Part shown: positions 1-53,066 of the stretch, in pieces
Numbering within the stretch: the stretch's first letter is position 1
Layout: every line of letters starts with the position of its first letter
Origin: an uncultured Lachnospiraceae bacterium
Lineage (GTDB): Bacteria > Bacillota > Clostridia > Lachnospirales > Lachnospiraceae
Assembly (NCBI GenBank): GCA_946538525.1
Contig: CAMNGU010000003.1
Coordinates: 1 to 53,066, forward strand
Direction: 5' to 3'
Length of the DNA stretch: 53,066 bases
Translations under genes and position numbers: made by a program
The notes under the pieces: model-generated
The model's database searches: none
The model's input: only the letters and a program-made list of their open reading frames with translations
Told to the model about the DNA's origin: nothing

Positions 1-79
1 TATCGAAGTGGTCATAACGGGGCGCACTCGAAATGCGTTTGCCCTCCGGGGCACGAGGGTTCGAATCCCTCCGACTCCG
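1..79 (+). tRNA. tRNA-Ser(CGA), 5' end cut by window
   Basis: This is the 3' portion of a class II tRNA. The anticodon loop reads CTCGAAA, giving anticodon CGA, which decodes UCG serine codons. A long variable arm pairs GCCC with GGGC, the T arm is GAGGG / TTCGAAT / CCCTC at 55-71, and the acceptor 3' strand CGACTCC (72-78) is followed by discriminator G. The matching 5' acceptor strand lies before base 1. CCA is not encoded; a T-run follows at once. Identity rests on the anticodon and the serine-type variable arm. Confidence 0.93.
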
Positions 80-141
80 CTTTTTCCTTCATAACTGGAA
101 GGCACAGTTTGATCATTGAGAAATACAAAGGAGTGGTTGAA

Positions 142-993
142 ATGTACAAGATTGTAAGAAAGGAGTCTCTGAATCCAACAGTAACACTGATGGAAGTTGA
201 AGCGCCACTGGTTGCCCGTAAAGCAGAGCCTGGACAGTTCATTATATTCAGAGCAACAGAAGATGGGGAAAGAATCCCTCTGACTATCGCAGGATACGAT
301 AGAGAAAAGGGCACTGTCACAATTATCTTCCAGATAGTAGGAGCAGGAACAGAAATTCTTAATTCGTTGAAAGTTGGTGAGTTTATTCATGACTTCGTAG
401 GACCTCTTGGAAATGCTACAGAGACAGAAGGTCTTAAGAAGGTTGCAGTTGTAGGTGGTGGCGTTGGTTGTGCTATTGCTTATCCTATTGCTAAGAAACT
501 TCATGATATTGGATGTTCAGTAACATCAATCGTAGGTTTTAGAAATAAAGATCTGATTATCCTTGAGGATGAGTTCAGAGCTGCATCTGATAATTACATC
601 CTTATGACAGATGATGGTTCTGCAGGAGAAAAAGGCGTGGTTACTGCACCACTTGAAGAGCTTATCAAGAACGGTGAGGAGTTTGATGAGGTTATCGCTA
701 TCGGACCACTGATCATGATGAAGTTTGTTGTACTTACAACTAAGAAATATAATGTTAAGACTGTAGTCAGCATGAACCCTATCATGGTTGATGGTACAGG
801 AATGTGTGGATGCTGCAGACTTACAGTTGGTGGTAAGACAAAGTTCGCTTGCGTAGACGGACCTGATTTTGATGGATTTGAGGTAGACTTCGATGAGGCT
901 ATGGCTAGAGGAAGCGTATATAAGCCATTTGAGCTGAAGGCCAGAGAAGAAGCTTGTAATATGTTAAAGAGCGGCTCAGCCGCAAATAACTAA
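142..993 (+). CDS. nfnA: NADH-dependent ferredoxin:NADP+ oxidoreductase small subunit (NfnA-type)
   Basis: A 283-residue FAD/NAD-binding reductase subunit of the dihydroorotate dehydrogenase electron-transfer/sulfide dehydrogenase type. The N-terminal half is a flavin beta-barrel (PGQFIIF, RIPLTIAGYD). The middle carries a nucleotide-binding stretch (VVGGGVGCAIAYPIAKKL). C222, C224, C225 and C237 near the C-terminus fit a [2Fe-2S] site. I start at ATG 142, not at upstream TTG 109, because AAAGGAG at 127-133 is 8 bases before it. The next gene, NfnB, follows after 15 bases, so the two are almost certainly one operon and one complex, coupling NADH and reduced ferredoxin to NADP+ reduction. SudB or a glutamate-synthase partner is the alternative name. 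Confidence 0.88.
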   Translation: MYKIVRKESLNPTVTLMEVEAPLVARKAEPGQFIIFRATEDGERIPLTIAGYDREKGTVTIIFQIVGAGTEILNSLKVGEFIHDFVGPLGNATETEGLKKVAVVGGGVGCAIAYPIAKKLHDIGCSVTSIVGFRNKDLIILEDEFRAASDNYILMTDDGSAGEKGVVTAPLEELIKNGEEFDEVIAIGPLIMMKFVVLTTKKYNVKTVVSMNPIMVDGTGMCGCCRLTVGGKTKFACVDGPDFDGFEVDFDEAMARGSVYKPFELKAREEACNMLKSGSAANN

Positions 994-1008
994 AGGAGGT
1001 GTAGTGAA

Positions 1009-2391
1009 ATGCCTAATATGAGAATGGATAAGAATCCTATGCCTTCACAGGATCCAAATGTAAGAAATAAGAATTTTGAAGAAGTAGCTCTTGGATATAC
1101 AGAGGAGCAGGCAATTGATGAAGCATCTAGATGTCTTAATTGTAAGAATCATCCATGTATGGATGGATGTCCTGTTCAGATTTCAATTCCAGAGTTCATT
1201 CAGAAGATAGTAGAAAAAGACTTTGAGGGAGCATACCAGGTAATCAACCGTTCAAGTTCACTCCCAGCTGTTTGTGGTCGTGTATGTCCACAGGAGAGAC
1301 AGTGTGAGTCAAAGTGTGTTAGAGGAATCAAGGGCGAGCCTGTTGCTATCGGTCGTCTTGAGAGATTCGTAGCTGATTGGCACAATGCAAATGTTACTAC
1401 AGCACCAGAGAAGCCAGAACCAAATGGTCACAAGTGCGCAGTTATCGGATGTGGTCCTTCAGGACTTGCTTGTGCATCTGACCTTGCTAAGAAGGGTTAT
1501 GCAGTTACAATTTACGAAGCACTTCATACACCAGGTGGAGTACTTGCTTATGGTATTCCTGAGTTCCGTCTTCCAAAGGCTATTGTTCAGAAGGAAGTTG
1601 ATGGTCTTAAGGCTCTTGGTGTAGATATCGAGACAAATGTAGTTATCGGAAAGTCAATCACAGTAGATGAGCTTTTCGATGACTTTGGATATGAAGCAGT
1701 ATTTATCGGTTCAGGTGCAGGCCTTCCAAGATTTATGAATATTCCTGGAGAGAACCTGAACGGAGTTTATTCAGCAAATGAGTTCCTTACAAGAATCAAC
1801 CTTATGAAGGCATTCAAGGAAGATTCAAATACACCTATCGAGCATCCAAAGAAGGCTGTTATCGTTGGTGGTGGTAATGTTGCTATGGATGCTGCTCGTT
1901 CAGCTAAGAGACTTGGTGCTGAGGTTACTATCGTATATAGAAGATCTATGGAAGAGCTTCCTGCTCGTAAGGAAGAGGTTGAGCATGCTCAGGAAGAAGG
2001 AATCATATTCAAGCTTCTTAACAATCCTATCGAGATTGTAGGAGAGGATGGTTGTGTAAAGGCTGTTCGTTGCCAGGAGATGGAACTTTCAGAACCAGAT
2101 GAGTCAGGTCGTAGAAGTCCTGTTCCTGTAGAAGGAAAGATAAATGAGATTGAGGCTGATTGCTTCATCGTTGCAATAGGTACATCACCTAATCCACTTA
2201 TTAAGAGCACAACAGATGGTCTTGATACAAATAACCGTGGATGTCTTGTTGCAGATGAGAATGGTGCAACTACAAGAGAGGGTGTATTTGCTGGTGGTGA
2301 TGCTGTAACAGGTGCAGCAACAGTAATCCTTGCAATGGGTGCTGGTAAGAAAGCAGCTGCAGCAATGGATGAGTATATTCAGAATAAATAA
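1009..2391 (+). CDS. nfnB: NfnB / NADPH-dependent glutamate synthase small-chain-like flavoprotein
   Basis: A 460-residue GltD-like flavoprotein. Cysteines 42, 45, 50, 54 and 89, 93, 99, 103 form the usual N-terminal pair of [4Fe-4S] sites. An FAD-binding GCGPSGLA motif lies at about 147-154, a second nucleotide motif GGGNVAMDAARSA lies mid-protein, and the C-terminus has the FAD-closing pattern GVFAGGDAVTGAATV. AAAGGAGG is correctly spaced before ATG 1009. Immediate linkage to an NfnA-type subunit favours the electron-bifurcating transhydrogenase over true glutamate synthase; there is no large glutamate synthase subunit here. Many databases call this protein gltA or homotetrameric glutamate synthase. 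Confidence 0.88.
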   Translation: MPNMRMDKNPMPSQDPNVRNKNFEEVALGYTEEQAIDEASRCLNCKNHPCMDGCPVQISIPEFIQKIVEKDFEGAYQVINRSSSLPAVCGRVCPQERQCESKCVRGIKGEPVAIGRLERFVADWHNANVTTAPEKPEPNGHKCAVIGCGPSGLACASDLAKKGYAVTIYEALHTPGGVLAYGIPEFRLPKAIVQKEVDGLKALGVDIETNVVIGKSITVDELFDDFGYEAVFIGSGAGLPRFMNIPGENLNGVYSANEFLTRINLMKAFKEDSNTPIEHPKKAVIVGGGNVAMDAARSAKRLGAEVTIVYRRSMEELPARKEEVEHAQEEGIIFKLLNNPIEIVGEDGCVKAVRCQEMELSEPDESGRRSPVPVEGKINEIEADCFIVAIGTSPNPLIKSTTDGLDTNNRGCLVADENGATTREGVFAGGDAVTGAATVILAMGAGKKAAAAMDEYIQNK

Positions 2392-2450
2392 ATTATATAA
2401 TCTAGGATTATAGTCTGGTAAAGCCGGAAATAGTTTTAGAAAAATTAAGT

Positions 2451-2517
2451 GTCATTCTGAGCAAAGCGAAGAATCTTTTTAGAACTAAAGATGACTCTTC
2501 ACTCTGTTCGGAATGAC
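2451..2517. repeat. Imperfect palindromic repeat, 25-bp arms
   Basis: Arms 2451-2475 (begins GTCATTCTGAGC) and 2493-2517 (ends GTTCGGAATGAC) pair at 22 of 25 positions, two of them as G-U wobble, around a 17-base loop. The element fills most of the gap between nfnB and murJ. The left-arm opening reappears at 4192. Short palindromes with this GTCATTCTGAG opening recur as dispersed intergenic elements in other bacterial genomes as far as I recall; I could not search. In RNA it would form a strong hairpin and might also end nfnAB transcription, though only TTT follows it. Confidence 0.75.
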
Positions 2518-2576
2518 TTTGTTTATAATACACAATAAAGCAATAAAACAATAAAGCAATATTTTAAGGATTATAT

Positions 2577-4166
2577 ATGAGTGAGACAGAGAAAAAAGTC
2601 CAGTCTGGAGTGATGAAAGCTGCGGGAATTCTCGTTATTGCCAACTTTCTCTCCAGCGCATTGGGTTTTGTAAGAGACATTATAATTTCATCAGTATTCA
2701 ATCTTGGAGCGGATACAGATGCTTATAGTGCTGCATTTACAATACCAGATACCATATATACAATTCTGGTCGGCGGAGGACTTTCGGCGGCCTTTATTCC
2801 TGTTTTCAGTAGTTATATAGCGGAGAAAAAAGAGGAAGATGGTTATAAGATGGCAAGTACCATCCTCAATCTGGTAGCGATATTCGCCGCTTTATTATGT
2901 ATCATTGGAGAAATATTTACTCCACAGCTTTTGCCATTATGTGTTGATTTCTCAGGTGACTCATGGACACCAGAGGCAATACAGCTAACAGTAACACTTA
3001 CAAGAATCATGTTTTTCCAGTGTTTCTTTATGTGTCTAACCGGAATATGTATGGGTATTCTTCAATCCTACAAGGATTTCACACCACCATCCATAGGATC
3101 AGTTCTTTACAACATTACCATTATTGGAGTAGGTGTGCTTCTCCTTACTTTAGGAACAGGTATTGCCGGATTCTGCGTGGGTGTTGTAACAGGTTCTATT
3201 GTTAATCTACTGGTTCAGATTTTCCCAATATATAAACACGGATTTAAATATATGAAGATAATTGATCTGGATCATAGCGGTGTAAAGCAGTTCTTTAGTC
3301 TTTTCGGTCCCGCACTTATAGGTATTGCAGTAACACAGTTAAATCTAGTGGTTAATCGTAGATTTGCATCAGGTCTGGATGAAGGAATTCTGTCAAATAT
3401 TGTATATGCACAGAGAATCATGCAGTTACCTATAAATATATTTGCCTATGCTATAGCAATGTCCATCTTTCCAACCATGGTGGAGCATCATGCCACAGAT
3501 CAGATGGATGAATATAAGAAAGATCTGTCACTGGGAATCAGAAATGTAGCATTTATCATAATGCCTTGTGCGGCTGGAATCATTTCCATACGAGTACCAC
3601 TTATTCGTGCGGTTTATCATCAGGGTAACTTTTCTCCTGAGAATGTGAATATACTGGCAACTTTGTTGGCATTTTACTGTATAGGAATGATAGGTTATTC
3701 AGTAAGACAGGTGGTGCTTCAGGGATTCTATGCGGTAAAAGAAACAAAAACACCAGTTATGATCAACATTTTCATACTGTGTTTAAATATGTTATTAACA
3801 ATGATATTTGTTAAACTATGGAGTGCAAATGGTATTGCACTGGCATACTCAATTGCAGGTCTTGTTAGTGTAGCTACTCAGACTTTTTTCCTGAGAAGAA
3901 GAATTGGTTCGATAAGAGGAAATGAAATAAAGAGTTCACTCATAAAAATGTTTATCAGTTGCGTAGCAATGTTTACGGTTGTAACAATTGGCTGGCAGCT
4001 TTTTGAAAAATTAGTTGAACCGGTGTCAAAGAAGATTCAGTTGATAGAGCTGCTATATCTTCTGTTCCTGGGAGTAGGAACTTATGTGGTTATGGCACTG
4101 GCTCTTAAGATGGAAGAGTTGAAGTCAATACTTGTGGTACTCAAAAGAAAATTTAAGAAGTCATAG
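2577..4166 (+). CDS. murJ: Lipid II flippase MurJ (MviN)
   Basis: A 529-residue polytopic membrane protein with about 14 hydrophobic segments and MviN/MurJ family landmarks: an N-terminal FLSSALGFVRDIIISSVFNL segment, NRRFASGLDEG in the middle and YAQRIMQLPINIFAYAIA after it. It moves undecaprenyl-linked lipid II across the membrane for peptidoglycan synthesis. Length is typical. The start is ATG 2577 with a weak TAAGGA site. It stands alone between two repeat-containing gaps, so it is probably monocistronic or runs into the DJ-1-like gene 84 bases on. A Wzx-type polysaccharide flippase is less likely. Confidence 0.93.
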   Translation: MSETEKKVQSGVMKAAGILVIANFLSSALGFVRDIIISSVFNLGADTDAYSAAFTIPDTIYTILVGGGLSAAFIPVFSSYIAEKKEEDGYKMASTILNLVAIFAALLCIIGEIFTPQLLPLCVDFSGDSWTPEAIQLTVTLTRIMFFQCFFMCLTGICMGILQSYKDFTPPSIGSVLYNITIIGVGVLLLTLGTGIAGFCVGVVTGSIVNLLVQIFPIYKHGFKYMKIIDLDHSGVKQFFSLFGPALIGIAVTQLNLVVNRRFASGLDEGILSNIVYAQRIMQLPINIFAYAIAMSIFPTMVEHHATDQMDEYKKDLSLGIRNVAFIIMPCAAGIISIRVPLIRAVYHQGNFSPENVNILATLLAFYCIGMIGYSVRQVVLQGFYAVKETKTPVMINIFILCLNMLLTMIFVKLWSANGIALAYSIAGLVSVATQTFFLRRRIGSIRGNEIKSSLIKMFISCVAMFTVVTIGWQLFEKLVEPVSKKIQLIELLYLLFLGVGTYVVMALALKMEELKSILVVLKRKFKKS

Positions 4167-4191
4167 AATTTATTAATTATCAGGGTGTGTT

Positions 4192-4218
4192 GTCATTCTG
4201 AGTAATGGAGTGGCGAGG
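4192..4218. repeat. Half copy of the 2451-2517 repeat
   Basis: TGTCATTCTGAG at 4191-4202 followed by a GAGGAAT stretch matches the left arm of the palindrome at 2451. The right arm is missing. It sits about 33 bases before the DJ-1-like start codon. Confidence 0.45.
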
Positions 4219-4250
4219 AATATTTGTAATTTATAATGGGAGGTAGCAAA

Positions 4251-4838
4251 ATGAGTAAAGTAATGGTACTTCTGGCAGAGGGCTTTGAAGAGATAGAAGC
4301 TCTCACAGTAGTGGATCTGCTTCGTAGAGCAGGAATTGAAGTTGAAACATTGTCAATTAAGGATGGGGGTTCTGCAGAGGAAAATCTTGTGGTAACTGGA
4401 GCAAGAAAGATTCCTGTTGTTGCAGATGGTCTTTTCGATGGAAGTAAGGAGAGTGCATATTTAGGGGACTTCAGTACTGTTGTACTTCCAGGTGGAATGC
4501 CAGGAACGATCAACCTTAAGGAACATCAGGGAGTAAGAAAGGTTGTTACTGCTTTCTATGAGAGTGGAAAATATGTAGCAGCTATCTGTGCTGCACCAAC
4601 AGTATTAGGTGACCTGGGAATTCTTGAAGGAAAGAGCGCAACATGCTATCCAGGAATGGAAGAGGGACTGAATTGTGCAAATGCAGTTACTGACGGACAG
4701 ACAGTAGTTGTTGACGGTAAAGTAATCACCAGCCGTGGTCTTGGTACAGCAATCGACTTTTCACTGAAGTTAATAGAAATACTTAAGGATAAGGCAACAG
4801 CTGATAAGATTGGTGCATCGGTTGTGTATAATGTTTAG
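4251..4838 (+). CDS. DJ-1/PfpI family protein
   Basis: A 195-residue single-domain protein of the DJ-1/ThiJ/PfpI superfamily. It has the early glutamate motif LLAEGFEEIEALT, the LPGGMPG turn and the nucleophile elbow AAICAAPTVLG with Cys113. Start ATG 4251 is chosen over ATG 4236 because GGGAGGT at 4238-4244 would be its ribosome site. Bacterial members act as chaperone, deglycase-like or stress proteins; the substrate cannot be read from sequence. The old annotation as a thiazole monophosphate biosynthesis enzyme is probably wrong. A clear terminator follows. Confidence 0.9.
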   Translation: MSKVMVLLAEGFEEIEALTVVDLLRRAGIEVETLSIKDGGSAEENLVVTGARKIPVVADGLFDGSKESAYLGDFSTVVLPGGMPGTINLKEHQGVRKVVTAFYESGKYVAAICAAPTVLGDLGILEGKSATCYPGMEEGLNCANAVTDGQTVVVDGKVITSRGLGTAIDFSLKLIEILKDKATADKIGASVVYNV

Positions 4839-4889
4839 AATTCTAAAATTTTGCATATTTGTTTGTAAAGTTTATATTTGATGTAATTA

Positions 4890-4925
4890 GGTTGTACTTG
4901 TTTGAGGAGCAGGTACAACCTTTTT
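4890..4925 (+). terminator. Rho-independent terminator after DJ-1-like gene
   Basis: GGTTGTACTTG (4890-4900) pairs with CAGGTACAACC (4910-4920), followed by TTTTTG. It separates the DJ-1-like gene from the pilus operon. Confidence 0.85.
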
Positions 4926-4981
4926 GTATTAAAAATAAGTGAATGGACCGGTAGAGTAAACCTGCCAGTTTTTTAATTTAC

Positions 4982-5003
4982 AAATTGACAATTTTGTCAA
5001 TTT
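4982..5003. promoter_or_regulatory. Perfect 22-bp palindrome upstream of pilus promoter
   Basis: AAATTGACAA (4982-4991), two T bases, then TTGTCAATTT (4994-5003): a perfect 10-bp inverted repeat ending 15 bases before the -35 box. It has no T-tract, so it looks like a binding site for a dimeric regulator and not a terminator. The position fits an activator or an upstream operator. No regulator gene is adjacent. Confidence 0.6.
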
Positions 5004-5018
5004 CTGGTGCTCTATTAG

Positions 5019-5048
5019 TTGACATAATTTTTAACACAGTAGTATAAT
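5019..5048 (+). promoter_or_regulatory. Sigma-A-type promoter of the pilus operon
   Basis: TTGACA at 5019-5024 and TATAAT at 5043-5048, both perfect consensus, with an 18-base spacer. Predicted start near 5055, about 36 bases before the first gene. Confidence 0.85.
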
Positions 5049-5090
5049 ATTATATTTGTATAGGTGTCTTTAGTTATAAGGAGTTATATT

Positions 5091-5675
5091 TTGAAAGAAA
5101 AAACAGAAAATATAGAAAAGGCAGAAGATTCAGCTGATAAGATTAGAAAATCTGAAAAAACTAAAGATTCAAATAAAACTAAAAAAAAGAGAACAGCTGT
5201 CTCTTTTATGATTGAGTTTTTTGTAAAGGTTGGATTAACTGCTCTTGTAGTATTCTTGCTCTGTTTTTTTGTAGTTGGAGTATATGTGAATCATAACACT
5301 TCTTCTTATCCAATGGTTAAGGATGGAGATTTATGTATAACTTACAAGCTGGGAGCTTTAAGAGAAGGTGAAGCCATAGCATATATTAATAATGGCAAAG
5401 TTTTCTTTGGAAGAATAGTTGGAATGCCAGGGGACACTGTGGATATATCAGAGGACACTATTACAGTAAATGGATATGGTGTATATGAGAATACCGTTTA
5501 TCCAACAACAGCTGAAGGTGCTGCAATCTCATTTCCTTATGTAGTACCGTCGGATAGCTATTTTATTTTAAATGATTATCGAGATGATATAAATGATAGT
5601 CGTATATTTGGTGCAGTGAGAAAAGATGACACCAAAGGTAAAATCGTTTTATTGCTCCGGAGAAGGGGTATATAA
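5091..5675 (+). CDS. SipA-like signal peptidase I homologue lacking the catalytic lysine
   Basis: A 194-residue S26-family protein: a charged lysine-rich N-terminus (1-35), one membrane segment (about 44-66) and an extracellular signal-peptidase fold. Box B is SSYPMVKDGD, with Ser71 where the catalytic serine belongs. Box D is GRIVGMPGD (107-115); the residue before Arg should be the general-base Lys but is Gly107. Box E is NDYRDDINDSRIFG. Streptococcal SipA, a pilus-assembly factor, also has Gly at the Lys position (and Asp for Ser), so a non-proteolytic chaperone role in pilus assembly is likely. I start at TTG 5091 behind ATAAGGAG (5076-5083). It is the first gene of the pilus operon. The paralogue at 47822 keeps both residues. 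Confidence 0.85.
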   Translation: MKEKTENIEKAEDSADKIRKSEKTKDSNKTKKKRTAVSFMIEFFVKVGLTALVVFLLCFFVVGVYVNHNTSSYPMVKDGDLCITYKLGALREGEAIAYINNGKVFFGRIVGMPGDTVDISEDTITVNGYGVYENTVYPTTAEGAAISFPYVVPSDSYFILNDYRDDINDSRIFGAVRKDDTKGKIVLLLRRRGI

Positions 5676-5727
5676 ATAAATTCATTTTTTAACATTTAAA
5701 TTTTTTTACTATGGAGGTAAGAAAAAA

Positions 5728-7011
5728 ATGAAAGCAAAAAAGAAACTAATTGCGCTTATTACTGTCATGCTTATGGTAATAATGACAGTAATGCCAGTCA
5801 GCGCAGCGTCTACTTATGGTGATGGAGTAGCGGCGCAGAATGTTGAATTTAACAAGATACTAATAGTTAAACAGGGCGATGATATACCCGATGTTTCTTT
5901 TGATTATACGGTATCTGTTCCATCAGCTAAAATTGATGCGGTGCCAGATGTTACACTTGAAGTGCTTCCTGGCGTGGGAACACCAACAGTAGGTACTGTT
6001 ACATATTCAAAAACTGCAGATACAAAAGATGCAACTTCTAAGGTAACAGGTTATGACACAATTACAAAAACAGTAACAGTAGATTTTACAGGTATTAAAT
6101 TCAATGAACCTGGAGTTTATAGATATTATATCCAGGAAAAAGATGATCAGGTGCCAGGTGTTGTTTATGATGTTGATGCAACATCAATAACAACTCAGGG
6201 AGATAGATATCGTACACTTGATGTATATGTTGAGGATGATACAACAACAAGTCTTGGACTTAAGATAACTGGATATGTAATGTATGACGGCCAGGTAGCA
6301 GATGCACCAGCAGTTCCAGGAACAACTGAGACTGCAGCAAGTGGTGCAGCAATCACAAGTACGGTAACAGTGACAGACCTAAAGGGAGATTCACAGGGAG
6401 CGAGCAGGATTACAGGTGCTACTAAAACAGATAATATCATGAACTATTTTGATGCATATAATGTCACAATCAGTAAGACTGTTGAAGGAAATCAGGGTTC
6501 AAAGGATAAGTATTTTGAATTTACATTTGAAGTAAACGGACTTTCAGCTGGAACAAAATATATTGTTGATATTTCAAATGCAGAAGCTAATCCTACTGCA
6601 ACACCTGCAACTACTGTTACAGTGGCTGCAAATCCGACTACAGTAACAGCAGATGCTTCAGGTGCTATATCACAGAAGTTTTATCTTCAGCATGGTCAGA
6701 GCATAATAATTCGAGGTCTTGCAAGAGATACAAAATATACAGTTTCAGAGAATAAAGAGGATTATAAAGCATCGATAGTAGCAACAGAAGATGTAGTTGA
6801 TAATAGTGTAACTATTGCTAATACTGGTGATAGTGCAACAGATTCACATATTGTAGGAAATACAACATTAGCCTTCACAAATACTCGTGATGGTATCATC
6901 CCAACAGGTATTCTTTTATCTGCAACACCATGGATCATTGTTGGTGTAGTTGTAATTGCAGGATTATCATTCTTCGCAATCCGTTCACGCAGAAAATATG
7001 ATGAGGAATAA
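5728..7011 (+). CDS. Pilus backbone subunit (FctA-like, IPTG sorting signal)
   Basis: A 427-residue secreted pilin. It has a signal peptide (about 1-26, ending VSAAS), an N-terminal FctA-type pilin domain (about 30-175; FNKILIVKQ, PGVYRYYIQEK, YRTLDVYVED) and a second domain (about 245-385) opening ISKTVEGNQGSKDKYFEFTF and closing LAFTNTRDG. The Lys, Glu and Asn in these motifs match those that form intramolecular isopeptide bonds in FctA/Cna_B folds. The C-terminus is a cell-wall sorting signal: IPTG (391-394), a hydrophobic span and RSRRKYDEE. It has the strongest ribosome site of the operon (GGAGGT, 5712-5717), as expected for the most abundant subunit. The sortase gene follows within 7 bases. 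Confidence 0.88.
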   Translation: MKAKKKLIALITVMLMVIMTVMPVSAASTYGDGVAAQNVEFNKILIVKQGDDIPDVSFDYTVSVPSAKIDAVPDVTLEVLPGVGTPTVGTVTYSKTADTKDATSKVTGYDTITKTVTVDFTGIKFNEPGVYRYYIQEKDDQVPGVVYDVDATSITTQGDRYRTLDVYVEDDTTTSLGLKITGYVMYDGQVADAPAVPGTTETAASGAAITSTVTVTDLKGDSQGASRITGATKTDNIMNYFDAYNVTISKTVEGNQGSKDKYFEFTFEVNGLSAGTKYIVDISNAEANPTATPATTVTVAANPTTVTADASGAISQKFYLQHGQSIIIRGLARDTKYTVSENKEDYKASIVATEDVVDNSVTIANTGDSATDSHIVGNTTLAFTNTRDGIIPTGILLSATPWIIVGVVVIAGLSFFAIRSRRKYDEE

Positions 7012-7017
7012 TATATA

Positions 7018-7722
7018 TTGAGAAAATTTTGGATATATATGAATATTCTCTACGAGAAATTTATGTTTCTCGTATTTATAGTGGCATTGCTCATAGTTAT
7101 ATATGGGCTTTATGACACTTGGTTTGTATATAACAAAGCTAAAGATGATAGTTATCTTAAGTACAAGCCTACCGCGTCTCAAGGTGTGCCTGAAAATGCG
7201 CCTTTGACCGAGGATTATGTGGCATGGATAACTATTGATGATACAAATATTGATTACCCTATTATGCAGGGTGATAACAATATGCAGTATTTAAATATCA
7301 ATCCTTACGGAGAATATTCTCTGTCTGGGAGTATTTTCCTAGATAGTAGAAATAGCGCGGACTTTTCGGATGATTATTCTATACTCTATGGTCATCACAT
7401 GGAGTATGGAAAAATGTTTGGTGCCTTAGATGATTTTCTAAGTAAGGAATATTTAAAGAATCACAGTACGGGAAAACTGATAGTAGGACGAGACGGCAGT
7501 CAAGTATATGACTTAGGTATCTTTGCTTGTATGAAGGTAAATGTATATGACAAGAAAGCTTTAGATCCAGATTCGCTGGGGAATGTAATGAAACTGATTA
7601 CTGAAGAAGCTACTAATATCAATACCTCCATAGATAAAAGCGAGTCTATACTTGTGCTTTCAACATGCATTGAGCCAGTGTCTACGAATAGGCTGCTGGT
7701 GTTCTGCTATGTATATGAATAA
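7018..7722 (+). CDS. srtB: Class B sortase (pilus polymerising)
   Basis: A 234-residue class B sortase. It has an N-terminal membrane anchor (about 14-36), the TIDDTNIDYPIMQGDNN entry strand typical of SrtB, the histidine motif YGHHM (126-127), catalytic LSTC with Cys217 and Arg225 in TNRLLVF. Start TTG 7018 uses GAGGA inside the end of the pilin gene; the next ATG (7039) has no ribosome site. Class B enzymes serve as the pilus polymerase in streptococcal FCT loci, and its position between the two pilins argues for the same job: joining IPTG-bearing subunits by isopeptide bonds. There is no housekeeping sortase in the window. Confidence 0.93.
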   Translation: MRKFWIYMNILYEKFMFLVFIVALLIVIYGLYDTWFVYNKAKDDSYLKYKPTASQGVPENAPLTEDYVAWITIDDTNIDYPIMQGDNNMQYLNINPYGEYSLSGSIFLDSRNSADFSDDYSILYGHHMEYGKMFGALDDFLSKEYLKNHSTGKLIVGRDGSQVYDLGIFACMKVNVYDKKALDPDSLGNVMKLITEEATNINTSIDKSESILVLSTCIEPVSTNRLLVFCYVYE

Positions 7723-7751
7723 AAAAATTACCAATAAAATGGATTCGCCAT

Positions 7752-8498
7752 ATGAATATATATAAAAATAAAAAGACATATATTCAATTTTATAATGGTT
7801 CTTTTAGAAGAAGCTCAGCCAGAGGAAGATTTAATAGTAGACTAGTAAGTAGACTTTTAATAGTCTTCCTTATGGTGATGGGCTTTTTGTGCTCTTTTGC
7901 AGGTGGTTTTTCGGCAAATGCAGCATTTCAGTATAAGCCTGTAGAGGCACATATTTCATTTGATTGTAAGAAAACAGATGGTGTGGAGGCAGCTTCCTAT
8001 CAGATTAGTATTAAATCAGAAACAGAATCTGCACCAATTCCAGAGAAAGATGTAGTAACAGTTGATAGTTCGGGAAAGGGAGAATTTGTAGTAAAAATTA
8101 CGGAGCCTGGAAACTACAAATATCTTTTATATCAGATTAAGGGCTCCAATAAAAATATTAAGTATGACGAAACAAAATATGATGTTCATGTAAATGTGGT
8201 ATCCAGCGAAAATGGAGAACTTACTTATTCGGTTTCAGTAACATTTGCAGATACAGATGATAAACCGGAAAGTGTTAATTTTCAGAATGTATCAGTGGGC
8301 TCAGAAAGATCAACAGAAGCCCCTCCTGCTAAAATAGATGTGCCTGATAATACAGTTCCAACTGATAAGAAGCAGGCAAAGATAACAACTGGCGATGAAG
8401 CAAAGATAGTACTTGCTGTAATTATTGCAGTATTTGCATTTGCTGGTGTTATTACGATTATTAAAAGTAAGAAAGAATTAACCGGGGAGAGTAATTAG
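7752..8498 (+). CDS. Minor/basal pilin (FctB-like) with TTGD sorting signal
   Basis: A 248-residue surface protein. A long basic leader (1-33) precedes a hydrophobic signal segment and a likely cleavage after SANA (about 57). One FctA/FctB-type pilin domain follows (EPGNYKYLLYQIKGS, YDVHVNVVSS). A threonine/proline-rich stretch leads to TTGD (212-215), a membrane segment and IKSKKELTGESN. The signal differs from the IPTG of its neighbours, as FctB differs from FctA in streptococci, where the basal pilin is attached by another sortase. No Shine-Dalgarno is visible before ATG 7752, 29 bases after the sortase stop, so translation may be coupled or weak. The real start is therefore less sure than the gene. 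Confidence 0.78.
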   Translation: MNIYKNKKTYIQFYNGSFRRSSARGRFNSRLVSRLLIVFLMVMGFLCSFAGGFSANAAFQYKPVEAHISFDCKKTDGVEAASYQISIKSETESAPIPEKDVVTVDSSGKGEFVVKITEPGNYKYLLYQIKGSNKNIKYDETKYDVHVNVVSSENGELTYSVSVTFADTDDKPESVNFQNVSVGSERSTEAPPAKIDVPDNTVPTDKKQAKITTGDEAKIVLAVIIAVFAFAGVITIIKSKKELTGESN

Positions 8499-8502
8499 AA
8501 CA

Positions 8503-11500
8503 TTGAAAAATACGCTTAAAAATAGAATAGTAAGCGGATTTATGGTACTTGTACTCATCATCTCTACAGTTATGCCTGGAGTTATGGCATTTGAAGAAGA
8601 GGATTTTGAGTCTTCTTTGTATGAAGTAATGTCTGAAGCTACAGAGACTGCAGAGGTTAAGGTACTAAGTTCTTCTGATGACTCCCAGGTTGAAGTGGCA
8701 ACAGACTCTGATGCGGAGATAGAAGCAGAAGAAGGACTCGAGATATTAGAAAACTATACAATCAGCGAAAGAGAAGAATCTTCAGATGAGACACTATATG
8801 TAAAGGTGGAACAGGATGAAGATATATCTCTTCAGCCGGAAGAAAGCTTAGCTCTCTATAGCGTTGAAGATGACAAGATCGAGGATGTGATCATTGAGGA
8901 TATATCTGAAGAGGAAGAGCCTTGCGAGATAGATGAGGAATTAATAGGTCTTGCACTAGTTAAGGATTCTGGATATCGTCATCTGAACTTTGATTTAGAT
9001 TCTGTAACTCTTGACGGAATGATGCCAAAGGATGCAAAGGCCGAGACGAAGGATGTTACGGAACAGTTTAGTACGATAGATGAGGCTAGTGAGACAGAGG
9101 CTGAAGAGTCAATTATTGGTGAGGCTACATTATTAGATGCTTCAGCAACCGATGCCGATGGAATTTCATCAGAAGGCGAAGTGATCGCAGCTTATGATAT
9201 TACTATTATGGATGGAGAAACGGAGTATCAGCCATCAGAATATCGACCAATAGAAGTATCTATTACAGATTCTCAGATTAAAATGGGGACTAATCTTCAT
9301 ATTTATCATATTAAGGATAATGGAGAGCAGGAAGAAATTACAGACTTTACCGTAGAAGATGGTAAGGTTACTTTTAGTGCGGTGGGATTCAGTATATATA
9401 AGCTGGTGAAGAAAGATGAGTTTTCTGGCAACTCAGAAGGTTGGAGAAAGATTACCTCTCTTGACCAGCTGGATAATTTTGGGGAAGGCAGTGATGGTTT
9501 ATACATAAGCCATATTAATGGATATTATTTTAAAGACTCAACATACATTGTTAAAGATAGTAGAAAAGGAATTTTGAAAACGGATTCCTATGATAACACA
9601 GATGTGGCTTTATCCAGAGGAGCGGTTCCATATTATTTTGAGAAGAGTGGAAATGGCTACTATATTTATTGTAAGGATGGTGAAACTAAAAAGTACATTA
9701 AACAAAGTGGCAATAGTCTAGATTTAGTTGAAACAAAGAGCGATGCAAGAGTTTTTACAATTTCTAAGTTTAATACAAATTCCACAGATGTATTTAAGGC
9801 GCTAGGAAGCGATGGATATTATTTGAATATGCAGGGTGGAACTGGTGGTAAAGGTTTTGCTGCACATAATGTCGCTAATGATGTTAACGCCCAATTAAAT
9901 TTTTGGTATTACAAATATGAAGAAATAGAAGAAGATGATCCATATAAGCTGAATGATAAAACCTATGGAATTATGAATTATACAGGTGGTACCCATGGTT
10001 ATGCATTAATGGGTGAAAGTAATTCTGTCCACTCTTTGGTTCAGCTTGTAACCAGACAGATTAATTCCAGTGATGGTCAAACACTTTTTGTTGATGAAGG
10101 TAGTGAAGTAACCAGATGGACTTTCCATAATACAAGTAAGGATAATTATACCCTTTCTGCTGAGATTGATGGTACAACAAAGTATCTTGCAGTAAACGGC
10201 ACTAATCTTACCCTTGTTGATTTACCTGCGGAAGCAACAAGTTTTAGAGTTGTTCCAAATGAGAATAAGGAATTTCAGCTTAAGGTAGGTACGGATTATG
10301 TATCTTTTCATTCAGAAGAAGTAGGAAATAGTACAAATAATTCTTTTATTCTTTCGAATACTCCAAATAATAAAACATATTTATCATTGGTTGATTTTGC
10401 TGAACTATCTGAAGAAGAAATGATTACATATTCAGCAGATAGAATTAGTGTGTCCGATATTAAGGATGGTCAGAAAGTTATTGTTTATACCCGACTTTGG
10501 GATGAAGTAAATAAAAGATATGATATTTATGCAATTGATTATAATGGAACACTTTATCCTTGCTATGCCAGTGGAGGTAAGATTCTTTGGTTAGGAGATG
10601 GAACCTGTTCTCTTGAATGGGAATTCACTGAATATCTTGATGAGATAACCAAAGAGCCAAACTATTATTACGAGCTTTATAACCCATATTCTGAGAAATA
10701 TATTGCGCCTCAGTTGAATGGTGATCAGGTCCTTTCGGAGGATCCAATAGGTATAAATCTGCAGGGAAGAAGATATGGGGAATTTTATAGTAATATTATT
10801 GCTTGGGATAATAACCGTTATGCCTATATTGGAATGAAGGCTGTAGATATTTATGGTTCAGATGGAAAAAAGAAGTTGGTTCCATGTTCAGAGTCTGCAT
10901 CTATTCCATTTTATTTTGCTACTCTTGAAGAACTTAATTTAGGTGATAGATTACATGAGGTTTCAACAGTCGACAATAATGACTATGGAATCTCCATGAA
11001 GATGTTTGATTTTAATGGAAGTGCAACTGATTTACCTAATTCTGATGTAACAAAAAATTATTTTAAAGGGCAAACTGGTGAAGCGCAGAATTTATTATAT
11101 ACAAATCTTGAATATAATGAAGAGGATTCAAATGATAAGGGTTATCCAAGAGTTAGAAGCACTGACAAATCCTTCAGGGATATGTATGCGGGCGCAACAG
11201 ATGTAAATCATCTGTTCATTGAAAGTATATATAATTCCAGTGGTTATTTTGAATTTGATAGTTGTCAGAATTTTGCTACATTGCAGGAAAAAGGTAACGG
11301 CGATTTTACTGTATATCGTGAACTGGGAACAACGAATGCAAGTGGAAAGAACACATTAAAACATGGACAGTTCTTCCCTTATAACAAAATTAAGGTGGGC
11401 GAATATTCTACATCTAACCCTGAAAACCTATATAGTATGGAAGCTTTACTAGATGGTAAAGATTCAGGTAAACTTGATGAAAATGATCCAAGAAAATATG

Positions 11501-14500
11501 AAAAATTACACTTGATAAGTAATCCTGATTACTTTTTTGGTATGGAAATGAGTGCAAGTTTTGTTCAGACTGTTAATGGTCTGGATTCCTGGGGACATGA
11601 TATTATCTTCGAGTTTACAGGTGATGATGATTTCTGGTTATATGTTGACGGTGAACTTATTATAGATTTAGGCGGAATACACAGTGCAGAAGGTGGAAGC
11701 GTAAATTTCCGTACAGGTGAAGTAATACTTAGTAGGGTTATTGATGACAATAAAAAGCGAATTGAAGAAAGAACAACATTAGTTGATATATTTAGAAAGA
11801 ATTATAAAGACAGAGGAATGTCTGATTCTGATATTGAGAAGAAAATAAAAGAGGTTTTTGATCAAAATGAAGATGGTCAGTACATATTTAGGGATTATTC
11901 ATCTCATACCATGCGAGTATTCTATATGGAAAGAGGAGCTGGAGCATCCAACCTTCATATGAAATTCAATCTGGCAGCGGTTACACCAGGAAATGTTGTT
12001 GTTTCCAAGAAAGTAACTGGAGATGGAGCAGAAAGTCTTGATAAAGACTTTCTGGAGTATCCTTTCCAGATTTATTACATAACTGAAGATCATCCGGGAC
12101 AAGAACAGCTACTGGGAAATGATAATGAAAATATTATGGTTTCATATCAGAATTCCAATCAGCCTGTAAGATATGCGCAAACCTATAAACCGCCGGGGCT
12201 CAGTGAGAGTGAAGCATTATCTAATGTATACTTTATAAATCCAACGAAAAACGCTGAGATTTCATTTCCGGATAAGACAATTAATTATAGAATTGTAGAA
12301 TGTGCCGTTGATACAAGAGTTTATAATGTATTAATTAATGGAGAACCTGTTCCACAAGAGCAACAGACTGCTCTTGGTACTAATGGAAACTTGATAAGTT
12401 ATTCTTCTGTTCTTGATTCAGCAGAGAATAAACCTACACTTTCATTTGATAATAATGTAAACTCCGATGTTGTTAGAGATCTTAGAATCAAGAAGATATT
12501 GACAGATGAAAACGGAAATGAAATTACAAATGATCCGGCAACATTTAGTTTTAGACTTAGACTTTCTTCTGTAGATGTGGGTGATGGTGAGATTCCTTTG
12601 GCGGATATGTATAATTATTATGTTTTGTCGCCAAACAATAAGATTTGCCGTTATCAGTCGGGAGGTTTTGTTGAAACAAATCTTGATTATACATTGGAAA
12701 ATATCAATGCAGTAAAGAATAATGAAAATCCTGATTATGGAGTAGATGATATTACATTTAAAACTTCCAGTTTTGGTGCCATTTCAAATATTCCAGCAGG
12801 ATATACTATTTGTGTTCCTGGTTTACCAGCGGGTACAGTGTTTAATGTTACAGAAGATATAAAGACTGGTTATGGACTTATTGGTTATCAGATGGAAGAA
12901 GGTTACCTCGTAAATTCTGAAGGTGAAACAATTAAGATAGCTTCCTATGAGAAAATAAATAGTACGGATAAAGATAATACGGGAAGAATCCTTCAGGGAG
13001 TTGATGCTTCTCTTATAGTGGAAAATAGAAAAGGATATGGATATACAGTAAAAAAGAATTGGAGTGATCTAGATATAACCACAGCTCATTCTTCGATTTA
13101 TGTTGCGGTCTATGTGGATGGTGAGTTTCTTGATGGTTCTGTAAGAAAGATAGAATCTCCAAAAACTTCTGCGTATTACTTCTGGTCTGCACTTGTTCCA
13201 AAGGATGATGGAACTCCTCGAACAGATTTTGATGATTATGAGGTGAAGGAAGTTGAATTAACAGGTAATCCAACTGTTGCAGAGGATGGAACAGTAACTG
13301 GTTATACTTCAATTACACCTTTAGAAGAAGGTGATGAGATTACTCTGACAGCAACTAGAACAGAAGCTGCAACTCCAGCGGGAGAGACTAGAGATAAGGA
13401 TTATGAGTATGTTGTTTCTTATGATAAGGGAACAACAGAAGGTTCTATATGTACAGATACAATAACTAATACCCGAAAGGGCGGAATAGCAGTAAGATTA
13501 TATAAATGGGAAACCGAAAATCCATTAAAGGGTGGTAAATTTACTATTACCGATAGTAATGGAAATAAGGTAGGAACCTTTACTTCTGATGCCTCAGGAT
13601 TAGTCACCATGATGTATAGTTTTGATAGAAATCAGCTATATACTCTTACTGAAGTTGGCGCACCAAGTGGCTATGTAGGTTTGGATAAGTCACTGAAATT
13701 TAAGGTGAATGATGATGATTCAGTTTCTCTATTCTATAATGATGGAACAACAGAATGGGGAGATAATGATGTTAAAGATAGAAAATGGGCGAATTATAAG
13801 CCTGGAGAAAATGGTATCGTTGCTTATGTAGATGTATATAATAAACCATTTAATTTTAAGATCATGAAGATGGATAGTCTGGATTCTGAGGAATTACTTA
13901 CGGGAGCACATTTTGCTCTTTATAAGCAGGCAAAAACTACCATCAGTGGTTATGTTAAGAATAAGGATCCAATGACAGGCTTCGAAGATTTAGTAACCGT
14001 TAACGGTGAAGTAGAAGTATGTGGTGAACAATCTGGAAGAGTAATCCGACTGGGAGATACGGATTCGGTTTATTTCCTTACAGAAACACAGGCTCCTCCT
14101 AATTATGCTAAGATGGATAAAGATATTATGTTTAAGATATCTCCATCCGGCAGACCGTCATTAATTGAAAATGAATATAGTGGACAGCTTGTTGAAACGG
14201 ATGATAGTTTTATATATACTCTTAGTGTACCAAACATAGAAGAAAGTGATGATATTAAAGTACTGTCGATCACGAAAAATGTTTCTGGAAATATGGGAGA
14301 TAAGACAAAAGATTTTGAGTTTACTTTCGTTGTTCCAGAAGGAGATAGTAATACAGAATATGATTGGTATGTGAATGGTATTTTACAAACAGATAAGATT
14401 AAGAGTAATGAAAAATTTAGTCTTAGTCATGGTGAAAATGTTATAATAATGGTTCCGGCAGGAACTAAGGTTACAATATCTGAGAATAGTGAAAATTACA

Positions 14501-14736
14501 CTTCAAGCTTTATACTCGATACAGAGACGGAAGCTGAAAAAACAAATAGCAAGACATTCACTGTTACAGATTCTACTTATCTTACAGTAACAAATACTTT
14601 GGAGGCGATTATTCCAACGGGTATCTGGAATGCAACAAAAATTATGATCATTTCAGGGCTATGCTTGATTATTATCCTCATAACAATGATAATAAGAAGC
14701 AGAAGGCTGAAGAAGTACGCTAGTGAGGATGAGTAA
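8503..14736 (+). CDS. Giant pilus-associated adhesin, fibro-slime and Cna_B domains, IPTG signal
   Basis: A 2077-residue surface protein. It has a signal peptide (about 1-29) and a very acidic stretch (30-225), then a beta domain ending VTFSAVGFSIYKLV (about 230-305). A 500-residue region rich in Tyr, Asn and Gly I cannot assign comes next (310-820). A fibro-slime/PA14-like domain is centred on GDDDFWLYVDGELIIDLGG (Asp1041-1043). Several FctA and Cna_B/SpaA-type isopeptide domains follow (about 1163-1920), then a last module opening LSITKNVSGN (about 1921) and closing VTNTLE, like the backbone pilin's. The C-terminus is IPTG (2037-2040), a hydrophobic span and RSRRLKK. Start TTG 8503 follows GGGGAGAG. 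Sharing the IPTG signal with the backbone suggests a pilus tip or shaft adhesin, like Cpa. No thioester motif was recognised; the ligand is unknown. Confidence 0.85.
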   Translation: MKNTLKNRIVSGFMVLVLIISTVMPGVMAFEEEDFESSLYEVMSEATETAEVKVLSSSDDSQVEVATDSDAEIEAEEGLEILENYTISEREESSDETLYVKVEQDEDISLQPEESLALYSVEDDKIEDVIIEDISEEEEPCEIDEELIGLALVKDSGYRHLNFDLDSVTLDGMMPKDAKAETKDVTEQFSTIDEASETEAEESIIGEATLLDASATDADGISSEGEVIAAYDITIMDGETEYQPSEYRPIEVSITDSQIKMGTNLHIYHIKDNGEQEEITDFTVEDGKVTFSAVGFSIYKLVKKDEFSGNSEGWRKITSLDQLDNFGEGSDGLYISHINGYYFKDSTYIVKDSRKGILKTDSYDNTDVALSRGAVPYYFEKSGNGYYIYCKDGETKKYIKQSGNSLDLVETKSDARVFTISKFNTNSTDVFKALGSDGYYLNMQGGTGGKGFAAHNVANDVNAQLNFWYYKYEEIEEDDPYKLNDKTYGIMNYTGGTHGYALMGESNSVHSLVQLVTRQINSSDGQTLFVDEGSEVTRWTFHNTSKDNYTLSAEIDGTTKYLAVNGTNLTLVDLPAEATSFRVVPNENKEFQLKVGTDYVSFHSEEVGNSTNNSFILSNTPNNKTYLSLVDFAELSEEEMITYSADRISVSDIKDGQKVIVYTRLWDEVNKRYDIYAIDYNGTLYPCYASGGKILWLGDGTCSLEWEFTEYLDEITKEPNYYYELYNPYSEKYIAPQLNGDQVLSEDPIGINLQGRRYGEFYSNIIAWDNNRYAYIGMKAVDIYGSDGKKKLVPCSESASIPFYFATLEELNLGDRLHEVSTVDNNDYGISMKMFDFNGSATDLPNSDVTKNYFKGQTGEAQNLLYTNLEYNEEDSNDKGYPRVRSTDKSFRDMYAGATDVNHLFIESIYNSSGYFEFDSCQNFATLQEKGNGDFTVYRELGTTNASGKNTLKHGQFFPYNKIKVGEYSTSNPENLYSMEALLDGKDSGKLDENDPRKYEKLHLISNPDYFFGMEMSASFVQTVNGLDSWGHDIIFEFTGDDDFWLYVDGELIIDLGGIHSAEGGSVNFRTGEVILSRVIDDNKKRIEERTTLVDIFRKNYKDRGMSDSDIEKKIKEVFDQNEDGQYIFRDYSSHTMRVFYMERGAGASNLHMKFNLAAVTPGNVVVSKKVTGDGAESLDKDFLEYPFQIYYITEDHPGQEQLLGNDNENIMVSYQNSNQPVRYAQTYKPPGLSESEALSNVYFINPTKNAEISFPDKTINYRIVECAVDTRVYNVLINGEPVPQEQQTALGTNGNLISYSSVLDSAENKPTLSFDNNVNSDVVRDLRIKKILTDENGNEITNDPATFSFRLRLSSVDVGDGEIPLADMYNYYVLSPNNKICRYQSGGFVETNLDYTLENINAVKNNENPDYGVDDITFKTSSFGAISNIPAGYTICVPGLPAGTVFNVTEDIKTGYGLIGYQMEEGYLVNSEGETIKIASYEKINSTDKDNTGRILQGVDASLIVENRKGYGYTVKKNWSDLDITTAHSSIYVAVYVDGEFLDGSVRKIESPKTSAYYFWSALVPKDDGTPRTDFDDYEVKEVELTGNPTVAEDGTVTGYTSITPLEEGDEITLTATRTEAATPAGETRDKDYEYVVSYDKGTTEGSICTDTITNTRKGGIAVRLYKWETENPLKGGKFTITDSNGNKVGTFTSDASGLVTMMYSFDRNQLYTLTEVGAPSGYVGLDKSLKFKVNDDDSVSLFYNDGTTEWGDNDVKDRKWANYKPGENGIVAYVDVYNKPFNFKIMKMDSLDSEELLTGAHFALYKQAKTTISGYVKNKDPMTGFEDLVTVNGEVEVCGEQSGRVIRLGDTDSVYFLTETQAPPNYAKMDKDIMFKISPSGRPSLIENEYSGQLVETDDSFIYTLSVPNIEESDDIKVLSITKNVSGNMGDKTKDFEFTFVVPEGDSNTEYDWYVNGILQTDKIKSNEKFSLSHGENVIIMVPAGTKVTISENSENYTSSFILDTETEAEKTNSKTFTVTDSTYLTVTNTLEAIIPTGIWNATKIMIISGLCLIIILITMIIRSRRLKKYASEDE

Positions 14737-14771
14737 AGGAATTTTATGAAGATAAATAGGAAGGAAAAAAG

Positions 14772-16277
14772 ATGTACCGTGAACTTCCAAAATTAATGAT
14801 GTACCGCGATCTGGGCGAGGACAGTATTATCGTCAAGATCAGCGAGATTATTCGTGATTTCGATAAAGGAGATTATGATAAGGATGAACTTATCAGTAGG
14901 ATTTATTCTGAGATTCACCGTCTCCTTGAGATCGCCACAGATTATGGATTTGATAAGAACCTATGGCATGATTACATTGCTTATGTACTGGTGACCAATG
15001 AGAATCCATTTTCACTTACAGCTGAAAGAGCTGCTACAGTAGAAGGCAGCGTAAATGGTTTTGCAAAAGAGGATATGAGGATTTTCATGCATCTCTTCAA
15101 CTACGATTTTAAGAAGTTGGAGAGGACGCTGGGAATAGAATGTTTCTCAATCATTTCAGACTATAAGTCTGTTCATAAAAGACACCAGGTTTACAACCGA
15201 AGTGTTTCTAAGAAGGTCCGAGATGTCAGCGATTCTATCACAGCTATCAGCTTGGTATATGAAGAGGCAAAGAAATTTCCTGAGAACTTTAAGGATAAGT
15301 CAGCAGATGATACAGCAGCCGAAATGCTTCTGGATCTGGTTAAGGAATTCTACAAGGCTTATGGTGTGGGAATGCTGGGCCTAAATGCGGCCTTTAGGAT
15401 TGCAGAGAATCTTACTCCATCCAATACTGTAGATAAAAATGTACAATTAGATTATACAAATCAGTCGAACCTGAAGGATTTCATGATCGGTCGAGGCATC
15501 AGCTGTACTCCTATCAAGAATACAAGTAAATTGATGCTGGATGATCTGGTTGGTTACGAGGTTCAGAAGAAAAGACTTCGTGAAAATACAGAGAGCTTCA
15601 TTGATGGCAGCCCTGCAAATAATGTGCTCCTTTTTGGAGATGCTGGAACTGGTAAATCCACCAGCATAAAAGCCTTGATAAATGAATATTATGATGATGG
15701 ACTGAGAATGATCGAGCTCTATAAGCATCAGATGAAGCTTCTGGCGCCACTCATTTCCAGTATCAAAAATAGAAATTACAGATTTATCATTTACATGGAT
15801 GATCTGTCATTTGAGGAAAATGAGACCGAGTATAAATATTTAAAAGCTGTTATTGAGGGTGGACTTGAGACCAGACCTGATAATGTGCTGATATATGCCA
15901 CATCTAATAGAAGAAATCTCATAAGAGAGACTTGGAATGATACAAATGATGTGGAACTGGATAAGCATCGATCAGATACCCTTCAGGAAAAGCTTTCACT
16001 TGTAAGCAGATTTGGTGTGACAATTCCGTACATGCGTCCAGATAAGAAGGGTTACGAGGAAATCGTAAAGAAGCTGGCTGAGAGAGTAAGGGCTAAGCAG
16101 AGTAGTGCAGAAAAAGGCAGTGATAGCATACTGGCTGATCTGGGACTGGATGGTTCTGCTGAGAACAAGCTGAACATTTCAGATGAAGAGCTTCTAGCTT
16201 TGGCAAATAAATGGAGTGTTAGTCACGGCGGTATGTCGGGACGCGCAGCACAGCAGTTAATCGATTCACTGAGCTAA
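14772..16277 (+). CDS. DUF815-type AAA+ ATPase
   Basis: A 501-residue protein. The first 240 residues are helical and unassigned. The AAA+ domain begins near DDLVGYEVQKKRL, followed by Walker A GDAGTGKST (289-297) and Walker B FIIYMDDLSFE (about 340-350). A sensor-like YATSNRRNLI and the phrase GGLETRPDNVLIYATS are typical of DUF815, a family of unknown role in bacteria. AGGAAGG precedes ATG 14772, 35 bases after the adhesin stop. Whether it is transcribed with the pilus operon is unclear, since no terminator is visible between them. A functional link to the pilus is not supported by anything else. Confidence 0.88.
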   Translation: MYRELPKLMMYRDLGEDSIIVKISEIIRDFDKGDYDKDELISRIYSEIHRLLEIATDYGFDKNLWHDYIAYVLVTNENPFSLTAERAATVEGSVNGFAKEDMRIFMHLFNYDFKKLERTLGIECFSIISDYKSVHKRHQVYNRSVSKKVRDVSDSITAISLVYEEAKKFPENFKDKSADDTAAEMLLDLVKEFYKAYGVGMLGLNAAFRIAENLTPSNTVDKNVQLDYTNQSNLKDFMIGRGISCTPIKNTSKLMLDDLVGYEVQKKRLRENTESFIDGSPANNVLLFGDAGTGKSTSIKALINEYYDDGLRMIELYKHQMKLLAPLISSIKNRNYRFIIYMDDLSFEENETEYKYLKAVIEGGLETRPDNVLIYATSNRRNLIRETWNDTNDVELDKHRSDTLQEKLSLVSRFGVTIPYMRPDKKGYEEIVKKLAERVRAKQSSAEKGSDSILADLGLDGSAENKLNISDEELLALANKWSVSHGGMSGRAAQQLIDSLS

Positions 16278-16310
16278 ATGTGCAAAGTGGACCTGGTCCC
16301 ATTTACACAT
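16278..16310. repeat. Hairpin repeat between DUF815 gene and nth
   Basis: ATGTGCAAAGTGGAC (16278-16292) and GTCCCATTTACACAT (16296-16310) pair at 12 of 15 positions around CTG. The complement reads AATGGGACCAGG, close to AATGGGGTCAGG in the tandem elements at 47694, so these may be one dispersed repeat family. Confidence 0.5.
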
Positions 16311-16321
16311 AAAGGAGGTTT

Positions 16322-16957
16322 ATGACCAAGAAGGAGCGTGCAGAACTGGTCTGCGAGAAATTGAATCAGGAGTATGGCACTGATCTTACATGCTATCTTG
16401 AGTATGATCCCGAGAAACCATGGCAGCTGCTTTTTGCCACCATACTTTCTGCCCAGTGTACTGATGAGAGAGTAAACATGGTGACAAGGGAGCTCTTTAA
16501 GAAGTACCAAACGCTTGAAGATGTGGCGGGAGCTGATATCAGTGAATTTGAGAAAGATATATATTCCACAGGGTTCTACAAAAATAAGGCTAAGAATATC
16601 ATTTCCTGTGCAAATGCGCTTTTATGTGATTTTGATGGCGAATTGCCGGATGATATAGATGTTCTCACAACACTTCCAGGAGTTGGAAGAAAAACTGCAA
16701 ATGTGGTGCGGGGACATATTTTTAACCAGGATTCTATAGTGGTTGATACTCATGTGAAGCGAGTTTCCAGACTTCTGGGTCTTACAAAAGAAGAAGATCC
16801 TGTGAAAATTGAATTTGATTTAATGAAAGTGGTTCCAAAATCTCAGTGGATATTGTATAATCACCAGATAATAGCCCACGGAAGGCAGATCTGCATAGCC
16901 AATAGGCCTAAGTGTAGCCAGTGCGTTCTGAGGGATGTATGTAAGAATCATTTATAG
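16322..16957 (+). CDS. nth: Endonuclease III (base-excision DNA glycosylase/AP lyase)
   Basis: A 211-residue Nth protein with every hallmark: helix-hairpin-helix LPGVGRKTANVV with catalytic Lys124, catalytic Asp142 in VDTHVKR, and the C-terminal [4Fe-4S] ligands Cys191-x6-Cys198-x2-Cys201-x5-Cys207. It removes oxidised pyrimidines and cleaves the resulting abasic site. AAAGGAGG lies directly before ATG 16322. It appears to be in a run of same-strand genes with the downstream small membrane protein (22 bases). Confidence 0.95.
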   Translation: MTKKERAELVCEKLNQEYGTDLTCYLEYDPEKPWQLLFATILSAQCTDERVNMVTRELFKKYQTLEDVAGADISEFEKDIYSTGFYKNKAKNIISCANALLCDFDGELPDDIDVLTTLPGVGRKTANVVRGHIFNQDSIVVDTHVKRVSRLLGLTKEEDPVKIEFDLMKVVPKSQWILYNHQIIAHGRQICIANRPKCSQCVLRDVCKNHL

Positions 16958-16979
16958 TCTTTTATAAGGAGAACAAAAG

Positions 16980-17090
16980 ATGATAGATTTTGGTAAAAAA
17001 GGAAAGAAGAGAACAAGAATTATCGCTACAGTTATTTGCGTACTGCTTGTATTAGGTATGGTTATCGGACTTCTTGTTACTGCATTCTAA
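16980..17090 (+). CDS. Small single-pass membrane protein, 36 residues
   Basis: ATG 16980 to TAA 17090 encodes a basic N-terminus (MIDFGKKGKKRTR) followed by one uninterrupted hydrophobic span to the C-terminus (IIATVICVLLVLGMVIGLL...). AAGGAG at 16967-16972 is ideally placed. The layout, positive-inside head plus C-terminal anchor, resembles tail-anchored micropeptides such as Prli42/DUF4044, though I cannot claim homology. It fills most of the gap between nth and the VanW gene, which supports its being real. Confidence 0.7.
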   Translation: MIDFGKKGKKRTRIIATVICVLLVLGMVIGLLVTAF

Positions 17091-17129
17091 ATTAGAGAGA
17101 GAATCTAATAAATAAAAAAGGGAAAAATT

Positions 17130-18827
17130 ATGAAAAAGCGAATATTTGAGAAGAGATTTTTTGAGAATAAAATCTTCGAAAAGAGAAAAAGTATTCTTTC
17201 CGCGGTTCTCATTGCGTCCATAACTTTGGCTGCTCCATTTTCAGGTGTTAGAGCTGAAAATGCAACTTCAGGCGATGCTTCCCCAAGTAGCGCTGTGACA
17301 AGTACGCAGTCAGGTAGTGAAAAGGTGATGAGAGACAACATCTTCATTAATGGTCAGGATATGAGTGGAGTTACATTTGATGAAGCAATTAAAAAGCTGG
17401 GAATCGATGCATCTTATACAGATGCAAGTGTAGTTCTTACCAGCCAGTTTGGAGATGTAGAGACAACACTTGGAGATATAGGACTTCAGAACAATGCTGA
17501 AGAAGTTGTGGCTGAGGCTATTGACTATGGAAATCACGGAAATGTTCTGAAACGATACAAGGATATTGAAGCCCTTAAGACTACTCCAGTTGAGTATGAG
17601 GTTAAAAGCACAGTTGATGCTGTGGCACTGGATCTTATCGTTGAAGGAAAGATTGGAAGCGAAATGGCTGGTGACAGTTCATACAGCCTTGATAAGCATG
17701 AGGATGGAACTGTTAAGGTTATAGTTGAAGGTCAGTCTGTCAGTGTAGATGCTGAGGCTACAAAGTCAGCTATCGAGGACATCATCAATGGCGACAGTTA
17801 TAAGGGTGGTAAGGTCAGTACAAAGGTAGTGATCGCTGACAATTCTGAAAGTGAGAAAATGCAGCAGATTGCCAGAGTTACAACTCTGCTGGGTACATAT
17901 ACAACAAGTTATGCAAGCAGTGGTGCTGCTCGTAAAAACAATGTGCAGAGAGCTGCATCTCTTGTGGATGGACATCTTCTGTTCCCAGGAGAAATGATAT
18001 CTGTATATAACTCTATTGCTCCTATTGAGGTAAGCAATGGTTATGAGCTGGCTCATGCTTATGTTGGAACAGAGGTTGTAGACAGTGCCGGTGGTGGTGT
18101 TTGTCAGGTTGCTACAACTCTTTATAATGCGGCACTTAGAGCAGAGATAGAGATCATTCAGAGAAACTGTCACAGTATGAAAGTTTCTTATGTTCCTATT
18201 TCAGCGGATGCAGCAATAGCAGGTGGTGTTCTGGATCTTAAGCTTCGCAACAATCTGGATGCACCAATCTATATTGAGGCACTTTATGATGGAGCAAACC
18301 TTAGCTTCAATATCTGGGGCGAGGAGTATAGAGAAGAGGGAAGAACTATTGAGTTTGAATCTATTCAGACAGCAGTTATCAATCCTCCTTCAGAACCAAT
18401 TTATACAGAAGATAAGTCTCTGCCAGCAGGAACTGAGGAAGTAACAGCTTCTGCAGTAACAGGTTATACTGGAGAGCTTTGGAAATATGTTTATAAAAAT
18501 GGCGAAAGAGTTGAATCAATAAAGATCAACAGTAGTAAGTATCAAGCTTCTGCTGCAAAGATTTCATTTAATGGTGATCCTGCAGAAGAAGAGGGCGAAG
18601 AAGATACTGCAGGGGATGAAGATGATAATACAGGAGCTCCTGCAGATGGAACAGCGGATCCAAATGCAAATGCAGATCCTAATCAGCAGCCAGCAGATCC
18701 AAACCAGCAGGCTGCACCAGTAGATCCAAATCAGCAGGTGGCAGATCCGAATCAGCAACCTGGAACGGAGGCTCCACAGACGACAGAAGCACCTGCTCCT
18801 ACAGATCCAGCAGCTACGACGCCATAG
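17130..18827 (+). CDS. VanW family wall protein with G5 domain and repeat tail
   Basis: A 565-residue secreted protein. It has a basic N-terminus and signal segment (about 20-42), a putative peptidoglycan-binding domain (about 65-255; INGQDMSGVTFDEAIKKLG) and the VanW domain (about 270-410; LLFPGEMISVYN, SAGGGVCQVATTLYNAAL). A G5-type strand region follows (about 425-480; SLPAGTEEVTASAVTGYTG). The acidic, proline-rich tail is built from (A)DPNQQ repeats and TEAP units. Such YoaR-like proteins are common in clostridial envelopes and are not a sign of vancomycin resistance. The start is ATG 17130 with AAAGGGA. No sorting signal is present, so it is probably wall-associated through its binding domain. 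Confidence 0.87.
   Translation: MKKRIFEKRFFENKIFEKRKSILSAVLIASITLAAPFSGVRAENATSGDASPSSAVTSTQSGSEKVMRDNIFINGQDMSGVTFDEAIKKLGIDASYTDASVVLTSQFGDVETTLGDIGLQNNAEEVVAEAIDYGNHGNVLKRYKDIEALKTTPVEYEVKSTVDAVALDLIVEGKIGSEMAGDSSYSLDKHEDGTVKVIVEGQSVSVDAEATKSAIEDIINGDSYKGGKVSTKVVIADNSESEKMQQIARVTTLLGTYTTSYASSGAARKNNVQRAASLVDGHLLFPGEMISVYNSIAPIEVSNGYELAHAYVGTEVVDSAGGGVCQVATTLYNAALRAEIEIIQRNCHSMKVSYVPISADAAIAGGVLDLKLRNNLDAPIYIEALYDGANLSFNIWGEEYREEGRTIEFESIQTAVINPPSEPIYTEDKSLPAGTEEVTASAVTGYTGELWKYVYKNGERVESIKINSSKYQASAAKISFNGDPAEEEGEEDTAGDEDDNTGAPADGTADPNANADPNQQPADPNQQAAPVDPNQQVADPNQQPGTEAPQTTEAPAPTDPAATTP
18655..18765 (+). repeat. Coding repeat (DPNQQ units) in the VanW protein tail
   Basis: Imperfect tandem copies of a unit GCAGATCCAAATCAGCAG encode (A/V)DPNQQ four to five times. 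The reading frame is kept throughout. Confidence 0.75.
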
Positions 18828-18848
18828 TTAAATCATTTAGAGTAGGTA

Positions 18849-19940
18849 ATGGACAGAGGATCAATAAATACAAGAATTATAAAAAGAAGTATTCTTAAGC
18901 ATATAGCGAGGACTGAACCAGTCGGAACTACTGTAGGCACGGACTACAGTATTGTTGACAGGGGCACCTCGCCATTTGCTATTATTACGGCACAAGGTTT
19001 TTCCGAGTTTTCTGGAGAGCTGGCATATATACGCGCACTGAACAATCTGGCTGCGGGAGGTGCAAAGGCGGATAGCGTTATGATCGATATCCTGGTGGGA
19101 AGTTCCTGCTCTGAGGATAGGCTTCGAAAGGAAATGAATCAGCTGTCGAAACTTGCTTCTAGAGATAATATTCGCATAATCGGCGGAAATTCATTTGTCT
19201 CAAAAGATGGCGGGGCAGAGGGTTCATTTACCATTACTGCTTTTGGTAAGGTAGAGGATAGTGTGACGGCCCAGCTGACAGAGAAGCTTTCAGTAGGGGA
19301 TAAGATTGTTATTCTTGGAGAGGCAGGAAGGTTTGGTGCCAGCTTTATCTTGGAGAGAAGTCGTAGATTGGCTGACAGAAAGGCCAATAAAGAGACTGAA
19401 GAAGAGCTTAAAGAAAAGCCTAAAGAAGCTGACACAGAAACAGAGGCTTTCTGTTTGAAGTCGAATAAGAATATGAGCATTTTGGATAGATTCGCAAAGT
19501 CTTATCTGGATGCTGCAGTTATGAATAAGGACGAGTGCTATATCCAAGATGTGGCAGAGGTGCTTGTTCAGGGAGGAGCTTCATTTATACATGATGTTTC
19601 CTTTGGTGGTATTTACAGAACATTAATCGAGATTGCTGAGTATAGTAATCATGGAATTGATATAATACATGAAAGGGTTCCAATAAGACAGGATACTATT
19701 GAGATAAGTGAGTTCCTGGGGATTAATCCTTATGAGTTATTGGGAACCGGTGGGGTAGTTGCCGTTGTGAAACCGGACAGGTTAGAGAGACTGGAGAACC
19801 GGCTGAGGGAAGCTGGAATTCAGTACAGTATTGCGGGTGAGCTGACTGAGTCTGGGGAACGAGTGGTGCATTCAGAAAATTTCCATATGAAGAGATCTCT
19901 CACATATTATGAGGGAGATGATATATATAAAGTGGTGTAG
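18849..19940 (+). CDS. AIR synthase-related (HypE/PurM-like) protein
   Basis: A 363-residue protein of the PurM/HypE/ThiL-like ATP-binding superfamily. Residues 1-160 hold the N-terminal domain (GTDYSIVDRG, NNLAAGGAKADSVMIDILVG, IRIIGGNSFVS). The C-terminal domain follows (QDVAEVLVQGGASFIHDVSFGG, GTGGVVAVV). A charged insert (about 178-200, KETEEELKEKPKEADTETE) links them. Clostridial genomes carry such stand-alone members with no hydrogenase genes nearby, as here. The substrate is unknown, and I do not assign HypE function. It lies 21 bases after the VanW gene and 36 before ppk1, probably in one transcript. Confidence 0.8.
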   Translation: MDRGSINTRIIKRSILKHIARTEPVGTTVGTDYSIVDRGTSPFAIITAQGFSEFSGELAYIRALNNLAAGGAKADSVMIDILVGSSCSEDRLRKEMNQLSKLASRDNIRIIGGNSFVSKDGGAEGSFTITAFGKVEDSVTAQLTEKLSVGDKIVILGEAGRFGASFILERSRRLADRKANKETEEELKEKPKEADTETEAFCLKSNKNMSILDRFAKSYLDAAVMNKDECYIQDVAEVLVQGGASFIHDVSFGGIYRTLIEIAEYSNHGIDIIHERVPIRQDTIEISEFLGINPYELLGTGGVVAVVKPDRLERLENRLREAGIQYSIAGELTESGERVVHSENFHMKRSLTYYEGDDIYKVV

Positions 19941-19976
19941 CATTATAAAAATACTATATGAAGGGAGAGGTGTATT

Positions 19977-22034
19977 TTGAGCGAACTATATGAAAATAGA
20001 GAGCTGTCTTGGCTCAAGTTTAATGAGCGTGTATTGGAAGAAGCGGAGGACAAGAGAAATCCACTATGTGAAAGATTGACATTTATGTCTATCTATCAGA
20101 CTAATCTGGATGAGTTCTTCATGGTGCGAGTGGGGTCGCTTCATGATCAGATGCTTCTGGAGGATGATCCAAAAGAGAATAAGACCAATATGACTGCGTC
20201 TGAACAGCTGGTTGCCATTAGAGAAGGGGTTAAAGTTCTGGGAATTCGTAAGGACGAGTCTTATCATAAACTCATGAAAGAGATAGAGAAGAAGGGTATC
20301 AAGCTTGTGAAGTTTGATGATCTGGATGAAAATGAAGGCGCTTATCTTCAGGGCTTCTTTCAGAGAGAGATTCAGCCACTTTTATCTCCATTTACTATAA
20401 GTAAAAAGCGTCCATTTCCATTTATCAAGAATAAGGAAATTTGCGCATGTGCAATCCTTGCTACTAAGGGTGGAAAGAACCGCGTTGGAATAGTTCCATG
20501 TAACAACGGAATGTTCTCAAGACTGGTTGAGATTCCAGGAAACAAGGGAAGATTTATGCTGGCTGAAGAGCTGATACTTCATTTCCTTCCAGAGATTTTC
20601 TCAGGTTATTCCGTTGTATGTAAGTCATTAGTTAGAGTAACCAGAAATGCAGATATTGATGCAGACAAGGTTTACGACGAGGAGCTGAACTATAGAGATC
20701 ATATGGCGGAGGTTATCAAGCAGCGTAGAAAGCTGGAGCCGGTACGCCTGGAGTATACAAGAGATGTAGATAAGAAGATCATCAAGAGAGTGATGAGCTT
20801 CTTCAAGATAGATAAGGAAATGGTATTCAATACCACAGCACCACTGGATATGTCTTTCCTGTTCCAGATTCAGGATATGCTGAGACATGAGAAGGAGCTG
20901 TTCTTCGATAAGAGAATTCCACAGAAGTCTCCAGAACTGGATGAGACAAAGCCACTTATACCACAGATTATGGAGAAGGATAAGCTGCTATCTTATCCAT
21001 ACGAGAATATTAGACCATTCCTTGGCATGCTGCAGGAGGCTGCAAATGATCCTGATGTAGTGTCGATCAAGATGACGCTTTATAGATTAGCTAAGCAGAG
21101 TAAGGTTGTGGAAGCTCTGGTTGAAGCGGCTGAAAATGGTAAAGAAGTAGATGTGCTTGTTGAACTTAAAGCAAGGTTCGACGAGGAAAATAATATTGAG
21201 TGGTCCAGAACATTGGAAAATGCAGGCTGCCATGTAATATACGGATTAGACGGTCTCAAGGTTCATTCAAAGCTTTGCCTCATAACTATGAAGAAGGGCA
21301 AAGATGTGCAGTACATTACCCAGATTGGAACTGGAAATTATAATGAGAAGACTGCAAGACTTTATACAGACCTATGCCTTATGACTGGTGATCAGAAGAT
21401 AGGTGCGGAGGCTGCCAGGGTATTTAAGGCACTTTCCATGGGCGAAGTTATGAAGCGCACAGAGCATCTGCTTGTGGCGCCTAAGTGTTTGCAGAATAAG
21501 ATTCTGGATAAGATTGCCCGCGAGATTCAGATTGCTAAAGATGGTGGCGAGGGTTATATTGGTGTGAAGATCAATTCTCTCACTGATAAGAAGATTATCG
21601 ATAAGCTTATCGAGGCTTCTCAGGCTGGCGTAAAGATTGAAATGGTAATCAGAGGAATCTGCTGTCTTCACCCAGGTATTAAGGGTAAGACGGATAACAT
21701 TCATATAGTTAGTATAGTTGGACGATTCCTGGAACATTCCAGAATTTACATTTTCGGTAAGGGTGAGCGAGAGGAAATGTACATAGCTTCAGCTGACTTT
21801 ATGACAAGAAATACTGTTCGCCGAGTAGAGGTTGCAACACCTCTTTATGATCCGGCTATCAGAGACAGGGTAAGAGAAATGTTCCGCATCCAGATGTCAG
21901 ATAATGTAAAGGCAAGAGTTCTGGGGTCAGACGGAAATTATAAATATGTAAAGCATACAAAACCTGCCATAGATGCTCAGAAAATATTCTTTGATGAGGC
22001 ATATAATGCGGCGGGAAGTGTTATAGAAGGGTAA
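19977..22034 (+). CDS. ppk1: Polyphosphate kinase 1
   Basis: A 685-residue PPK1 of normal length. It opens YENRELSWLKFNERVLEEA, the typical N-domain. The catalytic core has His430 in GLKVHSKLCLI, the autophosphorylated residue by family alignment, and His587 in LEHSRIYIFG. GTGNYNEKTARLYTD completes the phospholipase-D-like fold. It makes polyphosphate from ATP reversibly. Start TTG 19977 sits behind GGGAGAGG. The sensor kinase gene begins 44 bases later. Confidence 0.96.
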   Translation: MSELYENRELSWLKFNERVLEEAEDKRNPLCERLTFMSIYQTNLDEFFMVRVGSLHDQMLLEDDPKENKTNMTASEQLVAIREGVKVLGIRKDESYHKLMKEIEKKGIKLVKFDDLDENEGAYLQGFFQREIQPLLSPFTISKKRPFPFIKNKEICACAILATKGGKNRVGIVPCNNGMFSRLVEIPGNKGRFMLAEELILHFLPEIFSGYSVVCKSLVRVTRNADIDADKVYDEELNYRDHMAEVIKQRRKLEPVRLEYTRDVDKKIIKRVMSFFKIDKEMVFNTTAPLDMSFLFQIQDMLRHEKELFFDKRIPQKSPELDETKPLIPQIMEKDKLLSYPYENIRPFLGMLQEAANDPDVVSIKMTLYRLAKQSKVVEALVEAAENGKEVDVLVELKARFDEENNIEWSRTLENAGCHVIYGLDGLKVHSKLCLITMKKGKDVQYITQIGTGNYNEKTARLYTDLCLMTGDQKIGAEAARVFKALSMGEVMKRTEHLLVAPKCLQNKILDKIAREIQIAKDGGEGYIGVKINSLTDKKIIDKLIEASQAGVKIEMVIRGICCLHPGIKGKTDNIHIVSIVGRFLEHSRIYIFGKGEREEMYIASADFMTRNTVRRVEVATPLYDPAIRDRVREMFRIQMSDNVKARVLGSDGNYKYVKHTKPAIDAQKIFFDEAYNAAGSVIEG

Positions 22035-22078
22035 TATAAATCTAACAAGAATCAAATAGGAGTCTATAAGAACGCTTA

Positions 22079-23482
22079 ATGAAAAACATTAGAATTAAAA
22101 ACTATATACTAATCTCCATGATTCTTGTGGTGACAATATCCCTTTGTCTACTTGCTTCAGCATACATTTACTATTATGGAAATAGAGAATACAAGACTGT
22201 AAAGGAGCTGGCTGCCAGCAATTCCAAATCTATAGCTGACATTATGGCTGATGAGGGAATGGGTTCAGTTGAATCTGACGAAAAGCTCCTTTATAGGATT
22301 GAAAATGCCATAGAGCTTCAGAAAGGCCGCATTCTGATAGTAGATAGAAACTACAAAATCCTTGTAGATACAGATAACAAATCCAAAGACTCATATCTGG
22401 TCAGCAAGAATGTTATGAGTATTATGAAGGGCGACCTCGAGAATATCAACCATGACAAAAAGGGAGAGAATATCATTATTACTCCTATTATTGTGAAGGG
22501 CGATAATATCGAAGGCGTACTCATTTACCGGGTTTCCCTGGAAGATGTTCATAAGACTGTGGCTAATCAGATTAAAGTAAGTCTGGTGATACTATTTATC
22601 ATGATCATAATCGATGGACTGATCATTAGTTTCATTTCCAAGCGATCCGTAAGAGATATTAACAATATAAATGAGAAGATCATGCATACGGCGTTGGGTA
22701 ATTTCCAGGACCGACTTCCTGAGGATGAAGGATTTATCGAGGCTCAGGTTTTGTCAGAAAACTATAATGAGGTTTTGGACAAGCTTTCAATTATCGACCA
22801 GACAAGGTCAGAATTCGTTTCAAATGTGTCACACGAGCTGAAGACGCCGATTACTTCTATGAAGGTGTTGGCAGAGTCAATTACGCAAAATGAGACTGCT
22901 AATGTGGATGATTATAAAGAATTCATGGTGGACATCGTTGACGAAATCGATAGAGAGACTAAGATCATAAATGACCTGCTTACTCTTGTTAGAACAGATT
23001 CAAACAAGAATGAGATGAATTTTGAAGATGCAGATATAAATGATATGATGGAGTCTATCATTAAGACTGTAAATCCGCTTGCAAATGCTCGTGGCATCAC
23101 CCTCAGCTATGACAGCTTCAAGGAAGTTACTGCGAAGGTTGATGCGGTGAAACTGTCCCTGGCAATATCGAACCTGATTGAAAATGCGGTTAAGTATAAT
23201 ATCGATAATGGCTGGATTAAGTGCAGCCTGAATGCAGATAATAAGTATTTCTATATCAAGGTTGCTGACTCAGGAGTTGGTATTCCTGATGATGCGAAGG
23301 ATAGAGTATTCGACAGATTCTACAGAGTTGATAAGGCTAGAAGCCGTGATACAGGTGGAACAGGACTGGGACTTTCAATTACGCGAAGTATCGTAAATGC
23401 GCATAAAGGAACCATTAAGCTTTATAGCGAGTCTGGAAAAGGAACCACATTTACTGTTCGAATTCCTATAGAGGGCAGATAA
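22079..23482 (+). CDS. Orphan membrane sensor histidine kinase
   Basis: A 467-residue kinase. Two membrane segments (about 9-31 and 164-185) flank an extracytoplasmic sensor domain of about 130 residues. HAMP follows (about 186-240), then HisKA with phospho-acceptor His252 (VSHELKTPITSMK) and a HATPase domain (NLIENAVKYN, DSGVGIPDD, GGTGLGLSI). No response regulator is adjacent. It lies between ppk1 and a lipoprotein gene; if co-transcribed, envelope or phosphate stress is a reasonable guess, no more. The ribosome site AGGAG is 16 bases from the ATG, longer than usual. Confidence 0.92.
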   Translation: MKNIRIKNYILISMILVVTISLCLLASAYIYYYGNREYKTVKELAASNSKSIADIMADEGMGSVESDEKLLYRIENAIELQKGRILIVDRNYKILVDTDNKSKDSYLVSKNVMSIMKGDLENINHDKKGENIIITPIIVKGDNIEGVLIYRVSLEDVHKTVANQIKVSLVILFIMIIIDGLIISFISKRSVRDINNINEKIMHTALGNFQDRLPEDEGFIEAQVLSENYNEVLDKLSIIDQTRSEFVSNVSHELKTPITSMKVLAESITQNETANVDDYKEFMVDIVDEIDRETKIINDLLTLVRTDSNKNEMNFEDADINDMMESIIKTVNPLANARGITLSYDSFKEVTAKVDAVKLSLAISNLIENAVKYNIDNGWIKCSLNADNKYFYIKVADSGVGIPDDAKDRVFDRFYRVDKARSRDTGGTGLGLSITRSIVNAHKGTIKLYSESGKGTTFTVRIPIEGR

Positions 23483-23560
23483 AGAATTGGTTAAAAATCA
23501 GTAAAAATATTAGTTAGTTAACTAAAAAAATAAAAAGTTAAAATATAGAACTAAAAAATT

Positions 23561-24109
23561 ATGAAACATCGTACGAAATATATTTTTAAACAAAATTTAA
23601 AACAACAGTTTAAAAATCATGATAATAAAACTAAATATTCATATTTACTTCGGATGTTCTTATGTGTCACATTTATCCTTGCTCTGACAGGTTGTGGAGA
23701 TAATTCCAGCACGGTAATGAGTACCACCGAAAATATGGTTTCAAAAGCAGGATCAGTTCAGCTCTATCATGCTACAGAAACTGCTGTAGAACCAGATGAG
23801 GAAAGGTATCAGCTGGTTCAGCCGGATAATCTTTCGGCGGCACTAGAAGAAATAATTGAGAATATGACTCTTAACAGCAACATGACTATAGAGAAATATC
23901 TGATAGATGAAGAAAGAAACATCACCCTTTTTATAGATATAAAAGAAGGGATTACAGAAGAGGAAATTCTCCTGAATCAGGCAGCTATCGTGAAAAGCAT
24001 GCAGGGAATAGATGTTAATAATATCTGTATTTCTCTTCAGAATAAGGATGGAGAAGAAATAACAAAAGCAACATATACAGATGCATCATTTTATTATTAT
24101 GATGAATAA
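23561..24109 (+). CDS. Lipoprotein, GerM-like domain possible
   Basis: A 182-residue predicted lipoprotein. A 30-residue basic N-terminus precedes a hydrophobic segment (LLRMFLCVTFILALTGC) with lipobox LTGC, so the mature chain would begin at Cys46. The rest (about 95-175) is a small alpha/beta domain (TIEKYLIDEERNITLFIDIKEG) with a shape like GerMN, but I cannot confirm this. No clear ribosome site precedes ATG 23561, and the leader could start later. It lies 78 bases after a sensor kinase and 37 before comEC. Kinase-plus-lipoprotein pairs often share a signalling pathway; here that is inference. Confidence 0.65.
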   Translation: MKHRTKYIFKQNLKQQFKNHDNKTKYSYLLRMFLCVTFILALTGCGDNSSTVMSTTENMVSKAGSVQLYHATETAVEPDEERYQLVQPDNLSAALEEIIENMTLNSNMTIEKYLIDEERNITLFIDIKEGITEEEILLNQAAIVKSMQGIDVNNICISLQNKDGEEITKATYTDASFYYYDE

Positions 24110-24146
24110 AAATAATGGTGAATTAGTAGTTTGTTAGGAGACAGAA

Positions 24147-26798
24147 TTGAAAAGACCACTACTAAGTATGGGGGCAATGTTCGTATTAGGGGAACTTGCC
24201 TATCGGTTGGCTGAGGAAAGTCTTATATACTCAGCCCTTGCTACAATTTCAGCAATTTTTATAATGAAAATAAGCGGCAAATCTGCGCATACTAAATGCT
24301 CGGATTTGTTGCTTTTTTATTTTAATAGAAATCACGAAGGCGTTTCAAAAATATCTTATTTAAAGGAAATTCTCTTCCTTATCCTATTTCTAGTTATCTT
24401 CCTTCTTGGTGTTCTCTGGGGATTTACTTATTACAGAGAAATGTCTGGAACTTTGGAGACAGAGTGCGAAACTGGCAGAAGGGTGGGGATGACAGCTTAC
24501 ATTTCCAAGGTTGAGGAAAAAGAGAAGGGAACTCGTGTAACCCTTAAAACCGCAGAGGGCGGACTTACCATGTATGTGAAATCAAGGGATGGTGGGTCCT
24601 ACCAAAGTTCGTCTAAGTGGAGTAAAGAGGAGAAAGAAAAAGATTCAGGCGGTAAGCAGAGCCGGGTTCTGGAACCGGGACTTTATATACATGTGACTGG
24701 ATGTGTAGAAGAAATCCAGGGGCGAACAAATCCTGGAGGAGTGGATATGGAGGAATACTATGCAGGTAAAGGAATAAGATATCAGCTGGAATCTCCAGAA
24801 TACACATTAACTAAGGATAGGGAAAATCGCCTGGTAAATGGGCTCTATCATATCCGTCTTAAGATGGGGGAGCGGCTGGATCAGGCCTTTGATGAAGAGG
24901 AGGCAGGGATTCTAAAAACCATGCTCTTAGGGGATAAGAGCAGCCTTTCTTCAGAGGTTATGACTTTATATCAACGGTGTGGAATAGTGCATATTCTGGC
25001 AATCTCGGGACTTCATGTCATGCTCCTAGCTGGAGTACTGGAATGGCTACTTCAGATGCTGCGTGTGAGAAAAAACATTTCCGTGTGTATAACCATCATC
25101 TTCGCGACTTTGTATGGAGTGCTGACAGGAATGTCAGAGGCAACGCTTAGAGCTGTGATAATGCTTATAATCATGAGGATAGCATTTCTCTTTGGGCGGA
25201 CTTCGGATATGCCGACCAGCATGATGGAAGCGCTACTGGTCATGCTTATCCTTAACCCGGATTCCTTGTTATCCACAGGGCTTTTGATGAGTTTTATGGC
25301 GGTACTGGGGGTATTAACTGGAAATGTAATCGGTGGCTATTTATTTGATAGAAGCAGTTTTGAGGGGCTCCCTTCTATGTGGAAGATGCGGTTTAAAACA
25401 TTTTTCAAGGGGCTGTTGATCTCAGCCAGCATAAATATCTGGATGTGTCCACTTATCATGAGAAGTTATTATGAGGTTCCTATTCTTTCGCTGCTACTGA
25501 ATATAATAGTTATTCCGCTGCTTACTGTGGTGGTGGCCTGTGGATTTATAGTTATGCTGCTAGGGAATATTGCGGTTCCTGCAATCTGGATCTGTGAGAA
25601 ACTGCTTTGGCTTTATAAGAGTCTGTGTCAGGTTGTACTTAAAATTCCGGGAGCGGTATTTCCTACAGGGCATTTAGAGATATGGCAGCTGATTCTTACA
25701 TATTTGGTATTTGGAGCGGCGATGATCGGAATAGTATATGTGCTTGAAAATCATTTATATGTGGTGACTCAAAAGTTGGGGAAGAAGTGGAGGGCTAAGG
25801 CCTTTACATTGGTGATGATAATCTTTACCGGCTTATCCTTTGGAACTATGGGGATGGTCAAACTGGGAAATGAAATCGCGCCACATATAGATTTTCTAGA
25901 TGTGGGCCAGGGGGACTGTTCCATCATCCATGAAGGGTATAGCGTTTTTGATAATTCTAATACGGTAAATGACTCATTTATCTCTAAGAATAAATTTCTT
26001 TCTAAAAATAGAAATTACATTGTGGACAGTGGTTCCACCAGCTATGACAGCGTTGGGCAGTATACCTTGATTCCGGCACTGAAATATTATGGTATGACGC
26101 ACATCAGATGTATCTTCATATCCCATATGGATGAGGATCATATGAATGCAGTGACCTACCTCCTTGAGAATAGGGATTTATATGGCTTCACCATTGACTT
26201 TTTGGCAGTGGCAGAGGCTACGGAAGTGGATGAAAATTATGGGGAACTTCTGTCTGTTTTAGGAGAGACAGAGTTAATAGAACTTGGTGCTGGAGATGTG
26301 GTGGATGGAAGCTTTCAGGTGCTCTACCCATTTAAAGGTTGTGAACCGGGAAGTGGAAATGATCATTCTCTGGTTCTAGATATGAGGTTTAGGGATGTGG
26401 AGGTACTCTATACTGGGGATATAAGCAGCGAAGTGGAGCACCAAATTGTGGAGAAGTATCAGGAGGGAATTCCATTTTTTAAGGAAGAAGATTTAGAAGG
26501 TTCCATTGTCAAAAAAGAATCCAGCGTCCCAAAAGAATTTAGTGCCTCAAAAGAGTCCAGTCTAAGAGAAGAGGAAGTTGAGATGAAGATTCTCAAGTGT
26601 CCCCACCATGGGTCCCGCTATTCCAGTAGCACAGAATTTCTAAGATGGTATGCTCCTGACCTAATTGTAATATCTTGCGGGGAGAATAATACCTATGGAC
26701 ATCCACATCGGGAGACGCTGGAGAGAATCAGGGAAAATGATATCAAATTTTTAAGGACTGATCAAAGTGGTGCAGTTAAAATCTCTTGCTCTTATTAG
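24147..26798 (+). CDS. comEC: ComEC/Rec2 family DNA uptake channel
   Basis: An 883-residue protein in three parts. An N-terminal membrane/OB region (1-235) is followed by the multi-span competence domain (about 245-560; LLGDKSSLSSEVMTLYQRCG, HILAISGLHVMLLAG) and a C-terminal metallo-beta-lactamase domain (LDVGQGDCSIIHEG, ISHMDEDHMNAV, CPHHGSRYSSS, CGENNTYGHPH). ComEC carries transforming DNA through the membrane. Start TTG 24147 follows TTAGGAGA. An odd serine/lysine-rich insert (about 785-810; KKESSVPKEFSASKESS) interrupts the lactamase domain. holA follows after 22 bases, the usual comEC-holA-rpsT order of Firmicutes. Confidence 0.95.
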   Translation: MKRPLLSMGAMFVLGELAYRLAEESLIYSALATISAIFIMKISGKSAHTKCSDLLLFYFNRNHEGVSKISYLKEILFLILFLVIFLLGVLWGFTYYREMSGTLETECETGRRVGMTAYISKVEEKEKGTRVTLKTAEGGLTMYVKSRDGGSYQSSSKWSKEEKEKDSGGKQSRVLEPGLYIHVTGCVEEIQGRTNPGGVDMEEYYAGKGIRYQLESPEYTLTKDRENRLVNGLYHIRLKMGERLDQAFDEEEAGILKTMLLGDKSSLSSEVMTLYQRCGIVHILAISGLHVMLLAGVLEWLLQMLRVRKNISVCITIIFATLYGVLTGMSEATLRAVIMLIIMRIAFLFGRTSDMPTSMMEALLVMLILNPDSLLSTGLLMSFMAVLGVLTGNVIGGYLFDRSSFEGLPSMWKMRFKTFFKGLLISASINIWMCPLIMRSYYEVPILSLLLNIIVIPLLTVVVACGFIVMLLGNIAVPAIWICEKLLWLYKSLCQVVLKIPGAVFPTGHLEIWQLILTYLVFGAAMIGIVYVLENHLYVVTQKLGKKWRAKAFTLVMIIFTGLSFGTMGMVKLGNEIAPHIDFLDVGQGDCSIIHEGYSVFDNSNTVNDSFISKNKFLSKNRNYIVDSGSTSYDSVGQYTLIPALKYYGMTHIRCIFISHMDEDHMNAVTYLLENRDLYGFTIDFLAVAEATEVDENYGELLSVLGETELIELGAGDVVDGSFQVLYPFKGCEPGSGNDHSLVLDMRFRDVEVLYTGDISSEVEHQIVEKYQEGIPFFKEEDLEGSIVKKESSVPKEFSASKESSLREEEVEMKILKCPHHGSRYSSSTEFLRWYAPDLIVISCGENNTYGHPHRETLERIRENDIKFLRTDQSGAVKISCSY

Positions 26799-26820
26799 GC
26801 GCTGAGTTTATACTAAGCAC

Positions 26821-27864
26821 ATGGCTACTTATACAAAGAAATCAAAAAAACCGAATCCAACTAAGGCGTCCATAGCGACGATTGATAAGCATATATCAAC
26901 AGGAACATTTTCCAGAGTATATGTGCTATATGGTCCAGAGAGATATCTCATCACTTCATATCGCGACGCCCTGAAGAAATCACTGATAAATGCAGATGAT
27001 ACCATGAATTTTACTTCCTATAACAGTGATAACTTCAATCTAAACAGCGTGATCAATGACGCTATCACTATGCCATTTTTTGCAGAGCATAGAGTGGTGG
27101 TGGTAGATGGAAGTAAGCTGTTTGAGGGCTCAGAGGATGGATTTATAGATGAACTATCTCAGATGCCAGAATCCAATGTGCTGATTTTCTGCGAGGAAAA
27201 GGTAAATGGAGCAAAGAAAGCTTTCAAACATGCCAACACAAATGAGTTGTTTACCTGTCTAGAATTTCAGACTCCGATGAAGGAAGATCTGGTGAATTGG
27301 CTGGGTAGAATACTAGGTCAGGATGGCCTGAGAGTTAAGCTGTCAGTACCTGAAAAGCTTTTGGAAGCCTGTGGACCAAGCGCTGACATGTACACACTTT
27401 CAAATGAAGCAAGGAAGCTACATGATTATTGCTTAGACAAAGGGATGGTAACATCTGATGATGTGGCTCTTGTCTGTTCAGACTCTGTAGAGGATCAGGT
27501 ATTTGAAATGTGCCGCGCAATATCTCAGGGAAATAGCAATCAGGCCCTTAAGCTTTATAATGACCTGTTGGAGTTAAAGAGAAGTCCGGTAAATACCATA
27601 AATAGAATAGCAGATCAGTATAAGCAACTTCTGACAGTCAGCTATTTGCTCAGTGAGGGCAAAGGAGTCGGTGCAGTTGCAAGCGAGCTAAAGGTTACAG
27701 AATATATTGCTTCTAAGCTCATTTCTCTTAGTAAGAGTATGCCACGGAAAAAGATAATTAAATCCGTGGATAAATGCTACGAAGCAATCTATCTAAATAA
27801 TTCTGGTGGCCTTATCAAAAATGATGCAATAGAAAATCTTATAGTCAGTTTATTATTGGATTAG
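26821..27864 (+). CDS. holA: DNA polymerase III delta subunit
   Basis: A 347-residue clamp-loader subunit. It has the HolA pattern VYVLYGPERYLITSYRDAL near the N-terminus, an AAA-like core (HRVVVVDGSKLFEG, NVLIFCEEKVNGAKKAFK) and a C-terminal helical collar (DQVFEMCRAISQGNSNQALKLYNDLL). It opens the sliding clamp during loading. Context (comEC before, rpsT after) agrees. The ribosome site is weak. Confidence 0.93.
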   Translation: MATYTKKSKKPNPTKASIATIDKHISTGTFSRVYVLYGPERYLITSYRDALKKSLINADDTMNFTSYNSDNFNLNSVINDAITMPFFAEHRVVVVDGSKLFEGSEDGFIDELSQMPESNVLIFCEEKVNGAKKAFKHANTNELFTCLEFQTPMKEDLVNWLGRILGQDGLRVKLSVPEKLLEACGPSADMYTLSNEARKLHDYCLDKGMVTSDDVALVCSDSVEDQVFEMCRAISQGNSNQALKLYNDLLELKRSPVNTINRIADQYKQLLTVSYLLSEGKGVGAVASELKVTEYIASKLISLSKSMPRKKIIKSVDKCYEAIYLNNSGGLIKNDAIENLIVSLLLD

Positions 27865-27874
27865 TAAAAAATAC

Positions 27875-27903
27875 TTGACGATTACCGCGCTCTTTGTTAT
27901 CAT
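27875..27903 (+). promoter_or_regulatory. Sigma-A-type promoter of rpsT
   Basis: TTGACG (27875-27880), 17-base spacer, TATCAT (27898-27903), just after the holA stop. Predicted start near 27910. Confidence 0.75.
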
Positions 27904-27909
27904 GACATT

Positions 27910-28178
27910 TGCTGTAGTTTAAGTAATCTATATGCCCGATATATCTAACCCGTATGTCGAACGTGTCTTGGCTAAGTAGATTTATGGCATGACCAGAAAT
28001 TATCAGTAATTACCAGAGTGAAAGAACGGCTGGCTTTCATGAAGGCAGGTCAGATACAGCTTAATCGTATAAGATTAAAAATGTTCAAATATGTTCAAAT
28101 ATGTTTAAAAATATTCAAACATGATTTGATCAAAAGAGAATAGTAAAAGATTAGATAAAATCCGGAGGAAATTAAGAC
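27910..28178 (+). ncRNA. Long structured 5' leader of rpsT (candidate ribosomal leader)
   Basis: This 314-base gap carries no gene. About 270 bases lie between the promoter and rpsT. An AATCTA near 27923 can pair with TAGATT near 27977, enclosing a branched region. A hairpin CTGGCTTTCATGAAGGCAG lies near 28030-28048. Direct repeats of ATGTTCAAAT run from about 28080 to 28122, followed by CCGGAGGAAAT as the ribosome site. Boundaries and fold are hand-drawn. An autoregulatory S20-binding leader is one reading; a separate small RNA is another. Confidence 0.45.
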
Positions 28179-28445
28179 ATGGCAAATATTAAATCAGCAA
28201 AGAAGAGAATTATCATCAGCAAGAAAAGAGAGATGAGAAATAAGTCTGTAAAGAGCAGAGTTAAGACTATGGTAAAGAAGGTTGAGGCTGCTATCGAGGC
28301 TGGTAACAAGGCAGAGGCAGAGGCTGCTCTCAAGGTTGCTATTTCAGAAATCAGCAAGGCTGCTAACAAGGGTATCTATCACAAGAACACAGCAGCTCGT
28401 AAGATTTCACGTCTCACTGTTGCAGTAAACAAGATTGGTGAGTAA
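28179..28445 (+). CDS. rpsT: 30S ribosomal protein S20
   Basis: An 88-residue, strongly basic and alanine-rich S20 with the family opening MANIKSAKKRIIISKKR and the ending IYHKNTAARKISRLTVAVNK. It binds 16S rRNA early in 30S assembly. Strong ribosome site CGGAGG. It is monocistronic: own promoter at 27875, strong terminator at 28499. Confidence 0.98.
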   Translation: MANIKSAKKRIIISKKREMRNKSVKSRVKTMVKKVEAAIEAGNKAEAEAALKVAISEISKAANKGIYHKNTAARKISRLTVAVNKIGE

Positions 28446-28498
28446 TTACTCGTTATAAAACTTAGATATATTAATCAGTAAATTAATTAATGAGATAG

Positions 28499-28534
28499 AA
28501 AGCTCAATGGATTTAGGTCCGTTGAGCTTTTTTT
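28499..28534 (+). terminator. Rho-independent terminator of rpsT
   Basis: AAAGCTCAATGGA (28499-28511) pairs with TCCGTTGAGCTTT (28518-28530), 6-base loop, followed by a run of T to 28534. Confidence 0.95.
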
Positions 28535-28639
28535 GTACAAAAAATTTAAAGATTCAAATTTTATACTAATGGTTAAATGAAATTCCAAAATTCATACAGT
28601 ATATTAAAGGCAGATGGGACAAAGAAAGGAAAAAAATAA

Positions 28640-30295
28640 ATGGGAAATAAATTTTTTAAGCCCATAATGGCTGCAGATAAAAACATAAGAGTTTTAGAAC
28701 GGCATTTAAATCATTATAGAATAGTCAAATTAAAAGAACGGGAAAAAGAACGGGAAAAAGAACAAGAAAAAAAACAAGAACAAGAAAAATTAAAAGAACA
28801 AAACCAAGATAATCCTAATATTTCCGATATTCAAAAAATTTACAAGTTTCTAAAGGAGGAAGATAAAGAAATGAATTCAAAATATATTAATAATAATTCG
28901 AATCTAAATGATTATGGCAATACAGATGCAGAATATAAAACAGAATCTAATACAAAATCTAATACAGAATCTAATAAAGATATGCCACACAAGTCTTTTG
29001 AACCACATAAGACTCTTAAACCGCTCAATGTAGAATGGTTTCGTTCCGAATGTAAATTGAATAAATATACTCTTGGACTCTCATTTTATCAGGGTGGAAT
29101 ACTTTTTATTAAATATACATCTGACCCAGAGATTATTAGAGTCATGGGATATGCTGATTATGAACCGAATATGTCCAGGTTCGATATAGCCAGAAGGGCA
29201 GTTATGCCAGAGTCAAAGGCAATAGAATTCGATGATATAATTATGATAAAGCCAAGTATAGAAGTAAATTCTGATTCAGAAATGGATTATGCTGAGGCTA
29301 AAAGTATTACCATGAATAGAGCCTTTAGAACTTCTATTCGAGTTTGGCTGGAAACTACAGACTTTAATTCATTTTCAAAGGCAATTAAGCAGAGGGTTAA
29401 GGGACAGGAACAGCTGGACCGAGTACTAATTAATGTATATTCCTACATGGAGAATATGGCTGAGGGAAGACCTCATAACAATAACATACTTGTAGCCGCT
29501 CCAAGTGGTTGCGGAAAGACTGAGACATTTAGAGCAATTAGGGATTATTTTGCTAAGGCACTTCCTGCTATGCCAATATATCAGGTTGATATGACTTCAA
29601 TTACCGAAGAGGGATTTAAGGGCAAAGACACCAAAGCGGTAGTTGCAGAACTTGAGACTGATAAGGGTACAGATGGAATAGGAATTGTATTCCTGGATGA
29701 ATTTGATAAGAAACTGCTTCCTTCTCACGATAGTAAAGGAAATAATATCAATAAGGCGGTACAGTCTCAGCTGCTGACCACCTTTGAAGGTGTTAAGTAT
29801 CCTGATTTAAATGTGGATACAAACAATACATTATTTATAGCTTTAGGCGCATTTGATACTTGCAGAGAAAGCAAGTCGGTAGAGGTAAAGCATATAGGTT
29901 TCGGGGCTGAAAATGAGGGAGGTGAGGATCATTATTCAGCTATAACCAGAAAAGATATAATCGATTTGGGTGCCAGTTATGAGCTTCTAGGAAGATTTGG
30001 AACAATCGTAAATTACCATAAACTTTCAGATGAGGTTGTGGATAGGATAATCAATGGTATGGCGAAGGAGATTGGACAGTCCATTGGTGCCTATGTAAAA
30101 ATCCATGATGATTTCCGCAAAGAATTAAGAGAAAATGCTAATTCCAAATTTGGATGTCGACTTCTTAAGAGTATGATAAATGATTCAGCTATGGAAGCAT
30201 ATCTTGAAATTCAGAGAACTGGAAAAAATCACAGAAAGAGTCAGAAAAGAATGACAATTGAGCTTCAGGGCGAAAATAAATATAGGCTGGGATGA
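28640..30295 (+). CDS. ClpX-like AAA+ ATPase with charged coiled-coil N-terminus
   Basis: A 551-residue protein. Residues 30-60 are a Lys/Glu/Gln-rich coiled coil (REKEREKEQEKKQEQ), then an Asn/Thr/Ser-rich linker to about 115 and an unassigned domain (120-240). The AAA+ core has Walker A APSGCGKT (287-294), Walker B IVFLDEFDK (Asp353, Glu354) and a YELLGRFGTIVNYHKLSDE segment like that in ClpX. A ClpB-type C-terminal domain ends it. It has no ClpX zinc finger, and no IGF loop for ClpP docking was recognised. A textbook AAAGGAGG at 28852-28859 followed by ATG 28871 (Met78) could give a second product without the coiled coil. The function is unknown; protein remodelling is inferred from the fold. 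Confidence 0.82.
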   Translation: MGNKFFKPIMAADKNIRVLERHLNHYRIVKLKEREKEREKEQEKKQEQEKLKEQNQDNPNISDIQKIYKFLKEEDKEMNSKYINNNSNLNDYGNTDAEYKTESNTKSNTESNKDMPHKSFEPHKTLKPLNVEWFRSECKLNKYTLGLSFYQGGILFIKYTSDPEIIRVMGYADYEPNMSRFDIARRAVMPESKAIEFDDIIMIKPSIEVNSDSEMDYAEAKSITMNRAFRTSIRVWLETTDFNSFSKAIKQRVKGQEQLDRVLINVYSYMENMAEGRPHNNNILVAAPSGCGKTETFRAIRDYFAKALPAMPIYQVDMTSITEEGFKGKDTKAVVAELETDKGTDGIGIVFLDEFDKKLLPSHDSKGNNINKAVQSQLLTTFEGVKYPDLNVDTNNTLFIALGAFDTCRESKSVEVKHIGFGAENEGGEDHYSAITRKDIIDLGASYELLGRFGTIVNYHKLSDEVVDRIINGMAKEIGQSIGAYVKIHDDFRKELRENANSKFGCRLLKSMINDSAMEAYLEIQRTGKNHRKSQKRMTIELQGENKYRLG

Positions 30296-30340
30296 AAGGG
30301 CCAGCTGAAACATAAGATATAAATAAGATATAAAAAATTA

Positions 30341-30384
30341 GCTGGTAATTCTGGGTACATATCAGAATTACCAGCCGTTTTTTT
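30341..30384. terminator. Bidirectional terminator between convergent genes
   Basis: GCTGGTAATTCTG (30341-30353) pairs perfectly with CAGAATTACCAGC (30363-30375). A T-run follows on the plus strand (30377-30384) and an A-run precedes it (30333-30338), serving the minus strand. Confidence 0.93.
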
Positions 30385-30435
30385 ATAAATATGAAATCTA
30401 AATAAGAAAATCTAAATTTAAAATGTTTCTGCTTA

Positions 30436-31800
30436 TTATTTCTTAAATACAGTCTTATAGGTTGTTTTAGCTACTTCCTGCACACTTCCAATAATATCAG
30501 CATTGAATACTCCCAGATATTCCAGCCAATCAGCTGATTCGACATATAGGGCTTCTAAGAAAGATTCTTGATCTGTTGGCGCTTTATCAAATATCTTTAC
30601 ACCATCTAAGCCAGCCATATAGTTGAAGACCATCATTTTCTTGAGGGTTTTCTCAGTAGTGTTATCAACTACACCAATTGTAGAATCGATATTATTATTA
30701 ATAACAAATTTCTTAGCTTCTTCTAGGTCGGTGAATAATGGAAGAATATGCTTATCATCCCCAATAAGCATAGGACGAGGACGACCGTAGCCTTCTTCAT
30801 CTTCTTCAACAGTAGTTATATATACATTAGGAGTGTTGGTTATCTCTCTAATAAACTTACAGGTATTTCTTTTGCATCTTGAGATATCACTGCCAGATAA
30901 TACGATATCTAAATCTCTGATGTAGCAATATTTAAATTCATCTTCTCCAGTTTGTATTGTTAAATGAGTTGCATTTGTAAATTTACCAATGTGTTTGGAA
31001 ACATTACTTATAGCAAATACTTTAGCTGGAGCATTTTTAAGCTGAACATCTTTTTCTGCCAGTTTCCTGCTGGTAAAGATTATAGGAATATCATAACGAT
31101 ATGAAGGTATATGTTTACTCTCTACTTCCCAATAGTAAAAATTCTTTGAGTCGAAGAGCTTTTTGATTTCTTCACCAGTCATCTGTATTTCTTTAAAATA
31201 AGCCCATAATGCTTCGAAGAATTCATAACCAGAAATAAGTTTATCATTAATAGTAAAAAGAAGTGGATCAAAACCTTTTGCCTGAGCCAGGATACATACC
31301 AGTGATATAGGAGTGATAGTGTATTCCTCTTCAGGTTCAAATTTCTTCAGCTCTTCTTCAGATGTATAAAAACTCTGAGTGATAATCTTTTCGTCTATCT
31401 TCTGAGTGATACCAATCTGACTTGCATTTTCAGGATATAATAACTGTCCTGAAGGGAGACTGAGAAATAAATCTCTAGTCTCTTCGATGACTTCCTGTCT
31501 GATGGTGTAAAGTAAATCTGTTGGGAGTGGTCCATATTCAGCTATAAAAAAGTTAGGATAATTTTCGCCCATATAAAGCGCACCAAGACATGAGATATCA
31601 TTTAACGCTAGTTTGGTTGTCTTTATTTCAATATCTCCACCCAGGTTTTCCTTTACGGATTCATAATATGCTAAGGCACTTTCTTCAGTTAAGCCACAAA
31701 AGAAGGCACATTGTTTAGCTCTTAATAATTTGCCATCATTATTTAATATATAGATATACTCATTTTCTTCTACAATTTTTTCTAATTCTTCTCTTGTCAT
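30436..31800 (-). CDS. Uncharacterised protein with SseB-like segment
   Basis: A 454-residue soluble, acidic protein with no signal or membrane segment. I do not recognise the whole. The region MLIGDDKHILPLFTDLEEAKKFV (about 355-380 from this start) resembles the core of SseB-type domains, where a phrase like lPLFTDLE is conserved. An earlier region (YIYILNNDGKLLRAKQ) could be a diverged copy. I start at ATG 31800 because AAAGGAAAG lies just upstream on the minus strand; ATG 31827 has none. It is convergent with the AAA+ gene across a shared terminator and has its own promoter. Confidence 0.75.
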   Translation of the reverse strand: MTREELEKIVEENEYIYILNNDGKLLRAKQCAFFCGLTEESALAYYESVKENLGGDIEIKTTKLALNDISCLGALYMGENYPNFFIAEYGPLPTDLLYTIRQEVIEETRDLFLSLPSGQLLYPENASQIGITQKIDEKIITQSFYTSEEELKKFEPEEEYTITPISLVCILAQAKGFDPLLFTINDKLISGYEFFEALWAYFKEIQMTGEEIKKLFDSKNFYYWEVESKHIPSYRYDIPIIFTSRKLAEKDVQLKNAPAKVFAISNVSKHIGKFTNATHLTIQTGEDEFKYCYIRDLDIVLSGSDISRCKRNTCKFIREITNTPNVYITTVEEDEEGYGRPRPMLIGDDKHILPLFTDLEEAKKFVINNNIDSTIGVVDNTTEKTLKKMMVFNYMAGLDGVKIFDKAPTDQESFLEALYVESADWLEYLGVFNADIIGSVQEVAKTTYKTVFKK

Positions 31801-31842
31801 AAATACTTTCCTTTCACTTATTGACATTAAATCATATGATAG

Positions 31843-31872
31843 ATTATAGCATTATGGTTACACTAACAACAA
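31843..31872 (-). promoter_or_regulatory. Promoter of the SseB-like gene
   Basis: Reading the minus strand: TTGTTG (31872-31867), 18-base spacer, TATAAT (31848-31843). It lies 42 bases before the start codon. Confidence 0.55.
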
Positions 31873-31972
31873 TTAATATTTTACACATATCTAGATGCAA
31901 CAACAGCTCAATAATCATATACTTATAATCATAGATTAAATAATTAAATTATTCAGTTAGATGGAGAAATGC

Positions 31973-32041
31973 ATGAATAAGAAATTAAAATTATTTATGT
32001 TGATAGCGAAAAATTTCAAACTAAAGCTGATGGAAAGATAA
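31973..32041 (+). CDS. Candidate 22-residue leader peptide
   Basis: ATG 31973 to TAA 32041 encodes a cationic peptide (MNKKLKLFMLIAKNFKLKL...). GGAGA lies at the right distance (31963-31967), and the stop is 4 bases before the start of the HD hydrolase gene, which has a poor ribosome site of its own. This is consistent with a leader or coupled small protein, but the sequence is short and AT-rich, so chance is possible. Confidence 0.3.
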   Translation: MNKKLKLFMLIAKNFKLKLMER

Positions 32042-32045
32042 GCAG

Positions 32046-32621
32046 ATGACAGAAAATATAATAGAAAATGCAATAGAATATATTGGTGTACTATTTCAGG
32101 GAAATTCAGGAGGGCATGATAGAGAACATACCCTTCGTGTATATAGGAATGCCATGAAAATTGCAGAGGGAGAACAGTGCGACAAACAGATTGTTGCTCT
32201 TGCTGCTTTACTCCACGATGCAGATGATCATAAATTGTTCCACACGGAAAATAATATGAATGCTCGTACCTTTCTAGAAGATAATAATGTATCAGCTGAT
32301 ATGATTCAGAAAATATGTGATGTAATAAATGCAGTATCCTTTAGTAAAAACAAAGGGAAGGTTCCAGAAACTATTGAAGGAAAGATAGTTCAGGATGCTG
32401 ACCGGCTCGATGCGATGGGAGCCATTGGCATAGCAAGAACCTTTGCTTATGGAGGAGAACATGGAAGAACATTATCAGATTCAGTTCAACATTTTTATGA
32501 TAAGCTCCTGCTACTTAAAGATATGATGAATACAAAAACTGCTAAGAAGATTGCAATTAAACGACACGAGTTTCTTGAATCCTTCTTAGCAGAATTAGAT
32601 GTTGAAATAAAATATAAGTAG
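32046..32621 (+). CDS. HD domain phosphohydrolase
   Basis: A 191-residue protein with a complete HD metal site: His28 (DREHTLRVYRN), His57-Asp58 (LLHDADDH) and Asp117 (QDADRLDAMGAIGIAR). The length and the GHDREHT and DADRLDAMGAIG motifs match the stand-alone YedJ/uncharacterised HD hydrolases. The substrate, likely a nucleotide or other phosphoester, is not evident. It is convergent with the YczE-like gene, only 20 bases apart with no clear terminator. Confidence 0.88.
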   Translation: MTENIIENAIEYIGVLFQGNSGGHDREHTLRVYRNAMKIAEGEQCDKQIVALAALLHDADDHKLFHTENNMNARTFLEDNNVSADMIQKICDVINAVSFSKNKGKVPETIEGKIVQDADRLDAMGAIGIARTFAYGGEHGRTLSDSVQHFYDKLLLLKDMMNTKTAKKIAIKRHEFLESFLAELDVEIKYK

Positions 32622-32641
32622 CTTTAAAGCTCTTTGCTATC

Positions 32642-33328
32642 TTATTCAGCTTTATCTTCAGATTTTTTTCCATATCTAAGTGGTTCTGCAATCTTCTTGT
32701 TGAACAGGTCAATAAGTGGTCCCATAAAAAATGCAGTAATGATGGTTCCTACACCTGCGATTGTAGGAATCTTGCTGATATTATTACCAGCGATAACGAA
32801 TAGAACACATCCAATAATAACGCAGACAAGATCTGTGCAGATACGAATATATTTGAATTTACCCAGTTTCCATTTATTTGACATGACTATAGCAACTGCA
32901 TCGTAGGTGGATACTCCCAAGTCAGCAGTCATATAAAGAGCAGAACCAAAGCATATTACTACGATACCAATGATAAGGCATATTACTCGCACTATCATTG
33001 AAGGGTCCGGTATCATCTTCTGCAGGAAATCATAAGTAAACTGGGTTATATATCCCAACAAAAAGAGATTTATAAATGTTGCTATACCGATATTATGTCT
33101 GTCAGCGAATATGCTAAACAGGAGCAAGATAACATTTACAATCACATATAAGGTTCCGAACTTTATAGGTATTAATGCGTCAAGACCACTCATAAGAGAC
33201 TGAAAGGGATCCACGCCCAGAGCAGCCAGTTTAAATACGCCAACACTAATGGCACATATAATAACTCCCACAAGGGACATAATGATTCTTCGTCTTTGTT
33301 CCTTTAAGTAATTTAGTATCTTTCCCAT
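32642..33328 (-). CDS. YczE/YitT-like integral membrane protein
   Basis: A 228-residue protein with about six membrane segments. The motifs GVFKLAALGVDPFQSLMSGL and ALYMTADLGVSTYDAVAIVMS are internal repeats typical of the YczE/YyaS family. GGAGGA lies directly before the ATG on the minus strand. The family role is poorly defined; some members sit next to regulators or antibiotic synthesis genes, but not here. Confidence 0.82.
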   Translation of the reverse strand: MGKILNYLKEQRRRIIMSLVGVIICAISVGVFKLAALGVDPFQSLMSGLDALIPIKFGTLYVIVNVILLLFSIFADRHNIGIATFINLFLLGYITQFTYDFLQKMIPDPSMIVRVICLIIGIVVICFGSALYMTADLGVSTYDAVAIVMSNKWKLGKFKYIRICTDLVCVIIGCVLFVIAGNNISKIPTIAGVGTIITAFFMGPLIDLFNKKIAEPLRYGKKSEDKAE

Positions 33329-33557
33329 ATTTCCTCCGATGTTTATTTTACCAGGACTATTAACAGTTTTTTATAGTTCAAATTTACTTGATATAGATTA
33401 ACTGAAGAAAAATGAGAATAATAGAACATAATTATTTAGTTTTGCCGACTTTTTGTCATTTATATGTCCTTTACGCAGGAAATATAAGAATTGCGATAAA
33501 ATATGATAGATGATAAAATATATGGGGAGTAATTTTGGTAAGTTTGGAGGGCGTTAC

Positions 33558-35789
33558 ATGAAGGATAAATTACAGAATTGGATCAACTGGATTCTCTACG
33601 ATGAACTTATTGACGGAAAGATAAATGCACCAAAGCATTTACTTGGTAATCATGATTATGGTGACGGACAGGTTATCACCTGCTTTAAGCCACATAGTCA
33701 GGGAGTTTCTATCAAGTCTCCAAAGGGTAAGACACTGATTCCGATGGAAAAGATCAGTGAAGAGGGCTTTTATGGAGCATATTTCCCAAAGAAAAAATAT
33801 AAAGGAACAGCTTATAGATTTGTGACAGAGTACTACGATGGTACAACTGTTGAATCTGCAGATCCATATGCATTTGAAGGTCTGTTTACAGATTTTGATG
33901 CATATCTTTTTGCTGAGGGAAAGAACTACGATGTATATAATAAAATGGGTGCTCATCCTATGGAAATCGATGGAGTAAAGGGTACCTACTTTGCTGTATG
34001 GGCACCAGATGCACGCCGAGTATCTGTTGTGGGTGACTTCAATATGTGGGATGGAGCACTGAACCCAATGCAGATTCATAATGTATCTGGAGTTTATGAG
34101 CTCTTTATTCCAGATGTACTTCCTGGAGCTGTTTATAAATATCAGATACTTACTCGTTACGGTGACATTTTATATAAGGCAGATCCATATGGTAACCAGG
34201 ATCAGGTTCGTCCTGACAATGCAAATATAGTTGTTGACATTTCCAAGATTAAATGGACTGATGATAAGTGGATGGAGAACCGCAAGAAACAGGACAGAGT
34301 TGCTAGAATGAAGCAGCCAATGTCAATCTATGAGTGTCACATTGGTTCCTGGAAAAAGAAGATTGAGGATTCGGATTTCGGATTCTATACATATAGAGAA
34401 TATGCGGAAGAGATTGGTAAGTACTTAGTTGATATGGGTTATACACATATTGAGCTTATGGGTATAGCTGAATATCCATTTGACGGATCTTGGGGTTATC
34501 AGGTTACGAATTACTATGCTCCAACATCTCGTTATGGAACACCTGAGGACTTTGCGTACTTCGTTGATCATATGCACAGTCTGGGAATCAGCGTAATCCT
34601 TGATTGGGTACCGGCTCATTTCCCAAGAGATGCACATGGATTGGGAAGATTTGACGGAATGCCTCTTTATGAAAATGCAGATCCTCGTAAGGGAGAGCAT
34701 CCTGATTGGGGTACTTACATTTTCGATTATGGTAGAAATGAGGTTGCAAACTTCCTTACTGCCAACGCTCTCTTCTGGGTTGAGAAGTACCATATTGATG
34801 GTCTTCGTGTGGATGCAGTTGCATCAATGCTTTACCTGGATTATGGAAAGAGAGATGGCGAGTGGGTTGCCAATAAGGATGGCGGAAAAGAGAACCTTGA
34901 GGCTATCGCCCTTCTTCAGAATATAAATACGGTTATGGAGGAAAGAAATCCAGGGGCATATCTTATTGCGGAAGAGTCAACAGCTTGGCCTGGAGTTACA
35001 GCTCCTGCAGATATGAACGGACTTGGCTTCCTGTTCAAATGGAACATGGGCTGGATGAATGACTTCCTTGAGTATATGAAGTTGGATCCATACTTCCGTA
35101 AGTTTAACCACAACAGACTGACATTCTCTCTATCATATACATATGCAGAAAATTATATTTTGGTTATCTCTCACGATGAGGTTGTTCATCTAAAGTGTTC
35201 GATGATCAACAAGATGCCAGGACTTGAATTTGATAAGTTTGCAAATCTTCGTACAGCATATGGATTTATGATGGGACATCCTGGAAAGAAGCTTCTTTTC
35301 ATGGGACAGGAGTTTGCGCAGCTGCGAGAGTGGAGTGAGGCGCGTAGTTTGGATTGGTTCCTGCTGGATAATCCTATGCATAAGGGAATTCAGGAGTATG
35401 TTAAGGATCTGAATCATCTCTATACTCAGTATGATGCTATGTACTTTAACGATAATGAAGTAATGGGCTTCGAGTGGACAAAGGTTGATGATGCAGATAG
35501 TGGAATAGTTGCATTTGTTAGAAGAGGAAAGACAGCTAAGGATCAGCTGATGTTTATCTGTAACTTTGTTCCTGTTGAGAGAAAAGACTATAAGATAGGA
35601 GTTCCTTGCGAAACTACATATAAGGAAATTCTTTCATCAGATGATAAGAAGTATGGTGGACTGGGAAGAAATATTGGTCCAAAGAAAGCCATAAAAGCAA
35701 AGGCTGAGCCTGCAGATAGAATGAAGAATTCTATTACTATAGATGTTCCACCACTATCAGTAACAGTTCTAAAATATGATTATAAGTAA
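33558..35789 (+). CDS. glgB: 1,4-alpha-glucan branching enzyme
   Basis: A 743-residue GH13 enzyme: two N-terminal carbohydrate-binding/CBM48 modules (about 10-215), the TIM barrel and a C-terminal beta domain. The catalytic nucleophile is Asp419 (DGLRVDAV), the acid/base Glu472 (IAEESTAWPG) and the third acid Asp540 (ISHDEVVH). It makes alpha-1,6 branches in glycogen. I start at ATG 33558 after GGAGGG (33546-33551), not at ATG 33510. No other glycogen gene is adjacent. No terminator is visible downstream. Confidence 0.96.
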   Translation: MKDKLQNWINWILYDELIDGKINAPKHLLGNHDYGDGQVITCFKPHSQGVSIKSPKGKTLIPMEKISEEGFYGAYFPKKKYKGTAYRFVTEYYDGTTVESADPYAFEGLFTDFDAYLFAEGKNYDVYNKMGAHPMEIDGVKGTYFAVWAPDARRVSVVGDFNMWDGALNPMQIHNVSGVYELFIPDVLPGAVYKYQILTRYGDILYKADPYGNQDQVRPDNANIVVDISKIKWTDDKWMENRKKQDRVARMKQPMSIYECHIGSWKKKIEDSDFGFYTYREYAEEIGKYLVDMGYTHIELMGIAEYPFDGSWGYQVTNYYAPTSRYGTPEDFAYFVDHMHSLGISVILDWVPAHFPRDAHGLGRFDGMPLYENADPRKGEHPDWGTYIFDYGRNEVANFLTANALFWVEKYHIDGLRVDAVASMLYLDYGKRDGEWVANKDGGKENLEAIALLQNINTVMEERNPGAYLIAEESTAWPGVTAPADMNGLGFLFKWNMGWMNDFLEYMKLDPYFRKFNHNRLTFSLSYTYAENYILVISHDEVVHLKCSMINKMPGLEFDKFANLRTAYGFMMGHPGKKLLFMGQEFAQLREWSEARSLDWFLLDNPMHKGIQEYVKDLNHLYTQYDAMYFNDNEVMGFEWTKVDDADSGIVAFVRRGKTAKDQLMFICNFVPVERKDYKIGVPCETTYKEILSSDDKKYGGLGRNIGPKKAIKAKAEPADRMKNSITIDVPPLSVTVLKYDYK

Positions 35790-35857
35790 ATTCGATTATA
35801 CATATTTATATTTTAAATGATATCTAAATAAATAACTAAAAAAATATACAAAACTTA

Positions 35858-35886
35858 TTGTAGCTTTTATACAATTGAATTATTAT
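35858..35886 (+). promoter_or_regulatory. Possible promoter of first wall-binding protein
   Basis: TTGTAG (35858-35863), 17-base spacer, TATTAT (35881-35886). It would give a leader of about 170 bases. A perfect 14-bp palindrome CATCTATATAGATG lies in that leader at 36008-36021. Confidence 0.45.
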
Positions 35887-36065
35887 ATTAGTCGAGTTAT
35901 AGTTGGTAATAGCATTATTTTGGAGCATTTATAAAGAAATTTATATAGAGATTTATAAGCAAAAATAAAAAAATAAATTTTTTATGCAACAGATTGGTGT
36001 TAAAAAGCATCTATATAGATGTTATATAAGATAAAACTATATTTTTTATAAGGAAAGGGGAAATT

Positions 36066-36896
36066 ATGAAAAGAAAAATTTTAAGTTTTATCATGGCTCT
36101 CGCTGTAATTCTTTCACTGGTTGTTATTCCAGGAGCAAAGGCTGAAGCAGCAGGTAGTTACCCAACAATCATGCCAAGAAAGGCACAGTACACAGGTGAG
36201 AACAATGTTAAGAGTACCATTTGTGTATATGACACACAGAGTGTTTATACATGGGAAAAGGTTGTAATTGATGTTTACGACGCTACAGGAAAGAGAGTAA
36301 CAGGTACATCAAGAACTCTTTATAATACTAAGAAAGAGCTTGCTGCTGGAGGAAGAGATTCATTTACTTACTCAGCAACACCTTATGGTTATGCAAAGGG
36401 TACAGTATTAACAGTTGTTGCAAAGATGCAGTATAAACCAGAGGGTTCAAGCGATTATATTGATTCACCTCAGGGAACACAGACAACAACATTTGTTATT
36501 GGTGGTTCAACAGGTACACATGCAAATGAGTGGTTCAATGGACATTGGTACAATGCTGATGGAACACAGACATACTCAGCTGTTCTCTTCTGGGAAGGAA
36601 GTGGAAATTCATGGTATGTAATCGATTCAAAGGGTTGGTACCCAACAAGCCAGTGGCTTAAGATCGATGGAAATTGGTATTACTTCACAGCTTCAGGATA
36701 CATGGATTATTCAGAGTATCGTGATGGATACTGGCTCAATGCTGATGGTACATGCAGCTCAACATATACACATGGTACATGGCACCAGGATGCAAACGGA
36801 TGGTGGTTCGAGGATAACGGATGGTATCCAACAAATCAGTATCTCTGGATTGATGGAACACAGTACTGGTTCAATGGAAGCGGATATGTTTCATAA
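36066..36896 (+). CDS. Secreted protein with aromatic cell-wall-binding repeats
   Basis: A 276-residue secreted protein. The signal peptide ends near AEAAG (about 29). A beta-rich domain of unknown type follows (30-145; YPTIMPRKAQYTGENNVKSTICVYD). From about 150 to the end come Trp/Tyr/Gly-rich repeats of the choline-binding type (NWYYFTASGYMDYSEYRDGYW, GWWFEDNGWYP). The same unit appears in the proteins at 37211 and 40824. Such repeats usually hold proteins to wall teichoic acids or glycans without covalent linkage. Strong ribosome site AAGGAAAGGGG. It has its own terminator. Confidence 0.85.
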   Translation: MKRKILSFIMALAVILSLVVIPGAKAEAAGSYPTIMPRKAQYTGENNVKSTICVYDTQSVYTWEKVVIDVYDATGKRVTGTSRTLYNTKKELAAGGRDSFTYSATPYGYAKGTVLTVVAKMQYKPEGSSDYIDSPQGTQTTTFVIGGSTGTHANEWFNGHWYNADGTQTYSAVLFWEGSGNSWYVIDSKGWYPTSQWLKIDGNWYYFTASGYMDYSEYRDGYWLNADGTCSSTYTHGTWHQDANGWWFEDNGWYPTNQYLWIDGTQYWFNGSGYVS

Positions 36897-36919
36897 ATAA
36901 AACATAAATTGAAACCCAT

Positions 36920-36953
36920 AGAGCATCGGTGAGAAATCATCGGTGCTCTTTTT
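36920..36953 (+). terminator. Rho-independent terminator
   Basis: AGAGCATCGGTGA (36920-36932) pairs with TCATCGGTGCTCT (36937-36949) around GAAA, followed by TTTTT. The remaining gap to 37210 holds a promoter and two short hairpins but no gene. Confidence 0.85.
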
Positions 36954-37019
36954 GGTTTGAGAATAAAATTTTGAGGCTGTAAATCGGGGGAAATATATGT
37001 AAAATTTGGAATAAATTAA

Positions 37020-37049
37020 TTGAAGAAACAAAGGGATTAGTGATAAAAT
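37020..37049 (+). promoter_or_regulatory. Possible promoter of second wall-binding protein
   Basis: TTGAAG (37020-37025), 18-base spacer, TAAAAT (37044-37049). The 160-base leader contains CTCGATTTTCGATTTCGAG and CTAAG...CTTAG hairpins. Confidence 0.4.
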
Positions 37050-37210
37050 AAGGGCATAGCATTTCTCGATTTTCGATTTCGAGTTTTGAGGAAAAAATTT
37101 AATATTTTGGGGTGACAAGGTTAGAAGATTTAGTGGGGACTAAGTATTATTTTTCTTAGATTTTTTTCTTAGAGTGATTTTCAAATATTTAACATGGAGA
37201 GGGCGTGTCT

Positions 37211-39481
37211 ATGAGAAAAATATGTAAAAAACTTATTGCCATGACAACAGTACTTGGTATGGTGATATCCCTTGTTATACCTAGCATACCGAGTAATGCC
37301 GCAGGACAGTGGGGGAGTGACTCAAACGGTTGGTATTACTATAATGGTATTTCTTACTATGCAGGTCAGTGGGCAGAAATTGGAGGCTACTGGTATTATT
37401 TCCTTTCCAGTGGATACATGGATTATTCCGAGTATCGTGATGGCTGCTGGTTAGGCCCGGATGGAATCTGGAATACAGCATATTCAAATGGTCAGTGGAA
37501 GGTAAATAGTAATGGCTGGTGGTTTGAGGATAGTGGATGGTATCCAAGTAACCAGTGGCTGTGGATAAATGGCTATTGTTATCATTTTGCTGAGTCAGGA
37601 TATATGGAATATAACTGTTACCGTGATGGATGCTGGCTTGGTTCTGATGGTGCATGGGTGGAAGGCTACTCTGGTCAGTGGAAAGGAAATGACACAGGCT
37701 GGTGGTTTGAGGATTCCTCAGGATGGTATCCTTCAAATCAGGGACTGTGGATAAATGGTGAATATTACTGGTTCAATGCTGATGGCTATTGGGATAAGGC
37801 GGAAACCGAAAAGAAAAAAGCTTCCGGCGATACAGGCAGACCATCATCAGCTACAGGAAATGGTTCTGGTGGCTCTGGATCAGGTGGTTCTAATGCCATT
37901 AATTATGGCGAATATTCATACAAGATACATCCGATGCTTCCACCTTTCAATGATTATTTCTATATTGAAACAGACAATCCGGATCCAGAATCATTTAGTT
38001 TTGTAGACAAGTCAACAAAGTATTCTGATTCCACAGGATCAATAACTCCGACTACTACAATCTATTCAGATGTTAAGTATGAGAATGCTTCGACTGGAAG
38101 GGTTAAAGGTGGATATATAGGTGTTGGTTCATATACAGATGGTGGTGAACTTGTACTTGAGGCTCGCGCCGTGGATGGGCAGACACCTGTTTATAATCTG
38201 ACAACTGGAGAGACTGAATATAGAACAACTTATGACAAAGCCGAGACGGATGTGAAACTTACTATTGACGCATTGGTTGATGAGACAGACTATCTGATTC
38301 AGCAATATGGCGGTTCGGCTTCAGATTATTTTGGTAAAATGAGTGCGATCCAGTCTGGATTTTCAAGTATATGTCTTTATTCTGGTGCTTCTGTCAGGGG
38401 TAATCTGGTGAAGAGTACAACTTATCCTTACTACGGACTGTCTAATTCACCTCATGTGGATCAGAATTTCTATATTCAAAGTCCATACAGCAGGAAGGAC
38501 GGAAAGAGGCTTCTGGTATCAGATCTTTATCCATATAGATATGATTCTTTGGGATTCCCAAGTATGATGATCTCAGTTTCAAAGAGAATTCAGCCGGATG
38601 CAACCTATGCCTGGAGTGATTCTAGTCATTACATGGTTGGTTTTACATATGGTGGAACCACAAAATATTATGGTGGTGCTGGAAGTGGCGGTGGAAAGCA
38701 GATTATGGAGAATCAAATAAATTATTGGTACTCATTTGATGGTTCAGGTTCTGATGCATATACAACAGCAACCTTAGACAGCGTTTGTAATCAGCTGGAA
38801 TACTACGGAACCCTCAGTGTTCCTGATGATATCCCAACAAATGATAAACTCACATGGGCAAGTGTTAGAAGTAAAGTGGGAACAGGAAGCTATGTAAAAC
38901 TTCTTGCTATATATAGCGTATTTGGTTCGTCAGGAACCGGATATACCTATCTGTATGATAATGGAAGCACGGATGAAGGAAGTTACGGTTTTGTAGGCAT
39001 TGGCCATTTCAGCAATGCGTGGTTCGAGGGCAGATACTACAACAGGCACGAGATAATAGAGAAGGGCGTTCATTACGGCGATACAGCCGCGGACGGAAAG
39101 GACACAAAGACAGCAACTATTGTTGTGAAGGATGCGGTGATTCCAGTTCCAGATGATGGTAATACATATCGCTATAATGGCTCTAATGGAATGCCTTCTA
39201 ATTATAATTCTTCTACGGGAGTATGGAGTGGATATACAAGCTATACTTATGATTCAACAACCGGAAATTATATTGCCAGCCAGTTGAATTGTGTGACATA
39301 TTATGTACAAGGAGTAGGTTATAAGCCTTGCGAAGATGCAGCATTTATCGATGCTTGTACTCTGACACCGGCAGAGGTTAGTGCTATGGGAGTAGATAAG
39401 AATACGGACATCGATCCAAGCAGCTACTACCTATATGATAAATCAACTGCGCCAGGTACATGGGTGAGCACTGGAAATTAA
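37211..39481 (+). CDS. Secreted wall-binding protein with large unassigned C-terminal domain
   Basis: A 756-residue protein. Signal peptide 1-31 (ending SNAAG), then three copies of the roughly 60-residue aromatic wall-binding unit (32-195; YRDGCWLG, GWWFEDSGWYPSNQWLWING), placed at the N-terminus. A Ser/Gly linker (205-230) leads to a 520-residue Tyr/Ser/Gly-rich region (235-756) that I cannot assign. It contains SFSSICLYSGASVRGN, IGHFSNAWFEGRYYNRHEI and a conserved-looking C-terminal Cys cluster (LNCVTYYVQG, KPCEDAAFIDACTL). The start is ATG 37211, 7 bases after GGAGAGGG; GTG 37205 is too close to that site. There is no sorting signal. Confidence 0.8.
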   Translation: MRKICKKLIAMTTVLGMVISLVIPSIPSNAAGQWGSDSNGWYYYNGISYYAGQWAEIGGYWYYFLSSGYMDYSEYRDGCWLGPDGIWNTAYSNGQWKVNSNGWWFEDSGWYPSNQWLWINGYCYHFAESGYMEYNCYRDGCWLGSDGAWVEGYSGQWKGNDTGWWFEDSSGWYPSNQGLWINGEYYWFNADGYWDKAETEKKKASGDTGRPSSATGNGSGGSGSGGSNAINYGEYSYKIHPMLPPFNDYFYIETDNPDPESFSFVDKSTKYSDSTGSITPTTTIYSDVKYENASTGRVKGGYIGVGSYTDGGELVLEARAVDGQTPVYNLTTGETEYRTTYDKAETDVKLTIDALVDETDYLIQQYGGSASDYFGKMSAIQSGFSSICLYSGASVRGNLVKSTTYPYYGLSNSPHVDQNFYIQSPYSRKDGKRLLVSDLYPYRYDSLGFPSMMISVSKRIQPDATYAWSDSSHYMVGFTYGGTTKYYGGAGSGGGKQIMENQINYWYSFDGSGSDAYTTATLDSVCNQLEYYGTLSVPDDIPTNDKLTWASVRSKVGTGSYVKLLAIYSVFGSSGTGYTYLYDNGSTDEGSYGFVGIGHFSNAWFEGRYYNRHEIIEKGVHYGDTAADGKDTKTATIVVKDAVIPVPDDGNTYRYNGSNGMPSNYNSSTGVWSGYTSYTYDSTTGNYIASQLNCVTYYVQGVGYKPCEDAAFIDACTLTPAEVSAMGVDKNTDIDPSSYYLYDKSTAPGTWVSTGN

Positions 39482-39530
39482 AGAAGACTAAAGAAGATCA
39501 AAGTTGGCTAAAGTAAACTAAAGTAGCTAA
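39481..39530. repeat. 10-bp-period repeat after wall-protein stop codon
   Basis: Five consecutive decamers each begin AAG (AAGAAGACTA, AAGAAGATCA, AAGTTGGCTA, AAGTAAACTA, AAGTAGCTAA), starting at the last base of the stop codon. A comparable array follows the other large wall-protein gene at 46471. Confidence 0.6.
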
Positions 39531-39591
39531 TTTATCCTGAAGAAACCTTAAGTAATCTTTTAGGAGATACTTTTGGGAATAAATAAAGATT

Positions 39592-39622
39592 AGCGCCAGT
39601 GAGAATTCGCTGGCGCTTTTTT
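39592..39622 (+). terminator. Rho-independent terminator
   Basis: AGCGCCAG (39592-39599) pairs with CTGGCGCT (39610-39617) followed by six T. Confidence 0.9.
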
Positions 39623-39666
39623 AACAAGATGGAAATACCAGATAAAAGTAAAAGGGAAGATATAAG

Positions 39667-39713
39667 ATAGAAAAATAGAAAAATAAAAATAGAAAAATAA
39701 AAATAGAAGAAAC
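39667..39713. repeat. AT-rich simple repeat (TAGAAAAA units)
   Basis: Reiterated TAGAAAAA/TAAAAA units occupy the stretch between a terminator and the YlmH-like gene. This is low-complexity sequence with no coding potential. Confidence 0.7.
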
Positions 39714-39764
39714 TAAAACAAAACAAAAAAACTAAACTAAATTAGAAAAGAATGAATAGAGAAT

Positions 39765-40694
39765 ATGGATACAGGAATTGATGTAAAGAAAAGATTAAAT
39801 GAGCTAGCGGAAAAAGCGTACCGTGAAAACAGGTATGTTTTTACGGATTTTTTGAATATTTCGCAGATGTCTGAGTATTATGGAATTTTGAAAAAAACTG
39901 GTGAATCGGAAAAGGAATATTCTGACATTAATGAATCAAATAGTTTTGAAAAGTTTGTTGGAGGCTTGAACCTACCTTCAGAAGGTGTTATAGGACAGGT
40001 GGATTGCAGAGCTTTTGGTGGGACACAAGGTTGTGAGAGATGTGTGGTAAGATTTGGCTCTTTAGAAATGTTTGGTTATGAGGAACCATATCCTATAACC
40101 CTGCTTAGAATTTACCCGGCTATGGCTAAGTATGCTGAGCAGCTGACTCATAGAGACTATCTAGGTTCTCTTATAGGACTTGGTCTGGAGCGGGAGAAGA
40201 TTGGGGATATTGTAATTCCTCGTGGGGCAGATGGAGCGCGTTCTGGGTATAATTCTGAAAAAAGTGGTTCATCCGAGGCGAAGAAATCTGCTAAAAAGAT
40301 AAAGGGAGCAGTTTATGTATTTGTAATTGAATCCATTGCAGACTATATTATTGAAAATCTCGGCTATGTTAAGCATACAAATGTTCGAGTTGAGAGATGT
40401 GATGAAGTACCAGAAGAAGTGGTTCCTCATTTGGAAGAAATGTCTGTGATAGTAAGCTCCAACAGAATAGATGCAATAGTTGCCAAGCTGTACAACCTTT
40501 CACGGGAACAGTCCTTGAAGCTATTTGTGGAAGGAAAAGTTTTCCTAAATGGAATTACTATGACAAGTAATGCCCGACCACTTAAAGCTGGAGATACCAT
40601 TTCAGTAAGGGGCAATGGGAAGTTCATCTTTGACGGTGAAGGAGGAAGTACGAGGAAAGAAAAATTGTATGTTAATGTCAAAAAGTATGTATAA
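39765..40694 (+). CDS. ylmH: YlmH-type S4-domain RNA-binding protein
   Basis: A 309-residue protein. The N-terminal YlmH domain (about 1-205) contains VYVFVIESIADYIIENLGYVKHTNV, characteristic of the YlmH/Sll1252 family. The S4 RNA-binding domain follows at about 225-290 (NRIDAIVAKLYNLSREQSLKLFVEGKVFLNG). YlmH acts in ribosome quality control by binding stalled 50S subunits. In most Firmicutes it lies in the ylm/sepF cluster; here it is alone between wall-protein genes. There is a short charged insert (about 150-185). No good ribosome site precedes ATG 39765. Confidence 0.87.
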   Translation: MDTGIDVKKRLNELAEKAYRENRYVFTDFLNISQMSEYYGILKKTGESEKEYSDINESNSFEKFVGGLNLPSEGVIGQVDCRAFGGTQGCERCVVRFGSLEMFGYEEPYPITLLRIYPAMAKYAEQLTHRDYLGSLIGLGLEREKIGDIVIPRGADGARSGYNSEKSGSSEAKKSAKKIKGAVYVFVIESIADYIIENLGYVKHTNVRVERCDEVPEEVVPHLEEMSVIVSSNRIDAIVAKLYNLSREQSLKLFVEGKVFLNGITMTSNARPLKAGDTISVRGNGKFIFDGEGGSTRKEKLYVNVKKYV

Positions 40695-40711
40695 TTTTGG
40701 CGATTTTCAGA

Positions 40712-40740
40712 TTGTATTTCTTATCTATAAAAAGTAAAAT
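40712..40740 (+). promoter_or_regulatory. Promoter of the giant CAP/Ig-like protein
   Basis: TTGTAT (40712-40717), 17-base spacer, TAAAAT (40735-40740), 84 bases before the chosen start. Confidence 0.55.
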
Positions 40741-40823
40741 ATGTATACGGGTTATTAGCTTTATTTGGGGAAATATAGCAGATGAAGAATCACTTGTTTT
40801 TTTGGTGGTTTGGAGGGGTGCCT

Positions 40824-43800
40824 ATGAAAAAAAGAATACATAAATTTGTATCACTAGTACTGACCGGGGTAATGGTACTAGCATGTCCAGTTTTGCCGAA
40901 TAGTTCTAACTATGTTCAGGCGGCAGATGTTCCAGCAACAGATAATCAAATAATAGATGTTAGAGATAATATCCCTGATAATGCAACTCAGCCAACTATT
41001 GTTATTGGTGTTGAGGGAGTAAATAAAACAAATAATATGCAGATACTTCTTGATAAGGTCAATCAAGTAAGATGGGAGGCTTGCACGGCTGGAAATGTTC
41101 CAGATCCAAGAAACACATCAAGATGTTTGACTGAGGATGATTATGTTCCTTTGAAGATAGGAGTAAATTGCAATAAGGCAGCAACTATTAGAGCGGCTGA
41201 AGCCTCAATCAGGTTGGATCATACAAGACCAAATGGAACAGGAGCAACCAGTGTTTTGTCATATTTTGGTAGTACTGGTCTTTTGGGAGAAAATCTGGCA
41301 TGGACAGGTGATACCGTTTCACGAAAAACTGAAGATGGTCAGGGATATATATCATATACTTGTTTTGATAGTGAAGCAAATGAGATAAATGGATGGATTG
41401 AAGAAAAACAGAATTGGATAGACTATGCAACAGATGAAAATAGTCTTCCAGCTGGAGAGCAAATGGGACATTATAAAAGTCTTATAAATCCTAAGTATAA
41501 TTATACGGGTATGGCTTCCTTTAATCCAAACAACGATAATCTTCGTTGGAATTGGACATGTACGGCTGGAGCATATGCAACATCAGATACTCCAATTGGT
41601 GCACTTCCTGCTGCGCAGAATGCTACTTACATTCAGAAGATACCTGTGCTTGTTTCTTCAGTTCAAAATTTGGATATAGTTGGAGAATCAGTATTACATA
41701 CAAATGATGAAGTTGATTATGATTTATTAGTAGCGGTTTATTTTACTGGAGCAGCAGCCAATACTACAGTGGATTGTCCAGTGTATGAAGGGGCAACATG
41801 GTCAAGTTCTGATAATGATAAGCTTTCGATTGACGAAGATGGAAAAGCTACTGTTAAGTCAACGGGTATGGTTACATTAACTGCTACGATAGGAACTGGG
41901 GCAAGTAAAAAGACTATTTCAAGAGACATTTTAATTGTACCAGAGGGTGTTGAAGTAGTTAGTGTAGAAAACCCAGCTATGGTAACGGTGGAAACCAACA
42001 AAACACCAGTGCTTAGTAAAACAGTAGTTGCAAGATTAAGTGATAATAGTACTGTAAATGTTGATGCAAAATGGGATAGCTATGATACTTCGAAATTATT
42101 AACTCATTTTAAGAGTACAGAGTTTGATGTAACAGGAACTGCGGCTGGAATGCAAGTTGTTCAAAAGGTTCATGTAAATGCCGCTAAAATTCTTGGAACA
42201 ACACCTTTATATAGTGAAATAGTAAATGGAAAAATAACTATTACACATCAATTTGCTGAAGATGAATTTATTACTACTGATTCCGGTACCAATATTAAAT
42301 ATCCGCAAGCAGGAATTGATCTTTCAAATGGTTATATGCATTATGCATATACGGTAACTTGGGATGATGAAAGTAAAACTTATTATATGAGCAGAAAGGG
42401 TGGAGATTTTACTCTTACTGGTACTGTTAGTGTAACTACGGATAATGGAGTGGAAAAAATACCTGTATCACAAAAGCTGCATGTTAATCCGGCAACAGTA
42501 ACAAGCGTTCAGATGCCAACAAACTATACTGTAATTGAAACAGAAAGTGGTACAGCACCTACATACCCAACAGCAACCGTTACCTGGTCAAATGGTGATG
42601 TTGATCAGGATGATATTACTTGGGCAGATGCAGATCCTTCAAATGAGTATACCAGTCTTAACGATAGTGCTAGAAAGTATATGATGAAGGATGGTGGAAC
42701 CTACGATCTTACTGGTACATATAGTGGAAGAACAACAACCATAACAGTTAAGGTTAATCCTGCTACAGTTACGAGTGCAGTTATAGAAAAGCCAAATGTT
42801 GAAACAAAATGTGGTACAGAACCGGTGCTTCCAAGTACGGCGAAAGTAACCTGGTCAAATGGTGATAAAACAGATGAAGATATTGTTTGGGAAGAACTTG
42901 ATCCTAAAGATTATAACAAGATAGAAGGAAATAGTTATACTGTTTCTGGTACTTGCGCAGGAAAATCTGTAACAGCTAATATTACTGTTCTTCCTGCAAC
43001 GATTAAGAGTATTGACTCCATGTCACTTATAACATCAGAAAGAGTTGATCCTACTCCTAATCTTCCAGCAAATGCTACGGTTAACTGGAGCAATGATACA
43101 AGTAGTGAAGTACCTGTTACATGGGAATCTATAGAAGCGTCTAAATATGCAGCGCCAGGTACATTCCAGGCTGTTGGAGAAATTACTGATATGTACGGTA
43201 AAAAAGTTACAGTTACCTGCGACATAGTAGTTCATGAGAGGACTTTGACATCGATAGCTCTTGAGAATGGTGAGCTGGAGAATAATACATCTGTATATAA
43301 ATATGAACTTTCAGATATTAAAGGTGCTATCATTGCAACATATGATAATGGCGAGACAGAAAAGATAAATATTACCTCTAGTATGATTTCTGGATTTAAT
43401 GCAAACTCTACAAGCAGTAATCAGGAAATTACCATTTCATACACAGAAGGTACGGTAACAAAGACAGTTAATACAACTCTTCATCTGGTAAAGAGAATAG
43501 GAATTGAGATAACAAAACTTCCAACAAAGCTTGAGTATATTGAGGGTGAGGTTGATGAGCTGGATTATTCAGGTATAGAGGTAAAGGAATTTCTTGATAA
43601 TAACGAAGAAAGAATTATTTCAGCAAGCGATTATTCGGTAAGTAATTTCTCTGGATTTAATCCAAATCCGACTACCTATGGAAATCAGATTATTACTCTT
43701 ACACTTTATGGTTTTTCAGACGATTTTACGGTAAGTGTTAAAAAGAAGACTCTTAAGTCTATATCACTTTCCGGACCAACAAAGAAAACCTATGTTCAGG

Positions 43801-46460
43801 GACAGGAGTTTAGTATAGCTGGACTTAAGGTATATGGAACATATGATAATGGAAAGCCGGCAGAAGAACTTCCTTTAAGTGATGCAATAATCAAAATGAA
43901 TCCTGTTCTAGTTGATGATCCACTTCGTGCAAGTCTTGGAGAAGATGTAAATACTAATACTGTGGGTAAAATTACAGTTTATGTATTTTATCCTTGTGAA
44001 GCAGAAGAGGGTGATAACGGGCAGGTTACTACCACATATCTCTTTAGTACATTTGATATTGAAGTAATTGAAAAGGAAATAGATTCTATTGAGATTAAGA
44101 CTTCACCTTCAAAGCAGACCTTCCCACAGAATGATATTTCCTATAAGGATTATAAGTTCTCAGATGGCGCACTTCTTGTAAAATATAATGATAATGAAAG
44201 TACAGAGGTTAGCTTCAGTGATGCAGAGATATCTGGATTTGATATATCAAAGCTGGGCGAGCAGGAAGTAACAGTTTCATTTGGTGGAAAAACAGTTACA
44301 TTTAACGCGACGGTTGAAGCTCCAACACTTACGAAGACCTATGTTACTCCACCTACAGCAACTGGTTATGCCGAGGGCGAATATCTGAATTTAGCAGGAA
44401 CTAAGATTAATCTTCTTTATAACAATGGTCTGGTAACAGAGATTGGTCTTCAGGAGGCGCTTTTAGCTGGTGATGCTGCAGTTTCATTTGCAGATGAAAG
44501 CAGCACAACTGCACCACTTGAGAGAAATAAACAGCTGGTGATCACATATAAGGGCACCGCGCTTAAGGATATTAACGGAAATGATATTAATATCAGTGTT
44601 AGTAAGAGAATTGGTATCAGAGTTTCAAGCAATCCAACAAAGACAAGTTATATTGAGGGACAGGCGCTTAATATTTCCGGACTTAAGCTGGAGTCAGTTT
44701 TTGCAAATGGTAAGACTTCAGAAATTCCTTCAAGCGATTATTCAGTAAGCGATGTAATTGGTTTTGATAATTCATCCATCGGTAATCAAACACTTACAAT
44801 TAATGTTTACGGATTTAGTACAACATTTAATGTATCTGTTAGAAAGAAGAGAATGGTATCTCTTGAGATAACATCTCTTCCTACAAAGACTTCATATGCA
44901 GCTGGTCAGCCGCTTGATATCAGTGGAATGTCAGTAAAGGCATTTTACGATAATAATACTGCAGAGGTGCTAGGTGCAAGTAATGATGGAGAAACACCTA
45001 TTACTCTCGCAAATATTCGCATGAATGTGGGAAGTAGTGGAAATGGAGATGCGTGGAGCACAACAACGGTTGGCGATTCTGTTACATACTATGTGACATA
45101 TAAGGAAGACTACGAAGGTGCACCATATATTAAGGAGCCATTTAGTCTTAAGATTGAGCCTAAGGTGGTTCAGTCATTGAAAGTAGAGACAGTACCAACG
45201 GATGTTGAATATATTCAGAATTCTACAGCTTATAATGCAGGAACCGCATTTGGCACGGGTGTTTTGAAGGTTACAAATAATTGTGGCTTCGTGGAATATG
45301 TTGGTTTCCGAGATGCTGGAGTTGCGATTTCAGGATTTGATATTGGCGCTGTGGGTGAGCAGACAGTAACAGTAACATATGGTGGAAGAAGTACAACATT
45401 TACTGTAAATGTTATTGAACCAACTATGATAAGTAAGACGGTTACTCCGCCGACAAAGACAAACTATACAGAAGGTGAGGCAGTTAGCCTTGAGGGAGCG
45501 GCTGTTGTAAAGACTTATGATAATGGTCGCAGCGAAACAATCTATCTTTCTCAGGATGCAGCAGTACTTGAGAATGAGAAAATTAAGATTTGTTTTGTGG
45601 ATAACGCTGGAAATGAATATTCAGTGGGTGACCCAAGTGTTACAACTACAACCGGAGCTAAGACATTGGTAGTTAAGTATATGACTAGTGCTGATGGAGA
45701 GCCGGAGCAGTGGGAAGAACTGAAAATGCCAGGCGGAGCAGCAGTTTCTGTAAATGTGCAGAAGAAGCAGAAGTCTAATCCATCAGGTGGAAACGGTTCG
45801 GGAAGTGGCTCAGGTAGTGGTTCAGGTTCAGGCAGTGGTTCAGGTTCTGGAAATGGATCTGGCAGTGGTTCAGGAAGTGGTTCAGGTAATGGTTCTGGTA
45901 CTGCAAAGAAGAATACACTTGTGACCTCAGCTAAAGGAATTCAGTATATTAAGGCAGATGGAAGCTATGCTAAGAGTGAGTGGGTTACTATTAAGGGAAC
46001 CAAATATTACTTTAATGCTGACTCTTATAACGCAAGTAATGAATGGCGTGATGGAAAGTGGATAAGTGCAGATGGTTCATGTACATATTCTGGACAGCTT
46101 ATCTGGAAGAGTAATTCTACCGGATGGTGGGTTGAAGATACAGTTGGCTGGTATCCACAGAGTAGTTGGCAGAAGATTGATGGTGTATGGTACTACTTCA
46201 ATTCATCAGGATATATGGCATCAGGTGAATGGTACGATGGCTATTGGTTCAATAGTGATGGTTCCTGGGATTCAACCTATAAACTTACCTGGAAGAGTAA
46301 TTCCTCAGGTTGGTGGATAGAAGATATTTCTGGATGGTGGCCATCAAGCAGCTGGCAGAAGATAGATGGCAGTTGGTATTACTTCGATGGTTCAGGTTAC
46401 ATGGTATCTAATCAGTATATTGATGGTTACTGGATTGGTTCTGATGGAGTATGCAATTAG
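40824..46460 (+). CDS. Giant secreted protein: CAP domain, Ig-like repeats, wall-binding repeats
   Basis: An 1878-residue protein. Signal peptide 1-35. A CAP/SCP domain (about 55-265) has His133 (LDHTRPNG), Glu156 (GENLAW) and GHYKSLINPKY, the usual cavity residues. One Big_2-like domain follows (TWSSSDNDKLSIDEDGKATV), then several group-4-like Ig domains sharing NPATVTSV and VTWSNGD phrases. Next come repeated group-3-like Ig domains (KTSYIEGQALNISGLKLESV) and a roughly 40-residue Gly/Ser linker. Two to three aromatic wall-binding units matching those at 36066 and 37211 end the protein. The start is ATG 40824 behind GGAGGG (40812-40817). There is no sorting signal. The Ig domains probably act as a stalk holding the CAP domain away from the wall. 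Confidence 0.85.
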   Translation: MKKRIHKFVSLVLTGVMVLACPVLPNSSNYVQAADVPATDNQIIDVRDNIPDNATQPTIVIGVEGVNKTNNMQILLDKVNQVRWEACTAGNVPDPRNTSRCLTEDDYVPLKIGVNCNKAATIRAAEASIRLDHTRPNGTGATSVLSYFGSTGLLGENLAWTGDTVSRKTEDGQGYISYTCFDSEANEINGWIEEKQNWIDYATDENSLPAGEQMGHYKSLINPKYNYTGMASFNPNNDNLRWNWTCTAGAYATSDTPIGALPAAQNATYIQKIPVLVSSVQNLDIVGESVLHTNDEVDYDLLVAVYFTGAAANTTVDCPVYEGATWSSSDNDKLSIDEDGKATVKSTGMVTLTATIGTGASKKTISRDILIVPEGVEVVSVENPAMVTVETNKTPVLSKTVVARLSDNSTVNVDAKWDSYDTSKLLTHFKSTEFDVTGTAAGMQVVQKVHVNAAKILGTTPLYSEIVNGKITITHQFAEDEFITTDSGTNIKYPQAGIDLSNGYMHYAYTVTWDDESKTYYMSRKGGDFTLTGTVSVTTDNGVEKIPVSQKLHVNPATVTSVQMPTNYTVIETESGTAPTYPTATVTWSNGDVDQDDITWADADPSNEYTSLNDSARKYMMKDGGTYDLTGTYSGRTTTITVKVNPATVTSAVIEKPNVETKCGTEPVLPSTAKVTWSNGDKTDEDIVWEELDPKDYNKIEGNSYTVSGTCAGKSVTANITVLPATIKSIDSMSLITSERVDPTPNLPANATVNWSNDTSSEVPVTWESIEASKYAAPGTFQAVGEITDMYGKKVTVTCDIVVHERTLTSIALENGELENNTSVYKYELSDIKGAIIATYDNGETEKINITSSMISGFNANSTSSNQEITISYTEGTVTKTVNTTLHLVKRIGIEITKLPTKLEYIEGEVDELDYSGIEVKEFLDNNEERIISASDYSVSNFSGFNPNPTTYGNQIITLTLYGFSDDFTVSVKKKTLKSISLSGPTKKTYVQGQEFSIAGLKVYGTYDNGKPAEELPLSDAIIKMNPVLVDDPLRASLGEDVNTNTVGKITVYVFYPCEAEEGDNGQVTTTYLFSTFDIEVIEKEIDSIEIKTSPSKQTFPQNDISYKDYKFSDGALLVKYNDNESTEVSFSDAEISGFDISKLGEQEVTVSFGGKTVTFNATVEAPTLTKTYVTPPTATGYAEGEYLNLAGTKINLLYNNGLVTEIGLQEALLAGDAAVSFADESSTTAPLERNKQLVITYKGTALKDINGNDINISVSKRIGIRVSSNPTKTSYIEGQALNISGLKLESVFANGKTSEIPSSDYSVSDVIGFDNSSIGNQTLTINVYGFSTTFNVSVRKKRMVSLEITSLPTKTSYAAGQPLDISGMSVKAFYDNNTAEVLGASNDGETPITLANIRMNVGSSGNGDAWSTTTVGDSVTYYVTYKEDYEGAPYIKEPFSLKIEPKVVQSLKVETVPTDVEYIQNSTAYNAGTAFGTGVLKVTNNCGFVEYVGFRDAGVAISGFDIGAVGEQTVTVTYGGRSTTFTVNVIEPTMISKTVTPPTKTNYTEGEAVSLEGAAVVKTYDNGRSETIYLSQDAAVLENEKIKICFVDNAGNEYSVGDPSVTTTTGAKTLVVKYMTSADGEPEQWEELKMPGGAAVSVNVQKKQKSNPSGGNGSGSGSGSGSGSGSGSGSGNGSGSGSGSGSGNGSGTAKKNTLVTSAKGIQYIKADGSYAKSEWVTIKGTKYYFNADSYNASNEWRDGKWISADGSCTYSGQLIWKSNSTGWWVEDTVGWYPQSSWQKIDGVWYYFNSSGYMASGEWYDGYWFNSDGSWDSTYKLTWKSNSSGWWIEDISGWWPSSSWQKIDGSWYYFDGSGYMVSNQYIDGYWIGSDGVCN
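45786..45901 (+). repeat. Coding Gly-Ser repeat linker
   Basis: Reiterated GGTTCAGGCAGT-like hexamers encode an almost pure (Gly-Ser) stretch of about 38 residues with occasional Asn. It lies between the Ig-like stalk and the wall-binding repeats. Confidence 0.9.
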
Positions 46461-46470
46461 TGAATTTGCT

Positions 46471-46520
46471 TTAGTAGATGAAAGTAGATAAGAGTAGCTA
46501 AAATTAGATAAAAGTAGATG
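46471..46520. repeat. 10-bp-period repeat after giant wall-protein gene
   Basis: Five decamers: TTAGTAGATG, AAAGTAGATA, AGAGTAGCTA, AAATTAGATA, AAAGTAGATG. They begin 11 bases after the stop codon and end just before a terminator, the same arrangement as at 39481. Confidence 0.6.
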
Positions 46521-46524
46521 TATT

Positions 46525-46561
46525 AAGGAGCTGGTGGAGAGGAACTTCACTGGCTCCTTTT
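46525..46561 (+). terminator. Rho-independent terminator
   Basis: AAGGAGCTGGTGGA (46525-46538) pairs with TTCACTGGCTCCTT (46546-46559), with wobble pairs, followed by a short T-run. Confidence 0.75.
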
Positions 46562-46593
46562 ATGCATTGAAAATGATATTCTAAAAATAATAA

Positions 46594-46622
46594 TTGACAC
46601 GATTGGTCGAATGTGTTAGACT
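46594..46622 (+). promoter_or_regulatory. Promoter of the blaI-blaR1 remnant
   Basis: TTGACA (46594-46599), 17-base spacer, TAGACT (46617-46622). The first operator covers the -10 box. Confidence 0.7.
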
Positions 46623-46651
46623 TCAAAACATAGAGGTCTAACGCGTTCGAC
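46606..46651. promoter_or_regulatory. Paired BlaI/MecI-type operators
   Basis: GTCGAATGTGTTAGAC (46606-46621) and GTCTAACGCGTTCGAC (46636-46651). Each is a dyad of form GTCNAA-N4-TTNGAC or its reverse, and the two are also inverted relative to each other with 14 of 16 matches. The 30-base centre spacing is about three helical turns. BlaI/MecI repressors bind paired dyads over their own promoters, and a blaI start codon follows, so this is the likely autoregulatory site. The exact consensus for this lineage is not known to me. Confidence 0.7.
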
Positions 46652-46657
46652 TTTTGT

Positions 46658-46696
46658 ATGATACCAAAGGTTTCTGAAAGTGAACCCAAGGTTTGA
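46658..46696 (+). pseudogene. blaI remnant, first codons only
   Basis: ATG 46658 encodes MIPKVSESE, which matches the usual N-terminus of clostridial BlaI/MecI repressors (MIPKISESELEVM), then PKV and a stop. The DNA-binding and dimer domains are gone. It sits directly below the paired operators, where blaI belongs. Confidence 0.65.
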
Positions 46697-46716
46697 TGAC
46701 AAAATGAAGTAGACTG

Positions 46717-47583
46717 ATGTGGCTATTGGTGGCAGTAAGGCTTGCAATCCCATTTGCCATAGAAAGTTCATTTAGTTTACTTCCCGCAAAGGAGTATGTG
46801 ACAGTAACTACATATTTATCAAATAATCCAGAAACCAACACTTCTGGATTAACCTCACTCAATGTTGATAAATATGTTGTGCATCACTTTGTAAAACCTT
46901 TGGGCTTTATCATCACAGCCGTGTATTGGTTCAATCCACTGGTATGGCTGGCTTATATTCTGCTTTGCAGAGATATTGAGCTCGCTTGCGATGAGAAAGT
47001 TATTAGGAAGATTGGATACAACATGAAGAAGTCCTACTCTCAGGTGCTGCTTGATCTAAGTGTTTCGAGAAAATATATCTCGGCGTGTCCAGTTGCATTT
47101 GGGGAGATAGGCGTTGATGAAAGGGTGAAAAACGTGCTTAAAATGAAAAAAGGAAAGAAAATTATTCTCGCTGTAGCGCTAGCTGTATGTGGGATTTTAG
47201 CAATATGCTTCTTAACATATCCAAAGATGAATTCAAAGGATAACGCTAAAGAGGTAGCAACAATAGCAACAACCGAGGCAACAATAGCAGAGACAGATAA
47301 ATCGGAAGAAGCTGCAAAAGAAACTATAAAAGAAACTACAGAATCGTTTGAAGAATGTATAGAAGATATGCCTGGTGATGGTTCTCAAAAAGAGGTTCAT
47401 GTAATACAATTAAAGACTGATGAGGGAGAATGCGACATTACATGTCAATTAGAAGATGACGACGAACCACAGACAATCCATTTTGATGAGAAGACAAGTG
47501 CCGAAACGGGCATAGAGTATGTATATATTGATCCAACAAAATCAAGTGATGAAGAAGTGGAAATTATTTATTTAGAGGATTAA
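46717..47583 (+). pseudogene. Truncated blaR1-like M56 peptidase, zinc motif lost
   Basis: A 288-residue open frame matching the M56/BlaR1 family but damaged twice. It begins at WLLVAVRLAIPFAIESSFSLLP, a segment that normally lies about 35-40 residues into the protein, with an in-frame stop just upstream. After about residue 55 it jumps to HHFVKPLGFIITAVYWFNPLVWLAYILLCRDIELACDE-type sequence; the intervening part, including the HExxH zinc site, is absent. A membrane segment (about 143-163) and an acidic Thr/Glu-rich extracellular tail remain. With the blaI remnant it forms a deleted blaI-blaR1 locus. It may still be translated, but no ribosome site is obvious and a protease role is excluded. 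Confidence 0.72.
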
Positions 47584-47622
47584 GAATACTCCCCAAAACA
47601 TAATAGTTAATAAGATATGAAG

Positions 47623-47652
47623 TACCGTTATGATAAGTCATAGCGGTATTTT
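47623..47652 (+). terminator. Rho-independent terminator after blaR1 remnant
   Basis: TACCGTTATGA (47623-47633) pairs with TCATAGCGGTA (47638-47648) followed by TTTT. Confidence 0.75.
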
Positions 47653-47693
47653 CATTTGTGGTGTATTATATAGTGTGGTCGCGTAACATTTTT

Positions 47694-47766
47694 GTAATGG
47701 GGTCAGGCACCATTACATGGCCGTAACATTTTCATAATAATTCCGTAATGGGGTCAGGCACCTAAC
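47694..47766. repeat. Tandem GTAATGGGGTCAGGCACC elements
   Basis: GTAATGGGGTCAGGCACC occurs at 47694-47711 and again at 47745-47762. Each is preceded by CGTAACATTTT (47682 and 47721). The first copy continues to CATTAC, giving a GTAATGG/CCATTAC hairpin; the second ends CTAAC. GGGGTCAGGCACC-type palindromes occur as dispersed repeats in many bacteria as far as I recall. The pair sits just before the signal peptidase promoter region. Confidence 0.7.
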
Positions 47767-47821
47767 AGAAAATAAATAGAAAATGTTATGATAGTACTCT
47801 GTAATAGAGGTGGAAAAAATA

Positions 47822-48322
47822 ATGAAAATAGTTAAGAAGAGAATAATTAGAAATATTCCTTATGTGTTGGCATTTGTTGTAACAGTAATTGTTTTATCGA
47901 ACTTTATATCCTGGGCAAAAAAGAAGGATTATATTTATAAAATTACTGGAAAATCTATGTACCCTACTATTCAAGGCCATGGCTTTTGTTTCGTGGATCA
48001 TAACTTTACGGAAATCAAAAGGGGTGACATTGTGATAGTAGATAAGGAGTCAGAGCCTAAGTATCTTATCAAAAGGGTGACGGGTGTACCAGGAGACCAT
48101 ATTAAGTTCTCTTATGGGGATTATTATCTAAATGATGAGAAGAACCCAGATGTATATTCTGAGGGCGTACCATATTCTTTCGGTCCTCATTCTGAATATT
48201 ATATCGAAGATGATATGTACTTTGTTATGGGAGATAATAGAATCGTTTCTTATGACAGTAGAGCTTTCGGTCCTGTCAGAAAGGACGAGATACTTGGTAA
48301 GGTGGTCTTCTTTATTGACTGA
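47822..48322 (+). CDS. lepB: Signal peptidase I
   Basis: A 166-residue type I signal peptidase. It has a basic N-terminus, one membrane segment (about 13-30), box B GKSMYPTIQG with catalytic Ser45, box D LIKRVTGVPGD with catalytic Lys84, and box E GDNRIVSYDSRAFGPV. All active-site residues are intact, unlike the pilus-linked homologue at 5091. I start at ATG 47822, about 9 bases after GAGGTG (47807-47812), not at GTG 47810. It would process Sec-exported proteins such as those encoded here. Confidence 0.93.
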   Translation: MKIVKKRIIRNIPYVLAFVVTVIVLSNFISWAKKKDYIYKITGKSMYPTIQGHGFCFVDHNFTEIKRGDIVIVDKESEPKYLIKRVTGVPGDHIKFSYGDYYLNDEKNPDVYSEGVPYSFGPHSEYYIEDDMYFVMGDNRIVSYDSRAFGPVRKDEILGKVVFFID

Positions 48323-48342
48323 TCAGATATCCTATCTAATAT

Positions 48343-48367
48343 GGTGTCAAAAGGTACTTTTGACACC
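48343..48367. repeat. Perfect palindrome between convergent genes
   Basis: GGTGTCAAAAG (48343-48353), loop GTA, CTTTTGACACC (48357-48367). It lies between the convergent lepB and membrane-protein genes. No T-tract follows on the plus strand, so it may be a repeat element or a weak bidirectional terminator. Confidence 0.6.
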
Positions 48368-48411
48368 CACATCATAATATATACACCTATATAAACCTAT
48401 CAAGCGTAGTC

Positions 48412-48816
48412 TTATCCTCTGTCCTTTGAATACTGAATTATAACTTTCAGTAGATCGTATAAAACTATGATATTTATTCCTTCGCAGATGCCGAAGAATA
48501 GCCCCCACTGTCTTTTTCTCTTACCGAAAATTGTGTATGGTAAGAAGAATAAAGCTGGAAGCATTCCAATAAATGGAATAGCGATGCGGTGCTTTGTAAT
48601 AAAAAATACCACAAGTCCTATCATGTATGACACAAAATAGACGATGAAACTGAATAACGCAGGGATGCTCTTCACAGGTTCATCTTCCTCATAATTCTCA
48701 GGCAAATAATTCTCAGGCGAATAATTCTCAGGCAAATCATTCTTTTCAAATTCGTCTATTTCTAGATTATCTATCTTTTTAATTTTAGGTTCTTTTTTCA
48801 GATCCTTTTTTCTCAT
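48412..48816 (-). CDS. Small uncharacterised membrane protein with PENY repeats
   Basis: A 134-residue protein. The charged cytoplasmic N-terminus carries three tandem PENY units (DLPENYSPENYLPENYEEDE), encoded by near-identical 15-bp repeats at about 48692-48738. About three membrane segments follow (ALFSFIVYFVSYMIGLVVFF, IPFIGMLPALFFLPYTIF, LFFGICEGINIIVLY). I do not recognise a family. I start at ATG 48816, preceded by AGGAG at a normal distance; TTG 48825 is too close to that site. The 284-base gap beyond it, to the next gene, is AT-rich with TAAATATTTCAA repeated twice and no gene seen. Confidence 0.6.
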   Translation of the reverse strand: MRKKDLKKEPKIKKIDNLEIDEFEKNDLPENYSPENYLPENYEEDEPVKSIPALFSFIVYFVSYMIGLVVFFITKHRIAIPFIGMLPALFFLPYTIFGKRKRQWGLFFGICEGINIIVLYDLLKVIIQYSKDRG

Positions 48817-49099
48817 ATTTTCCAATGCTCCTAATTATGTACCTATATAATAGCACAAGCACCATTCTTAAAACAACGCTAGCGCCACATATAAGAAAGA
48901 ATTTGGTACATTTACTAAATATAAAGAAGGATATATAATTGTTTTGACAGGCGCTTCTAATCGGATGGTTGGGGCCTTTTGTGAATAAATATACCAAGAA
49001 AAATATAACAAAATAAATATTTCAAGATAAATATACTAATAAATAATTTTTCAATATAAACATATCAATATAAATATTTCAAATAGAGAGGACCGCACT

Positions 49100-50140
49100 A
49101 TGGAAAAAATAAGAATAGCATTCTTCGATGCAAAGGATTATGACCGGGATTCGTTCATCAAAGCAAATGCGGATGAGCGTTATGATATAAGCTATTTTGA
49201 GACCAGGCTTTCCAAGGATACCTGCCGTCTTGCAGAGGGTTTCGATGCTGTCTGCGTATTTGTAAATGACGACATCAATAAGGATGTTATCGACCAGTTG
49301 GTGGAAATGAATGTTAAGCTGATAGCTCTTCGATGCGCCGGTTACAACAATGTGGACATAGCCTATGCCTATGAGAAGCTTCATGTTGTCCGTGTTCCAG
49401 CTTATTCTCCATATGCAGTTGCTGAGCATGCCATGGCTCTGCTTCTTACATCCATTAGAAGAATCCACAAGGCATACATTCGTACTAAGGATTTCAATTT
49501 CAGTCTAAATGGACTGACCGGCTTTGATCTGCACGGCAAGACCGTGGGCGTGGTTGGTACAGGAAAGATTGGCCGAATCTTCATAGATATCTGCCGCGGT
49601 TTCGGTATGAATATCATTGCCTACGATAAGTTCCCGGCAGAGGGAAGCGACATAGAATATGTTTCCCTGGAGGAGCTGTGGGAGAGAAGTGATATCATCT
49701 CATTCCATTGTCCTCTAACAGACGAGAATCACCACATGGTAAATGAGGAAACCATAGATAAGATGAAGAAGGGAGTTGTTCTGATCAACACATCCAGAGG
49801 AGCGCTCATCGATGCAGAAGCATTAGTTGAAGGAATCAAGCAGCGTAAGATTGGCGCTGCATGTCTCGATGTGTACGAGGAGGAGTCAAATGTATTCTTC
49901 CACGACTATTCAAATCACATTGTAAATGATGATGTGCTGGCAAGACTTATATCCATGCCAAATGTTATCGTTACATCCCACCAGGCCTTCCTCACTCAGG
50001 AAGCTCTTTCCAATATTGCAGATACAACTCTGGAAAATGTGAAGGACTTCTTTGAAAATGGGTATAGCAAGAATGAAGTATGTTACAAATGCTCGCTTCT
50101 TAATACCTGTAATCAGGACCATAGCAAGAAATGTTTCTAA
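49100..50140 (+). CDS. D-lactate dehydrogenase-like 2-hydroxyacid dehydrogenase
   Basis: A 346-residue NAD-dependent D-2-hydroxyacid dehydrogenase. The Rossmann motif is VGVVGTGKIGRIF, and the catalytic residues are Arg233 (INTSRGALID), the glutamate in LDVYEEE and His294 (VTSHQAF). The substrate-side RCAGYNNVD and YSPYAVAEHAMALLL segments are typical of fermentative D-LDH (LdhA). It has an unusual cysteine-rich C-terminal tail (Cys328, 331, 337, 345). AGAGAGGA precedes ATG 49100. It probably reduces pyruvate to D-lactate; other keto acids cannot be excluded. Confidence 0.9.
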   Translation: MEKIRIAFFDAKDYDRDSFIKANADERYDISYFETRLSKDTCRLAEGFDAVCVFVNDDINKDVIDQLVEMNVKLIALRCAGYNNVDIAYAYEKLHVVRVPAYSPYAVAEHAMALLLTSIRRIHKAYIRTKDFNFSLNGLTGFDLHGKTVGVVGTGKIGRIFIDICRGFGMNIIAYDKFPAEGSDIEYVSLEELWERSDIISFHCPLTDENHHMVNEETIDKMKKGVVLINTSRGALIDAEALVEGIKQRKIGAACLDVYEEESNVFFHDYSNHIVNDDVLARLISMPNVIVTSHQAFLTQEALSNIADTTLENVKDFFENGYSKNEVCYKCSLLNTCNQDHSKKCF

Positions 50141-50299
50141 TATAATTTTCTTTAGAATTTACTTTAGAATTTTCTTTAGAAATAAAGAACTGGAATTTTA
50201 GAATATCGTCTTATAATCTCATCTGAATACGGAATAAGGTAAAGTGCCAAATATGTAAAAAATAGATTGAAATGAAAGATAAGTAAAAATATAATAGTT

Positions 50300-50328
50300 T
50301 TGACTCAAGTGGGGGTAAGGCCTAAAAT
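50300..50328 (+). promoter_or_regulatory. Promoter of the two-component operon
   Basis: TTGACT (50300-50305), 17-base spacer, TAAAAT (50323-50328), with a leader of only about 17 bases. Confidence 0.6.
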
Positions 50329-50351
50329 AATATTAGATGAGGTAAAGGTTT

Positions 50352-51080
50352 TTGGTAATACAAATATTAGAGGATGATAAAACACTGAGCGAGGGAATAT
50401 CTATATCCCTTGGAGACTATGCAGATAGTTTTAATAAAGAATATAATATAGAGGATGCTAAGGCAGGATTTGATAAATACGGAAATGATATAAGTCTTAT
50501 AATAATGGATCTTAACCTACCAGATGGATTAGGTTATGAGTATCTCAAATATGTAAGGGAAAGAAGTGATGTTCCAGTTCTTATTCTTACAGCAAATGAT
50601 CTGGAGATGGACGAAGTTACGGGACTTACTATGGGAGCAGATGATTTTCTTACAAAGCCATTTAGTCTTGCAGTTCTTAGAGCAAGAGTAAATGCATTGG
50701 TGCGTCGCAGTCAGATAACAAGTAATGCAGGTTCGAGTGTAGGCGCTTCAAATGATAAAGCAAGTTCTATAAATGAAAAGTCTGGAGTATATGAAATCGA
50801 TGATATGATATTTGATTTTGATAAACTTCAATTTACTAAGGGAGAGGAGGAACTGTTCCTTAGTGTAAATGAGCAGAAGCTTCTTAAAATATTTTTGGAT
50901 AATAAAGGACTACTTCTTACAAGAGATACACTTATCGAAAGATTATGGGGCGATAGCGGTGAGTATGTGGAAGAAAATGCTTTATCAGTAACTATTAATC
51001 GTCTTAGAAGTAAGATAGAAAGCTCTGGAAAAGGTAAGCATATAAATACAGTATACGGACAAGGATATAAGTTCGAATAA
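50352..51080 (+). CDS. OmpR-family response regulator
   Basis: A 242-residue regulator. The receiver domain (1-115) has the acidic pair EDD (7-9), phospho-acceptor Asp53 (IIMDLNLPDG), TAND and the KPF motif. A serine-rich linker precedes a winged-helix DNA-binding domain (about 150-242; FLSVNEQKLLKIFLDNKG, LSVTINRLRSKIE, YGQGYKF). Start TTG 50352 follows GAGG. It is paired with the kinase 18 bases downstream and an ABC transporter beyond it, the arrangement of BceRS-type antimicrobial peptide sensing systems. Confidence 0.93.
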   Translation: MVIQILEDDKTLSEGISISLGDYADSFNKEYNIEDAKAGFDKYGNDISLIIMDLNLPDGLGYEYLKYVRERSDVPVLILTANDLEMDEVTGLTMGADDFLTKPFSLAVLRARVNALVRRSQITSNAGSSVGASNDKASSINEKSGVYEIDDMIFDFDKLQFTKGEEELFLSVNEQKLLKIFLDNKGLLLTRDTLIERLWGDSGEYVEENALSVTINRLRSKIESSGKGKHINTVYGQGYKFE

Positions 51081-51098
51081 TAAAAAGGGAGTTTTAAG

Positions 51099-52028
51099 TT
51101 GTTTACTAATAAAGTAGTCGATAGATTAGATCAGATGCTTGATGATGCATTAAATGGGACTTTTACAGAAAGTAGCTATGATGAGACAAAACTATCAAGA
51201 CTGGAAGCAAGGTGGAAGGAGTTTCTTGGAACATCGGTTCTTTCAAATCAGAACCTTGAAGCTGAGAGACATAGACTAGAACAGTTTATATCAGATATAT
51301 CTCATCAGACCAAAACTCCTATGACAAATATTAAGATGTATACAGAACTGCTGTGTGAAGAAGTAAATAACCTTCAGAGAACAGCGGCTGCTGGTAAAGG
51401 GACAGAGGCTGAAGATCAGGGAACATTAGATGCCAGTTCTATGTCAGCTGCAATAGGTAGGGTAGAAAGATATGCATCAGAGATAAGAAAACAGAATGAA
51501 AGACTTGAGTTTTTGATTGATTCTCTCACTAAGCTATCAAGGCTTGAAAGTGGTACACTTGAAGTTGTAGCTAGTAAGACCGATGTAAAAGAATTTGTTA
51601 AGTCTGGAGTATCTGCTGTAAAGGCAAAAGCTGACATGAAGAAGATATCATTTATCTTTACTGCTGAAGAAAATGATGTCCCGGTAATTGCTTCATTTGA
51701 CAAAAAATGGACTTTGGAAGCCTTGATAAATGTACTGGATAATGCAGTCAAATATTCTCCGGAAGGTGGAAATGTTGAAGTGAAACTTACGGAAACGGAA
51801 ATGTATGTTGCTATTCATGTTATAGATGAAGGTCCAGGTATATCAGAAGAAGATGCAACTAAGGTTTTCGGAAGATTCTTTAGAGGAAGTGAAGTTCAGC
51901 AGGAAGACGGTGTTGGAATCGGACTTTACTTAGCAAGAGAGATTCTATCTAAGGAAGATGGTTATATTAAAGTAATTTCAAATGATACTAGAAAAGGCGG
52001 AGAGTTTATAATTTATCTTAGAAAATAG
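51099..52028 (+). CDS. Sensor histidine kinase without membrane segments
   Basis: A 309-residue kinase. It has a short helical N-terminus, HisKA with His69 (ISDISHQTKTPMTNIKMY) and a HATPase domain (NVLDNAVKYSPEGG, DEGPGISEED, GVGIGLYLAREIL). The DISHQ-KTP box is typical of BceS-like intramembrane kinases, but the two membrane helices normally at the N-terminus are absent. The upstream in-frame sequence is short, so this is not a start-codon error. Start TTG 51099 follows GGGAG. Insertion of an Ala/Gly/Glu-rich loop (about 92-112) is also odd. Confidence 0.9.
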   Translation: MFTNKVVDRLDQMLDDALNGTFTESSYDETKLSRLEARWKEFLGTSVLSNQNLEAERHRLEQFISDISHQTKTPMTNIKMYTELLCEEVNNLQRTAAAGKGTEAEDQGTLDASSMSAAIGRVERYASEIRKQNERLEFLIDSLTKLSRLESGTLEVVASKTDVKEFVKSGVSAVKAKADMKKISFIFTAEENDVPVIASFDKKWTLEALINVLDNAVKYSPEGGNVEVKLTETEMYVAIHVIDEGPGISEEDATKVFGRFFRGSEVQQEDGVGIGLYLAREILSKEDGYIKVISNDTRKGGEFIIYLRK

Positions 52029-52052
52029 TTAACTGGCATAAATGGCCAGAAG

Positions 52053-52084
52053 GAGTGATTCTTACTTAAGAATTGCTCTTTTTT
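52053..52084 (+). terminator. Terminator of the two-component operon
   Basis: GAGTGATTCTT (52053-52063) pairs with AAGAATTGCTC (52068-52078) around ACTT, followed by six T. It separates the regulatory genes from the transporter. Confidence 0.85.
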
Positions 52085-52131
52085 ATTGCTTTATAGTTAC
52101 TGCTAATATTTCTAAAAAACTAAAAAATTTT

Positions 52132-52155
52132 AAATCTTTCAAAACTGAAAGATTT
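52132..52155. promoter_or_regulatory. Inverted repeat upstream of ABC transporter, possible regulator site
   Basis: AAATCTTTCA (52132-52141), AAAC, TGAAAGATTT (52146-52155), a perfect 10-bp inverted repeat. It overlaps a possible -35 TTGAGA (52154-52159) with TATGTG 17 bases on. It may be the target of the response regulator at 50352. The promoter itself is weak and unsure. Confidence 0.45.
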
Positions 52156-52240
52156 GAGAAATAATCTGGAAAGAAGTATGTGATAGTATAAGGTCAGTAA
52201 AAAAAAGAGAGACATAGTTCTCGATAATGGAGGAATAAAA

Positions 52241-52906
52241 ATGAGTATTTTAATAGCAGAACATTTAAAGAAATATTACGGCGAGGGAGAAACACTTGTT
52301 AAGGCACTGGATGATGTAAGCCTTCAGGTTGAAAGAGGAGAGTTCCTCAGTATCATAGGAACAAGCGGAAGTGGTAAGTCAACTCTGCTACATATGCTTG
52401 GCGGACTTGATAATCCAACTGAAGGAAAAGTAATTATAGATGATAAAGATATCTCAGGACTTAAGGGCGACGAGCTCTGCATCTTCAGAAGAAGAAAGAT
52501 CGGATTTATCTTCCAGAGCTTCAACCTGGTTCCATCGATCAGCGTTTATGACAACATCGTCCTTCCGCTTCAGCTGGATGGCAAGAAGGTCGATAAGGAA
52601 TATATCCAAAATGTAATCGAAACTCTTGGCATCGAGAAGAAGTTAAATGTGCTTCCTTCTAAACTGTCTGGTGGACAGCAGCAGAGAGTGGCTATAGCAA
52701 GAGCGCTTGCTTCAAAGCCAGCCATCATACTTGCGGATGAGCCAACAGGAAATCTTGATACTAAGACAAGTCAGGATGTACTGGGACTGCTTAAAACTAC
52801 AGGAAATAAATTCAATCAGACAATTGTAATGATCACACATAATGATGAGATAGCTCAGATGGCAGATAGAACTATTCGAATCGAAGATGGACACATCATG
52901 GCATAA
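52241..52906 (+). CDS. ABC transporter ATP-binding protein (BceA/MacB type)
   Basis: A 221-residue nucleotide-binding subunit. Walker A is GTSGSGKST (40-48), the signature LSGGQ (142-146) and Walker B IILADE (162-167). The phrases TLLHMLGGLDNPTEG, FIFQSFNLVPSISVYDNIVLPL and GNLDTKTSQDVLGLL mark the LolD/MacB/BceA class. Together with the FtsX-type permease that follows and the two-component system before it, this looks like an antimicrobial-peptide or bacitracin-type detoxification module. GGAGG precedes ATG 52241. Confidence 0.93.
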   Translation: MSILIAEHLKKYYGEGETLVKALDDVSLQVERGEFLSIIGTSGSGKSTLLHMLGGLDNPTEGKVIIDDKDISGLKGDELCIFRRRKIGFIFQSFNLVPSISVYDNIVLPLQLDGKKVDKEYIQNVIETLGIEKKLNVLPSKLSGGQQQRVAIARALASKPAIILADEPTGNLDTKTSQDVLGLLKTTGNKFNQTIVMITHNDEIAQMADRTIRIEDGHIMA

Positions 52907-52963
52907 GAAAGCTCCTGTTATGGGGAAGAAAATAAGAAGTTAACTGAAATAAAGGACAAAATC

Positions 52964-53066
52964 ATGAAGAACGTAAATAATAAAAAGGTAATCAATAATA
53001 TAGCAACAAGCGGAATCAAGGCAAAGCTTAGTAAGTATGTGGTACTTGTTATGGCAGTAATTCTTA
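52964..53066 (+). CDS. ABC transporter permease (FtsX-like), 5' end only
   Basis: ATG 52964 opens a frame that runs off the window after 34 codons (MKNVNNKKVINNIATSGIKA..., entering a hydrophobic segment). A basic head followed by the first membrane helix is typical of FtsX-like permeases such as BceB. The position right after the ATPase gene supports this. The ribosome site AAAGGA is at 52951-52956. Confidence 0.75.
   Translation, partial: MKNVNNKKVINNIATSGIKAKLSKYVVLVMAVIL

Follow-up and report, generated by a model that had tools for sequence, protein, structure and literature searches.

Described class B sortase pili

In the FCT-2/3/4 loci of Streptococcus pyogenes (GAS; cpa, sipA, fctA, srtC, fctB), the adhesin gene stands first, and the tip protein Cpa of the strict GAS FCT locus carries a thioester domain. 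Polymerization in GAS requires SipA, for which peptidase activity was undetectable, whereas the SipA homologue of S. suis and S. agalactiae has an apparently intact dyad (PMC4049620). In the GAS literature, the reason for the dependence of class B sortase pili on SipA is stated to be an open question (PMC7900414). An FCT-like operon has also been published for Clostridium, the NE pilus of C. perfringens VR-10B, where pili and a ladder were demonstrated (PMC8088525). Compared by description, it holds the same five kinds of part as the locus studied here (CnaA, FimA, FimB, a signal peptidase and a class B sortase); its base pilin is reported to have a sortase-B-type signal, and its genome a second srtB (PMC8088525). 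Pili of this kind are already known from these streptococcal systems and this one Clostridium pilus; the collagen-binding CnaA tip of the latter is unlike the tip protein found here. Pilus islet 2 of pneumococcus and S. oralis (PitA, PitB) gives a weaker match than GAS FctA and also has a different tip. Among the matches listed in our literature search, which covered few subscription papers, none described a class B sortase pilus from Lachnospiraceae.

Organization of the locus

The window is the whole 53,066-nucleotide stretch analysed, from an uncultured Lachnospiraceae bacterium. We consider it very probable that it encodes a pilus of the streptococcal FCT-2/3/4 type that depends on SipA, is assembled by a class B sortase and bears a lectin-like tip.

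4889..4921, + strand: terminator-like hairpin closing the preceding transcription unit (15-pair stem then T-run; pattern match only)
4985..5000, no strand: 16-bp inverted repeat TTGACAATTTTGTCAA, a possible operator (sequence pattern)
5019..5048, + strand: promoter TTGACA-18-TATAAT (pattern match)
5078..5083, + strand: sipA ribosome-binding site AAGGAG
5091..5675, + strand: sipA-like gene, TTG start, 194 aa, signal-peptidase-like
5728..7011, + strand: fctA-like backbone pilin, 427 aa
7018..7722, + strand: class B pilus sortase, TTG start, 234 aa
7752..8498, + strand: fctB-like base pilin, 248 aa
8503..14736, + strand: tip adhesin, TTG start, 2077 aa, the final gene of the operon

All five + strand reading frames named in the earlier note are present, and they nearly abut as it had described, with gaps of 52, 6, 29 and 4 nt from gene 1 to gene 5. 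Its single strong promoter ahead of the operon is borne out by a 12/12 match to the consensus, the sole exact one across the window (0.14 expected; at least one in 13 of 100 shuffles). A 12/12 site also lies 5' of sipA at L090–L095, the six loci whose sortases match best. Counting the window, such sites occur in 10 of 62 upstream stretches versus none of 1240 mononucleotide shuffles, and eight of the 62 have no site at all under the rule applied. The repeat pattern TTGACAA-2-TTGTCAA is absent from the upstream stretches of L090–L097. The hairpin at 4889–4921 sets the operon apart from the upstream gene; no terminator-like hairpin is listed from 14736 to the next gene at 14772. Judged by its ribosome-binding site, the TTG at 5091 is a more likely sipA start than the GTG at 5064.

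The order sipA-fctA-srt-fctB is identical to that of GAS (PMC4049620), and S. pyogenes FCT-2/3/4 likewise has a SipA-like pseudo-peptidase, a class B polymerase and a base pilin, FctB, that bears a signal of its own. Among solved structures, each of the four machine proteins has as its best relative its counterpart from a streptococcal SipA/class B sortase pilus (including 3PSQ and 3klq). Together with the FctA superposition described below, these results support the homologous FCT-type machine that had been proposed. The loci differ in that the adhesin gene is last in the window, the base signal is ITTGD rather than LPXTG/LPLAG (PMC7900414), and anchoring is presumed to fall to a second class B sortase.

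Pilins and sortases

Residues K43/E137/N239 and K250/E341/N385: FctA isopeptide triads (sequence and model)
6424..6426, + strand: codon of FctA acceptor K233
6898..6912, + strand: FctA sorting signal IPTGI
8382..8396, + strand: FctB sorting signal ITTGD, different from IPTGI

By its residues and modelled fold, the backbone pilin has two Ig-like domains, two Lys–Asn isopeptide sites, an acceptor Lys and a C-terminal xPTG. Its structure model superposes on Spy0128, in line with its assignment as an FctA-type pilin, and the two-domain S. pyogenes FctA has the same isopeptide/acceptor layout. The small pilin combines an invariant Lys (K171, with N179 also invariant) with a separate putative anchoring signal, and its best solved relative agrees with its identification as FctB. 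This signal is variable: among 71 complete FctB-type reading frames, TG[D/E] lies within the last 75 residues in 54, and xxTGx is wholly missing in seven. The claim of shared sorting signals thus holds for the shaft pilin and the adhesin, which both carry IPTGI, but fails for the small pilin with its ITTGD. The membrane tails of adhesin and pilin are more similar within loci than in shuffled pairs (p 0.004, 31 loci), for which kinship of the loci can account. For the adhesin and pilin C-terminal domains themselves, similarity within a locus does not clearly exceed that of shuffled pairs (p 0.06, 31 loci), and their co-evolution was not used as an argument.

In the operon sortase, His126-His127, Cys217 and Arg225 are invariant across a 12-sequence alignment. 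It is a class B sortase nearest a known pilus polymerase, Spy0129, with a TIGR03064 score of 151.7 bits, just below the curated class B cut-off of 153.75. The genome also has a second, general class B sortase on contig C19.

The SipA-like protein

The window SipA, whose best solved relative is GAS SipA, is signal-peptidase-like and, from its sequence, lacks an intact Ser-Lys dyad: the Ser is retained (codon 5301–5303), and the catalytic Lys is replaced by Gly (codon 5409–5411). In two sampled sets, which together hold 98 SipA-like proteins, the Lys is missing in all, with Gly there in 84 and the adjacent Arg invariant; 58 retain the Ser and 40 have lost it as well. Since the Ser persists in the window SipA, and in 58 of 98 in all, the dyad is only half lost. 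At 17 of 80 named loci sipA was not seen; six of the 17 have room for it, and in four of the five genomes holding these six a strong SipA is encoded elsewhere. With none of 98 proteins keeping the catalytic Lys, this lineage is a natural comparison for SipA; together with the SipA encoded elsewhere in four of five genomes, this makes a non-enzymatic assembly factor acting from another locus a testable proposal, for instance in cultured rumen isolates with the operon. Cultured carriers include Lachnospiraceae bacterium NE2001 (L096), LC2019 (L092) and AC2029 (L103), and Eubacterium ruminantium FB3002 (L117).

The tip adhesin

9439..9915, + strand: predicted beta-trefoil 1, residues 313–471
9943..10401, + strand: predicted beta-trefoil 2, residues 481–633
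10456..10926, + strand: predicted beta-trefoil 3, residues 652–808
11197..11979, + strand: fibro-slime/PA14-like region, residues 899–1159, with invariant GDDDFW
13501..13719, + strand: SpaA prealbumin-like stalk domain, the best of two stretches
14263..14598, + strand: DUF7601 domain, a family to which the backbone pilin's C-terminal domain also belongs
14611..14625, + strand: sorting signal IPTGI, identical to that of the backbone pilin

The modelled head has the beta-trefoil fold, which is not confined to lectins: fascin and FGF have it too. The fibro-slime family TIGR02148 scores 46.8 in the adhesin against a cut-off of 45, and at E up to 0.01 it matches 36 of 36 adhesins in the alignment; the Pfam PA14 match lies below its cut-off. 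Against PDB sequences the adhesin has no match at E up to 1. One Pfam scan at E up to 1 detected no thioester domain, although a diverged one is possible. Of the earlier suggestion that the adhesin gene had moved to the end of the operon, its last position stands, but the adhesin does not look like a relocated Cpa: because no thioester domain was detected and the predicted head fold is different, replacement of the adhesin fits better.

Alternative explanations

If the operon sortase, like S. aureus SrtB, anchored proteins singly to the wall, there would be no pilus, and FctA, FctB and the adhesin would be separate surface proteins. Its matches do include the wall-anchoring class B sortases 1ng5 and 1rz2 (role according to PMC3019223); the second-best is 4y4q (E 5e-28), to which the excerpt of that paper gives no role, and Spy0129 is described there as having the same loops as anchoring class B sortases, with no special polymerase mark. 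However, Spy0129 is closer than S. aureus SrtB (E 8.4e-34 versus 4.1e-20), the acceptor Lys position, invariant in 50 of 50, would be superfluous for anchoring alone, and the operon includes SipA, on which GAS polymerization depends (PMC4049620). Anchoring without a pilus is therefore very unlikely. It is just as hard to credit that SipA still works as a signal peptidase dedicated to the pilus, its Ser paired with another base: retention of that Ser in the window and most homologues, and the apparently intact streptococcal dyads, would suit this, but the absence of the Lys from all 98 beside an invariant Arg, the further loss of the Ser in 40 proteins and the undetectable activity of GAS SipA make it highly improbable.

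For the adhesin, the head may instead be structural or protein-binding, with trefoils of the fascin kind. The best Foldseek matches include human fascin, and Pfam reports no ricin-type lectin family at E up to 1. The 50 listed structure-search matches covering the trefoil stretches include 13 designed proteins and 14 natural ones not named as lectins, but 22 are named lectins or haemagglutinin components, with one glycoside hydrolase besides. Next to the trefoils, moreover, the PA14-like region has the invariant Asp-rich GDDDFW, which would correspond to the Ca/sugar site of PA14 lectins. We hold a non-glycan role possible; the probable ligands of the head are glycans on feed particles, host mucus or other cells.

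Proposed assembly and significance

From the parts, order, residues, conservation and modelled folds found here, we infer how polymerization, the pairing of sortases with signals, the role of SipA and the ligand might fit together. After export of the adhesin and FctA, the operon sortase would cut both IPTGI signals after the Thr (Thr393 in FctA) and link this residue to Lys233 of the following FctA; because of this proposed linkage, the adhesin would sit at the tip and FctA would form the shaft. Each FctA would be locked by two internal Lys–Asn bonds, K43–N239 and K250–N385. FctB would join via Lys171, ending growth, and its ITTGD would be taken by the general class B sortase on contig C19, fixing the pilus to the wall. 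SipA, with Lys changed to Gly, would no longer cleave signal peptides and would take part in assembly as a non-enzymatic factor. Three beta-trefoils followed by the fibro-slime/PA14-like region make up the head, which would bind glycans.

The locus is a complete five-gene covalent-pilus set, with a different, possibly sugar-binding tip protein, in a relative of rumen bacteria. A more speculative and rather doubtful extension is a rumen-adapted pilus whose multivalent carbohydrate-binding tip holds cells on plant fibre or other rumen microbes, with a fixed machine and an operon-end tip slot swapped among giant adhesins with different heads. If so, this sortase pilus would serve the digestion of fibre rather than infection; should the tip bind glycans of plants or microbes, covalent pili would join the means by which rumen bacteria attach to feed. 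Ruminant habitat is descriptive only, and its use as an enrichment was dropped for want of a background rate.

Distribution of the fibro-slime domain and tip order

The fibro-slime proteins of Fibrobacter succinogenes share this domain family with the adhesin and nothing more; they come from a Gram-negative bacterium, where they are located in the outer membrane or released and are not pilus tips, and have been implicated in cellulose adhesion (PMC4668043, PMC3079729). In the mostly non-subscription literature searched, no paper was found that joins fibro-slime, sortase and pilin, or beta-trefoil, sortase and pilus tip. Of 299 genomes of the family, 57 have the domain (50 above its cut-off), and only four of the 57 (the window's own genome, G120, G160 and G297) have it on a contig that also holds a listed sortase place. 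As the other 53 carry it on no such contig, the domain is not pilus-specific, and these counts weaken fibre binding argued from the name 'fibro-slime' alone.

The sortase tree left out three of 121 sortases (L068, L071 and L072; E above 1e-30). Of its 118 rows, 36 have no tip label, many of them lying on cut contigs; the labels come from a crude signal finder, and some are wrong or doubtful, such as that of L094, labelled by a 407-aa gene. This tree does not show that the adhesin-last order arose just once: the state 'fibro-slime tip last', assigned to 47 rows, requires 10 changes, compared with 26.7 in shuffles.

Operon organization and promoter

The operon comprises five genes, encoding a SipA-like protein, an FctA-like backbone pilin, a class B sortase, an FctB-like base pilin and a putative tip adhesin, with intergenic gaps of 52, 6, 29 and 4 nt.

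5019–5048: sigma-70-type promoter upstream of the operon, 12/12 match
5091–14736, + strand: five-gene operon

The earlier note's description of five same-strand genes behind a strong promoter is borne out. Read from its sequence, the operon is real, coherent and functionally readable, and is a variant of an already known kind. The promoter is the sole exact match anywhere in the window. A 12/12 site also lies 5′ of sipA in loci L090–L095; a perfect site occurs in ten of 62 upstream stretches (window counted in) but in 0 of 1240 mononucleotide shuffles, and eight of the 62 have no promoter site under the search rule applied. A terminator-like hairpin closes the gene upstream of the operon, and sipA probably starts at TTG 5091. 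Immediately 5′ of the −35 box lies a 16-bp inverted repeat (4985–5000); this repeat was not seen in the upstream stretches of L090–L097. Positions 1–79 hold a tRNA gene, cut at the window start.

Gene order and possible tip exchange among relatives

Sortase matches with E no higher than 1e-20 occur at 73 places in 63 of 299 Lachnospiraceae genomes; 72 of these places lie beyond the window, and the 40 regions fetched represent 41 of them. At least 33 of the 299 genomes, the window's own included, carry sipA in the same stretch as the sortase; this count includes one locus (L042) with sipA on the opposite strand. A scan of named genomes gave 512 loci with a relative, of which the best 80 were kept. 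The exact order sipA–fctA–srt–fctB–adhesin, with a homologous adhesin, is present at 30 of these best 80 loci; many others are cut by contig ends. Tip-gene positions were counted with a crude signal finder that accepts a large gene, signal-bearing or cut. By this measure, the large tip-type gene lies 3′ of the core at 46 of the best 80 named loci and eight of 41 in the family set (window included), lies solely 5′ at three and 18, respectively, and was nowhere detected by the finder at 31 and 15. The adhesin gene comes first in the Streptococcus pyogenes (GAS) locus, according to PMC4049620; together with the family-set counts, this makes the first place a frequent one across the wider family, and the last place frequent in the named set.

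At some loci, other giant tips of 2.7–3.0 kaa occupy the slot of the fibro-slime adhesin. Nine are listed, and the three scanned (L104, L136 and L151; gene after fctB) contain DUF285/PARCEL repeats along with three stretches each of SpaA and DUF7601. L102 and L123 hold further alternative giant tips in the same slot. In the sortase tree, two loci with fibro-slime tips (L100 and L103) group with two that carry other tips (L102 and L104; SH-aLRT 95), a sequence-based grouping compatible with tip exchange. FCT-like operons are not new to Clostridium, where the C. perfringens NE pilus is already known (PMC8088525). Fibro-slime proteins of Fibrobacter are implicated in cellulose adhesion in PMC4668043 and PMC3079729, and an earlier study, as cited in the former, reports that antibodies blocked 62% of Fibrobacter adhesion. 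The literature searched yielded no report combining fibro-slime, sortase and pilin.

SipA-like protein and sortases

The SipA-like product (194 aa counted from 5091) matches Peptidase_S26, and its best solved match is S. pyogenes SipA (4n31, E 7.5e-19), with true signal peptidases ranking lower. Ser is kept at the nucleophile position and the catalytic Lys is replaced by Gly. We gathered 98 SipA-like proteins: that of the window, 34 from 33 of the 40 fetched regions and 63 from 63 of the best 80 named loci. The catalytic Lys is present in none (Gly 84, Arg 5, Ser 4, Ala 3, Asp 1, Gln 1), and the nucleophile Ser is present in 58. Three further signal peptidases encoded by the genome served as controls; both Ser and Lys are intact in these columns in the two on contig C88 and in the window's second S26 enzyme (47810–48322). 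For GAS SipA, PMC4049620 gives Asp and Gly at the dyad positions and activity that was not detectable. Slightly upstream of the second S26 gene, 40782–46460 encodes a surface protein of 1892 aa whose repeats are of the Big_3/Big_4 and choline-binding types.

A sipA match is missing at 17 of the best 80 named loci, 11 with a contig end close upstream and six with at least 3 kb of room. These six belong to five genomes, four of which encode a strong SipA at another site (E at most 5.2e-58) and the fifth a weak match only (E 4.9e-5). The genome of L142 and L154 (G300; L211, L214) has one intact strong sipA copy and two further matches with an internal stop, as if pilus loci were being lost there.

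The operon sortase is class B by profile, with a score of 151.7 just below the curated cut-off of 153.75, and among solved proteins the pilus polymerase Spy0129 is closest to it. The Tyr-Gly-His-His-Met, Ser-Thr-Cys and Arg elements are kept in all 12 aligned sortases. In the genome, 80% complete, one further sortase was detected, also class B-like (contig C19, 148.3 bits). Five class B sortases beside sipA (L057:12746–13741, L058:5968–6915, L059:409–1398, L067:5887–6852 and L068:5851–6921) are extended at the C terminus by what resembles a membrane segment with basic residues after it. A membrane anchor at the C terminus is described for class C pilus sortases (PMC3019223).

Base pilin and sorting signals

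The base pilin is one FctA-type domain, with FctB proteins as its best solved relatives. When aligned with 38 of its 70 listed relatives (n = 39), Lys171 and Asn179 are invariant, and the column matching the bond-forming Glu of FctA holds Gln in 22 and Glu in 17. Cys72 of the base pilin (window 7752–8498) is near-invariant (36/39); it lies early in the protein and may sit near the position of FctA's bond-forming Lys, where the profile alignment stops short of it.

The signal column of the base pilins reads T in 38, G in 36 and D in 31 or E in four of 39. Among complete ORFs, TG[D/E] falls within the last 75 residues of 54 of 71 FctB-type proteins, and xxTGx is absent from seven; in contrast, [ILV]PTG[IV] is found in 74 of 78 FctA-type ORFs (last-match rule) and xPTG in at least 28 of 34 adhesin-type ORFs. 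The sorting signals that the earlier note took as shared are so between the FctA-type and adhesin-type proteins, both of the xPTG type, but not with the FctB type. TIGR03063, the signal reported for the base pilin of C. perfringens, is matched by three of 39 base pilins at E up to 1. The differing signals, together with KTGD and NTGD on other surface proteins, suggest that the base pilin takes a general route, with the pilus route serving shaft and tip; the assignment of each signal to a particular sortase is one that we infer.

The KTGD tail belongs to a 3108-aa protein of the same genome (L087:4556–13882, contig C15) with eight FctA-type domain matches and one DUF7601, which may be a shaft-like rod made in one piece; the sortase search gave no gene on contig C15. 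The NTGD tail ends a protein truncated at the contig end (L088:812–3403, contig C115), which is 863 aa or longer and carries three DUF7601 domains.

Habitat

Among the titles of the best 80 named loci, 17 name a ruminant or a gut compartment of one, 31 bear RUG or RUI names, which we take to be rumen series, and five are isolates, presumably rumen strains. The host is not told by 27 (16 UBA, 11 SRR), and human is named in none of the 80, in a tally that is descriptive and carries no background control. The sortase of a genus-mate of the window genome (G160, locus L034) is identical to that of L119, from a goat omasum MAG.
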